From NCBI RefSeq assembly GCF_018446385.1, contig NC_055991.1, positions 72,296,123 through 72,360,122 on the forward strand: 64,000 bases of DNA, given 5' to 3'. Both the position numbers and the translations under genes were made by a program. Shown in pieces: positions 1-64,000 of the stretch. The notes beneath the pieces are model-generated. The model was not told the origin of the DNA and searched no databases. It saw only the letters and a list, made by a program, of their open reading frames with translations. This DNA is from Zingiber officinale. Lineage: Eukaryota > Streptophyta > Magnoliopsida > Zingiberales > Zingiberaceae. How positions within the stretch are numbered: the stretch's first letter is position 1; every line of letters starts with the position of its first letter.

Positions 1-1255
1 GATGTGAGTGATGTAGATGGATCTATCCCTCCTATATAATGGGAGTGACATCATCAGTCTTGGTAGAGTGAGACCACTAAGTGCATGGTCATGCTCAAAT
101 GAGTCAATATGAGATATTGAGCTCATTTGTTTAGAGTAAGTCTACTCGGAGTTCAAGATATAGATTGATTAGAGGATGACATGGTCTATGCCTCAATTTA
201 ATCAATCTAGATGTCAAGGATAGAAGAACATTATCATATATTGTGAAGGGTCACAATTAGTAGTCACAAGGTGATGTTGGATCTCAACATTATTGTAACT
301 TGGGTAGTAATGATGTGTTGCTAGATACCGCTCATTACTTATGCTTCTAAATGGGTTTAGGAGCATTGCCAACGTTACAAAAACCTATAGGGTCACACAC
401 AAAGGGCAATTAGATGGAGAATGAGTTCATATGATGAACCAAGAGGATTAGGTTCATATGATGAACCAAATTGGATTAAGAGTAATCCAAATTAGACTAA
501 TTGAGTTGGACTCAATTTGATTCAAGTATTGAATGAGTCTAATTTAGATTATGACTCATTAAATCAATTTGGTTTAATGAATAGAGATTCATTAAATCAA
601 ATTGGCTTGAATCAATGGTTAGATTTGATCAACCATTGGAGAATTTAAGTTAAGTTTGACTTGACTTGAGAGGGAAGATGAAGAGTCAAGTTTGACTTGA
701 CCTTGACTTGACCAAATGCCATGTCATTGTGACTTGGCATAGGGCCGACCAATGATGATGTGCCATATCATCAAGGCAACTTCATGGTATGTCACCTCAT
801 GAGGTAAACCAAGAGTCTTGACTCTTGATATTCCATGGAGGTTACAAACCTTATTGAAGTGGCCGGCCACTTTTACTGATGGAATGATTTGATTTTCATT
901 CAAGGCATCATCTTCTTCCTTCATCTCTTCCTCTCCTCTCTCCCTCTCCTCCTTGGCCGAGACTCCTTGGGGTGCTAGCACACTTTAAGGTTTCCTCTCC
1001 ATCTCTTGTTCATGTGGATACTTCTAGAGGTGTGTACACTTGAACACACTTGAGATTCGACGGACCTTGGACGTGCGGGATTTGCGAAGGGCTTCGCTTC
1101 AAAGGTATATCCCTTTTTCATGTAGATCTAAGGTAGATCTAGGATAACAAACATGTACATGTAAAATTTTATATATCTTCGCACGGATCCGTGGCAAGAC
1201 TTCGAGGTTTCCACAACGTAAAAAAAGCAATTTTTATGGCCTGAAAGTCCCAACA
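1..1255 (-). mobile_element. Partial LTR, family F, minus strand, cut by the window edge
   Basis: Reading the minus strand from 1255, the stretch begins TGTTGGGACTTTC and matches 54601 onward on the plus strand over roughly 1.25 kb, with small differences. Two copies in opposite orientation with the same TG start mark a dispersed LTR. The left part, including the expected CA end, lies outside the window. It interrupts the 3' internal part of a SIRE-like copia element, so it is the younger insertion. The retrotransposon lineage that owns this LTR cannot be told from the LTR alone. The short ORF at 724-981 is not conserved and is not called. Confidence 0.75.
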
Positions 1256-1396
1256 TGAAGAAAAAAATTAAGTCTAGGGGGGGTAGCTTAAAATTAAATT
1301 TCCTACTTTTTGTGCTTTATTGCAAAATTTATTTTTGCTTTAAATTTTTGCTCTAACTTTATTTGTTAACCTATCTTAACTTGGGTTGCTCACATC
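1256..1396 (+). mobile_element. 3' internal end of a SIRE-like Ty1-copia element
   Basis: AT-rich non-coding sequence leading into a polypurine tract and an LTR, as in SIRE/Maximus copia elements, where a non-coding or env-like segment lies between pol and the 3' LTR. Everything upstream (gag, pol) is outside the window or displaced by the family F LTR. There is no ORF in it. Confidence 0.65.
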
Positions 1397-1410
1397 AAAA
1401 AGGGGGAGAT
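1397..1410 (+). other. Polypurine tract of the SIRE-like element
   Basis: AAAAAGGGGGAGAT lies directly before the LTR start TGTTGG. This is the plus-strand primer site for reverse transcription and fixes the element as plus-strand. Confidence 0.8.
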
Positions 1411-2246
1411 TGTTGGAACCCCAAGGTTGTTTTGATGTGATCAAACAAGTTAAGTTTGGTCTTGTTGTGTTTAACCCTGTGTCTAAGTGTGTTGGAGCTT
1501 AGGTGCACATGAAGTCGAGCAAAAGATGCAGCTAGCGAAAAGGACGACACGGGAGAGAGCTGATGGGCTCGGTGCGTTCGAGGGATGAGGTGCTGTAGAA
1601 GAGTACGCTGGCGGATGAGAAGGAGGCGCGAGGCGTTTTCGAGGGATGAGAAGCCGGAGCGGAAGGTTGCTCGAGAAGGCCGGAAGTTGGGTTCGGGTGA
1701 GCCCTATTCCGGATGGCCGAAATCACCCAAGCAAGTGGAGCCAGAGTGGAAGACTCAGACCGAGATGAGTAACACCGGAGCAGAGGGCCCAGACCAGAAA
1801 AAGTCAACATTGTGATATTATCTAGATCGCATTTGACCATGATCCATTGTGAAGGGGATAAAGTTTTATCCCCTTCTAGCCACTTGGAACCCTTCCAGGC
1901 GCCTCGACCAAGGCTATAAATATAACCTTTGTCCAGAAGCTAAAAAAACAACAAGCAATTTGAGTTCCAACACTTGTACGCTTCACTTTGTTAGTTTAGC
2001 TTAATCTTTTTGTGTTTTCACTGCTGTAAGAGGCTTCTTCTCCAGAAGGAGATACTTAGTACGATTCATTTCCTTGAATTAACAACCTCCCCGGTTGTAA
2101 CCAAATAAAATTTGTGAGCCTCGTCTTTTAGTTCATTTCTTTATTTTATTTTTTGGAAAGTGTTCTTTTAAGTCCAAGAAGGGTTTGTTTTTGAATTTGT
2201 GCAGGGCTATTCAACCCTCCTTTTAGCCGACCAATGGGTCCCAACA
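1411..2246 (+). mobile_element. 3' LTR (836 bp) of the SIRE-like copia element
   Basis: The LTR starts TGTTGGAACC and ends GGGTCCCAACA, short inverted termini with TG...CA. A TATA box at 1915-1922 gives a U3/R division. The LTR follows a polypurine tract, so it is the 3' copy. The target duplication cannot be checked because the other end is missing. Both strands carry short ORFs (1532-1840, 1585-1815) that are LTR shadows. Confidence 0.85.
1897..1922 (+). promoter_or_regulatory. U3 promoter: AGGCGCCT palindrome and TATA box
   Basis: The palindrome AGGCGCCT (1897-1904) lies 10 bp upstream of TATAAATA (1915-1922), in the U3 of the LTR. The same core is clustered just upstream of the TATA box in the LTRs of the copia element at 57745-64000. 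Confidence 0.55.
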
Positions 2247-3936
2247 GTTTATAAAGTGCATGAATGAGAGAATAATTGAATGAAGAACATCTTACCTTAG
2301 TTTCCTCGAAAGAAAATATATCTACCAACTCAGCAGAAGTGAGCTTCTCAATCTGTTGGCGAGTCTCTACCTAAGCTATTGTTAAAGAGCCTCCCAATAG
2401 TATTGGAAGGGTAGAAGAAGGTGTGGATGAGGATGATAAGGAGGCGTGAATTGAAGATGGGGAGAAGAGAAGAAAAGGATGATCTTGAGTTTCTTGGAGA
2501 GGTAAAGGGATTTGTTTCTGAAAAGTCATAACAAACCCAGGATCCGAACTGGTACCTTGAGTTGTGAGGTCCTCCTGGGGTGGGATAGATGGGGAAGCAA
2601 GAATAGGATATAAGGAGGATATAGTGTGTTCAAGAGAATTAGTTTGGACATCTCCTTAGGTCACATCTTCAGGAACATAAATGGCAAGGAGTAGCTTCTG
2701 GCGATAGAGGTGAATTTGCAGATGTCTCCCCAGGAATAGTTTGGGAACTAGAGGCAGCCACTTGTTGGATGGAGGTTTCAGGCAAAGGAGCAGTAGAAGG
2801 TTGACTTCGCTCGACATTAAGTCCTTGTTCCTTGGCCGAGAACACCTCCTCTTTAAGACCAATTTCCTTGTCGACCAAGCCTTCAAATACAACATCCACT
2901 ATATCAAATAAAGAGTATTTTAGTTAGTAAAAAAGTAATGGTGAAGATGTCATAACTTACCAAAGGAGCATCGCAATTTCTTTTTAACAGGACTTAGGCT
3001 AAAAAGGTATAGAAGGTCACTACGTATCCATTTGTGAATGTAAAAATGATGACCAAGTAGTCTATTGGAATAATCAAAGAGGTTTGACTGCTGGTGAAGT
3101 TCGTTTATGTCAGGTAGAGGGGGGGAAAGAAGATTGCTATGCAGTAGACCATGTGACGGGTCTAGGAAATTTTATGAAGAAAAAGCGTGACTTCCAACCC
3201 TTGATGGATGAAGGAATTTCTTCAAAGAAAACCATCTTCAGATAGGATTGGAAAAGAAATATTCCTGGCTCTAATTTTTTGGGGTAAGAGAACATGAAGA
3301 CATTTTGGGGAATAGGAGGAATACTGAAGAGGTGAAACAACATGTACAACCCACATAGATATCGAAAAGCATTTAGGGCAAATTGTTGCAAAGGAATACC
3401 AAAGTATTGATTTATCTCTGTTAAGAAAGAAGGAATAGGAAAATGTAAATCCACCACTAATTGGTCATTGAAGAAAGTAACATAGTTATTAGGGGGGAGA
3501 TGAGGATAAGCATCAGGTTGTGGAACTTGGATACGATATGCCTTAGGAATTTCATATTGAAGATGGATGGAAGTTCTATCAGCGGTACTGAAGGATGAAT
3601 GAGCCTAAGCATACCAAGGGACGAATGATTCTTCGGTCATGGCGGAACACAGAAACAACTAAGGAATAAGTGACTTACTGAGGCCTTAAGGAAGGGATGT
3701 AGCAGGAGAAGTTCTAGAAAGATGAAGGGATGCAAGGAGTTGAAGAAGATCAAGAAAAGAACTCGTCGGAGAATGAATTGAAGGAGATGAAGGATAAATA
3801 AATAGAAAATGCTTAGGGTTTTAGTGAAACACAATTAATAAAGATCACCGTTGGATCAAAATAGCTCGTAAAGAAAGAGTCATTGATTTTCTGGGGAAGA
3901 TAGATGATAAGACACTGGTAAAGAAGCATTTGAACA
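2247..3936 (-). mobile_element. Tat-type gypsy internal region holding an antisense extra ORF, left of CACTA-1
   Basis: Sequence between the SIRE-like LTR and CACTA-1. The minus strand encodes the remains of the extra ORF described below; the rest is non-coding. It continues at 20841 after the CACTA insertion, as the matching ACA target duplication at 3934-3936 and 20838-20840 shows. Confidence 0.6.
2656..3640 (-). pseudogene. Antisense extra ORF of a Tat-type element (putative gypsy-type transposon domain), broken
   Basis: From an ATG at 3640-3638 the minus strand reads a protein with MTEESFVPWYA, an in-frame TAG at 3607-3605, then an open stretch to about 3137. That stretch carries the pattern VVDLHFPIPSFL ... 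YFGIPLQQFALNAFRYLCG ... SIKGWKSRFFFI. This matches my memory of the plant domain called putative gypsy-type transposon (Transposase_28, PF04195), found as an additional ORF in Tat-lineage retrotransposons such as Grande, often antisense to gag-pol. The TAG stands where a tryptophan is likely. A further open segment at 2669-2899 on the same strand, rich in Ser, Pro and Gln, may be a downstream exon. The function of this protein family is not known. The ORF runs opposite to the Tat gag and RT at 22915-54600. Confidence 0.55.
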
Positions 3937-3959
3937 CACTACAAAAAAAAAACCTTTAG

Positions 3960-4560
3960 AAGCGGTTTTAAGACACCTATAGAAGCGGTTTTCAACCGCT
4001 GCTAAATCTATTGCACCGGTTCAAAACCGTTGCAGATGTTGGCGACGCTAAAGCCAACAGATGCGATAAATCTTACCGGTGGTTTATGAATAAGTGCCGA
4101 TTCTGTTGGATACCTATAGAAGCGGTTAATGACCGATCCTGATGGATACTTATAGAAGCGATTAATGACCGATCCTAATGGATACATATAGAAGCGATTA
4201 ATGACTGATCCTGATGGATAACTATAGAAGCAATCAATGACCGATCTTGATATATACCTATAGAAGCAGTTAATGACCGATCCGGATAGATACCTATAGA
4301 AGCGGGTAATGACTGATCCTGATGGATAACTAGAAGCAATTAATGACCGATCCTAATGTATACCTATAGAAGCGGTTAATGACTGATCCTGATGGATACC
4401 TATAGAAGCGGTTAACGACCGATCCTGATGGATACCTATAGAAGTGGTTAATGACCGTCTCTATAGAATTTTTCATTCTAGAAAACTACTCTTTCGAAGC
4501 GGTTATAACCGGTTCTAAAGGTGTAATTATAGGAACGGTTAAAACCGCTACTATTATTGA
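3960..4560. repeat. CACTA-1 subterminal repeat array (left)
   Basis: About ten imperfect tandem copies of a ~37-bp unit between about 4110 and 4460. Each contains AGAAGCGGTTAATGACCGAT or a near variant followed by CCTGATGGATACCTAT. Inverted forms of the core (AACCGCT) flank the array. In En/Spm such subterminal motifs bind the TNPA protein; by analogy this is the transposase-binding region. Confidence 0.8.
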
Positions 4561-6077
4561 ATTAACAATTTTACAAAAAAAAATCCTATTTTCTATTGTA
4601 CCTGTAGAATTCCAAATCAAATGCTTAAATTTAAATCAATTGACAATATTCATATTTCATTTCACAAACCTAATTTATTTCCATAACACATAAATATAAA
4701 TTTGATTACCAAATCAACACATAGAATTTGTCTTTCATTTCAAAATATTCATAACATTTAACTCCACACTATAACACAAACATAATATTTTCTTCAATCT
4801 CCAAAATATATATAACTTTCAATAACAAGTTTTTCTCTACCAAAAAAAACATCAAAAGGCATGTGGTCCAAACAACTAAAGGCATGCGCTCCAAACGACA
4901 AAAGACATGTGCTTCAAGCGACAAAAGACATTTGCTCCAACCTTCAATAGCAACCTTCAATAGAACCACTAAATTATATTCTATCAACATATTTGAAAAT
5001 ATAATGAAAAAAATATTTAACAAAAGCTTATAACAAACAAGAAGACAAGTAAATATTTAACAAGATGGCAGTTTTGTTATAGACTTTTCTTTAGTCCGTA
5101 TGTTCAATCATCACCAATCAATAACCCAACTAAATTAGTTTAAAAACTAATAAAGTTTAACCAAACAAAAAACCTACACTAGGTCACCAAACCTCATGCC
5201 ACAGTAGAGAGCTAAATTCAATAAGTTTAACTGGGACATTGTGAATAAGCTTGCTGATTAAGAAAAATTCAAATTTGCAATTGTAACATGGAGACAAAAA
5301 ACAAATGATGAATTAGGAGGGAATAAACAATTGCCTAGATTTGTTATCAAATTCTAACTTTGGATGAAATTGATGTTTACTGAAACTTAGGGTAAAAATC
5401 TAAACTAAATTAAGCAATTCACCCTTGTTAGATTATCATGCCAATATATATGCCAAAAGATATATATTAGTAATAGAAGACAAGTTTTGTTGTCCTCTGC
5501 GAGTGGGGTCTTGGCACACTTGGAAGTATGAACTGTGCATGCACCAGTAGGGTTGATACAGTAGCTTCTTGTGCCCTGATATTGGCAACATGAATTGGGA
5601 GCTGGGAGGAAGCTAAGAGGTTGATTAATTAATGATTCCATCCATCCATAAATACTCTACCCTATGAAAAAAATATTTAACCAAAGCTTGTACCAAATAA
5701 AAACATCAAAAGCTATGAAACTGTCAACTAGACAAGAAATGCTGAAGAAAACATCTAGATATCTATTTATTTTGTCAGCTATCTTCATGGCATCAATATA
5801 AAATCTTTTCAATAATGTGTGGCTTGTCTTTATTGTTCCCACTATAATGCAGGAAAGAACATTCAGTAGACCTACAAGAACGAGTTCTTCGAGCTCTATG
5901 TTTATAGGTTTTGGGCCAGGTATCACAATAACTTTCACTGAGCTTAAGCTCTAATTAACACAGTTTATATACTCCTATAGGAAGAATTGTCTACAAAGTA
6001 AAAGCTTGGCAACAGTACAGTATATATTATATAGCATGTACAAAGTAAAAGCTTGTGTAATTAAAAAACCAACCTCT
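4561..6077. other. Non-coding part of CACTA-1 downstream of the Ptta gene
   Basis: AT-rich sequence without a supportable gene. It lies 3' of the minus-strand Ptta-like gene. A short stretch at 4860-4950 has three or four loose copies of a unit with GACAAAAGACATGTGCTTCA. ORFs at 4451, 4769, 5405, 5657 and 5975 have no protein-like features. Confidence 0.5.
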
Positions 6078-8118
6078 CTAGTTATTATCTGTCTCTGGTG
6101 ATGAGGAGGATCTACACCTATCTTCTTCCGCAGGTGATGGAACTTGTTGTTGCATAATATTTGCAAACATAGCTGCCATCTACAAAAATAAATAAATTTA
6201 CTATTAATGTACTTAACAATACAAATAATTTTAAACAATTATTTTTTAGTGAGAAATGTTATTACTTGTGCCGGTAATAATTCGGGTCCACGAGAGCCCC
6301 CAACACTTCCCGACATCATACTTAACATTACTCGTGCAAAATTTTGGATCTGATCATTATCTTGCATTTGTTTTTTCATCAGCTCTATTTATGTTTGTCG
6401 TTGTGCTTCTCGCAACTCCATATCTTTAATTTTCTCTCTCATTTCATTAAATTTGTCCGTCAAATCTAAATTTGAGTGATAATCTTGCCAATACATTGAG
6501 CTACGTTTACATTACTCTGGGAAAACTTGGCTAGGTAGCGCACCAGCTCCTAAACATCGTACTCGACCAGAATGCTCAAGTCCAAAAACCTCACTATATA
6601 AAGAATATAATTAAAGTCGAATCATATGTAACAACTTTTACAAAAATAAAATGAAATTATAAGTAAATTGTTACCGAAATGCCTCCTCATGGACTTCCAA
6701 TGGTTGTGTTCCTTCAGGTTTATCTTGGAGGAGACGATCTACAGTCTCTTTAAGTAAATTCTAACAAGAAAATAATTTGTTACTATAAATAAAAAATATA
6801 AAAAAGTTAACTTTAAAAGTAAAATTTTATTACCTCAATTCGTATTGCCTCATCGTCAATAGCGGCACCTCCTTTCTTTCTACTTCTCCGACTTAATTGT
6901 TGTATTTCAATACGACTTGATTTTCTACCATTCTCTTGAGACTAACAAGATAAGAAATCCACATTTAACACAAAATATTAATAGAATAAATTATTCTATA
7001 TGTGCAACAACTTATATTACTAATTTACACATTTCATCAAAAGCTAACTAATATAAATTACATTGCTTGTAATCAATGTTTAGAATCTCATAAAACCTTG
7101 AAACTTCAACGATAAGAGCATTAAAGTGTAAAACAATAAATGAACATTGAGAAACTAATTATAAAGAAGAAAAGAAAAAATTTGATTCTTACAAATTTAT
7201 ATTCCAATGACGGAATATTAGTGCGTCCCTGTGCATGAGTCCCTTTCTTTTTTTTGCATTTTCTCTATTGATTTTTGAAGTTTTCTGGCACAAAAATTTA
7301 TAATGAAATTATAACATTTATAAACTTATGTCCAAAATAATTCATACTAGTAGTACCTCAGTAGACTTCCAATAGTTACATAAAACTTCCCAAGTTTGAG
7401 GTGTCAATCCATGAGGAATGGGTTGTATTGCAACAAGCTCTTCTAGTGAAGTATTTGAATCATAAGATGTAGCTTTCACTTCAGTCCTCCACCGTCTCCA
7501 TGCGGCCCCCATCATTTGCATTATAACTCTTCTATGATGATTGGGAATATAGAAACGTGCCTATAAACATAAAATGAAATATGTTCATTCTTTAAATTTA
7601 AAATTGAAGCTAAACTCTTGTAAACTTACGGTAACAAGTTTCCATGCATCATTCAGGCGATTTGCCGGCATTTTTCTCCAATCTAAAAAATGTAGGGGCA
7701 ACACAAGTCCATTCTGTGCAATAGTCCCAATAAAATTTGCAAGCGTCGGTTGTAAATCACCGTAAGGTTGTCCCCTTTCATTGAATTCAACAACGAGCAC
7801 ATGATCAGGATGTAATGCATGAATATCTCTCATGATAGTCTTGCCACGTTTTCTTTGCTGACTTTGAGATGAAGACATGACCTCATTTTCAACTGAAAAA
7901 AGTAATTTGCACTTAGTGTTGCAAAAATAATTTACTGTTCATATCCAAAAATATTTGTCACCTTGTTCATTAACCTCCTCATTTTGTATCTCCAATGGTG
8001 AATGGGATGTTGTATATTGTGATTCATTTCCATCATCAACTCCTCTGTTACTTGATTCTTCTCTCCTAGATCGTTTTTGGCTATTTTGGATTAGCTTTCA
8101 CATTCTTTTGTTTGCCAT
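6078..8118 (-). pseudogene. Ptta/En-Spm plant transposase (Transposase_24-like) gene, spliced, with stop codons
   Basis: Eight exons can be laid out on the minus strand with GT-AG borders: 7962-8118, 7630-7892, 7357-7560, 7193-7284, 6834-6941, 6675-6760, 6266-6593 and 6078-6179. The second exon reads VVEFNERGQPYGDLQPTLAN and WRKMPANRLNDAWKLV, and the third has AAWRRWRTEVK, the pattern of the Transposase_24 family (PF03004) carried as a second gene by CACTA elements. A late exon has a charged coiled-coil-like part (DKFNEMREKIKDMELREAQR). Damage: TGA at codon 7 (8100-8098) and two in-frame stops in exon 6266-6593. Exon borders are inferred by eye. In En/Spm-type elements the second gene usually encodes a DNA-binding helper for transposition; whether this family does so is not shown. 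Confidence 0.72.
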
Positions 8119-11100
8119 TTTCGAAAGTTACCTACATAATACAATATAGAAATATAAGTGAACATCCATCATCAATATAGTCAAATAGATTACAAATGGA
8201 TCAATAGGGAGGTATAATGCATGGTTGGTGGCCAATAAGATTGACTATATAGAGCCTTTCATTGAATTACAAAAGAATAATGTTAGCATTCTTCTCAATC
8301 GACCTTATTGTTTCTGATGTTCTCAAAAAAAAATTTCTGATTGTCTCTTGCAGGTGCTGGAAGGCCTCCTGCAGGTGCTCAAAAGAAGAAGCATACAAAA
8401 TTGATAATTGGAATTGTAATAGGCAAGTAAAAAAGTTGGCTCAAAATTAGTGTCTTGCAGATGCCACCAAAACCAGAATTCTCTTGAATCTTCATTTAAA
8501 AATTATGAATGTTATTAGAACACAATGGCTGCCAAGTTTCTATGTAAGTTGTGGTCAAAACATTTTCTTTGCACTTTGTATACCAGAGTAAACATTTGTC
8601 TTGCACTTGCTAACTGATCATTAGTAATCCTAATTTGTGTAGTGAGATTATAATAAAATCTTAAAATAAATGGCAATATATAACTAACCCACGATTGGAA
8701 ATTGATAACTACAGGTTTGGTTAAATATCATCAGTGAATACTTGAAGTTCAAGTGGGATGAGCCAATAAGACTTTGTTATTATAATAAACTTGTAATTAA
8801 CATAACTCACAATCTAGTATAACATGATTGAAATTAATACATCAAAATTGACAAACTCTTTATCAAGAAAAAAATTAGAGAGAAAGGACACAACAGCGAA
8901 CACAGCAGCAACGATGAACACAGGACACAGCAGATAGGAATTAGGAAGACACAAGTAACAATAGGTTTACTTATATGCATCAGGAAATCACAGGCTCTTG
9001 TAAGACACATTAAGCAAGACCTAAAAGCCCTAATAGTAGATAGGAATCAGAAATAGGTCGGCGACGATAGCTAGGTCAAATAGTGTCAAGAGGAGGTTAT
9101 GCTAGCTACGTACCTGGGAGGAGACGGAGGTTCCCCTTGCTGTGTAATTGGAAGGAGGAGGCGGAGGTCAGAGGCTCGTCGTCAGTGATGGGATGAATCC
9201 GATTGACGAAACAGAACACAGCAGCGGGCACAGCAGCGGCGATGAACACTTTGGCAGAATCGCGCGGTAGGAAATAGCGGGAGTAAGAAGAGGGGAGGGA
9301 GATACAGAGCAGCGAGCGTGAGAAGAGGGAGGGAGATACACGGACACTGGCAGAATCGGGCGGTAGGAATTTAGGAAAATAGCGGGAGTGAGAAGAGGGA
9401 GGGAGATATAGCGGGAACGTGAAATTTTGGGTAATTTTGGGTGGTATTTGAGTGAGGGAAATTAATATAAAGTTTTATTTTTATTTTATTAAAATTAATA
9501 TTTTAAATAAAATCAAATAAAAACAATGACAATTTAACTAATTAATCTATTTTAGGTTAAAATTCGATGTGGTACGGTAACACAATCTCCTTGACACTAT
9601 TTTTTTCTTTTTAAATAAAAATGTAATAATAACACTAATAATGTCTAATAACAAATAAATTGATAAAAATATGAATTATCATGAAAAATAAAAAATTGTA
9701 ATTATCAATTTTGGGTGTTGTTTGAGTGAGGAAAATTAGTATAAAGTCTTATTTTTATTATATTAAAATTAATATTTTATTTAATTAATATTTTAAATAA
9801 AATTAAAAATAATAATAATAATTAAAATGGTTAATCAATTTTAGGTTAAAATTTGATGCGGTACGGCAATACAATCTTCTTGGCACTTATTTTTTTCTTT
9901 TTAAATAAAAATGTAATAATAACACTAATAATGTGTAATAACAAATAAATTGATAAAAATATGAATTATCATGAAAAATATAAATTATATTTATCATTTT
10001 TAATAAAATTAAACAAAAAGAATAATAATAACAATAAAAAAAAATAGGGAATGTAAATAATTAAGGACGCTATCGCATGTAACTAACAAAATAATCCAAA
10101 CTTGTTTCCAATGATTTTAATATGAATTGTAACTAGGTTAGATTTGATACAATGCAATACATTTTCAATAACTAATGACAATCCAAATTAAGAAGACATG
10201 TAAGATTTAATCTTATGCCCTGCTTATATTGTAAAAAAAATTTAATGTAAACTAAGCGACATTTTATAAGAGAACCAAAAGTAATCCGTAAGTCTCAAGT
10301 AATGATCCATGTCCGACACATCAACGAAAGGGACATGCAACTCGGATTTGGAAAACCTTGAAAAAAGTAAGATTTACCTTGATTCCGGAATTAACCAATT
10401 TTTTCTTTTACCAAAATACCCCTAAATGAGTAGTTGTTCTGATGATCACTAGATATAGGGATAACAACGCATAGTGTAGTCTGGGTGAGATACCTATGCC
10501 ACCCTATAGCTAAGTCAAGGGTAATTTCATGCATAAAAAGTGAGATAAGTATATTTTATCAGAGTTGAATGGTTTCTACATTGATCCTCTATCAAACTTG
10601 TAATTGACCCAGATCAAGTAATATCTGTTGAAATGCATAATGCAACACACACTCAGTGCTTCATCCATCCACATTGTCACGTGACTACATACTCTGCCTT
10701 TAATATTATATTTTCACCACTTAGGTTTCTTTGGTCAATGATATAGTAATTCAAGAAATAGTATCTAAAAATCAGACCTGAGGATCCTAAGTAGGCATAC
10801 ATCCATGATAATGATGTTTTCTAAGCTCCAAGATTTCAGATTTTGCAACCTCTGACTCCCAGATTTTTCTTTTAGCAAAAGCATCTTCAACAGCTTCAAC
10901 ATTTGCATTTGAATGAAAACCGATAATGAAAAAGTGTTCATTGCAGAAAATTAATGATTATGCCACGATGCAGCATGGAAGAAAATGCTCATTGCAGCAT
11001 CTTCAAGTGCTGATTTGTGGATCTCATCATGGTAGAAAATTAATGATTATGCCACGATGCATTAGCAGGATTAGCAGGATTATGTAGTTTCAGTGGGATT

Positions 11101-11126
11101 AGCAGAAAATTAAGGTTGCTGATTTG
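8119..11126. other. Non-coding interior of CACTA-1 upstream of the Ptta gene
   Basis: No gene is seen. At 8880-9420 there is GC-richer sequence with repeated phrases such as GAAGAGGGAGGGAGATA (three copies), a plausible 5' leader or promoter for the minus-strand Ptta gene. An AT-rich direct duplication follows at 9430-9985. From 10200 the sequence is unique-looking until the solo LTR. Confidence 0.45.
9430..9985. repeat. Two-copy direct repeat, period about 287 bp
   Basis: The segment around 9568-9692 recurs at 9855-9980 with about 10 differences. Both have GGTACGG, then CTTTTTAAATAAAAATGTAA and GAATTATCATGAAAAATA. Flanking phrases (TTTTGGGTG, TTGAGTGAGG) also recur. This is a local tandem duplication inside CACTA-1. 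Confidence 0.8.
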
Positions 11127-11325
11127 TGCCATGTAACACCCCAAATTTCATGATTTAGAGTTCTAAAAGACCTTATTAAAATCTAGAAATGGTTTAGAAA
11201 AGTTCTAGAGATTTTTAGAAATTTTTAGAGTATTTTTATGGAATTTTTGGAGTTCGTTTGGTATTTTTACCAAGAGGAAGAAGTTTAAAAAAATAAAAAA
11301 AAAAATAATAGTAAATATATATGTT

Positions 11326-11404
11326 GAAGCCGGGTTTTGAACCCAAGACCTCGGACCCGAACTAGGTTTTAACCGGACGCAGCCGACCAGCCGAGCTACG
11401 CTCG
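11326..11404 (-). other. tRNA-like module A1, antisense to LTR-A
   Basis: On the minus strand an A-box-like TAGCTCGGCTGG (11398-11387) is followed about 42 bp later by a B-box-like GGGTTCAAAACCC (11344-11332) whose GGG/CCC can pair as a T-stem. Order and spacing are those of tRNA internal promoters, but no full cloverleaf is seen, so it is not a tRNA gene. Confidence 0.6.
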
Positions 11405-11480
11405 TTTTGTTAATCATATATGGAGCGATATATATTTAAGTAATAGTTAGGAACAGTAAAATAATAGGAAATAAAATGGT

Positions 11481-11550
11481 TGCAGCTGGGATTCGATCCC
11501 ACGAGTTGGGCTTTAAGCAGAACGCAGCCCACCAACAGACCAGCCGCGGG
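11481..11550 (-). other. tRNA-like module A2, antisense to LTR-A
   Basis: The minus strand has TGGTCTGTTGG (11542-11532) as a degenerate A box and GGGATCGAATCCC (11500-11488), one mismatch from the B-box consensus, with pairing GGG/CCC. It lies 156 bp from module A1. The spacer after each module shares TATTTAAGYAATAGTTAG, so the two are diverged tandem units. Confidence 0.6.
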
Positions 11551-13067
11551 TTTGTTAATAAAACCCGAATCAAGTTGTATTTAAGCAATAGTTAGTTAAC
11601 AGAATATTAAAGTTATAAGAAGAGAACTTAGGTTTTTCCCCGTGACAAAATCTTCTCCTCCTCTCGCGACGGTGCTTCTCCTCTCGGGCGAAAACAGAGA
11701 CGAAGCTAGGGCTTCGTCTCCGGCGGCCGGCGAGCACCCTTCTCCGTGAGTTCTTCATACCTTTGTGATCCTCTCGGCAAGGAGAGCGCGCGGGCACAAA
11801 GAAGAGCCGAAACAACCACATCTCCGAAGCCCTAGAGGTCGTCTCCGTCGGTTGTAAGTCCAAGAACGCTCGGTGAGTTGCTTCTCACCTGCAGTAGGAG
11901 TAGTTCCGCGACATTGATCTCCTTTTCCTTTTGATTTCGGAATTTGATTTCATTCCTTATCATTCACAGCATGTTTGTTTGTTTAGCTGGTGGTTGTCGG
12001 TTTCAAATTCTTGTTAGCTTCTTGATGTTTATTTTGAAACATGCTGTAAGGAATAAGTTGTTCTAGTTTCCTTCTTTGATTCGGATTGATCCGTATATTC
12101 TTTGCTGCCGTGAGTTTTAAGAAGATGAGGAGAGATTTGGAATAACATGGATAGCTAGTTCAGGAAGGTTTTGGATTCGGTTTTAATCCCCTTGCTATAC
12201 AAAGAGTGTAAACAGCCCTTGCATTTAGCACTGAAAGTTTTAGTTTCTGGCCACTTCAATGACCATGAACGGATTTCTGTTAAGTGGCAGTCTTAGTTCC
12301 TTTCTTACTGTATTGAGTATGAAATGATTGTAATTTAGCAATTCAGTGTAGGATTCCCTGAAAGGTACGAGCATGGACAACTCTTTTGCATCAAGCATTA
12401 GTTGGTTTTATTGTTTACTTAATGAACAAGAATAGACAAGTAGTGGAATGGTTAGGTATTCTATTAAATCTTGTTTTAGGTTTACGAGTAGTTCAAGGAT
12501 TATATTTTTCCTTCTTTGATTATGGCAGCAGTAGACCCTTTTATTCCTGCCGTGAGCAGGATTAGTTTCTGATTCGATTTTTAGTTAGCAGTTCAGATTT
12601 GTATTCCTTTACTTTAAGTATACCATGTTTAGAAGACCTAAAGTAGCATTCCTTGCTGTTTTTTTCAGTATGTTAGAAAGCTTAGAGTTTCATTCTTTTG
12701 CCCTGTTTTTACAGTGTGGTTAAAAGGCTTAAAGTTGCTTTCTTTTGTTTAGTTTATAGCATGATCAGTAAGCCCAAAGTTACTTGCTTTTACTCTATTT
12801 TTATAGCATGTAGATTTTTATAAGTAAAGTATGCAGATTTTTGATAGGCTTAATATGCAGATTTATGTTAAGCTTTGTATACAGATTTTTAATACGTAGG
12901 GTGTGTTCTAGTGCACACCAAGTGCTTGATAAAATGTTTAGCTCAATATAATGCTACAGTAGGCATTTTAATAGCTCAGTAAATGCAGTAGAAGCATTTA
13001 AAATAACTTATTTAGTCTTGCTTCAGCTTATATGGGACTACGGTCCAATGGGTGGGCTCCCACAGTC

Positions 13068-13240
13068 GCCTCTAGGTTCAGATAACCTAGTTCTAGGTTC
13101 AGATAACCTAGTTAAAGCAAGATAAGAAAATTAGCTATGAAATCAGTATTTTATTTTCAGCAGTGGCACTGTACTGGATTAGATATCCATTGGGTTGGGC
13201 TCCCACAGTCGTCCCTAGGTTTAGATAACCTAGTACTAGA
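13068..13240. repeat. Hairpin motifs in LTR-A
   Basis: CTAGGTTCAGATAACCTAG occurs twice in tandem from 13072, and CTAGGTTTAGATAACCTAG once from about 13215. Each is a perfect 7-bp inverted repeat with a 5-nt loop. The motif recurs in LTR-C (30898-30945, 31050) and once, damaged, in the 3' LTR of Tekay-B (about 50416). Confidence 0.75.
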
Positions 13241-13439
13241 CTCGGAACTTGCAATCCCAGGTTTAGTTAGGGATGCGCGCACAGCAAGTACAGTTGCCGG
13301 GCCCATCAGCAGCATGATTATTATTTTGATCTATTATGTAAATAGTTTTCAAAACTTCACAAATTAGTTATGTGAATACAAGTTAGACTCAGTTTAGCAT
13401 TAATTAGTTCAGCTAATGTATCGGTTCAGTTTCTTATTG

Positions 13440-13740
13440 ATACACATGATAGTTCTATGATTAGCTATACATGTTTAGTATTTCAGTTAGCATGATTCCT
13501 TTATTGGTTTATGAGCATGATTAGTTGTACATGTTTAGTATTTCAGTTAGTATGATTCCTTTATTGATTTATGAGCATAATTAGCTATACATGTTTAGTA
13601 TTTCAGTTAGCATGATTCCTTTGCTATATATGAGCATGAGTAGCTATACATGTTAGCTTTTCAGTTAGTTGATTTCTTTGCTATTTATGAGCATGAGTAG
13701 CTTTACATGTTAGCATTCAGTTTTAGCATGTCTTTATTTG
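13440..13740 (+). repeat. Minisatellite in LTR-A
   Basis: About five imperfect tandem copies of a ~60-bp unit, each with TAGCTATACATGTTTAGTAT, CAGTTAGCATGATTCCTTT and a TGAGCATGA phrase. They lie in the putative LTR intron and account for part of the LTR length difference between families. Confidence 0.8.
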
Positions 13741-14314
13741 TATACATGCATATCGAGTTTTTGTGAGTAGATGGCGCTCACTAAGCTTTATGCTTATAGA
13801 CTGCATTTCCTCCTACTGCAGATAAAGGAAAAGCTAAAGTATAAGGAAGAAGGCGACAAGGAGATGCTGTGACGGTGTGTGATGTGTGGACTATGGAGAT
13901 CCTTTGAGACTTAGCTAAAGAACTCACTTAGTTTAAGATTTGTTATGTTTCCTTTTCTTTTCTCCTTAATGCTATGATGAAGTTGAGATTGTAATTGAGT
14001 TTATTTCCGCATTTGTAGTTTGATACCTCCTATTGTTGGAGTGATATGGTTGCTTGCCATTGCTAGAGTAGTTTCATATTTTTATTGTGCTATTATACTG
14101 CGTGGTTGTGAAATTATATGTTCCAGCCGCCTGTGGCTGAGTATACATGTTATGTATCCCAGTTTGGGGTCACCGGTACAGGGGAGACTTTGCCGAAATT
14201 TTTCGGTAGAGTTTCTATGTGATTTTTAATCATACCGGTTAAGTAGAGTTAGTAGTCAAGTAGCGGTCATCCTTAGAGCGTAGTAGTAGTAAGAAGGGTG
14301 GTCGTTACATGCCA

Positions 14315-16463
14315 AATGTAGTTTCAGTGGGATGCGTTAGCAGGATTATGTGCCAATCTGCTTACTATTAGGTTTGGTTTGCTCTTGATTTCAGAAATCA
14401 GATTAAAACTATTTGATCTTAACAGTATCAAAATGCTGTAAACTAATTGGTGTTGTGTAGAGATGTTGAGATTTTCATGGTTTAAAGCATGCAATTTCAG
14501 TGGATGTAATTTCTGCATTTTTCTGTTGCTGAAGCTACTTATTCCAGGAGACGGTGTGAAGGAAATCAGAATTTAGAATTGAGCTTCATATAATGTTTGG
14601 AATTCATAAATTGCATAGTTTAGTTCTTGCACACATTCCTCCAAATTGGCACACAAAGGCAACTGTTAAACAAACTGCAAGTGAGCCAACTGCACAGATT
14701 ATAGTTCAGTCCAAAATCTGTAACTTTAATAGCTGGATTTTGCAGAGTTCTGAATTTTTCAAAAAGGAAAAAAAAATCTGAAATTATAAAGAAAATTATA
14801 AAAACCAGATTCAGAATCACTTCGATTTTGAATTTTAGTTGTTGCTGATCAAAAACACTTGGATTTTATAAAGAAATTATAAAAAAAAAACTCTTGCATT
14901 AAATTAAGTATAAAGAAAATTGCTTCTTTATGGCTAACGTGTTTCACCAAATGCAGATCAAAAAACTCTATGCAATTGCAGATGAACAAATGAGCATATG
15001 CAAATGCTATGGGGATGTATTTCATAATATTTGAGAAATCAGAAACCTAATGTGAAAATATTAAAGTACTTTAAAACATCACAAATCTGGTTTCATTTCA
15101 GAAATTAGAAACCAGATTCAGAATTTAGATTTGGCACATAACCTCACTACTGCACGTTGCCAAATGCCAATTGTTAGGAAGGCATCCCACTAATTTCTGA
15201 AATGCATTATCTAATAAACTCACTAATTAGACAATGTGCTATGTTCTGAAACTGAATCATGGCTTCATCAGCACTTCATTAGAGTTCTTGTTATATTAAC
15301 TCCTAGCTTCGCTAGCTGTAAACTCATAGTATCTTGAACTGCCATTAGAAACCTTTGTGAATCAAGTCCCTACATGTGCAAATTAGTGGGAATGCACTAA
15401 TCTCTTCTAATGGGTCTTAATGCAGTTAGTTGGATGACAAAAGTTTAGTGGGATGCATTAGCAGAATTATGTGCCAAATGCAGTTTCAGAAAAGGAATGC
15501 AGTTTCAGAAATCAAATATTTGTCAACAGGAATCAGATTATGTGCCAAATGCATATATGCAGGAATTTTTCAGGCTTGAGTCAGATTATGTTCTGTTGCT
15601 GAATTTGTTTCTTAAGTTCAGATATGCAGGAATTTTTCAGGCTTGAGTCTGAATCTGCACTCTGTTTGAAGATCAGAAATCAAGCTTGAGTTCCAGAAAT
15701 AAAACTGCACTTTGAATCCTACATTCTAATTTCTGATCTTAAACTCAACACTACATGATCCAAACTTAAATTCCTTTAAGTGTCATTTTCTGAAACTCGA
15801 AGCTGATTCTGCAATGAAAAGGAGGAAGAGTATATTTCTGATTGAGAAAAAAAATCTAAGTAGTAGTCAAATCCTCATTGTCATTTTCTGAAACTGTAAA
15901 AGCTGAACTAAGGAATTCAAATTCTGCATTTTTATGTTGCTGAAGCTACTGATTCCAAGAGACGGTGTGAAAAAAATCATAATTCAGAATTTAGAATTGA
16001 GCTTCATATAATGTTTGGAATTCATTAATTGCATAGTTTAGTTTTTGCACACATTCCTCCAAATTGGCACAAAGGTAACTCAACAGTAGCAACATTTTGT
16101 AAACATGCTTCTCAATTCTTGAATTGCAATTTCTCAAAAACCACATTCAGAAATCAGAATTCAAGTTCCAATTCCTGCATTCATCTTCCTAAAATGTCAC
16201 TATTGAAATAAAACCCAGCAGAATACCTTCACTTCAATTTCAGAATTTTGATTTCCAGGTGATTATAGCTTAGTTCATGGAGAGTGGAGCTCAGCAAATA
16301 ATCTCATTTAGCACTGAAATAACAGGACAATAATGTCTAGTTGCTGCTGATAAGTAACAATTCTTGGTGATTATAGCTTGTTCATTTTTTAAGTAACAAT
16401 TCCTGTTGATAGAGCTTTTGAATTCTAAAGATAGTTTCATCAAAATGAACGACAATACAAAAA
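14315..16463. other. Non-coding interior of CACTA-1 downstream of the TNP2 gene
   Basis: No gene is seen. A ~135-bp segment at about 14522-14660 is repeated at about 15925-16070; both contain TGCTGAAGCTACT, GAGACGGTGTGAA and CATTCCTCCAAATTGGCAC. Fragments such as GTGCCAAATGCAGTTTCAG recur between 14300 and 15600. This looks like old local duplication. Confidence 0.5.
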
Positions 16464-19400
16464 TCAACTAAAGCTTTCATCATCTATTTCATTGTTCACA
16501 ACTGGAAGAACATCAACTATTGAGCCCTCTACGTCAGTTCTAATTAATTCAACATCTACTCTATTTACATCACCTAAAATCGATTCCATATTAGAAAAAT
16601 TATTATGAATAAAATGCATCATATCCATATCATCTTCATTGCCCATGTTGTATGTATCTCTTGGTGTGTGACGAATGGCACAATATCAATCCTCCTCCTT
16701 TGGATCACGAACATAATAAACCATTTGAGCTTGCGTAGCCAAAATAAAAGGTTCATGTTCCTCACGTCCTCCTGTATGTATCAAGCGTGAAAAATTTAGC
16801 ATTGAAAATCCAAATAGATCAATTTTGAAACCTGTAGCAATGTTAACCCAATCGCATTGAAAAAGAACAATTCGTCCACGACCATAATCAAGTGAGATGA
16901 TATTAGTCAGTCGACCATAATAGATTGACTCATGATCATCATTATCATGCATCGCCTGCACCATAACTCCGCTATTCTGCACCTTTTTGTTTTTTTTCAG
17001 ATTCCACCGTGCGAAATGCAAACCCATTTATATTGAACCCATGATAACTAAATGCTACTGGATTTGGACCACGCGAAAGCACCCTAAGATCTAAGTCATC
17101 GATTCGTTCATTTACTCGATCAACCTGTAAGGTACACATATAATTTTTTACAGTAAAAATATTAACAAGTATATTTATTAAAAATTTATAATATCAAATA
17201 AATCACATATATTACTTACTCGTCTTGCAAACCATTCTGGAAATTGCATTCTAACCATGTCATCCAACTGAGAATTACTTGGGCGTTGGCCATATCTATG
17301 TCTTCTCTTCAGTTCATTTTTTATTTCACTGTTCAATATCAACATTAATATATAATTAGAAAAAATGATTAATCATAAAATAATAAAAAATTATGCAAAA
17401 AAAATAAAAAATAGTAATACTTACTCACGATATGGTTGCAACACTGTACAATTAGAGAGAATATATCTATGAGCTTGAGTCAGAGTTTTGTCATCCAAGG
17501 TAACTACTTGAAGCCCTTTTGTTGGTCGCCCTATATGTGGAAACATCGGTAGTGTGGGAAACTCATCATTTGGTGTCTCTTTATGTCGTGTTCCAGGATT
17601 GTTTAATGAGCTGTTACCATCTACATAACGAGAACAGAACACAACGCATTCATCTGCTAAATATGCCTTTGCAATGTTGGCCTCTGGTCGTGCTTTATTT
17701 CTAACAAAATTTTTAAGTTTCCCTAGATATCTTTCTATTGGATACATCCATCGATAATGTACAGGCCCAGCAATTCTTGCTTCATACGCTAAATGTACCA
17801 CCAAATGAACCATTATTGTGAAAAAAGATGGTGGAAATATTCTCTCTAATTGACATAAAATCAAAATAACTCCTTCTTCAGCCTTCTGTAATTCTTCTTC
17901 TTGTAGGGTCTTTGCACACACTGTTCTAAAATATTCACACAAAATAATAAGTGGAGCAGTTACCTTTTTTGACAACACGCGACGAAGAGCAATTGGAAGG
18001 AATTGTTCCATCATAATATGACAATCATGGCTTTTCAAGCCCATAATCCTACAACGTCCAACATCCACACACTTTGAGATATCAGACGACATACCATCAG
18101 GAACACGAATATCTTTTAATACAGAACAAAATATCTTTTTATCATCTTTAGACATAGCGTAACATGCAGGTGGCAAATACTCTCTACCATCTGATTGTGC
18201 CCGAGGCCATAATTGTTTCATAATACCCAAATTCTTTAAATCTTTACGTGCTGCGTAATTATCTTTGCTCTTGTTAGCATCATCTAAAAGTGTTCCAACA
18301 ATGTTGTCGCAAACATTTTTTTCAATATGCATAGGGTCCAAATTATGTCGGATCAAATTAAATTCCCAATATGGAAGGCTAAAAAATATGCTTTGTTTTC
18401 TCCACATCTGTTCAATTGATCTTGTTTTTATTCTCACATTTGGTTTTGATGCATTACTCTTACCAAAAATCACATTCTTGTTTAAGGTCATTCGTAGAAC
18501 ATCAGATCCCAACAATGGTGCCAAATCTAACTCACGTAGCTCTAGTTTGCCATAACTTGGCATTGTTCGCATTTCTGAATCTGGTGGTAGAAAACGATGA
18601 TGCCCTCTGAATGACCACTTTTTGCCATGTTTTAGGTACACTGCATTTGTATTATCAACACAAGTCGGGCATGCATTCTTGGCATATGTATTCCATCCAG
18701 ACAAACAACCCAAACCAGGAAAATCACTAACTGTCCAAAGTAATGCAGCCCGCAGTTGAAAATTTTTTTGTCACAAGCATCAAATGTGGCAATTCCATTT
18801 TCCCATAAATCTTTCAATTGAGTCAATAGGGGGCGCAAATATATATCAATATCATTGCCAGGTTCTTTTGGACCTGGAATAAGGGTGGATAAAATAATAG
18901 AATAAGGCTTCATGCATTCCCAAGGCGGCAAATTATAAGGCATCAGGACAATAGGCCAAGTACTATGTGAAGTGCTTTGATTTTTAAATGGATTAAACCC
19001 ATCAGCGGTGAGTCCCAAGCGTACGTTTCTAGGATCAGACGCAAATTCATAATGACGTTCATCAAATTCCTTCCATGCTCGAGAATCAGCTGGATGCCTT
19101 AGATTTCCATCTGAAACACGTTTTTTGAAATGCCACTGCATATTTTCAAACGTCTTAGATGACATGAATAACCGTTGCAATCTTGGTTTCAATGGAAAAT
19201 ACCAAAAGACTTTGGCTGAAATTTTAACCTCGAGACGTTTTTTTCCACCTTTATATGATCTCCTTGATGATTTCTGCAAATTTTTCCATCTTGGAAGGTT
19301 ACACACTTTGTAAGCCTGTTCATTCTCATTTTCTCCCCAATAAATCATGCAATCATTTGGACAAGCATGTATTTTTTCATAATGAAGTCCTAAACTAGAA

Positions 19401-20029
19401 ATTAATTTCTTTGCTTCATAAAACGACTTAGGCACTTGAGCTTCAGATGGAAGTACTCGACGAAGGAAGTCCAACAATGCTGTAAATGACTTATCACTCC
19501 ATTTTCCATTCACTTTTAGTTGAAATAACTCAACAAGGAACGACAGTTTAGAAAACTCTATGCATCCGGTATATAGCTGTTGTTTCCCTTCCTCAATTAG
19601 TCGATAGAAATCTTTAACATTAGACTCCATCGGTGTATGACTTGTTGATGCTCCAATGTAATTTTCATTACTTGTAGATCCTTCATGAATTCCAAATGCA
19701 TCATGCAACATTTCTTGTACCATCGGTTCATGGCTAGTTACTTCAGAAACTTGTTGCACTGAATAATGAAGTTCTTTGTTATCATGATCTTGTATAATTA
19801 GTTTTTCTCCATGAAAATTCCAAATGCGATAATCTTGTAAGATACCATTTATCATCAGATGTTCGTGTACTGTCTCACGATCATGACTCAATGAATTTAT
19901 GCATTTGCAACAAGGACATGGTCTCGTGACATCTGGAGCCGCATCACCAAATGCATAACGTAAAAAATATAGGATTCCCACCCGATACTCAAGACTGCCA
20001 CGTGGCGTAGCCATCCATTGCTTCTGCAT
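16464..20029 (-). pseudogene. TNP2-like CACTA transposase gene, frameshifted
   Basis: Three exons on the minus strand: 17429-20029, 17220-17328 and 16464-17124, with GT-AG borders. The N-terminus (MQKQWM...) has the transposase-associated domain with its Cys/His pattern (CPCCKC ... HEHL). The middle has the Transposase_21/TNP2 core (LRLTADGFNPF-like segment read as LGLTADGFNPF, LPPWECMKP, then GCLSGW, ACPTC, LDPMHIEKNV). A DUF4218-like part follows (HLAYEARIAGPVHYRWMYPI, ERYLGKLKNFV), then a DUF4216-like part (NSGVMVQA ... FQCDWVN ... VYYVRDPKEED) and an acidic tail. Damage: a frameshift at the T-run 18763-18769, a second near the T-run 16990-16997, and TGA for an expected Trp at 16688-16686. 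TNP2 family proteins are DDE-type transposases that cut CACTA termini; this copy cannot make one. Confidence 0.9.
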
Positions 20030-20600
20030 AATTTGATGTTGTTCAATAATTTATAAAAGTTAAAACATTGAAGCAAGATTTATCAAAATTAAAGAAACTT
20101 CGTAGATAAAATTTCAAAGAACTCAATAAACATATATATACAATTCCTAAATATAAAAATGAAGCTTAGCATCATAGACACGCTGTAAGCAAACTACAAT
20201 AATAAAATTTAAAGATAATACGGATAACTTGCAGAAAAAGACAAATTAAATTAAGGGATTCATTGAAAAAATTTACAAATCTACCGGCCAACACAAATAA
20301 AAACATAATCGATTATAATTTTTATCACCATTAACATATAAAAACATTGTCAGCATACGGAAACTAAACCAAGAAATTACCTCGAGAAACAAAAATCAAA
20401 GACGATTTATGATGTTGATGTCGAAGGATGATGCTAGGGTGCAATTAATGTGATGTGTCGCTAGAATAGAGAGGATCGCTGGAACATAGATGGTCGATAG
20501 AAAAGAGAAGGCGCTGGAACAAAGAGGGTCGCCGAAATAGAAAGGTTTGATGGAATTGTGAAAATAATATGAGATGCGAGCATGTTTTTTTATTAATCTC
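20030..20600. other. Region upstream of the TNP2 gene
   Basis: AT-rich, no gene. It lies between the transposase start and the right subterminal repeats and would hold its promoter. At 20430-20550 a phrase with TAGAGAGGATCGCTGGAACA is loosely repeated three times. Confidence 0.4.
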
Positions 20601-20604
20601 GTAG

Positions 20605-20837
20605 GTACCCCTTTAGAAGCGGTTTCGAACCGCTCCTAAAAGAAACTTATAGGAACGGTTCTAATAACCGATTCTATATGTGTCAAATAGCAACGGTTTA
20701 TCAACCGCTTCAAAAAAACCCAACTAAAGCGGTTTTAAGAGCGGTTAAACTTGACCGATTCTATTGGGTCTGCTTTTACAAGCGCTTTATCAACCGCTGC
20801 TAATATTGCGGTTCTAATGTCCAATTTTTTTGTAGTG
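20605..20837. repeat. CACTA-1 subterminal repeats and terminal inverted repeat (right)
   Basis: Alternating direct and inverted copies of AGAAGCGGTT and AACCGCTCCTA-like motifs (for example 20617-20640, 20694-20710, 20730-20745), ending in the TIR TTTTTTTGTAGTG. They are the counterpart of the left array. Confidence 0.8.
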
Positions 20838-20840
20838 ACA

Positions 20841-21150
20841 GTTGCTTCGAGAAGTGGAAGAAAATGCTACATGGAGCTCACCCATAAAGAGGCATTTATG
20901 ATGGACAAGACAAACCAAATCATAGGCTGAGGCGACATATCTTCGAGCACCTCCAACATTCTCTTTCCATTGAAGGACCAATTACCAACAAAACCATTTT
21001 AAAAAACCACTCAACTCTCAAGGCATAATTGAGAGAGGAAAGAAAAGAAAGTATAAAATAATGAGTTAGGCGAGTAAAGCAAACAAACGAGATTAAGACT
21101 CGTGTCTAGTCAGTCGATTACACCTCCTTCAACTAGACTTGAGGGGGAGG
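20841..21150 (+). mobile_element. Tat-type internal region right of CACTA-1, ending in a purine tract
   Basis: Continues 2247-3936 after the CACTA insertion. It ends in GAGGGGGAGGATAG (21141-21154), which has the look of a plus-strand polypurine tract in front of an LTR. No ORF. Confidence 0.45.
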
Positions 21151-22800
21151 ATAGCGATATGGGTGATGATAAGCTGATCTGTTGGATAACGTGGAGGTCA
21201 CGGTTGAGAGAGAAAGAAGGGGCCCATAGTTGGGTGAATGCATGATTAATAAGGTAATGGTCGACCAAATGAAAGATTTTCTACAGGCGCCTGGTCAGGT
21301 GATTGGGCAACGCCTAACCAAGATTAGAAGCGTTCAGACTTATGAAAGCCTCTAGTATGTGATCGGTTGGGCGAAGGTCGAGTGAGCACCAATGTGTTTA
21401 TATGCGCTCGGCCGGACAAAGCCCAACCAAATTTAAAGGTACTTAGCCTTATACAGATTTTAGTATATTAAAGGTCGAACAAAGGTCGAGCAGGCACCAA
21501 TGTACTTATATGCGCTCAACCAGACAAATCTTGACCAAGCTTAAAGACACTTAGCCTTATACAACTTTTAGTATATTACCGGCCGAGCGAAGGTCGAGCA
21601 GGCACCAATGTGCTTATATATGCTTGGCAGGATAAACTCCGACCGAGCTTCAAGGCACTTAGCCTTATACAACTTTTAGTATATTACTAGCCGAGCAAAG
21701 GCCGAGCGGGCACCAATGTGCTTATATGCACTCGACCGGACAAAACTCGGTCGATCTTCAAGGCACTTAGCCTTATACAGCTTTTAGTCTTTTAGTATAT
21801 TACCGGCCGAGAGAAGGCCGAGCGGACACCAATGTGCTTATATACGCTTGGTCGGACAAAGCCTAACAGAGCTTAAAGGCATTTAGCCTTATACAACTTT
21901 TAGTATATTACCAGCCGAGTGAATACTGAGCAGGAATCAATGTGCATATATGTGCTCGGTCAGACAAAGCCCAACTGAGCTTAAAGGCACTTAGCCTTAT
22001 CCATCTTTTAGTATATTACCAGCCGAGTGAAGATCAAGCGAGCACTAGTATGCTTATACGCGCTCGGCCAAAAAAATCCTAACCGATCTTAAAGACACTC
22101 AACCTTATAAAGATTATAGTGCATTATCGATCAAAACATACTTAACAGAAGGTATTCTCAATTATACACGACCGGCTTGAATGACCGACCGAAACATGCT
22201 TAACAGAAGGTATTCTCAATATATACACGACTGGCTTGAATGACTGGCTAAGACATGTTGAACAAAAGATGGCATACAAGTAGTGAACTACTTTATGACA
22301 ACTTGGAAAATTTAACGGGAAATATTTTCTAGAAGCTTCTTCAGTTACGAGGACATATTCCTATTCATACTTCATCAAGAATATGAGTCAAAACGATAAA
22401 AGAGGTACATCTGGGGTACAAAAAAGATTCCTTGAATGATTATTACACAAAGCCTAAAGTGGTACTTCATCTTCTAATAAACTATAACAAATCGAGGACC
22501 ATCTCATGACTACGGAGGTTATATGAGGTAGTATTAAAAGGGGGATCCTCTCCGTTGACAAGGTATGCAACTCTAGCATCCAAAACTCTACTTCTGAGTA
22601 CTTTCATTACTGTACTTCTTCTTCTTCCATCTTCAAGAGAGAGAGAACAGACTTGAGTGTCAGAGGACCTAGCCAGGGATCCCCACCCCGATGTTGGGCC
22701 ACTAATGCTTTGTTGGCTCGTCTCACTGTGCGCAGGATCGTTGAGGAGCTCTTTCGGATCTCTAGGAGTTCATCTTCCTTGGAATCATCGTTCATCAGAA
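21150..22800 (+). mobile_element. Probable LTR of the Tat-type gypsy element (borders approximate)
   Basis: Non-coding. It follows a purine tract and precedes gag. It contains a 109-bp minisatellite, a ~63-bp duplication at 22130-22260 and a TATA-like TATTAAAAGGGGG (about 22531). The TATA region is followed by a GC-richer, CT-rich leader, as in Tat LTRs. Exact TG/CA ends and a primer-binding site could not be fixed. AGGCGCCT occurs at 21285-21292. Confidence 0.5.
21345..22110 (+). repeat. Minisatellite, about seven copies of a ~109-bp unit
   Basis: The phrase GGCACCAATGTGCTTATAT recurs near 21386, 21493, 21602, 21711, 21826, 21933 and 22041. Each is followed by a CTCGGCCGGACAAA-like stretch, AAGGCACTTAGCCTTATACA and TTTTAGTATATTAC. 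Copies differ from each other by several substitutions. Confidence 0.9.
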
Positions 22801-22914
22801 CTAGAGCACCACCTCGCAGATTTTAGATAGGTTCAATGCCCATCCGAGATGTGTGGATAGGCAAAGCACCCCCAACATGACAAATCTCCCAAGCAGATAA
22901 ACAAGCAGTTCTCC

Positions 22915-23930
22915 CAAGAAATTCTCGATGATCAGTTACCACCTCACTTTAGACCTCTGACAATCAGAGAGTATACAGGGTCAACTAATCCCGAGGACCA
23001 TCTACTCAAATTTGATAACACAACCATGCTCCACTAGTACACCAATGGAGTCAAGTGCAGCGTGCTCCTCACCATACTATTTGGTTCAGCACAGAGGTGG
23101 TTTAAGCGCTTGTCGATCGACTCCATCTGCAGCTTCAAGGATTTTTGAGCGGCCTTTCTTCAACACTTTGCTAGTAGTTGCTACTATCAAAAGATGAATG
23201 TGAACCTATTCTCACTCAAACAAAGGCCCAAGGAGGTATTACAGGCCTACATTAAGAGATTCAATCAAGTGGTTATGGGCATCCCGTCAGCTACCTAGGA
23301 AATTTTGGTAAATGTCTTCTCATAGGGACTTACAGATAATAATTTCTTTCTCTCACTTATCAGGAAGCCTCCAAAAGACTTTGATCATCTGCTCAGATGG
23401 GCTACAAAGTACATCAACATTGAAGAGGCCTAGTCAGCTTGGTAAAAAGAAGTGATCCCTGAGCCAGCAATTGTCCCAGAATGTCGATCGGCCAACACAA
23501 ATCTACACCTAAAAGGGCCTTAAGAAGGCGCACTATAACAATATCAGGAGCCCCGAACCCACATGGTTCGACATGTGGAGGTCGAGAGGACAGGATTCCC
23601 TAAGCCTCGATAGTGGACCCCCACTATTCTGCTCTTACCAACGCTCAGCAACTCACAACACGAAGGACTATTACCATTTCAACCCAAGGCCCAGTCGACC
23701 AACCCCCCTCCCAAGGATTCCACCATCAATCTCCCAAGGATTCCACCATTTATCGGGCAGACAACACAATCAAGGCAATGCGCCTGCCGAGCAACATTGA
23801 CCACAGACACAGTAAAGAGATAATCAGAGGCATGTTTGGACATCTACTGAGTGACCGCGCCCATCAGCCTAGGAGGAGAAAAATCATGGCAATGCAGCCT
23901 GGGGTGACATTGGTATCATAGAAGGAGGCC
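22915..23930 (+). pseudogene. Gag of the Tat-type gypsy element, broken
   Basis: A plus-strand frame reads LPPHFRPLTIREYTGSTNPE, then DHLLKFDN, SAQRWFKRL, SFKDF and KQRPKEVLQAYIKRFNQVV, the retrotransposon gag core of Tat-lineage elements. Several in-frame stops interrupt it, one at 23035-23037. Gag packages the element RNA into particles. No clear CCHC knuckle was found at its end. Confidence 0.75.
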
Positions 23931-24049
23931 CGACCGATGGTGACTCCAATCAGGTTTGGAAGTCACATGTCAGGCGGTTAAAGATTCACACAGTTGGGTG
24001 TAGCGAGGAAAAAGCACAGAGATAAGAAATTAGCTTTGGTCCTTGAGAC

Positions 24050-24259
24050 TTGGAGGAAGTGGAGATCCCTCATGACGACGTCCTAATTATCAAGGCTTTG
24101 ATCACCAATTATAACATCCATCCGACCTTTATTGACACGAGCAGCTCAGTCAACATTATATGCAAGAAGGCTTTTGAGCAACATCAGATAGATCGGAGTG
24201 AACTCCAGCCCTTGACTACTCCACTATACGACTTCATAGGCAACAAGATGTGTTGTCGA
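24050..24259 (+). pseudogene. Retroviral-type aspartic protease of the Tat-type element, cut by a copia insertion
   Basis: Reads PHDDVLIIKALITNYNIHPT, then FIDTSSSVNIICKKAFEQ, the protease active-site region of Tat-type pol. The usual D-S/T-G-S-S is D-T-S-S-S here, with the catalytic-loop Gly lost. The reading stops at the copia insertion and resumes after its target duplication at 53398. Confidence 0.8.
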
Positions 24260-26853
24260 TGTTGGTTGCTACTCGAAAAATCTAATGGTTCTACTGTACA
24301 AAAATTTTGTACAAAGGTCTGAACCTTTTCCTAGCTACCATGTGTTCTTTTAAATTAAACTTGGATCACCTGCGGAACTTAACACGTTTGATCCAAAGTT
24401 TAATCGATTTGTTCTTTTAGGTTTAGACTCGGATCTCCTGCGGAACTTAACACGTTCGTTGCAAATCACCTAAGTTATTAATTTCATTAAATATTAGTTT
24501 CCAAAATTGGCTTCCACTACTGACGTGGTGAGGCACATGACCTTCTTGGATATGGGAGCAACCACCACCAACTAGACAAAGACTTTTAAGGAAAACTAAT
24601 ATTTAATTTCCTTAAATAACTTTAGGTCAACCGAAAAGAACAATCAAATCACAAGGAAAAGAAAAAAAAAAAACACAACATCGAACACAAATTCGAAATA
24701 CTAGAATCGCATGCCTCTTGTATTTGGTATTATTTCCAAAAATAACTAGTATGATGCGGAAAGGAAAAACACTAGTTATACCTTTTAGAAAGACCTCTTG
24801 ATCTTCTACCGTATTCCTCTTCTAACCTCGGACGTTGTGTGGGCAACGATCTTCCGAGATGAGAACCACCAAGCACCTTCTTCTTCCTTACAAGTTTCGG
24901 CCATCAAAACATCTCCTAGGATGAAGAGGTTCGGCCACCACCACCATGCTCCAAGGGATGCTAGAAACAAAACTTTCTTTCTCTCCTTCTTCTTCTTCTT
25001 CTCTAAACTTGATCCAGCCACCATATGAGTCTCCACAAGAAGGATGAGGTTCGGCCATCAAAGAGAAGAGAGGAGGAGAGGATGGCCGGCCACCCCAAGA
25101 AAGAAAAAGAGGGAGAAAATAGAATAGAGTTATTCACCATGAAGCCTTCTCTACCCCCTCTTTTATAATCCTTGGTCTTGGCAAATAAGGAAAATTTAAT
25201 AAAAACTTCCTTAATTCTTTTGCCAATGAAAAGGAAAATTTATTTAATTAAAAATAATTTTTCTTTTCAATTTATAATGGTCGGCCACACCATAAAATTT
25301 TCAAGCAAATAAAATTTTAAACACAAATTAAAACTTCCTTATTTGCTTCCGGAAATTTATAAAAAATTTCTCCAATAATTTTTATCCCTTCATGATTGGT
25401 TAAAAGGAAATTTTATAAATTAAATCTTTCTTTAAACATGCGGATAATTTCCGAAAAGTTATCTCTAAAAATTAAAATCTCCTTTCAATCAACAAATAAG
25501 GAAAGATATCAAATCTTTTCTTAATCTTTTGTAGAAACTAATAAAAGAGAATTATTAATTTTTTAAACTTTCTTTTAAATCATGAACATGGTTAAAAGGA
25601 AAGTTTTTACCAAAATTAAAATCAACCTTTTAATCTACAAATAAGGAAAGAGATTTAGCTCTTCTCTTAATCTTTTGTAGAATCTTATAAAAGGAAAGAT
25701 TTAAATTTTTTAAACTCTCTTTTAAATCATGTGATACACATAAGAAAAATTTTAAAAAAAATAAAAATCTTTTTATTTTAATTTGGGCCGGCCACACCAA
25801 GCTTGAACCCAAGCTAGGGCCGGCCACCTTGAAGCACCCATGAACCAAACTTTGGCCGGCCTTAGCTTGGTCTCCAAGCTAGCCTGGCCGGCCCCTATGG
25901 GATAGGTAAGAAGGTGGGTATTGGTGGGTATAGTACTCTATAATTAAGAGGCTACGATAGGGACCAAGAGGAGGAATTAGTTTTGGTCTCCCGATAAAAT
26001 TAAGCATCCCGTGTTCGCCCCAAACACACAACTTAATTTTATCAATAATAATTCATTCCACTAGAGAACTATTATTGAACTACCGCACCAATCCCAAATT
26101 ACATTTTGGGCTCCTTCTTATTATGAGTGTGTTAGTCTCCCTGTGTTTAAGATAACAAATGTCCACTAATTAAGTAAGTTACTGACAACTCACTTAATTA
26201 ATATCTAGCTTTAAGAGTAGTACCACTCAACTTCATCGTCATGTCGGACTAAGTCCACCTGAAGGGTTTAACATGACAATCCTTATGAGCTCCTCTTGGG
26301 GACATTCTCAACTTAGATTACTACGACACAGTTTCCTTCTATAATCAACAACACACACTATAAGTGATATCATTTCCCAACTTATCGCGCTTATTGATTT
26401 ATCGAACTAAATCTCACCCATTGATAAATTAAAGAAATAAATATCAAATATATGTGCTTGTTATTATATTAGGATTAAGAGCACACACTTCCATAATAAC
26501 TGAGGTCTTTGTTCCTTCATAAAGTCAGTATAAAAGGAACGACCTCAAATGGTTCTACTCAATACACTCTAAGTGTACTATTGTAATTATATAGTTAAGA
26601 TAAACTAACACCTAATTACACTACGACCTTCCAATGGTTTGTTCCTTTCCATCTTGGTCGTGAGCTACTGTTTATAATTTATAAGGAACCGATAACATGA
26701 TCTTCTGTGTGTGACACCACACACCATGTTATCTACAATATAAATTAATTGAGCAACTACATTTATCGTAAATGTAGACATTTGACCAATGTGATTCTTA
26801 TTTCTAGATAAATGTTTATACCAAAAGCTAGGCTTTTAGTATACATCCTAACA
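24260..26853 (-). mobile_element. 3' LTR (2594 bp) of the Angela-like element
   Basis: On the plus strand it runs from TGTTGGTTGCTACTCG to ATCCTAACA. It matches the 5' LTR (33898-34481 plus 51414-53392) closely throughout. It includes a GGCCGGCCA-rich part (25070-25900) and a stretch with repeated CTTTTAATCTACAAATAAGG phrases (25480-25720). Short ORFs such as 24798-25028 occur in both copies but show no coding signature. Confidence 0.92.
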
Positions 26854-26866
26854 ATCTCCCACTTAT
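26854..26866 (-). other. Polypurine tract of the Angela-like element
   Basis: The minus strand reads AAGTGGGAGAT directly before the LTR start TGTTAGGATG. This is the usual copia plus-strand primer. Confidence 0.75.
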
Positions 26867-29800
26867 ACTAAAAGACTAAGCTGCTATATCTGCTGCCATA
26901 CATCTGATTCCCAACCCTTCAACATGCCCATCAAAAGCTCTTGCCTTAAGGACCTTAGTGAAAGAATATATAGGTCATCACCTGATGCAATCTAGGCGGC
27001 AACAACTTCTCCTCGTTTATATGATTTCTCGTATTGGGTGGTACTTACGCTCTATTGTGTTTACATGCCTTATAGACTTATGGTTTCTTCGAGTTTGCTA
27101 CTGCACCAATATTATTGCAATAAATTGTAATAATTTTTGGACAAACCAGAAATTAAATCTAAGTCTATCTTGAGGTCATTGAGTCATTCAGCTTTTATAA
27201 CTACCTCAGAGGTTTGCCATATACTCAGCTTCTATGGTGAAGTCCAGAAAAACACCTATGCTTATCACTCTTCCATAGTTATGACTTTACCTCCTAAAGT
27301 AACACACAAAACCCCGAGGTTGACTTACTATTGTCCCTTTCCGATTGGATGTTAAAATCCATGCAACTCACAGGGAACAAATTATCTGCCTTATAAGCTA
27401 GCATATAATCTCTAGTGCCTCTAAGGTACTTTAATATATGCTTTACCGCAGATCAATGTCCTTGTCCAGAGTTGCTTTGATCCAGTCTCGTACACAGCAT
27501 TGCATACATTAGGCTTCCCACAGCCGAAGCATAAGGAACTACCTTTATGTCCTTTATCTCCTTTGATGTCTACGGAGACATTTCTTTAGATAAAGTTACT
27601 CCATGATAAAAAGATAAGAAACCTTTCTTGGAGTTTTGCATGCTTAAAATGAGCAAGGATTTTTTTTTTCGATATATGAAGCTTGGGATAATTAAAATAT
27701 TCTTTTCTTGCGATCCCTTATTACTTTGATCCCAAGAATATATTCATTCTCCCAAGTCCTCATATCGAATTGTTTGGACAACCATACCCTTACTTCTGAC
27801 AACATTTTGATATTGTTTCCAACTACCAAAAATGTTATCTATGTATAGTACAAGAAATATCACCACGTTTCCATCACACCTTTTGTATACACAAGACTTA
27901 TCCGATTACTAAATAAATTCATAGGTCAGGATTCCTTTGATAAACCAGATGTTCCAAGACCTTGAAGCCTTGCCTCAGTCCATAGACTGATTCATCTTGC
28001 ACACAAAATGCTCTTTGCCCTTTGCAATGAACCCTTCTGGTTGCTTTGTATGGATGCTTTCTTCAAGACTTCCATTAAGGAATGCTGTCTTGACATCCAC
28101 TTGCTAAATAGATAAAAGAATCCGGATAGACTTAAGCATGACTACCAGTGAAAAATTTTCCTTTTTCATCAAGCCTTGCTTTGAAAGTTTCCACCTTCCT
28201 GTCTATCCATCTTTTCCTATTGTAGACATATTTTCACCCAATGGCTTTTACACCATCTGGTGGTTCTACAAGCTTCCAGATTTGATTAGAATACATATAT
28301 TCTAATTCTGTATTCATTGCTCTTTGCCAAGATGTTGCATCTTTATTTTGGAGTACTTCATCATATTTTCGGGATCAGACTCATGTTCATTTGGGATCAA
28401 GTCCAAAAACTTTCCCAAAACATTAATCCTTTTGGTTGTTTGACAACCCTCCCACTACGATGATGTACTGTCTATAATTGTGTATCAATTGTGCTACGTG
28501 TTATAGTTTCTTATGATATTTCATCTTGTACAGTTGGTACTAGATTAGACATGTCCTTAAGAACAAATTAACTTATGGGCACATGGTTTATTACATAGTT
28601 CTTTCTCTAAAAATCGGTCATTGATGCTAGCAATAACCTTCTGATTTTTAAGACTATAAACCTACTTTCATTTCTCTAGGATAACCCACAAACAAGTGAA
28701 TTCCTATCCAACTTATCATTGTCTCTCTTCAGCATATGTGCTGGATTACCCAAATCCGAATATGCTTCAAAATAGGCTTACGCCTATTCAGCAATTCTAT
28801 ATGATTAGAGAGTTCTGACTTTGGAAGGTATTATGTTCACTTCTGTTTCTAGTGTATATCCTTAAAACGAATTTGGTAATTAATTCATCATCAATCTACT
28901 TATTTCCATAAGAGTCTTATACCTTCTTTCTACTACACCATTCTGTTGGGGTGTACTAGGTGTAGTTAGTTGGGATTGAGTCCCGACTTCTGATAAGTGA
29001 CTCCTAAATTGTCCCTAGAGGTACTTGCCACTACGATCTTACCATAGTGACTTGATACTTTTACTTTAACATTTCTCCGCATCAGCCTTGTACTCTTTGA
29101 ATTAATCAAAGTACTTAGTCTTGCGGCACATTAAGTAAATGTATTTGTATCTTGAATAGTTATCTATAAAATAGATGAAATATTCGATACTACCTCTTGC
29201 CTAGATAGTCATAGGATCACACAAATCAGAATGAACCAATTCCAACATATCTTTGGCTCCATACCCCTTAGACTTAAAAGCTTCTTGGTTATTTTTCCTT
29301 CCAAGTAAGACTCGTAGGTTGGAAAGATTTCCACTACTAATGAACCCAAAAGTTCATCAGCTACCAATGAATCCTACTCAAGTTAATATAACCTAGCCTT
29401 ACATGCCAAGGATATAATTGGTCCATTTCCGAAGGTTACTTTCTCTTAAAGTTAGAAGATGTGTTACTAATTTTCATTTGTTGCATCGTGAGAGTTATTG
29501 GATTATAAATTGTCAACCAACATACCAGAATAGATAACCTCCCTATTTTTCTTGATAACAACTTTGTTATCAAAATAGACACAATATCTATTCTATAATA
29601 GTTTAGAAACTGAAATGAGGTTCTTTCTAAACTTAGTATGTCAAGATAATTTCTAATAATCCATATTTTATTCCTATTAGAGAATAAACCTCTCCCACTG
29701 CAACAGCTGCTACTTTTGCAGTAGTGCCCATGTGGATGGTGTTTTAGTTTTCATTTAGTTGTCGGGTTTCGTGGAACCCTGCAATGAATTGCGGACATGA

Positions 29801-29926
29801 TTAATGACATCTGTATCTACACTCTAGGTTCTGGTAGATAGCACCACTAGACATGTTTTAACTAATGAATTAAATACACCTAAATTGTTCTTAGTTCTAA
29901 GAAGACAGTCTACCTTAATGTCCAAG
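26867..29926 (-). pseudogene. Copia pol remains: protease/pre-integrase, integrase, RT, RNase H
   Basis: In coding order on the minus strand: a pre-integrase segment near 29590-29750 (VHMGTTAKVAAVAVGEVYSL, then a LISVSKL-like end), the integrase motif TPQQNGVVERRYKTLMEIS (about 28905-28960), RT with KLVEPPDGVK (about 28240), the catalytic block as LYIDNIF in place of YVDDIL (about 27830-27860), YASAVGSLMYAML (27500-27538) and RNase H IEAEYMA (27205-27240). Frames shift and stops are frequent throughout, so no long ORF remains. The sequence is cut at 29926/32351 by solo LTR-C. Pol would copy the RNA and integrate the DNA; this copy cannot. Confidence 0.85.
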
Positions 29927-30055
29927 TCCTATGTAACGCCCGAAAATTCTCAAACTTGCATTAGAATTATTCTAAGATTTTTCTGGAATTTTTAGATATT
30001 TTTCCGGAATTTTCCGAGTAGCGGAAGTAGCAAAAATAATTAGAAGAATAAAAAG

Positions 30056-30144
30056 GCTTAAGCGGGAATCGAACCCGGGACCTCTCGGGTCCGCTAAACC
30101 TTTAGTTAGCCTTAACAACAGGTGAACCCAGCAGGGCCGTGCTG
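30056..30144 (-). other. tRNA-like module C1, antisense to LTR-C
   Basis: The minus strand has an exact B box GGTTCGATTCC within GGGTTCGATTCCC (30076-30064) and a weak A-box-like GGCCCTGCTGG (30138-30128). Module position relative to the TATA box is as in LTR-A and LTR-B. Confidence 0.6.
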
Positions 30145-30509
30145 AAAGAAAGAGGAACCAATTATATTTATATTGGAGTTGGGTTCAATAATTCACTTAA
30201 TATAAATTTAGAACTTAAGATGGGTTTGGTTTAATTTGGTTCGGCAGCCCTCTCCTCACAAAACCCCACGCCACCTTCTTTCTCCAAACCCTCACACCGA
30301 ACACCTCTTCCCTTCTTCCTTCTTTCGGTGCCACACCAAGGAAGACCTAGGGTTCTTTCTCTAGGGCCCCAAGGACACTTTCCGGCGACGATTTCAGCAC
30401 AAGGACGTTCCCCTCCGCGAGTAGAGCACGTGGACACGAGCGAATCGTCGAGAAATCATCTCCACAGGAATTTCTAGCGATTAGATTTGTAAGAAATCTA
30501 CCACACAAG

Positions 30510-31490
30510 GTAAGAAACCCCTCACCTGCAGTATAATAGCTACCGTTTGATTTTCTGTGCATTAGTATAGTTATATGCGTATATCTTCAACACATAGGGT
30601 GTATTTAACCCTCCTCGCGGGTTTAGGGATTTAGTGAGTACCTTTAGATGGGCTGGACACGTCTTTTCTCCTTCATTTGGAGGTTTAGATGCGGTTGGGT
30701 GCCTAAAGGTAGTCTCCCTAATAGAGAAGGGAGTTAAGGCACACTAGGTGTTCGATTAAATAACCAGCTTAGAAAAAAATGCAACTTAGGCATTTTTATT
30801 AGCACAGTTGAATGCATTAGAAGCATCTAAATTAGTAAATCGGTTTATTCTAGCTTATATGGGACTACGGTCCAATGGGTGGGCTCCCACAGTCGCCTCT
30901 AGGTTCAGACAACCTAGCTCTAGGTTCAGATAACCTAGAAACAGCAATTTAGAACAGTTTAGCTATACTCAGTATTTTACTTTTCAGTTGGCACTGTACT
31001 GGATTAGATATCCATTGGGCTGGGCTCCCATAGTCGGTCCCTAGGTTTAGATAACCTAGTAGCTCTACTAAATTCGGGACTTGCAACCCCGGGTCTAGTT
31101 AGAGATGCGCGCATAGCACGTACAGTTGCCGGGCCCATCAGCAGCATGTTTAGTATTTTCACTTATTATATGTATATGGTTTTCAACCTTTCATAAAGTA
31201 GTTCGTGAATTCAGTACAGTTCTAGCAGTAGCTCAGTATTAGCATAGCTCAGTTCTTAGTATCAACTTAGTTTTTCCTTGTGAATATGCATGATGACTTT
31301 ATGCTCAGCTTTAGATATGCCATGATTGTATGCTTCTATGTCATGCCATGCTTAGTTTGTTCAGTATATCCAGCATATGTTTTAAACAGCATGATTTGAA
31401 ATCATATTTGCATCGTTGCATATTTTTGTGAGGTAGATGGTTTCTTACTAAGCTTTTTAGCTTATAGATACTACTTTTCTTATACTGCAG
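30510..31490 (+). other. Putative intron inside LTR-C
   Basis: Donor AAG/GTAAGA at 30510 and acceptor TATACTGCAG ending at 31490, followed by ATAAAGGTAAAGG. CTCACCTGCAGTA lies just inside the donor as in the other LTR types. Length 981 bp versus 1744-1949 bp elsewhere. Confidence 0.5.
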
Positions 31491-31799
31491 ATAAAGGTAA
31501 AGGAAAGATGGACTAGCAGAGGAAGCTGGAGGGCAATGCAAAGATGGTGTGTGTGGCAGGAACTGGAATCAAAGATCTTTAGGGGACTTAAACATTCTAG
31601 CTTAGAAATATGAACTTTTAGTATTTTGCTTTTTATGCATTTTAAGTTGTTCAATGCTAGAAATTAAAGAACCATGCACTATAACAAGTTAGATTGCTAG
31701 TCTTATGTTATTGGAATGTTTATTATGCATTAGATAGTTATAGTGTGAGGTTTTGGCACGAACCAGTGCTGAAATCAGAGTTTCAGTGCGAAATCAGAC

Positions 31800-32122
31800 A
31801 CCCCAATCGATCGGTGGATTGATTGGGGGGTCCCAATCGATCAGCTGATCGATCGGACAACTTGCTCCGCGAACAGTAGGTTTCTGGATCGATCCTCCGA
31901 TCGATCCAGCAATTTCTATCGTAAACAGAAGGTTCGGGGATCGATCACTGGATCGATTGGTCAAGCTGGATCGATCAGCCGATCGATCTAGAATATCGTC
32001 CCGAGCACCGTAGCGTGCTGGATCGATCTCTGGATCGATCCAACCCATGTCCCGCATATAGTAGCCGGCTGAATCGATCCTTGGATCGATCCGACGTTCC
32101 AATCGATCAACGGATCGATTGG
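31800..32122. repeat. Array of eight GATCGATC-based dyads in LTR-C
   Basis: Eight paired motifs about 40 bp apart, each two ATCGATC-type octamers separated by 4-6 nt, facing each other (for example CCAATCGATC and GATCGATTGG around a 4-nt spacer near 32099). Each can fold as a hairpin. The minus-strand ORF 31794-32102 is a by-product of this composition. Confidence 0.85.
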
Positions 32123-32350
32123 GAGGTCTGATAACAGCTGGAAAAGTTTATTTCAGCTCCTTGACCATAGGGGATGTAGTATATGTTAGGTATACTTTAG
32201 ATTACATCCTTCAGTACATGTAGAACCAAGAATAGTTATCAGTTAGCAACTAAAACTTTAATTAGATCAGTTTTCCGCACAGTATAGTTTAGCATTATTG
32301 TGACGATAGGCCTAACAGCTAGTGCCCAGAAGGCGGGTCGTTACATCCTA

Positions 32351-33883
32351 TTTCCAATCATTACAATTGGGACTACTAAGTCTTTTCTATAGTATAACAA
32401 CTAGGGGATTGACAAACATTTTAAATCCTAAGAATGACAAAAATATTTGGTCAAGATCAATTCTTTTAAAATCCCTATGAACTTTGTATGCCACGATAGT
32501 GTGGACGTATACAAAATCAAAAAAGAGATTTTATCCATTAATTTTATTATCTCGTCAACTTTACTTTATGATGAATAAAATTAATAGTTGATCTGTCTTT
32601 GATCAAATATTTGGTCAAAACTTTTTTTTTAATTTAAAATAACATTGATTCCTCAAACAATATTATTTAAATTTACCAACACCTCAAACACCGTGAATTT
32701 TGCATGCCACGATAGTGTGGACGTATACAAAATTTAAACATTAGTAAGAGGAGGGTTTTACCCATTAATTATCTTGTCAATAAATCTTTATGACAAAATA
32801 AAATTACCTCAAACACCATGAATTTTGTATGCCACGATAGTGTGGACGTATACAAAATCAAACATTTGTAAGAGGAGTTTTTAATTTTATTATCTTGTCA
32901 ACTTATTTATTTGACAAATTAATAGTTGATTTTCTTCTGTCACACAAACAATAGCAGTGACTCCGATGGGGAGGATACTATTAGACGTGCCTAAGTGTAT
33001 ACCATTACTTGACACTAAGTCCATTAATAAGATTGTGCCCTTTCCGATGGGGAAGATCACACGCTCTTAATTAACTTCCTATAGTCATCCAAAATGGAAG
33101 TTTAAGCTAGTGATCTGCAAACAAGCTCATCCGATATGGAGGAAGGCACTCAGAGCCAACACGCAAGCTTGTTGCATCACTTATAAACTAGTAATGGAGA
33201 CCGTGGAATTTATTTAAAAATAAATCCCTCTCCCACTTAGTTATTTAAAGTAAGGAATTTTGACTATGCTAGCCTACTTAGCATGCATACTAACAAGCAC
33301 ACACAACACAACATAAAAAGCAATAAATAGAAAAACTAATTTTCAACTATTATGGCTTTTATCTATTGTTGTCCTCCGTGTGTCGCCAACCCTAGCTGCT
33401 GCCATCTTTGGCCACCGCTACCGGGTCTAGTTGTCGCAAACATCTTGCTCTTTGTTCCGCTGCGCCTCTGGTCCTCAAAAGGTTCCACGCCCTGCAAGAT
33501 TCGATCAACGACATAAATAGAATTTTACATTTTTCGATCCTATATTCCTTGAAGGAATGTACATGTAAACTAGATCAAACATAAAATAAAATTTACATCT
33601 ATCGATCCTATATTTCATAAAAGGAATGTACATGTAACTAGATCAAAAACAAAATCCTAATAAAACTAAATACAGCTCCTGCTGTATTTTATAATACAAT
33701 CATGCACACACAATAAAATGCCCTTGACATGTCCAAGGGTCCAATCACACACATAATAACTATAAGCCATAATAGTTGGATCCTGCATCCACAAAGTTAG
33801 CACATCCTACTATTAACCTGCCTAAATTATGTATGACATGTGCATAATTAAACTAATATCAAATACACAGAGGCAAAACCCTA
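32351..33883 (-). mobile_element. 5' internal region of the Angela-like element; no gag recognised
   Basis: Between the primer-binding site and the pre-integrase part I see no gag ORF or CCHC knuckle. The region holds three copies of a hairpin-forming unit (32480-32860) and, next to the primer-binding site, two copies of CGATCCTATATT with a GGAATGTACATGTAA phrase (33533-33650). Gag is deleted or too decayed to see. Confidence 0.6.
32480..32860. repeat. Three copies of a hairpin-forming repeat
   Basis: CCACGATAGTGTGGACGTAT occurs at about 32491, 32706 and 32832. In the best copies it is framed by ATTTTGTAT before and ATACAAAAT after, a perfect 9-bp inverted repeat, with an inner CCAC/GTGG pair. 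Spacers contain TTATCTTGTCAA. Confidence 0.85.
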
Positions 33884-33895
33884 GCTCTGATACCA
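33884..33895 (-). other. Primer-binding site of the Angela-like element
   Basis: The minus strand reads TGGTATCAGAGC, complementary to the 3' end of initiator tRNA-Met, two bases from the LTR end. Confidence 0.9.
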
Positions 33896-33897
33896 AT

Positions 33898-34481
33898 TGT
33901 TGGTTGCTACTCGGAAAACCTAATGGTTCCACTGTACAAAAATTTCGTACAAAGGTCTGAACCTTTTCCTAGCTACCATGTGTTCTTTTAAATTAAACTT
34001 GGATCGCCTGCGGAACTTAACACGTTTGATCCAAAGTTTAATCTATTTGTTCTTTTAGGTTTAGACTCGGATCTCCTGCGGAACTTAACACGTTCGATCC
34101 AAATCACCTAAGTTATTAATTTCATTAAATATTAGTTTCTAAAATTGGCTTCCAGTACTGACGTGGCGAGGTACATGGCCTTCTTTGATATGGGAGCAAC
34201 CACCACCGACTAGACAAAGCCTTTTAAGGAAAACTAATATTTAATTTCCTTAAATAACTTTAGGTCAACCGAAAAGAACAATCAAATCACAAGAAAAAGA
34301 AAAACAAAAAAAAACACAACATCGAAAACAAATTCGAAATACTAGAATCGCATGCCTCTTGTATTTGGTATTATTTCGAAAAATAACTAGTATGATGCGG
34401 AAAGGAAAAAACACTAGTTATACCTTTTAGAAAGACCTCTTGATCTTCTACCGTATTCCTCTTCTAACCTCGGGCGTTGTG
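33898..34481 (-). mobile_element. 5' LTR of the Angela-like element, part next to the primer-binding site
   Basis: Starts TGTTGGTTGCTACTCG on the plus strand and follows 24260-24840 closely until Tekay-B interrupts it. The rest is at 51414-53392. TTGTG (34477-34481) is the target duplication of Tekay-B. Confidence 0.92.
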
Positions 34482-34683
34482 TGTAACACCCCAAATTTCA
34501 TGATTTAGAGTTCTAAAAGACCTTATTAAAATCTAGAAATGTTTTATAAAAATTCTAGAGATTATTAGGAATTTATAGAGTATTTTTATGCAATTTTTGG
34601 AGTTCGTTTGGTATTTTTACCAAGAGGAAGAAGTAAAAGGAAAAAAAAACAATATATGTTGAAGCCGGGTTTTGAACCCAAGA
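34482..34683 (+). mobile_element. 5' LTR of Tekay-B, first 202 bp
   Basis: Matches 48302-48503 of the 3' LTR. It stops inside tRNA-like module B1, in GAACCCAAGA, where Tekay-D is inserted; CAAGA (34679-34683) is duplicated at 44971-44975. Confidence 0.92.
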
Positions 34684-34879
34684 TGTAACGACCCGACCCA
34701 TTTGGCGGCCAATTTGGCGACCCTCGGGTCGTCGACCGTCGACCGTCGGTCGTGCTGTTACTCACTAGGACTTTCCACCCCTGGCAGTGGATTTTTGCCT
34801 CCCCCAGGATTCGAACTCTAAACCTCCAGGCTTAAGTATTAGAGTTTATGAATCCTGGTAACCAAGTGAGATGATTTAT
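34684..34879 (-). repeat. tRNA-headed unit E1 (outer) at the 3' end of Tekay-D
   Basis: On the minus strand, after a CTCACTTGGTTACCAGG head and a B-box-like GAGTTCGAATCCTGG, the unit has a CCACTGCCAGGGGTGGAAAG body and a GC-rich end GGGTCGGGTCGTTACA that abuts CAAGA. It is similar to E2 over its tRNA-like head and body. Confidence 0.7.
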
Positions 34880-35131
34880 TGTAACGACCCGGCCCTCTTG
34901 GCCCATTTGGCGGCCCATTTGGCGACCCTCGGGTCGTCGACTGTCGGCCCTTATGTCGTCGGCCCATTTGACGACATCTCATGTCGTCGACCGACAACCC
35001 TTGGCCGTGCCGTTACTCACTAAGACTTTCCACCCCTGGCAGTGGATTTTTTCCTCCCCCAGGATTCGAACTCTAAACCTCCAGGCTTAAGTATTAGAAT
35101 TTATGAATCCTGGTAACCAGGTGAGATCATC
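34880..35131 (-). repeat. tRNA-headed unit E2 (inner) at the 3' end of Tekay-D
   Basis: A second copy of the same unit type with a longer GC-rich end (GGCCGGGTCGTTACA at its outer border). On the minus strand it begins GATGATCTCACCTGG immediately after the LTR end GGTCGTTACA. It resembles a tRNA-derived SINE in layout but lacks a poly-A or simple tail. Confidence 0.7.
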
Positions 35132-35939
35132 TGTAACGACCACCCTTCTTACTACTACTCTCTAAGGGCGACCGTTACCTAACTACTACTATATTTACTA
35201 GTGTCACTGACGCTATTATTAGAATCAGTTAGATTTATCACAGCCCTAGAGGAATCCCTACCGAAAAATTTCGACAGAGTCTCCCCTGTACCGGTGACCA
35301 AATCCATAGTACATAAGATATATACGCAACCACAGGCGGCTGGAACACATTTTTCACAACTACGCGGTTATGAAAACAACAGTAAAAGAAAGGACTACTC
35401 CAGTAAAACAACCAACTATATCACTCCACAAATAATTAAAGTGACTAAATGCATATGCGGAAATAAACTCAACTACAATCTCACAAACTTCATAATAGTG
35501 TTAAAGAAAAGAACTAAAGCATAAACTCTAATCAAATAGGTCCTGCAGGTTTGGTAGCACCCTCTAGATCTCTCCATAGTCCAGACATCAAACACCTTCA
35601 TCACCACCACCATCCTGTCGCCTCCCTTTCATATCTTAGCTTTTCCTTTATCTGCAGTAGGAGGAAAGAAAAAAAAATCTATAAGCGAAAACGCTTAGTA
35701 AGTACTAATCTATCTCACAAAACTCGAAGTGCATAAAAGTAATGCAATAATACTGAAACTGAAATGCTAAAGCAAAGCTGCATGTACTCATGGTATACAG
35801 AAATAAAACTGAATACTAAACATGCTCACTAACTGACAGGAAAGTAATGAAACTACTACTGTAGGCTTAGAATTAAAGAACTAAACTTTTATTGATTCTA
35901 AGCATAAACTTGTTTCATTTTCTTATATCTTTACACCAG

Positions 35940-36030
35940 AAATTAATCTTTTAATTTCTCTTTTACTTTCTTCTTCTTTTCTTTTTCTTTTCTTCTTCTT
36001 CTTCTTCTTCTTCTTCTTCTTCTTCTTTTG
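35940..36030. repeat. CT-rich tract and (TTC)n microsatellite
   Basis: An uninterrupted CTT/TTC run of about 13 triplets near 35989-36028 within a pyrimidine-rich stretch. The other LTR has the same tract at about 42826-42861 with fewer triplets. Confidence 0.9.
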
Positions 36031-36329
36031 GTTTCTTCTTTGGGCCCAGGCTTAGTACCATCTTTGTTTTGCGCGCTCTCTAATAGTGACTGGGGTAGCG
36101 AGCCTCCAGCCCTATGAGGATAAAGACCTCGGTCTTACCAGGGCCAAGACCTCGGAATTGGTCACCTGGATTTGTTTAACGACAACCTCGGAAGTCGGGT
36201 ACTAGCCTCTTACTTTAGTTTACTTGTTATCTCTTTTTAACTAGACTTTAGTCTTTTTCTTTACTCATGCTTCTTATAATTATTTATTGGAGCCTATTAG
36301 AATCCTATAGATATATCTAACAAGTATAG

Positions 36330-36910
36330 GATACAACTAACCAAGCATGCTATATAAAAATAACATAAAGGAAAGCAAATCTGAACTCTCTCTAAGCATG
36401 TTATCAACAAGGCAAGAGAAAAGCAAAATCTGAACTTCTAACATGCTGTAAATAAAGGAAAAGAAAGCACGTCTGAACTTACTAATCATGCTATAGAATA
36501 GGGCAAAAGAAAGTAACTTTGGGCCTTCTAAACATGCTATAAAATACGGCAAAAAGAAGCAAATCTAATCTTACTAATCATGCTACAAAATAGAGCAAAA
36601 GAGAACTAATTTGGACTATCTAAACCTGCTATGATAAGAGCAAAAGAAAGTTAATTTGAACCTTCTAAACATGCTGTGATAAGAGCAAAAGAAGCAAATC
36701 TAATCTTACTAATCATGCTACAAAATAGAGCAAAAGAAGCAAATCTAATCTTACTAATCATGCTACAAAATAGAGCAAAAGAGAACTAATTTGAACTATC
36801 TAAACATGCTGTGATAAGAGCAAAAGAAAGCTAACTTGGACTTTCTAAACATGCTGTAAAATAGAGCAAAAGAAAGCTAACTTGGACTTTCTAAACATGC
36901 TGTGAAATTC
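36330..36910 (-). repeat. Minisatellite in the LTR of Tekay-D
   Basis: About twelve imperfect copies of a ~46-bp unit built from TCTAAACATGCTGTGATAAG, AGCAAAAGAA and a GAACTTACTAATCATGCTA-like phrase. The same array stands at 43170-43745 in the other LTR. Confidence 0.85.
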
Positions 36911-37814
36911 TGCACATGCTTAAAGAAGCTAGACTAAGTTTGCACTTGCTAATAGGCAAAGTATAATCCGGTTCTGCACTTGCTAATAGGGAAACATAAT
37001 CCGATTCTGCATTCATTTTCTTTGCATAAGGTCAGATTCAACTTACTGTAAAGCTAAAACAAGCATAAACATCAAAATTCACAGCTTAACTCCTTTTTGG
37101 AAAACAACCCTAATTTCCAATTATGCTTCATCGGATTGGCAGGAAAAATGCGCAACATTATGAACCTGTTCTAAGGTCCCTAACCTCCTAATTCCCTACA
37201 ACTAAAAATAGGAAAACAGAAATTGCTACAGAAATGCTGGAAATTCAGTAGGCACAGAACCTAGAGAAGGAATACAATCCTACATGCTTAACCTAAATCA
37301 TTCATCTTCTTTCTATAAGACTCACGGCAGAAAACTAAAAGAAACCAAAAATCTTTATAACATGCTTTGAATTCAAAATGAACAAAGAACACAATTTCTT
37401 TACCTTAACATGCTATGCTCATGAAAGGAAAGGGCAACTTGCTGTGCAGCCCAAATATTAAGTCTAGGGTTCATGCTAGGCCTCGGAAGCAAGGAAAAAT
37501 CAAAATGGAAAACCCGAAACAACTCCTACCGCAGGTGAGTAGTACTTACTGCCGGTTCTTGGACTTACAACCGGAGAATAGGACTCTAGGGTTTCGGCTA
37601 GCTTCAAATCTCGGGGCTCCTTTTGTTTCCGCGTGCTCCTTTCGACGAGAGAAGCTCGGGTCCAAGAAGATCTCACGGAAGTGTCCTTGTCCGACCGCCA
37701 GTGGCGAAGCCCGAGCTGCGGCTGCGTTTTTGCCCGAGAGGAAGTCGATGCCGCGAGAGAGAAAGGAATCACGAGATTAGGTCACGGGAATAATCCTTTC
37801 TCCTCTTAACTTGT

Positions 37815-37824
37815 CCCTTTTATA
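37815..37824 (-). promoter_or_regulatory. TATA box of the 3' LTR of Tekay-D
   Basis: The minus strand reads TATAAAAGGG between the tRNA-like module and the leader. The equivalent in Tekay-B is TTATAAAAGG at 45382 and 48909. Confidence 0.6.
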
Positions 37825-37891
37825 ACCTAGGTCTAACTTTGCCCTTTACTATAACTTACATATATCCCGCTTCATACTTATTAACAAACCA

Positions 37892-37973
37892 CGCGTAGCC
37901 CAGTTGGTTGGCTGCGTCCGGTTAGGTCGGGTTCGGCCGTAGGTCTTGGGTTCAAGTCTCACCTTTAACGGTT
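37892..37973 (+). other. tRNA-like module D1, antisense to Tekay-D (3' LTR)
   Basis: A box TAGCCCAGTTGG (37896-37907) fits the eukaryotic consensus. A B-box-like GGGTTCAAGTCTC follows at 37948-37960, 40 bp later, a spacing like that of tRNA genes. No convincing acceptor stem. The copy in the 5' LTR (44731-44795) has GGGTTCGAGTCTC, closer to consensus. Confidence 0.65.
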
Positions 37974-38135
37974 TTTGTCAAAACTTCTTTCTTTTTGTAA
38001 ACCTACTAAACGACCTCCAAAAATTACGTAAAAATACTCTAAAAATTATTAAAAATCTCTAGAATATTTTAAAAGCATTCCCAAATATTTTTATGGACTT
38101 TTAGAACTTGAAATAGGGAAAATTAGGTTGTTACA

Positions 38136-38150
38136 ATCCCCCATACCTTA
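38136..38150 (-). other. Polypurine tract of Tekay-D
   Basis: The minus strand reads AAGGTATGGGGGAT directly before the LTR start TGTAACAACC. Confidence 0.75.
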
Positions 38151-41000
38151 TAAAAAGTTCGTCCTCGAAATTAGAGTAGCTCTAGATACTTCTGTCTCAT
38201 ACTGTCCTCTCGCTCCCAAGTGATTTCCTCGTGCTTCTAGTTCTGCCAGATGACCTTCACTAGTGGTACTTCTTTGTTTCTCAATCTCTTGACTGCTCTG
38301 TCCACTATCTGTGTAGGTCTGCTCTTATAACTAAGATCCTCTTGGATCTGCACTGACTGAGACTGAATCACTTGGCTCGGGTCATAGAGACACTTCTTTA
38401 GCATGGAGACATGAAATACTTTGTATATTGCTGACATGTCTTGTGGCATGTCCAACTTGTAAGCTACTTTCCCAATCCTCTCTATGATCAAGTAAGGTCC
38501 TACATAGCGAGGACTTAATTTGCCCTTCTTGCCTAATCTCATCACTCCCTTCATAGGAGCGACCTTGAGGAAAACTGAATCTCCTACTTGGAATTCCAAT
38601 GGCCTACGGCGTGTGTCAGCATAACTCTTCTGTCTGCTCTGGGCAGTCTCAATTCTCTGTCTGATTTTCTGGATCACCTGAGTGGTCTCGTCTATCAGCT
38701 CTGTCTAAATGCCCAGCTCTACTTTCATCTCTTTTCTCTCTCCTGCTTCTTGCCAGCATATGGGTGATCTGAATTTCCTGCCATATAGAGCCTCATAAGG
38801 TGCCATCTTGATGGTGGCCTGATAGCTATTGTTGTAGGCGAATTCAGCTAAGCACAAATACTTGCACCAACTTCCCTTGAAATCCAGCGCACAAGTTCTG
38901 AGCATATCTTCTAAAATCTGATTTACTCGTTCTGTCTGCCCATCAGTCTGAGGATGGATGTGCTGAACTTGAGTTTGGTGCCTAGTGCATTCTGAACGCA
39001 CTCCCAAAAGTGTGAAGTGAAGCGCTCATCTCTATCAGAAATGATAGATTTAGGAACTCCATGAAGTCTGATTACCTCTTTAACATATAGCTGGGCCAAC
39101 TGCTCTATAGAGTGAGACACCTTGATGGCTAGGAAGTGAGCAGACTTGGTCAATCGGTCTACTATTACCCATATCGCATCATATCCATTGGTGGTTCTTG
39201 GAAGACCTGTTATGAAGTCCATGGATATATCTTCCCATTTCCATTCTGGTATTGGAAGAGGCTGAAGAACTCCTTCTGGTCTCTGGTGTTCTGCTTTGAC
39301 TCTCTGGCATGTCAAGCAGGTACTGACATATTTAGCAATGTCTCTTTTGAGTCCTGGCCACCAGAACCTCTGTTTCACATCTTGGTACATCTTGGAAGAA
39401 CCAGGATGCATGGAGTATGGTGTGCTGTGAGCTTCTTCTAAGATCTTCTTCCTCAGTTCTTCATCATTGGGAACGCAAATGCGACTCCCCTGATAAAGAA
39501 TCCCGCTGTCTGTTACTCGAAACTCTGATTTATCTTCTTTCTGTAACCCTTGCTTGATTTTCTGGATGTCTGGATCTTTACTTTGCTTTCTCTGTATCTC
39601 CTCAAGCAATGTGGACTCTAAGGTCAATGCAGAGAGTTGTCCTTCAATAATTTCAAGTCCAAAATCCGACAACTTCTTCTGCAGTGGCAGGGCTAATGAT
39701 GACAAAGACGTCAGGGATGCACTGGATTTTCTGCTGAGTGCATCTGTCACTTTGTTAGCTTTGCCTGGGTGGTAGAGGATTTCACAGTCGTAATCTTTGA
39801 CTAACTCCAATCACCTGCGCTGTCTCATGTTTAAGTCCTTCTGAGTGAAGAAGTACTTAAGACTCTGATGATCTGTGAAGATTCTACACTGAACTCCATA
39901 CAAATAATGTCACCAGAGTTTAAGTGCAAAAACCCCAGCTGCCAACTCAAGATCATGAGTAGGGTAGTTCTTCTCATAATCTTTGAGTTGTCTGGAAGCA
40001 TAAGCTATGACTTTTCCTTCTTGCATGAGTACAGCTCCTAAGCCCATCTTGGAAGCATCACTGTAGATGTCGAAACTCTTGTCGCTATGTGGAACAGTCA
40101 GAATGGGAGCACTGATCAATCTCTTCTTTAGCTCTTGGAAACTCTGCTCACATTTATCTGACCATTCGAATCTCTTGTTCTTTCTGGTGAGGGCTGTTAG
40201 TGGAGAGGCTATCCGGGAAAAGTCCTCCACGAACTTCCTGTAGTACCCAGCTAAACCAAGAAAGCTTCTGATCTACTTGGCGTTCTTGGGTCTATGTCAG
40301 TTGTTGACCGCCTCTATTTTGGTTGGGTCCACTTGAATACCTTCTTTAGAAATTATGTGACCTAGAAATGCCACTTGATCTAACCAGAACTCGCACTTTG
40401 AGAATTAGCATAAAGCTGCTTCTACTATAGGGTCTGCAGTACTATTCTCAAGTGTGTGCTGCTCCTCTGGGGTCCTTGAATAGACTAGAACGTCGTCGAT
40501 GAATCCGATGACAAATTTGTCAAGGTATTCTCTGAGCACTTTGTTCATTAAGTCCATGAAGACTGCAAGTGCATTAGTCACTCCAAAAGGCATGACTACA
40601 AACTCGTAGTGTCCATAGCTGGTCCTGAACGCCGTTCTGGGTATATCTCTTTCTTTCACCTTCAGCTGATGGTACCCAGAGCGTAGGTCTATCTTTGAGA
40701 ACACTGTTGCTCCTCTTTACTGATCAAATAAGTCATCGATCCTGGGAAGGGGGTACTTGTCCTTAACTGCTACTTTGCTCAGCGTTCTGAAATCTATGCA
40801 CATTAGCACGGATCCGTCTTTCTTCTTAACGAACAACACAGGAACTCCCCAAGGTGAGTGACTGGGGCGAATGAAGCCTTTGTCAAGTAACTGCTGTAGT
40901 TGTTCTTGTAACTCCTTCAGCTCTGCTGGAGACATGCGATACGGAGCTTTTGAAATTGGACCGGTTCCAGGAACCAATTCAATCTCAAATCTACCCATTT
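38151..41000 (-). pseudogene. Gypsy chromovirus pol of Tekay-D: RT, RNase H, integrase, chromodomain, broken
   Basis: In order on the minus strand: an RT start ([35 protein letters not shown]), a stop at about 40716, [17 protein letters not shown] and catalytic FIDDVLVYS (40405-40704). A short deletion or frameshift follows, then RNase [21 protein letters not shown] (about 40080), the integrase zinc finger [15 protein letters not shown] ... CLTCQRVK (about 39290-39420) and the integrase core [24 protein letters not shown] frameshift near 38930-39000 precedes [16 protein letters not shown]. The C-terminal GPY/F part (SPRYVGPYLIIERIGKVAYKL) runs into a chromodomain remnant (HEEITWERE) with a stop before it. 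The protease is absent. It would copy and integrate the element; this copy cannot. Confidence 0.92.
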
Positions 41001-41170
41001 ATTGGGAGGTAGTCCAGGTAGATCTGTTGGGAATACCTCAGGATATTCACAGACCACCCGAACCCCCTCTTGCTTACCTTCTTTCTATTCTTCTGCACTT
41101 ACTTAACTGGGGCTCCGGGCTCCCTACTGTCTTGTCTTCTATCTTGGCTGGCTTGAACTCTATAAACTCC

Positions 41171-41710
41171 TCATAGTGCTTGTTGGTGATAGAACTCTTC
41201 ATAGAACTCTAACTGAAAATCTGCCCAGCTCATCTGATCGGCTGCTCTCTTGGTCTTTATCCTCTCCCACCACATACGAGCATCTCCAGACAGGCAGAAA
41301 GAGGCGCACTTGACCTTCTCGACTTCTGGCCAGTCAAGAAGCTCCATAGTGCTCTCTAGTGTTTTAAACCAAGCCTGGGCATCCCAGGGCTCAGTCGTGC
41401 CTGAGAAGCTCTCTGGTTTCAGCTTCAGCCACTGTATAAGATAAGCTTCTGGTCTCTGGGGTGCTGTGACGGCTCCCTGGGTAGCTGGTGGAGTCTCAAT
41501 TACCACTGGAGCCTCTGCAGTGATAGCTGGAGGAGGGGGAGGAACTGCTGGCTGGTTTGCCATCAGATTGGCAATCACTTGCTGCTGCTCTGCTACTTGT
41601 CTCTGGAGCTGAGCAACCACTTCAGAAAGATTGGGCTGGGTTGCTCTGGGGGCTTCGTTCTCTTGAGCTTGGTCCTCAGCACGAACGGTACGGGGACCTC
41701 CTTTTTTCTT
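41171..41710 (-). pseudogene. Gag fragment of Tekay-D
   Basis: The minus strand reads a Gln-rich N-terminal coiled-coil-like part (VAQLQRQVAEQQQVIANLMA), a Pro/Ala linker, and the gag core FSGTTEPWDAQAWFKTLEST ... SGDARMWWERIK ... SWADFQLEFYEEFY. It ends abruptly after about 150 residues from the first Met. The remaining gag, zinc knuckle and protease are deleted, and RT sequence follows within about 170 bp. The frame continues upstream of the first Met to about 41710 without an ATG, so the original start is lost. Confidence 0.85.
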
Positions 41711-41953
41711 AATGTCTAATTATGCAAAGAAAAAGACTTGGTATCCTCTCTCCAACCCTTCTAATCATACATAAATATGAATAAAGAAAAGGGAAACTAA
41801 ATCTTCTATCTTACTTTAGTACTCAAAAAACAAGTACTCTATACTGCAGTTAATAATAAGAAAAGCAGAATAAAGAAAGGATTTAAATACTTTCTTACTT
41901 GGAGACGGCGAGGATGATGCCGATGTGTGTGTGATGCTGGAGAATGGAACACT
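41711..41953 (-). other. 5' leader of Tekay-D
   Basis: Non-coding leader between the primer-binding site and gag. It resembles the short leader of Tekay-B at 47896-48060 in content (ATACTGCAGT, AGTACTCTATACTGC-like phrases). Confidence 0.55.
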
Positions 41954-41965
41954 GCTCTGATACCA
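41954..41965 (-). other. Primer-binding site of Tekay-D
   Basis: The minus strand reads TGGTATCAGAGC, the initiator tRNA-Met complement, two bases after the LTR end. Confidence 0.9.
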
Positions 41966-41967
41966 AC

Positions 41968-44900
41968 TGTAACGACCACCCTTCTTACTACTACTCTCTA
42001 AGGGCGACCGTTACCTAACTACTACTCTACTTACTAGTGTCACTGACGCTATTATTAGAATCAGTTAGATTTATCACAGCCCTAGAGGAATCCCTACCGA
42101 AAAATTTCGACAGAGTCTCCCCTGTACCGATGACCAAATCCATAGTACATAAGATATATACGCAACCACAAGCGGCTGGAACACATTTTTCACAACCACG
42201 CAGTTATGAAAACAACAGTAAAAGAAAGGACTACTCCAGTAAAACAACCAACTATATCACTCCACAAATAATTAAAGTGACTAAATGCATATGCGGAAAT
42301 AAACTCAACTACAATCTCACAAACTTCATAATAGTGTTAAAGAAAAGAACTAAAGCATAAACTCTAATCAAATAGGTCCTGCAGGTTTGGTAGCACCCTC
42401 TGGATATCTCCATAGTCCAGACATCACACACCTTCATCACCACCACCATCCTGTCGCCTCCCTTTCATATCTTAGCTTTTCCTTTATCTGCAGTAGGAGG
42501 AAAGAAAAAAAAGATCTATAAGCGAAAACGCTTAGTAAGTACTAATCTATCTCACAAAACTCGAAGTGCATAAAAGTAATGCAATAATACTGAAACTGAA
42601 ATGCTAAAGCAAAGCTGCATGTACTCATGGTATACAGAAATAAAACTGAATACTAAACATGCTCACTAACTGACAGGAAAGTAATGAAACTACTACTGTA
42701 GGCTTAGAATTAAAGAACTAAACTTTTATTGATTCTAAGCATAAACTTGTTTCATTTTCTTATATCTTTACACCAGAAATTAATCTTTTAATTTCTCTTT
42801 TACTTTCTTCTTCTTTTCTTTTTCTTTTCTTCTTCTTCTTCTTCTTCTTCTTCTTCTTCTTTTGGTTTCTTCTTTGGGCCCAGGCTTAGTACCATCTTTA
42901 TTTTGCGCGCTCTCTAATAGTGACTGGGGTAGCGAGCCTCCAGCCCTATGAGGATAAAGACCTCGGTCTTACCAGGGCCAAGACCTCGGAATTGGTCACC
43001 TGGATTTATTTAACGACAACCTCGGAAGTCGGGTACTAGCCTCTTACTTTAATTTACTTGTTATCTCTTTTTAACTAGACTTTAGTCTTTTTCTTTACTC
43101 ATGCTTCTTATAATTCTTTATTGGAGCCTATTAGAATCCTATAGATATATCTAACAAGTATAGGATTACAACTAACCAAGCATGCTATATAAAAATAACA
43201 TAAAGGAAAGTAAATCTGAACTCTCTCTAAGCATGTTATCAACAAGGCAAGAGAAAAGCAAAATTTGAACTTCTAACATGCTGTAAATAAAGGAAAAGAA
43301 AGCACATCTGAACTTACTAATCACGCTATAGAATAGGGCAAAAGAAAGTAACTTTGGGCCTTCTAAACATGCTACAAAATAAGGCAAAAAGAAGCAAATC
43401 TAATCTTACTAATCATGCTACAAAATAGAGCAAAAGAGAACTAATTTGGACTATCTAAACATGCTGTGAAAAGAGCAAAAGAAAGTTAATATGAACCTTC
43501 TAAACATGCTGTGATAAGAGCAAAAGAAGCAAATCTAATCTTACTAATCATGCTACAAAATAGAGCAAAAGAAGCAAATCTAATCTTACTAATCATGCTA
43601 CAAAATAGAGCAAAAGAGAACTAATTTGAACTATCTAAACATGCTGTGATAAGAGCAAAAGAAAGCTAACTTGGACTTTCTAAACATGCTGTAAAATAGA
43701 GCAAAAGAAAGCTAACTTGGACTTTCTAAACATGCTGTGAAATTCTGCACATGCTTAAAGAAGCTAGACTAAGTTTGCACTTGCTAATAGGCAAAGTATA
43801 ATCCGGTTCTGCACTTGCTAATAGGGAAACATAATCCAATTCTGCATTCATTTTCTTTGCATAAGGTCAGATTCAACTTACTGTAAAGCTAAAACAAGCA
43901 TAAACATCAAAATTCACAGCTTAACTCCTTTTTGGAAAACAACCCTAATTTCCAATTATGCTTCATCGGATTGGCAGGAAAAATGAGCAGCATTATGAAC
44001 CTGTTCTAAGGTCCCTAACCTCCTAATTCCCTACAACTGAAAACAGGAAAACAGAAATTGCTACTGAAATGCTGGAAATTCAGTAGGCACAGAACCTAGA
44101 GAAGGAATACAATCCTACATGCTTAACCTAAATCATTCATCTTCTTTCTATAAGACTCACGGCAGAAAACTAAAAGAAACCAAAAATCTTTATAACATGC
44201 TTTGAATTCAAAATGAACAAAGAACACAATTTCTTGACCTTAACATGCTATGCTCATGAAAGGAAAGGGCAACTTGCTGTGCAGCCCAAATATTAAGTCT
44301 AGGGTTCATGCTAGGCCTCGGAAGCAAGGAAAAATCAAAACGGAAAACCCAAAACAACTCCTACCGCAGGTGAGTAGTACTTACTGCCGGTTCTTGGACT
44401 TACAACCGGAGAATAGGACTCTAGGGTTTCGGCTAGCTTCAAATCTCGGCGCTCCTTTTGTTTCCACGTGCTCCCTTCGACGAGAGAAGCTCGGGTCCAA
44501 GAAGATCTCACGGAAGTGTCCTTGTCCGACCGCCAGAGGTGAAGCCCGAGCTGCGGCTACGTTTTTGCCCGAGAGGAAGTCGACGCCGCGAGAGAGAAAG
44601 GAATCGCGAGATTAGGTCACGGGAATAACCCTTTCTCCTCTTAACATGTCCCTTTTATAACCTAGGTCTAACTTTGCCCTTTACTATAACTTACATATAT
44701 CCCGCTTCATACAAATTAACAAACCACGCGTAGCCCAGTTGGTTGGCTGCGTCCGGTTAGGTCGGGTTCGGCCGGAGGTCTTGGGTTCGAGTCTCACCTT
44801 CAACGGTTTTTGTCAAAACTTCTTTCTTTTTGTAAACCTACTAAACGACCTCAAAAAATTACGTAAAAATACTCTAAAAATTCCTAAAAATCTCTAGAAT

Positions 44901-44970
44901 ATTTTAAAAGAATTCCCAAATATTTTTATGGACTTTTAGAACTTGAAATAGGGAAAATTGGGTTGTTACA
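41968..44970 (-). mobile_element. 5' LTR of Tekay-D (3003 bp)
   Basis: Plus strand TGTAACGACCACCC to GGGTTGTTACA. Near-identical to the 3' LTR; six differences in the first 250 bp and few afterwards. It has the TTC run, minisatellite, putative intron (42488-44384) and tRNA-like module (44727-44800) at the same relative places. Confidence 0.93.
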
Positions 44971-44975
44971 CAAGA

Positions 44976-47881
44976 TCACGGACCCGAACCCGAGTATTAA
45001 CGAACTCAGCCCAACCATCTGTTCTACGGATGTTTTGTTAATCATATATGGAGAGATATATATTTAAGTAGTAGTTAGGAACAGTAAAATAAATTGGAAA
45101 TAAAAGTGCGCGGCTGAGGAATCGAAGCCGAGATCTCTCATTCGGTTAAATGCCGGCTAACCAACTGGGCAAGCAGTTGTTACTTGAACAGATAAAGGAA
45201 GAGATTTATTTAAGTAATAGGAATTAATAACAAAGAAATAAAAGGAAGAAAAAGGGGTAGCAGTCAAGAATTGAAACCGGGGCTTTTTGTCTTGGTCAAA
45301 ATCCAGCCAACCAATTATTCCACGGATATTTTGCGAAAGAGTTGGCAGCCAAATAACCTTAAGTTAATAGAAATACCAGAGTTATAAAAGGAACTTAGGG
45401 ATTAAGAATTTCCCGAGCCCTAATTTCTCCCAAATCCTTTCTTCTCTCGCTCGCGATTTCCTCCTCTCGCGTGCGCGGCGATTTTTGCCCGAGCGAAACC
45501 GAAGCCGAGATTAGGGTTTTCTCCGGCGTCGGCTTGAGGTTCTCCGAGGGGTTTCTTCACCTCCTTAAGCTTTTCTCGTCGAGGAGAAACGGAGAGCACG
45601 GAGAGGAGCCGGAAATTTCAATCTTCCGAGCCCTATAAGCACTAGAAGGTTTCTCCTTCGGCTGTGAGTCAAGGGAACGAAGGTAAGTCGCTTACTCACC
45701 TGCGGTAGGATAGCTTCGAAGTTTAATTCTTGTTCCTTTTCTTGTTCCCGAAGCTTTGGATGAAACCTAGGGCTGTGTTGTTGCCGAATGATGGAACGAG
45801 AAAGGATTTGAGTTCTTTCCTGTGAAGTTCTCATTTTGATTTATGCCTTCCTTGATGTTATTGATTCAGTTGGGGATTCTTAATAGATTTCTATAAGAAT
45901 TTGGATGTTGCAAGTTTTCTCTTCGCTTTGTTTCAGATTCGAGAGAGGTTGTGTAGAATTGGTGATTGTTTTGCTTTCCTGTGTGGTTTTGATTCACGGA
46001 TTGATTTGGTACTTCCTTGTATTTTTGAAGCATGCTGTGGAGATTTGGGGGGCAAAGTGTAGAGGTTGTATACTGATCAGTATATCAGATTTGTCTAGTA
46101 GTATGTTTAAAGAAATATTTCTAGAGGTTTAAGAGATAAATTAGTGGGTTATGTTAGTTTTGGTTCTATGCTTTTGCATGCTACAAACTCAATGCATGTT
46201 TTATTAGTAACGATTATGCATTTCTCTTCTTGTTCATGCGAGAATTTGACTAACAGAATTTTAGTCCCCTTTTTGCATCTAGTTCCTTTGCTATTGGAAT
46301 AACATGAGCAGATTTATTCAAGTGAGCATTTATATTCATTCAAGTAGAAGTAGGCATGAACAGATTCATTCAAGTGTGCATTTATATATTCATCAAGTTC
46401 TTTTGCTATTTAGATTTAGTAAATAACATGAACATGTGCAGATTTAGATTTCTAGTTCCTTTGCTATGGGAATAACATGAGCAGATTTCTAGTTTCTTAT
46501 GTTATTAGATGTGCATGAGTAGGCTTCCTTCTAAAACAATCAGTTTCTAGTATCTTTAGAGCTTAATATGTAGAATTCTATTAGCATAGTAGGTAGATTT
46601 TCGGTTTGAGCATTTTAAAGTTAGAATTTGCTTAAACATTTCAGTTTCTTTTAAAGGAAGTATTCTTTTAGAAGTATTAACAAGTATAAGAAGATAAAGA
46701 AAAGAAAGAAGAAGGCCAAGGCCTTAAGTAGATCCCAAAGTTAAAACTTTAAGGATTTTGGCACACAAGGTGCTAAAGAAAATGCCGAGGCATTATATAG
46801 AAGTATTAAAAGATAACAAGTATTTTACTTTTATCAGTGGCACTGTGTTGGACTCTCTGTCCTTGGGCTGGGCTCCCATAGTCGTCCCTAGTAGTAACGG
46901 CTCGGCCGACGGTCGACGGTCGACGACCATAGGGTCACCAAATGGGCCCCCAAATGGGCCGCCGAATGGGTCGGGTCATTACAAAAGTAAAAGCACAGTT
47001 GTCGGGCCCAAGAAGAAGTTGATTATTATTTTGAAGTATTATAAGTATAAGTTTTTGAACAAGTAAAATGAGTTTTACATAAACATAAAGTATTAAAGAT
47101 TAAGTTAGAACAAATGAAATAAGTTTCATATAGTTCTAAAAATCAGTAAGTTTAGTTCTTTATTCTACCATGTTTATCTAGTAGATGAGTAGTTTTCATG
47201 TTTACCTATTAGATGAGCAGCATGATTAACTATTAGAATTACATGAGTAGATTCCTTAGCTTTTTTTGCTATTAGTTTGACATGAGCAGTTATGTTTATG
47301 CTTTATTTCTTTTTAGAGCATATAGTTTCTAGTTCTTTTCGTATACATGCACATTCGTGATTTTGTGAGTTAGATAGCGCTTACTAAGTAAATTTTGCTT
47401 ATAGACTACACTTCCTCTTACTGCAGATAAAGGAAAAGAAAAGATTTAGCAAGGAAGGCTACAAGGTGGCGCGGATGGTGTGTGATGCCAGGACTATGAA
47501 AGCCTTGGTTGGGACTTAGTTTAAGAATTTATTAAGATTGCCATTTATTAAGAATGTATTAGATGAGTCATTTAGTCTTCCGCTGTTAGTTAATTGTATG
47601 TTTTTATTTTGTTTCCGCTATTCATTACTTGCGTGATTTGATTTCATTAAACTCCGTGGTGATGTTATTCCTTTTGTGTGTTTGATATGTGTTCCAGCCG
47701 CCTGTGGCTGTGTATATTATGTTATGTATGCCAGTTTAAGGTCACCGGTACTGGGGAGACTCTGCCGAAATTTTTCGGTAGGGTTTCTATGTGATTTTTA
47801 ATCATACCGGTTAAGTAGAGTTAGTAGTTAAGTAACGGTCATCCTTAGAGAGTAGTAGTAGTAAGAAGGGTGGTCGTTACA
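44976..47881 (+). mobile_element. 5' LTR of Tekay-B, remainder
   Basis: Resumes after CAAGA with TCACGGACCCG and ends GGTGGTCGTTACA at 47881. It matches 48504-51408 with roughly 2% difference. It carries the rest of module B1, modules B2 and B3 (about 45109-45185 and 45257-45330), TATA (45382), leader, putative intron (45683-47426) and a GC-rich insert (46895-46983). Confidence 0.92.
46895..46983 (+). repeat. GC-rich module with GTAACG/CGTTAC ends in LTR-B
   Basis: A ~89-bp segment from GTAACGGCTCGGCC to GGGTCGGGTCATTACA, with direct GGTCGAC repeats, set in otherwise AT-rich LTR. A counterpart with GGGTCGGGTCGTTACA is at about 50434-50512 in the 3' LTR. It matches, inverted, the end part of unit E1 at 34684-34775. 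Its termini are imperfect inverted repeats. Confidence 0.7.
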
Positions 47882-48301
47882 GTTGGTATCAGAGCAGTTC
47901 CCATTCTCCAGCATCACACATCATCACCATCTTTGCCGTCTTCAAGTAAGAAAGTATTTAATTTTTTTTATGCTTTCTTTATTATTTGCAGTATAGAGTA
48001 TCTGCTTATATGTGCTTAGGAAAGAAGAAAATTCATGTTTTAATTTTCTATGTTTTGATACATATGCTTAGAAAGAATAGAGACAATTTTAGTTTTGTTT
48101 CTCTTATATTCATATATACATAAGTATGTTTAGAAAGGATAGAGAAGTTAAGAGACTAAGGAACAAAAGAATATCATTAGTAGAAGTCATTTAAAACCAG
48201 AAGCATGAGGAAGTTACTTAGGAGCATGAGGACAGTATGAGATAGAAATGTCCAGAATTATTCTAAGTTCGAGGACGAACTTTTTATAAGGGAGGGAGAA
48301 T
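47882..48301 (+). mobile_element. 420-bp internal region of Tekay-B
   Basis: Contains primer site TTGGTATCAGAGC (47883-47895), a leader, a scrap of the pol end (AAGTTCGAGGACGAACTTTT, about 48266-48285) and a polypurine tract AAGGGAGGGAGAAT just before the LTR. No gag, protease, RT or integrase. Fits a LARD-like or deletion-derived element moved by enzymes supplied in trans. Confidence 0.9.
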
Positions 48302-48480
48302 TGTAACACCCCAAAATTTATGATTTAGAGTTCTAAAAGACCTTATTAAAATCTAGAAATGTTTTATAAAAATTCTAGAGATTTTTAGGAATTTATAGAG
48401 TATTTTTATGCAATTTTTGGAGTTCATTTGGTATTTTTACCAAGAGGAAGAAGTAAAAGAAAAAAAAAATAATATATGTT

Positions 48481-48560
48481 GAAGCCGGGTTTTGAACCCA
48501 AGATCACGGACCCAAACCCGAGTATTAACGAATTCAGCCCAACCATCTGGTCTACGGATG
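48481..48560 (-). other. tRNA-like module B1, antisense to Tekay-B
   Basis: Minus-strand A box TAGACCAGATGG (48554-48543) and B-box-like GGGTTCAAAACCC (48499-48487) with a GGG/CCC stem. In the 5' LTR the same module is split by Tekay-D. Confidence 0.65.
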
Positions 48561-48633
48561 TTTTGTTAATCATATATGGAGCGATATATATTTAAGTAGT
48601 AGTTAGGAACAGTAAAATAAATTGGAAATAAAA

Positions 48634-48715
48634 GTACGCGGCTGAGGAATCGAAGCCGAGATCTCTGATTCAGTTAAAAGCCGGCTAACCAACTGAGCTA
48701 GCAGTTGTTACTTGA
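48634..48715 (-). other. tRNA-like module B2, antisense to Tekay-B
   Basis: The best of the set. The minus strand has TAGCTCAGTTGG (48700-48689), an exact A-box consensus, in a D-arm-like GCTCAGTTGGTTAGC with pairing GCT/AGC, and a B-box-like GGCTTCGATTCC (48657-48646), one mismatch from consensus. The A box stands 8 bases into a possible acceptor strand, as in tRNAs, but acceptor and anticodon stems do not pair well. Confidence 0.7.
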
Positions 48716-48784
48716 ACAGATAAAGGATGAGATTTATTTAAGTAATAGGAATTAATAACAAAGAAATAAAAGGAAGAAAAAGGG

Positions 48785-48855
48785 GTAGCAGTCGAGAATT
48801 GAACCCGGGGCTTTTGGCTCGGTCAAAATCCAGCCAACCAACTGTTTCACGGATA
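48785..48855 (-). other. tRNA-like module B3, antisense to Tekay-B
   Basis: Minus-strand A-box-like TGAAACAGTTGG (48849-48838) and B-box-like GGGTTCAATTCTC (48806-48794). It lies about 150 bp from B2 and 60 bp before the TATA box at 48909. Confidence 0.6.
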
Positions 48856-51413
48856 TTTCGCAAAAGAGTTGGCAGCGAAATAACCTTAAGTTAACAGAAA
48901 TACCAGAGTTATAAAAGGAACTTAGGGCTTAAGAATTTCCCGAGCCCTAATTTCTCCCAAATCCTTTCTTCTCTCGCTCGCGATTTCCTCCTCCCGCGTG
49001 TGCGACGATTTTTGCCCGAGCGAAACCGAAGCCGAGATTAGGGTTTTCTCCAGCGTCAGCTTGAGGTTCTCCGAGGGGTTTCTTCACCTCCTTAAGCTTT
49101 TCTCGTCGAGGAGAAACGGAGAGCACGAAGAGGAGCCGGAAATTTCAATCTTCCGAGTCCTAGAAGCACTAGAAGGTTTCTCCTTCGGCTGTGAGTCAAG
49201 GGAACGAAGGTAAGTCGCTTACTCACCTACGGTAGGATAGCTTTGAAGTTTAATTATTGTTCCTTTTCTTGTTCCCGAAGCTTTGGATGAAACCTAGGGA
49301 TGTGTTGTTGCCGAATGATGGAGCGAGAAATGATTTGAGTTCTTTCCTGTGAAGTTCTCATTTTGATTTATGCCTTCCTCGATGTTATTGATTCAGTTGC
49401 GGATTCTTAATAGATTTCTATAAGAATTTGGTTGTTGCAAGTTTTCTCTTCGCTTTGTTTCATATTCGAGAAAGGTTGTGTAGAATTGGTGATTGTTTTG
49501 CTTTCCTGTGTGGTTTTGATTCACGGATTGATTTGGTACTTCCGTGTATTTTTGAAGCATGCTGTGGAGATTTGGGGGGTAAAGTGTAGAGGTTGTATAC
49601 TGATCAGTATATCAGATTTGTCTAGTAGTATGTTTAAAGAAATATTGCTAAAGGTTTAAGAGATAAATTAGTGGGTTATGTTAGTTTTGGTTTTATGCTT
49701 TTGCATGCTACAAACTCAATGCATGTTTTATTGGTAACGATTATGCATTTCTCTTCTTGTTCATGCGAGAATTTGACTAACAGAATTTTAGTCCCCTTTT
49801 TGCATCTAGTTCCTTTGCTATTGGAATAACATGAGCAGATTTATTCAAGTGAGCATTTATATTCATTCAAGTAGAAGTAGGCATGAACAGATTCATTCAA
49901 GTGTGCATTTATATATTCATCCAGTTCCTTTGCTATTTAGATTTAGTAAATAACATGAACATGTGCAGATTTAGATTTCTAGTTCCTTTGCTATTGGAAT
50001 AACATGAGCAGATTTCTAGTTTCTTATGTTATTAGATGTGCATGAGTATCCTTCCTTCTAAAACAATCAGTTTCTAGTATCTTTAGAACTTAATATGCAG
50101 AATTCTATTAGCATATTAGGTAGATTTTCGGTTTGAGCATTTTAAAGTTAGAATTCGCTTAAACATTTCAGTTTCTTTTAAAGGAAGTATTCTTTTAGAA
50201 GTATTAACAAGTATAAGAAGATAAAGAAAAGAAAGAAGAAGGCCAAGGCCTTAAGTAGATCCCAAAGTTAAAACTTTAAGGATTTTGGCACACAAGGTGC
50301 TAAAGAAAATGCCGAGACATTATATAGAAGTATTAAAAGATAACAAGTATTTTACTTTTATCAGTGGCACTGTGTTGGACTCTCTGTCCTTGAGCTGGGC
50401 TCCCATAGTCGTCCCTAGGTTTAGATAACCAAGTAGTAACGGCTCGGCCGACGGTCGACGATCGACGACCATAGGTCGCCAAATGGGCCGCCGAATGGGT
50501 CGGGTCGTTACAAAAGTAAAAGCACAGTTGTCGGGTCCAAGAAGAAGTTGATTATTATTTTGAAGTATTATAAGTATAAGTTTTTGAACAAGTAAAATGA
50601 GTTTTACATAAACATAAAGTATTAAAGATTAAGTTAGAAAAAATGAAATAAGTTTCATATAGTTCTAAAAATCAGTAAGTTTAGTTCTTTATTCTACCAT
50701 GTTTATCTAGTAGATGAGTAGTTTTCATGTTTACCTATTAGATGAGCGGCATGATTAACTATTAGAATTACATGAGTAGATTCCTTAGCTTTTCTTTGCT
50801 ATTAGTTTGACATGAGCAGTTATGTTTATGCTTTATTTCTTTTTAGAGCATATAGTTTATAGTTCTTTTCGTATACATGCACATTCATGATTTTGTGAGT
50901 TAGATAGCGCTTACTAAGCAAATTTTGCTTATAGACTACCCTTCCTCTTACTGCAGATAAAGGAAAAGAAAAGATTTAGCAAGGAAGGCGACAAGGTGGC
51001 GCGGATGGTGTGTGATGCCAGGACTATGAAAGCCTTGGAACTTAGTTTAAGAATTTATTAAGATTGCCATTTATTAAGAATGTATTAGATGAGTCATTTA
51101 ATCCTTCCGCTGTTAGTTAATTGTATGTTTTTATTTTGTTTCCGCTATTCATTATTTGCGTGATTTGATTTCATTAAACTGTGTGGTGATGTTATTCCTT
51201 TTGTGTGTTTGATATGTGTTCCAGCCACCTGTGGCTGTGTATATTATGTTATGTATGTCAGTTTAAGGTCACCGGTACAGGGGAGACTCTGCCGAAATTT
51301 TTCGATAGGGTTTCCATGTGATTTTTAATTATACTGGTTAAGTAGAGTTAGTAGTTATGTAACGGTCATCCTTAGAGAGTAGTAGTAGTAAGAAGGGTGG
51401 TCGTTACATTGTG

Positions 51414-53392
51414 TGAGCAACGATCTTCCGAGATGAGAACCACCAAGCACCTTCTTCTTCCTTACAAGTTTCGGCCATCAAAACTTCTCCTAGGATGAAG
51501 AGGTTCGGCCACCACCACCATGCTCCAAGGGATGCTAGAAACAAAACTTTCTTTCTCTCCTTCTTCTTCTTCTCTAAACTTGATCCGGCCACCATATGAG
51601 TCTCCACAAGAAGGATGAGGTTCAGCCATCAAAGAGAAGAGAGGAGGAGAGGATGGCCGGCCACACCAAGAAAGAAAAAGAGGGAGAAAATAGAATAGAG
51701 TTATTCACCATAAAGCCTTCTCTACCCCCTCTTTTATAATCCTTGGTCTTGGCAAATAAGGAAAATTTAATAAAAACTTCCTTAATTCTTTTTCCATTGA
51801 AAAGGAAAATTTATTTAATTAAAAACAATTTTTCTTTTCAATTTACAATGGTCGGCCACACCATAAAATTTCCAAGCAAATAAAATTTTAAACACAAATT
51901 AAAACTTCCTTATTTACTTCCAAAAATTTATAAAAAATTTCTCCAATAATTTTTATCCCTTCATGATTGGTTAAAAGGAAATTTTATAAATTAAATCTTT
52001 CTTTAAACATGTGGATAATTTCCGGAAAGTTATCTCTAAAAATTAAAATCTCCTTTCAATCTACAAATAAGGAAAGATATCAAATCTTTTCTTAATCTTT
52101 TGTAGAAACTAATAAAAGAGAATTATTAATTTTTTAAACTTTCTTTTAAATCATGAACATGGTTAAAAGGAAAGTTTTTACCAAAATTAAAATCAACCTT
52201 TTAATCTACAAATAAGGAAAGAGATTTAGCTCTTCTCTTAATCTTTTGTAGAATCTTATAAAAGGAAAGATTTAAATTTTTTAAACTCTCTTTTAAATCA
52301 TGTTATCCACATAAGAAAAATTTTAAAAAAAATAAAAATCCTTTTATTTTAATTTGGGCCGGCCACCTTGAAGCACCCATGAACAAAACTTTGGCTGGCC
52401 TTAGCTTGGTCTCCAAGCTAGCTTGGCCGGCCCCTATGGGATGGGTAAGAAGGTGGGTATAGGTGGGTATAGTACTCTATAATTAAGAGGCTACGATAGG
52501 GACTGAGAGGAGAAATTGGTTTTGGTCTCCCGATAAAATTAAGCATCCCGTGTTCGCCCCGAACACACAACTTAATTTTATCAATAATAATTCATTCCAC
52601 TAGAGAACTATTATTGAACTACCGCACCAATCCCAAATTACATTTTGGGCTCCTTCTTATTATGAGTGTATTAGTCTCCCTGTGTTTAAGATAACAAATG
52701 TCCACTAATTAAGTAAGTTACTGACAACTCACTTAATTAATATCTAGCTCCAAGAGTAGTACCACTCAACTTCATCGTCATGTCGGACTAAGTCCACCTG
52801 CAGGGTTTAACATGACAATCCTTATGAGCTCCTCTTGGGGACATTCTCAACCTAGATTACTATGACACAGTTTCCTTCTATAATCAACAACACACACTAT
52901 AAGTGATATCATTTCCCAACTTATCGGGCTTATTGATTTATCGAACTAAATCTCACCCATTGATAAATTAAAGAAATAAATATCAAATATATGTGCTTGT
53001 TATTATATTAGGATTAAGAGCATGCACTTCCATAATAACTGAGGTCTTTATTCCTTCATAAAGTCAGTATAAAAGGAACGACCTCAAATGGTCCTACTCA
53101 ATACACTCTAAGTGTACTAGTGTAATTATATAGTTAAGATAAACTAACACCTAATTACACTACGACCTTCCAATGGTTTGTTCCTTTCTATCTTGGTCAT
53201 GAGCTACTGTTTATAATTTATAAGGAACCGATAACATGATCTTCTATGTGTGACACTACACACCATGTTATCTACAGTATAAATTAATTGAGCAACTACA
53301 TTTATCGTAAATGTAGACATTTGACCAATGTGATTCTTATTTCTAGATAAATGTTTATACCAAAAGCTAGGCTTTTAGTATACATCCTAACA
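51414..53392 (-). mobile_element. 5' LTR of the Angela-like element, outer part
   Basis: Resumes with TGAGCAACGATCTTCCG after TTGTG and follows 24840-26853 closely, with a few small indels near 52360, to ATCCTAACA at 53392. The next five bases, GTCGA, duplicate 24255-24259. Confidence 0.92.
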
Positions 53393-53397
53393 GTCGA

Positions 53398-53600
53398 CCA
53401 TCCAAGTTCGTTTAACCTTCTCCCTTTGGGAGGTAGCTGCTCATGAGGACTCATCGATAGAACTTCATCGTGGTGGATGCACCTTCCGCATACAATGTAA
53501 TTCTTGGTCGGCCAACATTGAATTAATTCTAAGCCGTCGTCTCCATGTTTTACCAAAAGATCAAGTTTCCTATTAACAACTTGGTCGGCGAAGTCAAAGG
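53398..53600 (+). pseudogene. Protease end of the Tat-type element, after the copia insertion
   Basis: A plus-strand frame reads FIVVDAPSAYNVILGRPTLN, the conserved segment that follows the protease active site in Tat-type pol, then VVSMFYQKIKFP. Stops interrupt it. It continues the protease from 24259. Confidence 0.8.
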
Positions 53601-53739
53601 CGATCAGCTAGTGGCATGTAGATGCTACGTGGAGGTTGTAAAGAGCTCAGTCTCGAGCTACTCAGAAAGCTCAATGACTTGAGGTTAACACAATTTGGGA
53701 GTCTCCCCTAACTCTTATTTATGAAGTAAAAGAAGAAGT

Positions 53740-54600
53740 ATAGATTCATCCCAGTCGACCGAAAGCCACCACGTTCATCGCGGCCGATTTGAGCCCTGAG
53801 AAGAAGTTAGAACTGGTTGCCTGGTTAAAGCAGAATCACGATGTATTTGCATGGACAACCCATGAGTTTTCAAGCATTTCCCCAGTAATAATGTAGCATG
53901 AGTTGCATGTCCAACCAGATGCTCGGCTGATCAAGTAGAAGAAAAGGGATTTTAGGGCGAAGCAAAATCAAATTATCTGAGTAGAGGTGGAAAGGCTGCT
54001 CGAGGTCGGACATATCAGGGAAGTACAATTCTCTACCTGGCTTGCTAACGTTGTATTGGTATCCAAGCCAGAGAACAAGTGATGGGTCTACATCGAATTT
54101 AGAGACTTGAACAAGGCATGCCTGAAAGACTATTACCCTTTGCCACACATCGACCAGGTGGTAGACTCTACTGTTGGCTACGAGTTGATATGCATGTTGA
54201 ATGCATATCAAGGGTACCTTCAGGTTCCGCTCACTAAGGAGGACCAAGAGAAAGTCAGCTTCATCATGACCGATGGGACTTACTACTACAACATCATGCC
54301 ATTCGGACTGAAGAATGCAGGGGCAACATATCTGAGACTCATGAACAAGGTGTTTCGGTGGTAGATCGGTTGGAATATGGAGGTATATGTTAATGACATA
54401 CTAATAAAATCTCTTCGGGTTGCTGATCTTTGTGTAGATATCAAGAAGACTTGCCAAACCTCGAGAAAATACAGAGTTAAGATGAATCTCGACAAATTCT
54501 TATTCGGGGCCAAGAGTGCATGTTTCCTCAATTACATCATAATCGAGAGGAGAATTGAAGCAAATTTGAGCAATGTAAAGGCACTCCAATACATGCCCCC
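53740..54600 (+). pseudogene. Reverse transcriptase N-terminal part of the Tat-type element
   Basis: Reads IAADLSPEKKLELVAWLKQN, then HDVFAW, FRDLNKACLKDYYPLPHIDQ, MLNAYQGYLQVPL, YYYNIMPFGLKNAGATYLRL and the catalytic block as VYVNDILIKS (usual Y-V-D-D changed to Y-V-N-D). In-frame stops include about 54078 and 54362-54364. It is cut at 54601 by LTR F; the RT C-terminus, RNase H and integrase do not appear in the window. Confidence 0.88.
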
Positions 54601-56080
54601 TGTTGGGACTTTCGAGCCGCAAAAATCGCTTTTTGTGTTGCGGAAACCTCGAAGTCTTGCCACGAATCCATGCGAAGATAAATAAAATTCATGTACATGT
54701 TTGTTTATCCTCGATCTACCTTAGATCTACATAATAAGAGTGTTACCCTTGTCGTGATGCCCTTCGCTTATCCCGCTCATCCAAATAGTTGTCGTATCTC
54801 GTAGAGTGTCAAGTGTACACTCCTCTACACGTATCCACATGGACAAAAGGTGGAGAAAAACCACTTAGAGTGTGCTAGCACCCTTGAATGGTTTCGGTAA
54901 TGGAGGAGAGGGAGAGAATAAGAGAAGAGAAGAGGAAGAAGAAGAAGTTACAACAAGCACAAATGCTTGCACTAATGTGGCCGGCCACATAAAGGAGGGT
55001 TTTAAACCTCCATGTAATACCAAGAGTCATGGCTCTTGGTCTTCCTCATGAGGTCGTACACTATGATGTAGCCTCGATGATGTGGAACACCATCATTGGT
55101 CGGCCCCATGCCAAGTCACAATGAGGTGTCATTTGGTCAAGTCAAACTTGACTCTTCATCTTCCCTCTCAAGTCAAGTCAAACTTGACTTTTTTTATCTC
55201 CCATGGTTGATCAAATCTAACTATTGATTCAAGTCAATTTAATTTAATGAATCTCTATTCATTGGTTTAAATTGACTCAATGAATCATAATCTAAATTAG
55301 ACTCATTCTACACATGAATTAAATTGAGTCCAACTCAATTAGTCTAATTTGGATTACTCTTAATCCAATTTGGTTCATCACATGAACCTAATCCTCTTAG
55401 TCCATCATATGAACCTAATCTCCATCTAATTGCCCTTTGTGTGTGACTCTATAAGTTCTTGTAATGTTGGCTCCTAAACTCATTTAGAAACATAAGTAAT
55501 GAGAAGTATCTAGCAACACATCATTACTACCCAAGTTACAAGAATGTTGAGATCCAACATCACATTTGTGACTACTAATTGTGACTCTCACAATATGTGA
55601 CAATGTCCTTCTATCCTTGACATCTAAATTGATCAATTGAGGCATAGACCGTGTCATCCTCTAATCAATTTATGTCTTGAACTCCAAGTAGATTCACTCT
55701 AATCAAATGAGCTCAATATCTCATATTGACTCATTTGGGTATGGTCATGCACTTAGTGGTCTCACTCTATCAAGAATCATGATGTCACTCCCGTCATATA
55801 GGAGGGATAGATCCCATCTACATCACTCACATCCCTCCGCATAATTTGTTACATACCCAGTAGTCGCCTTTATAGTCCACCCATTTACGGGTGACGTTTG
55901 ACGAAGCCAAAGTATGCAACTCCTTATGTAGGGAACCATGGTGACTTTAAGTCCAAAGACTGATAGTCATACTAATAGTTACATGAGAAAGTATATGACA
56001 CTCATATAATGATCCATGATACTTTCTCATGGCGGGTCATTTAGTATACATTCTCCAATGCATACCCATGTGTCAACTTG
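54601..56080 (+). mobile_element. LTR of family F, plus strand, cut by CACTA-2
   Basis: Begins TGTTGGGACTTTC in the Tat RT. The first ~1250 bp match the reverse complement of 1-1255. It ends where CACTA-2 starts at 56081, with no CA end or target duplication seen, so the true LTR is at least 1480 bp. Includes GGCCGGCCACAT (about 54980) and, near its right end, CATTTAGTATACATTCTCC. Confidence 0.75.
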
Positions 56081-57744
56081 CACTATAAGAAAATTAGTCT
56101 ATCATGACACACATAAATGTCCTTATTACATATTTATGGTGACACTAATGTTTTGGTGACATCTACCAAAAACGTCCTATAAAGTGATGTCGTCTTAGAC
56201 CCTCCTCAATTTCCTGACATTTTATAATGTCGTTATACAATATCAATGCTAACATGAAAAGTGTCCTAATTTAAAGATATAACGACACTCTAAAATGTCA
56301 AGAAAAACCTTTTTTAGGGACATTTATATATGTCGTGTTATCATCATAACAATGACAATGCTAAATGTCACAAAAACTCATTTATTATGATATTTATATT
56401 TTTTATAAGGACAATAAAAAATATCAGTAAAGATAATTTATAAGATCATTTTAAATGTCACCTTAACTAATCTATTATGACAGTAGCAAATGTCATTATA
56501 ATAGTTTATAAATATATTTAAAATGATCATTAATATTCATATAGAATATATAATATGAATTCAATATTTGAACATCATCACAATCCATCCACCATTTAGA
56601 ATAGAAAAAAATTATAAAATACAATTTAAAGTGCAAATAGATAATCTAAATTCATCCCACAAATATTTGGTCCTAGTGCTTGTATTCTTACTTCACACCA
56701 ATTTGGACAACTTGTATTCTTACTTCACACTAATTTGGTCCTAGTGCTTGTCTCCCTACTATAGTATTTGGATCCATGCTATGGAGCACTCCTTTTGCCA
56801 CAATTTTCGTTGAATCAAATAAATTTTTGATTAAAACAGAACATCCAATCTAAAAAAAGAAAAATAGAGTTAAAAATTTGAAGAGTTTGAAGATGTGTGA
56901 AACACATAATAAAAATGAAAGTAAATAAACCTTACTCGTAAAGATGGATGATGAGGAATAGACATTTGTGGATTACTACTTGGTGATGTGTGTTGATTAC
57001 TATTACAATTTGAAAAATGACTCTGGTTTGATTGATCAGAAATTTTAGCTTCTATCATTGCAATATGTTGGCCTTGCTTTTTAATTTGCTCATCCATTTT
57101 TTGTAACTTTGTCTATTGTTCCATCACTAGTCGATTGCATGTGCCACGACTAGGAACTTCTCCCCATAAATAAGATGAATTAACACCATCACCAAGCATA
57201 CGTACTCGACAAGGTCTATCTGGTCCCATGATTTGAGAAAATATATCATTCTGATTGACTAGGTCATTAGAATCTTCAGGAAGTTGATTTGTTAATTCAT
57301 TCATTGCAGCCTTTATCAAAACATAAAATATTGATACTTATTAAATATATAATGATAATTAAAATAAATAATTTTTGCTACAACATATTTGAAGAGTATA
57401 AAATAGCTTACCAATCTTTCCTCTACAATATTACTTGAAGGACTTCCATTGGCATGAGTAAAGCAAGCTTTGAATAATTCAACTTGTGATGGAGGGTGTC
57501 CCTTTTCTTTTTCCTGCAAATATTCAAGTTCATCCCAATCTAATAAGCATGTTTTCCACCTTCAGTTACTTCAATAAAACTAATCAACAGAAGCTAATAA
57601 AGCTAATCAACATAAGCATGTTTTCCAAAGAGAATCAAACTTGAAGAAAAAGTTACAAATTAAAGTAATCGGTGTTATTTGAGGCTTATAAGATCCATTG
57701 AATTTGGGGAACTTGTTTATAACTAAAGTTTACTCTTGTGTATC
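56081..57744 (-). mobile_element. CACTA-2: left part of a second CACTA transposon, cut by a copia insertion
   Basis: Starts CACTATAAGAAAATTAGTC, a typical CACTA terminus, after TTG (possible 3-bp target duplication, other side not visible). Subterminal sequence to about 56500 is rich in direct and inverted ATGTC/GACAT motifs (for example AAATGTCAC, TGACATTT), unlike those of CACTA-1. A minus-strand transposase gene fragment follows. The rest lies beyond the copia element and the window. Confidence 0.8.
56870..57519 (-). pseudogene. Ptta/En-Spm transposase gene fragment (Transposase_24 C-terminal part) of CACTA-2
   Basis: The minus strand reads EKGHPPSQVELFKACFTHAN with SSNIVEERL up to a GT donor (57409), then AAMNELTNQLPED, then RVRMLGDGVNSSYLWGEVP and, past a TAG at about 57113, MDEQIKKQGQHIAMIEAKIS, a short coiled coil. 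This order (S-x-V-E-L-F, A-x-G, then G-x-G and W-G) fits the C-terminal half of plant CACTA second-gene proteins and resembles the end of the CACTA-1 gene in layout. Upstream exons are lost to the copia insertion at 57745. Confidence 0.65.
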
Positions 57745-59053
57745 TGTTGGTGTGGGAAGCATCCGACGATCGAACCGTTGTTTTGATAATGGCAAAGAAA
57801 TTCAAAGTTAAGGCTATGTTGTTATCTAACAAGGTTCATGGAGCTTGTAGGAAAGTCCTAAGTGGTACATAGGTAAAAGTCCTAGCTGCGTTTAGGCAGG
57901 TGGAAAACCCTACGGGGTGGTAACCCTAGGTCATGGGGGGTGGTAATCCTATACGGAAAGTCTTGGCGGATCAAGGGCTTCAGGCAAAAGTCCTAGGGGG
58001 TGGTAACCCTAGGTGAAAAATCCTGGTGTCGTGAACTAGGTGGAAGACTGGACGAGCCGGGAAGCAGGAGTCTAGCAGAAATTTCGGAAGCATCTAGCGC
58101 CGAGCAAAAGTCCAGTCGATCTGGAGGATCGTTCTGCCAACAGGTAAAATTCCTGAGTGGAGTAGGTGAGGACGCGTTCCCCGCAGAGGGAACAGTAGAC
58201 GTCGGGTCGACCTAGGACTTCCGGTCGAAAAACAGAAGTCAGACACGGATAGTCCGAAGTCAGAATATTCTATTATCATGATTAATATTTGTGCTAACTT
58301 GGTTTTGCATGATGTGTTTGTATTTGTAGACTAACATGTTTTGCAAGGCCAAAAAAAACTAGAGTTTAGCCTCGAATGAACAGTGTTCGAGGCGCCTCCA
58401 TGGAGCTTGGAGGCGCCTCGGGTGCAAGCCAGAAGAAGTCAGCGCAGCATCCTTGGAGGCACCTCGAACCAGGCTGAAGGCGCCTTGAAGTTGGGATTGG
58501 AGGCGCCTTGGACAAGCCATGGAGGCGCCTCAAGCAGGATAAGCGAGGAAAATTTCTGCGCTTATCTCCGCGGCAGACTCGGGGCTTGGAGGTGCTTGGG
58601 ACAGGCTTGGAGGTGCCTCCAGCATAGTATAAAACAGGGGTTCGAGGCAGCACTCCATATATCTTTGTCCAAGCGATCCTTCTACGACAAGCTGCTAACG
58701 ACACGATCCCGAAGTGATGCGACAACCACCTGACGACCTGGAGCTTCGTTTCTTCATCTCTTGTTGTCGGTATAAGATCATTATTTTAATTTGAGTTGTA
58801 ATTGTTATACTTGTAAACTTTATGATTCTATAGTTGTTGCCCACCGAAATCGGTCAACGACCGCGGGCCTTTGAGTAGAAGTCGTCACAGGCTCCGAACC
58901 AAGTAAACGACCTGTGTTCGCATTGTGTGCATTTTATTTCCGCTGCTTTATTACTCTTATTACTCGTCGAGTTTTACGAAGTCGATTCCGAAATGCGAAA
59001 TAGCCACGAGCGCTATTCCCCCCCCCCCCCATCTAGCGCTTCTCGATCCAACA
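57745..59053 (+). mobile_element. 5' LTR (1309 bp) of a SIRE-like copia element
   Basis: Starts TGTTGGTGTGGGAAGC and ends CGATCCAACA, followed by a primer-binding site. The 3' copy begins at 62750. The candidate target duplication is GTATC (57740-57744); its partner is outside the window. U3 holds tandem phrases of the GGTGGTAACCCTA type (57915-58020), a cluster of GGCGCC palindromes and TATAAAA at 58628. A run of 13 C stands at about 59019-59031. ORFs at 58000-58215, 58366-58725 and 58383-58733 are LTR shadows repeated in the 3' LTR. Confidence 0.92.
58383..58634 (+). promoter_or_regulatory. GGCGCC palindrome cluster and TATA box in U3
   Basis: Five exact GGCGCC cores, mostly in GAGGCGCCTC or AGGCGCCTT, plus three near matches (GGCACC, GGTGCT, GGTGCC), spaced 12-60 bp apart. 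They end just upstream of TATAAAA (58628-58634). The 3' LTR has the same cluster at 63397-63630. Confidence 0.7.
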
Positions 59054-59067
59054 ATTGGTATCAGAGC
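59054..59067 (+). other. Primer-binding site of the SIRE-like element
   Basis: ATTGGTATCAGAGC directly after the LTR. TGGTATCAGAGC is the initiator tRNA-Met complement. Confidence 0.92.
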
Positions 59068-59329
59068 GGGGTCGCATTGATCTGGTGCAACCACCAATCA
59101 CGCAATTTATTTTTCGTGGTGTTTTCGACTTTATGGAGTCAATTAGAATCTAGCATAATAGCTACATTCTAATTCTTTTTACGAATCAATTTTTGCTCAA
59201 AGTTGGTGCAACACCACTCGAGCTCGTAATCTTAACTTTATTTCCCGCACTATTAATCCAAGACCTAGTCTTGGGACATCTCTTCTATTTTTTTGTTTTG
59301 CATACTATCAATGGCCCAATAAGAGGGTT

Positions 59330-60187
59330 TCAGCACCGTTCGTCCCCCGCTCTTCATCGGAGAATATTTCGGGTACTAGAAGGGATGAATGGAAACTTTC
59401 CTCAAAATCTAGTTTGAGACGTGGATGATCGTCAAGACTGGATTGCAACTACCAACCGACGGAGACGACAAGCCTACACCCTGCAAAAATTAGGAACCCA
59501 CCCTAATCAAGAAGGTGGAAGCCGATGCCAGAGAAACCGGCACCCTCCAATGAGGCCTGACCAAAGAGGAGCTCAACAGAGTTGGTCCTTTTTCAACCGC
59601 AAAGGAGCTATGGGATAAACTTATAGAATTGCACGAGGGCACCTCAGACACCAAAGTAAGTAAACGTGATTTATTACTTAATAAACTATATAATCTAAAG
59701 ATGCAAGAAGGTGAGGCGGCGAGTTCACTCCACGCACATATTCAAGACATCCTCAACTCCCTCCACGGAATCGGGCAAAAGGTTGAAATAGGGATATCAT
59801 AAGGTATGCTCTCAATGCTTCTCCAAGGAGTTCATTGTGGGCATCAATGGTAGATACCTACAAAGTCTCCAAGGATTTATCTTGTATAAAATTAGATGAA
59901 TTATTTTCTGAGTTTGAACTACATGAGTAGACTAATGCACAGCCAATCGAGAAAGGTGTTGCTTTACTTGCAGGTACCAGTAGAACTCGTGAACCAAGAT
60001 CAGGACGATGAACTGAACCAGAGTCGGAAGAAGAACCTGACTCAGATGATGAAGACGACAAACTAACAACCGAGCTCATGAACCTTGTGAAGAAGCTCTA
60101 CAAGAAAAAGAAGGGCTTCAACAAGAGAGACCTAAAGAAGGCAGTACAATCCAAGGAGATTTAACCAGTTCAAAAGTCAAGTTCGAG
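59330..60187 (+). pseudogene. Copia gag N-terminal part (UBN2-like), frameshifted
   Basis: Plus-strand frames read, with shifts, a gag of SIRE type: an F-D-G-x-N-F start zone near 59350, then LTKEELNRVGPFSTAKELWD (about 59563-59620), LIELHEGTSDTKVSKRDLLL, NKLYNLKMQEGEAASSLHAH and IQDILNSLHGIGQKVE. This is the UBN2/gag-polypeptide domain of copia elements. An acidic part EPESEEEPDSDDEDDKLTTE and a Lys-rich segment precede the knuckle. Single-base shifts and stops (for example at about 60162) break it. Confidence 0.85.
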
Positions 60188-60826
60188 GTGATCTGCTACG
60201 GGTGCAACCAGAAGGGGCACATCAAGGCCAACTGCCCTAATCAGAAGGATGCAAAGAAGCGAAGGAAGAAGGACCTGAAGGCGACATTGGACGAATCGTC
60301 CTCAGAAGATATCGACGACGAACTCGATCAGACGAGTCTCCTCGCACTGATGGCCCGGGACCAGATCAATGTGCCCGACAGTGAAAACGAGTCAGAAGCA
60401 GAATCGGAAAGAAGCCACGGATCCGTATCCATTTCCGAAGGGCCAGACCCCGCTGTAAGTATTCCTCGACTAAATAATTTAGTTAATTATTTATTACGTA
60501 AATTAGCAAAATCGAATATTAGGGTCAAGTCACTTCTAAAGGAAGCAGCAGTCCTTAAAGAAGTGACTAACTCCAAAACCTTGCCTGACCCAGTTCAGAC
60601 TAGAAGTTCAACTCAAGTCCAAAAACTTGAGGAAGAAAATTCTAGTCTGAAAACTCAGGTCAAGGATTTGGAGAAAACGTTAGAACGGTTTTCTTTGGGC
60701 TCCAAGAACCTTGACCTAATTCTTGGGTCACAAAGAGTCATTTACAATAGAACTGGGTTAGGATATAAAACCAAAAAGAAATATAGATCTTATTTATCCT
60801 TAGTAAACAAACCAAATAGTAATTAG
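60188..60826 (+). pseudogene. Copia gag zinc knuckle and coiled-coil segment (212 codons open)
   Basis: The longest clean ORF of the right-hand 10 kb. The zinc knuckle CYGCNQKGHIKANC (CX2CX4HX4C, residues 3-16) binds element RNA. A Lys-rich basic segment follows, then acidic repeats (SSEDIDDELDQ, ENESEAESE) and a predicted coiled coil near residues 135-165 (LEEENSSLKTQVKDLEKTLE). The long spacer with a coiled coil after the knuckle is as I recall from SIRE-type gag. The first ATG is simply the start of the open frame; the gene began at about 59300. After the TAA at 60824 the protein-like sequence carries on for about 80 bp in another frame (YWIAKDQ-like). Confidence 0.82.
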
Positions 60827-60914
60827 TCCAAGCATGGGTACCCAAGTCCAACCTGATCAATCAAGCTGGACTTGGTCAATATTGGATCGCGAAGGATCAA
60901 ATACATTACCTCAA

Positions 60915-61345
60915 TAGACCATATCGAGGCCTTTTGGGGAGAGCCCAAGAGCAAAGCCATGAGGGCTTAGGCCCAAAGTGGATAATATCATGGCATTGTA
61001 GAGATATCTAAATTCTTCTCGATCCTACAATTGGTATCAGAGCCCGGACTACCAGAAGGTTTAACCGCCGACTATACACAAGAGCTATGATCTGATTGAG
61101 CCATATGGGTACAATATTGACCTCGAACAAAGAAAGTGGGGGTTCTTATGTTCGGATCAAGAGGACCAGACACCAGGCAGGAAGTCCTAGTTGCGGCTAG
61201 GCAAGGAAGTCCTAGTAGGTCGGGTGGACCGAGGGGCAGGAAGACCTGGTGGGTTGAGGATCGGATATGCGAAGACTGTGGTCCCACATTGAAAACATAG
61301 TCCCAATGTTGTAATGTTGTAATGTTGTAAACATAGTCCCACATT
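60915..61345 (+). mobile_element. Fragment of another copia/TRIM-like element inside the SIRE-like element
   Basis: 60930-61026 reads as an LTR end (GGCCTTTTGGGGAGAGCCC ... TTCTCGATCCTACA), and ATTGGTATCAGAGC follows at 61027-61040, a second primer-binding site different in context from that at 59054. At about 61270-61345 GTCCCACATTGAAAACATAG occurs, with a near repeat 50 bp later, resembling the start of such LTRs as I remember them. No flanking duplication was identified. Confidence 0.5.
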
Positions 61346-62735
61346 GAAAACACATAAGAATATATCTTGATTTTCAAATTTCCTACAATGTAACTTTAAA
61401 ATTCTTGTTGATCTTCAAATCTGCTTAATTTTAAAATTATATTTTAAAAACTAGGAAAAATAATGTTTTCCAAATCCCAGTTTTCTTAGTTTTTTAAATT
61501 TGGACTTAGCCTAGGATCCTCCTCTTAGAAATCATGTTCCCCTAGTTTCAGCTAGAGCATCTCACAAGCACACTAGGCATAATTTGTTTGTGTTTGCAAA
61601 ACTTAGAACAGTGTGAGATGCATAGGGTTCAGCCTGGACTCCAGAATGCTTATTTTTGTGCATCATAGTGAGTCTAGGCGTTAAAAACCAACTTTACATT
61701 AATCAAGTTAAATCATCCAGCCCTAGTCAAATCTAATTGGATTTATTGACTTAACTTGACTAACCAAGTGAAGTTTGTTGTCCTCTAGGCAATCAGCTAG
61801 TAGCTAGATGGTTAGACATGTGGCCAAGAACTTAAGTGCTTGATTTTAAATTTTTTTACTCATGCTTAGACATTAGGGTTCTGATACCTTACTAAAAGAA
61901 ATTAATTAATTTGCAATCTCTTTAACTCAGCTCATGTTTGGACATTAAGATTTTAAGCTTATTAATCCTCCTTTGCCTTTAAGTATCTTGGAATTCTTTA
62001 TTCGGATAAATATTTTGTTAAATGGCCTTAGCCTTTCTTAATTTTCTCTCTTTCCAAATTATTGTTCAAAAAACTTTTTCAAAATTAAGAAAATATTTAC
62101 CAACAAAAACTTTCGAATTTATTTAAGTCTTTCAATAGCTTTTGAAAATTTAGCTAAGTATTTTTCTATTTTTCTAACAGATTTTCAAAATTTAGCTAAG
62201 ACTTTCAAAGTATTTCAACTTACCTGAAGTATGCTTCAATATGTTTTTCAAATTTTACAACATATTTTTCAAAGAGCTCAACTAATTTTCAAAAATTGGC
62301 TAACGTTATCTTTCAAAGTCAACGTTTTATTAGCATTTTAAACTCAGTTGAAAGAAAAATATCTCTTTAGACCCTTATTTCACTTAACTAAGAATTTTAC
62401 AATTAATTTAAAAAAGCTAAGTGTTATCAAAGTATCTTTATCCCTCTTTAAAGCATAATGTTTATTTAATTCTCTATTTTTCTAACTATAAAATCTGTTT
62501 GAAAAGTTAGAATTATTCAAACTTGCTTATTTTTGATAAATGACAAAGGGGGAGAGTAGGGAAATTCAAAGTAGGGAAATTCAAAATTAAAATTTATAAA
62601 GAGAGCCTTTATTAAGGGGGAGCCTTACAAAGTTTAAGTTAGTTTTAGCTTAACTATGTGTGCACTTAAAAGTTAGTTATTTAAGCTAAACTATGCATCT
62701 ATTTTACTTAACTTTGAATTTCAGTTGCCATAATC
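61346..62735 (+). other. 3' internal region of the SIRE-like element; pol not seen
   Basis: AT-rich, no ORF, no RT or integrase motif in any frame that I could recognise. Phrases such as TTTTCAAAATTTAGCTAAG recur between 62040 and 62300. This matches the non-coding 3' stretch of SIRE-type elements, so pol has been deleted between gag and here. Confidence 0.6.
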
Positions 62736-62749
62736 AAAAAGGGAGAGAT
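62736..62749 (+). other. Polypurine tract of the SIRE-like element
   Basis: AAAAAGGGAGAGAT directly before the LTR. Compare AAAAAGGGGGAGAT at 1397. Confidence 0.8.
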
Positions 62750-64000
62750 TATTGGTGCGGGAAGCATCCGACGATCGAACCATTGTTTTGATAATGGCAA
62801 ATGAATTCAAAGTTAAGGTTATGTTGTTATCTAACAAGGTTCATGGAGCTTGCAGGAAAGTCCTAAGTGGTACTTAGGCAAAAGTCCTAGCTGCGGTTAG
62901 GCAGATGGAAAACCATAGGGGGTGGTAACCCTACGTCATAGGGGGCGGTAACCCTATGCGGAAAGTCTTGGCGGGTCGAGGGCTTCAGGCAAAAGTCCTA
63001 TGGGTGGTAACCCTAGGTGGAAAATTCTGGTGTCACGAACCAGGTGGAAGACTGGACGAGCCGAGAAGCAGAAGTCCAGCAGAAAGTCTTGAAGCATCGA
63101 GTGCTGAGCAAAAGTCCAGTCGATCTGGAGGATCGTACTGCCAACAGGTAAAACTCCTGAGTGGAGTAGGTGAGGACGCATTCCCCGCAAAGGGAGCAGT
63201 AGGTGTCGGGTCGACCTAAGAACTTCGGTCGGAAATCCGAAGTCAGACCTGAACTGTCTTAAGACTGTCAGAATATTCTATTATCATGATTAATATTTGT
63301 GCTAACTTGGTTTTGCAGGATGTGTTTGTATTTGTAGACTAACATGTTTTGCAGGGCCAAAAAAAATAAAGTTTAGCCTCGGATGAACAATGTCCGAGGC
63401 GCCTCCATGGAGCTGGGAGGCGCCTCGGGTGCAAGCCAGAAGAAGTCAGCGCAGCATCCTTGGAGGCACCTCGGACCAGGCTGGAGGTTCCTTGAAGTTG
63501 GGATTGGAGGCGCCTTGGACAAGCCATGGAGGCGCCTCAAGTAGGATAAGCGAGGAAAATTTTTGCGCTTATCTCCGCGGCAGACTCGAGACTTGGAGGT
63601 GCCTGGGACAGGATTGGAGGTGCCTCCGGCATAGTATAAAACAGGGGTTTGAGGCAGCACTCCATATATCTTCATCCAAGCGATCCTTCTGCGACAAGCT
63701 GCTAACGACACGATCCCGAAGTGCTTCGACAACCTCCCGATAACCTGGAGCTTTGTTTCTTCATATCTTGTTGTCGGTATAAAATCACTATTTTAATTTG
63801 AGCTGTAATTGTTATACTTGTAAACTTTATCGATTCTATAGTTGTTGCCCACCGAAAGCGGTTAACGACCGCGGCCCTTGGAGTAGGAGTCGTCACAGGC
63901 TCCGAACCAAGTAAACGACCTGTGTTCGCATTGTGTGTCTTTTATTTCCGCTGCTTTATTACTCTTATTACTCATCAAGTTTTACGAAGTCGATTCCGAA
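62750..64000 (+). mobile_element. 3' LTR of the SIRE-like element, cut by the window edge
   Basis: Starts TATTGGTGCGGGAAGC; the first dinucleotide is TA where the 5' LTR has TG. It follows 57745 onward with roughly 5% difference by eye, including the GGCGCC cluster and the TATA box. The last ~50 bp of the LTR are outside the window. Confidence 0.92.

Follow-up and report, generated by a model that had tools for sequence, protein, structure and literature searches.

Candidate Pol III type-2 promoter units, apparently under selection, run antisense in the U3 of long gypsy LTRs of ginger

A group of long LTRs in the ginger genome carries A-box and B-box motifs in the order known from tRNA genes, on the strand opposite to the element. 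The question raised by this locus is whether these modules are accidental likenesses, inherited relics of captured tRNA-like sequence, or promoter units that are maintained for their Pol III signals. We address this question in a window of 64 kb (the whole stretch of DNA that was analysed, to which all coordinates below refer unless a genome locus is named) and in samples of related LTRs taken from elsewhere in the genome.

The window contains four LTR types of this kind, here called A, B, C and D, with lengths of 2.4-3.2 kb. LTRs A and C are solo LTRs on the forward strand, located at 11132..14309 (target-site duplication, TSD, TGCCA) and 29932..32345 (TSD TCCTA), respectively. LTR B is present in two copies that are 95.9% identical over 2931 bp by self-BLAST: the 3' copy (48302..51408, +) has the ends TGTAAC...GTTACA and the TSD TTGTG, and the 5' copy (34482-34683 and 44971-47881) is split by element D. 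The arrangement is thus a nested one in which D, on the minus strand, is inserted in the 5' LTR of B. The 5' LTR (41968..44970, -) and the 3' LTR (35132-38135, -) of D are 98.0% identical over 3016 aligned bp, and the TSD of the element, CAAGA, is found at 44971-44975 and 34679-34683. Element B as a whole (34482-51408) is a non-autonomous element with very long LTRs, i.e. LTRs of about 3.1 kb flank only about 420 bp that contain an iMet-type primer binding site (PBS) and a polypurine tract (PPT). The end of the downstream LTR of D is occupied by two tandem SINE-like units (34685-35131) that are 88.6% identical over 185 bp; each is flanked by the LTR-end repeat GTCGTTACA, which resembles a target duplication, and the units have A/B-like boxes of their own on the minus strand. 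Other repeats of the window include CACTA-type transposase frames at 17421-20050 (-; Transposase_21, DUF4218 and Transpos_assoc) and a pair of inverted copies (1-1255 and 54601-55833) that are 84% identical and lie about 53 kb apart.

The internal part of D (38240..41719, -) consists of separate open frames, and a Pfam scan of the individual frames detected gag (41174-41719), integrase (38926-39810) and SH3_Tf2-1 (38240-38704), all on the minus strand. Judging from the Pfam matches and from plant relatives, these elements are assigned to the Ty3/gypsy lineage. Traits of the Tekay (Del) chromoviruses are present, namely a Ty3/gypsy integrase and gag, a PBS of the tRNA-iMet type and a 5-bp TSD; the label 'Tekay' itself is our assumption, based on hallmarks of that lineage. 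No chromodomain was matched by Pfam downstream of the D integrase at E<=10, and the D frame ends soon after a stretch which we take to resemble the start of a chromodomain.

Both strands of the 64 kb were scanned for pairs of A and B boxes with simple log-odds scores, allowing 30-65 nt between the box starts. Eight of the nine top-scoring pairs belong to the modules reported in the preliminary description, the duplicates in the 5' LTR of B included. The fourth pair joins the B box of a module with an A-like site of the adjacent insertion, and the eighth is a half-module beside the D insertion, whose B-like site differs from the module's own B box. The tenth pair (31958-32030, +, score 21.0) is not a module; it has sense orientation and lies towards the end of LTR C.

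In the 3' LTR of B there are three modules on the minus strand, given here from the A to the B box. Module 1 lies at 48488..48554, with a T-run that starts 19 nt past the B box; module 2 at 48646..48700, with a T4 at +13; and module 3, whose A box is poor in this copy, at 48795..48847, with a T5 at +14. Modules 2 and 3 are also found in the 5' LTR of B (45118..45172 and 45267..45320, both -) with the same T4 at +13 and T5 at +14, respectively. LTR A has two modules on the minus strand: module 1 (11333..11403, T-run at +28) is homologous to module 1 of B and D, and module 2 (11489..11542, T4 at +13) is similar to the TATA-proximal module of the L015 type of B-type LTRs. The module of LTR C (30065..30139, -) is followed by a T5 at +11. 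In D the module is on the plus strand, i.e. antisense to the element, at 44731..44794 in the 5' LTR and at 37896..37959 in the 3' LTR, with a T5 at +13 in both. A run of at least four T residues (T4+) starts 11-14 nt past the B box in 5 of the 7 distinct modules of the window, the values of the others being +19 and +28. The two exact boxes that had been described are also present: the A box TAGCTCAGTTGG of module 2 of B at 48689-48700 and the B box GGTTCGATTCC of the C module at 30065-30075, both on the minus strand. The earlier statement that the boxes are kept in all types is borne out, with the reservation that C has a strong B box but a weak A box (score 4.8 in one scan and 1.9 in another). 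In the 5' LTR of B, the point at which D was inserted is a few bases away from the module 1 B box; this is a single case of insertion beside a Pol III-like module, and it bears on a possible self-targeting to such modules.

The best pair score of each U3 was compared with the best scores in 2,000 dinucleotide shuffles of the same U3. The antisense score was equalled in 3 (A), 0 (B), 1 (C) and 1 (D) of the 2,000 shuffles, so that antisense pairs far above the shuffled background are present in all four LTR types, as had been claimed. Three antisense pairs with scores of at least 17, as found in B, occurred in 0/2,000 shuffles. The best pair of the sense strand was equalled in 88, 561, 114 and 20 of 2000 shuffles for A, B, C and D, respectively, the sense strand of D being borderline. 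Two other LTR types of the window have antisense scores of only 5.3 and 10.1 at best in their first 700 bp, and of 14.1 and 17.7 at best over longer stretches.

In LTR B the Pol II TATA box predicted from the sequence, TTATAAAAGG, is at 48909..48918 (+), i.e. at LTR position 608, and the TATA box predicted for the 5' LTR of D is at 44651-44660 (-). The order of elements in D is an A box at LTR position 240, a Pol III-type AT box at about position 280 and the Pol II TATA box at position 311, a layout that is predicted to be a divergent promoter. The modules had been said to lie just upstream of the TATA box in all types; they do adjoin a Pol II TATA box in A, B and D, but for C a Pol II TATA box could not be established.

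When the U3 regions are aligned, module 1 of A, B and D is seen to be one unit, from end to end, which occupies a single homologous place, and the U3 of LTR C aligns with the other three only loosely. The three are therefore homologues rather than independent captures. Since A, B and D share module 1, statistics based on the window are insufficient, and a junction-anchored sample was therefore taken from the genome. A pattern of the Tekay-like junction between PPT and LTR is present at at least 7,227 places (3,613 + 3,614) of the diploid assembly, and the reversed control pattern at 0. The first 90 of these 7,227 junctions were used, a selection that is blind to tRNA likeness; the 90 LTRs are all from one chromosome (6.2-45.5 Mb) and are thus not a random draw from the genome.

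In the first 700 bp of these LTRs, an antisense pair with a score of at least 17 is present in 83/90 and one with a score of at least 20 in 69/90, as compared to 24/90 and 10/90 for the sense strand, where part of the matches is putatively due to the palindromic nature of the B box. In the first 500 bp, antisense scores of at least 17 were found in 83/90 LTRs vs. 131/2,700 shuffles, and scores of at least 20 in 68/90 LTRs vs. 26/2,700 shuffles. The 90 LTRs form 41 groups (80% identity over 400 bp), and in 35 of the 41 a member has a pair of at least 17. An antisense pair of at least 17 is missing in 7/90 LTRs (L041, L067, L072, L080, L090, L104 and L120), four of which (L072, L080, L090 and L120) still have a visible B-box-like motif. 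Two checks had been proposed in the preliminary description, a comparison of box scores with shuffled LTR sequence and a search for the boxes in other members of the family. In the first the real LTRs score higher, both in the window and in the sample of 90, and in the second the boxes are kept in other genome copies, individual copies being used in place of a family consensus. Elsewhere, the junction pattern matched one viral and one bacterial contig; within the 700 bp that follow these matches no comparable unit was found (antisense best 8.4 in the viral contig, and 17.7, without a T-run, in the GC-rich bacterial one), and both matches are taken for chance. Two scans of viral contigs gave no match.

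The anatomy of the modules includes T-runs, an upstream AT box and a CAA motif, features that are additional to those described before. The first T4+ run of the sampled modules starts 9-15 nt past the B box in 63/83 cases and 16-30 nt past it in 17/83, in one case it comes earlier and in two later or never. A T4+ run at 9-15 nt is found for 344/4,500 random anchors on the same strands and for 34/629 best pairs of shuffled sequences. The 109 modules were also represented by 42 types that are less than 75% identical. Among these types, which are related so that the counts are not independent, T4+ at 9-15 nt occurs in 30/42 (none within 34 nt in 4/42), an upstream AT box in 33/42 vs. a background of 15.5%, with -33 and -34 as the commonest starts, and CAA within 10 nt in 17/42 vs. 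a background of 11.6% (absent from 25/42). Because of this relatedness, p-values that assume independence would be too small and none are given. As a reference, a published survey of monocot tRNA genes gives, in the sections used here, about 38% for CAA within 10 nt, about 28% for a TATA motif and about 69% for poly(T) (PMC11700998). The modules thus have an A box, a B box and a T-run in this order, together with the upstream AT box and often CAA, which are the signals of plant Pol III type-2 genes; a poor A box is seen in C and also in several of the modules next to the TATA box.

A comparison of per-column conservation anchored on the boxes was set aside as biased, and a balanced set of 900 ordered LTR pairs of 50-75% identity, in which each of the 90 LTRs is used as first member, was analysed instead. 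In these diverged pairs the identity is.716 at the box positions (.635 for the A box and.780 for the B box), as compared to.564 in the remainder of the module (base-matched.566) and.612 in the remainder of the first 450 bp. A set of 100 column-permuted motifs gave a mean of.571 and a maximum of.640, i.e. 0/100 reach.716; the A box alone is moderately conserved, no better than the maximum of the permuted motifs. T-runs that serve as putative terminators are retained in.638 (length 4),.717 (length 5) and.892 (length 6+) of the comparisons, the corresponding values for other T-runs of the same LTRs being.319,.497 and.574. The identity figures indicate that the body of the module evolves no more slowly than the sequence around it, whereas the control signals are retained and apparently are preserved by natural selection.

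The same does not apply to the fold. The outer T-stem is paired in 78/126 cases vs. 71.1 +/- 3.6 with shuffled partners (equalled by 206/5,000), and RNA structure was set aside as a selected feature since this pairing is barely above that of shuffled partners. The notion that the modules are functional tRNA genes was rejected as well: the Rfam tRNA family has no match at E<=10 in the window, nor in the separately searched U3 regions of B and A, ARAGORN finds 0 tRNAs in the window and calls a tRNA in 1 of 120 genome loci, and a cloverleaf is not recognised.

The number of modules is variable, 1 in D, 2 in A and 3 in B, where the repeat spacing is 146 and 149 bp, and one genome copy (L097) has four antisense pairs of at least 17. 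A set of 30 B-type loci was collected from the genome after scoring 40 out of 4,867 candidates; it includes the two copies of the window itself (L001 and L011). A B box with a score of at least 9.5 is found at position 1 in 29/30 loci (in six of the 29 via an alternative B-like site next to the usual one) and at positions 2 and 3 in 25/30 each, and the TATA-proximal module falls into six sequence types at 80% identity. These comparisons, together with those of module 1, suggest that the modules derive from one or a few captures and were later duplicated in tandem and exchanged. The preliminary description had offered 'selection or repeated capture' as an explanation. Selection is supported by the conservation of boxes and terminators; repeated capture is not required to account for the homologous first module of A, B and D, and it may apply to C, to the TGTAACACCCA-type LTRs and to the TATA-proximal modules.

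As to the nature of the captured sequence, the unit may have been acquired in the form of a tRNA-derived SINE rather than of a tRNA gene together with flanking sequence; we regard this as conceivable though rather doubtful, and it is compatible with our main reading given below. Kojima proposes that Helenus, Ajax and Cassandra originated when a SINE was inserted into an LTR (PMC10886601), and SINE-like units are indeed present in the window at 34685-35131. On the other hand, the AT box and CAA upstream of the modules lie beyond what a SINE transcript would contain, even if both may have evolved later, and an unsystematic look around the modules revealed no SINE tail or target duplication.

Our main reading is that the U3 of these LTRs probably contains one to four selected, antisense Pol III type-2 units, of the tRNA-gene type, that are arranged divergently to the Pol II TATA box. 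In such a unit TFIIIC would assemble on the A and B boxes and TFIIIB at the AT box near -33, with Pol III initiating close to the CAA motif and terminating within the T-run. The anatomy predicts a short antisense U3 RNA of about 75-110 nt, without a tRNA fold, that would be directed away from the Pol II start of the element. Points against this reading are the moderate conservation of the A box alone and its poor state in C and some other modules, the types that lack CAA, the seven sampled LTRs that lack a high-scoring antisense pair, the sense-strand pairs in 24/90 and the expectation that plant LTRs are mostly silenced. The least certain step is the benefit, and our first guess is that a divergent Pol II/Pol III promoter could be kept open and silencing-resistant, the RNA itself being either a by-product or a regulator. 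A wider proposal, which we make tentatively, is that a coding, high-copy lineage has divergent promoters in which Pol II would work forward and selected Pol III units, up to four in tandem, backward. Antisense U3 RNAs would then arise at thousands of genomic sites, and silencing of the LTR promoter would be counteracted by its open state.

Modules of this kind might also work without productive transcription, i.e. by binding TFIIIC, with or without TFIIIB, and thereby serve, upstream of the Pol II promoter, as an insulator, a nucleosome-free enhancer or a nuclear tether. It would fit such a role that the B box is the best conserved part (.780) and the A box less so (.635), and that the RNA fold is not kept. 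However, mere TFIIIC binding needs neither the T-run, which is located at the distance typical of tRNA genes and is preferentially retained, nor an AT box near -33 and CAA, and it is the conserved terminator that leads us to favour transcription and to consider TFIIIC binding alone unlikely. The conservation data also bear on the idea of a neutral relic, i.e. a captured tRNA-like sequence that is inherited with the LTR and has no present function. Shared descent is sufficient to explain the presence of module 1, one homologous unit, in A, B and D, but it would not lead us to expect that boxes and terminators change less than other positions of the module and the LTR, as they do against the base-matched, permuted-motif and length-matched controls, and we consider such a relic very improbable. 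Finally, U3 enhancers usually contain tandem repeats upstream of the TATA box, and the tandem units of about 146 bp, whose number varies from 1 to 4, could be seen as ordinary Pol II enhancer repeats with an incidental or historical likeness to tRNA genes. The conserved positions are nevertheless Pol III signals in the correct order, spacing and strand, including the terminator, which makes this explanation highly improbable in our opinion.

The selected, divergent Pol III units that we propose can be compared to several known systems. The Helenus TRIMs are similar in as much as their LTRs include a tRNA-like stretch whose A and B boxes are conserved; there the Pol III promoter was deduced from conservation, and isotype and anticodon often conflict so that a tRNA function is improbable (PMC10886601). 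In the sections of the same paper considered here, Helenus elements are miniature and gene-free (search size <1000 bp, longest family 1263 bp), their plant occurrence is given as Selaginella only, a TRIM of this kind is judged unlikely to share long LTR stretches with an autonomous partner, 'not a few' Repbase LTRs are said to be similar to part of a tRNA, and no orientation is given for the tRNA-like units (PMC10886601). The ginger LTRs, in contrast, are about 3 kb long, belong to a lineage that includes an element with gag and integrase frames, and have modules that are antisense and tandem, with a Pol II TATA box alongside in A, B and D; with LTRs of 2.4-3.2 kb and the gag and integrase of D they fall outside the miniature, non-coding elements of about 1 kb or less to which Helenus belongs. 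The Cassandra TRIMs share with the present case plant LTRs, a Pol III promoter and terminator from a small-RNA gene and an iMet-type PBS, but, as described in the parts of the reports cited, their promoter is 5S-derived (type 1) and replaces the Pol II promoter of a non-coding TRIM (PMC7215508, PMC10853983). The ginger units are of the tRNA type (type 2), antisense and located beside a Pol II TATA box, and the 5S rRNA family has no match in the window at E<=10.

Foamy viruses provide a further parallel, as their miRNA cassettes are Pol III-directed units in the non-coding U3 of the LTR, and bovine foamy virus is attenuated by deletion of its U3 Pol III cassette, which, within the passages cited, is a precedent for function (PMC7693620). 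The likeness is one of working mode only, since these are animal retroviruses with hairpin miRNA products and unrelated sequence. Plant nuclear tRNA genes have the AT-rich or TATA-like upstream region, CAA, A and B boxes and poly(T) in common with the modules, as far as the cited sections go (PMC11700998), but the modules are without a recognisable tRNA fold. In the open-access literature that was searched we found no report of tandem type-2 units in antisense orientation within a coding gypsy lineage. The Pol III promoters known from plant LTRs, as they appear in the cited parts of these sources, belong to miniature non-coding elements and act as, or replace, the element's own promoter; in ginger, antisense Pol III-type units, apparently selected, adjoin a Pol II TATA box, and some members of the lineage are coding.

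If active, the modules would represent thousands of extra Pol III start sites in a plant genome, they would link Pol III factors with the way in which retrotransposon promoters are opened, silenced or insulated, and they could inflate tRNA annotation. The ginger annotation counts 3,514 tRNAs, according to the portion of the genome report used here (PMC8342452), and some of these may be LTR modules of the kind described. At genome locus L058, ARAGORN calls a tRNA-Ser (1718-1791 of that locus, -) within a Tekay-like LTR.
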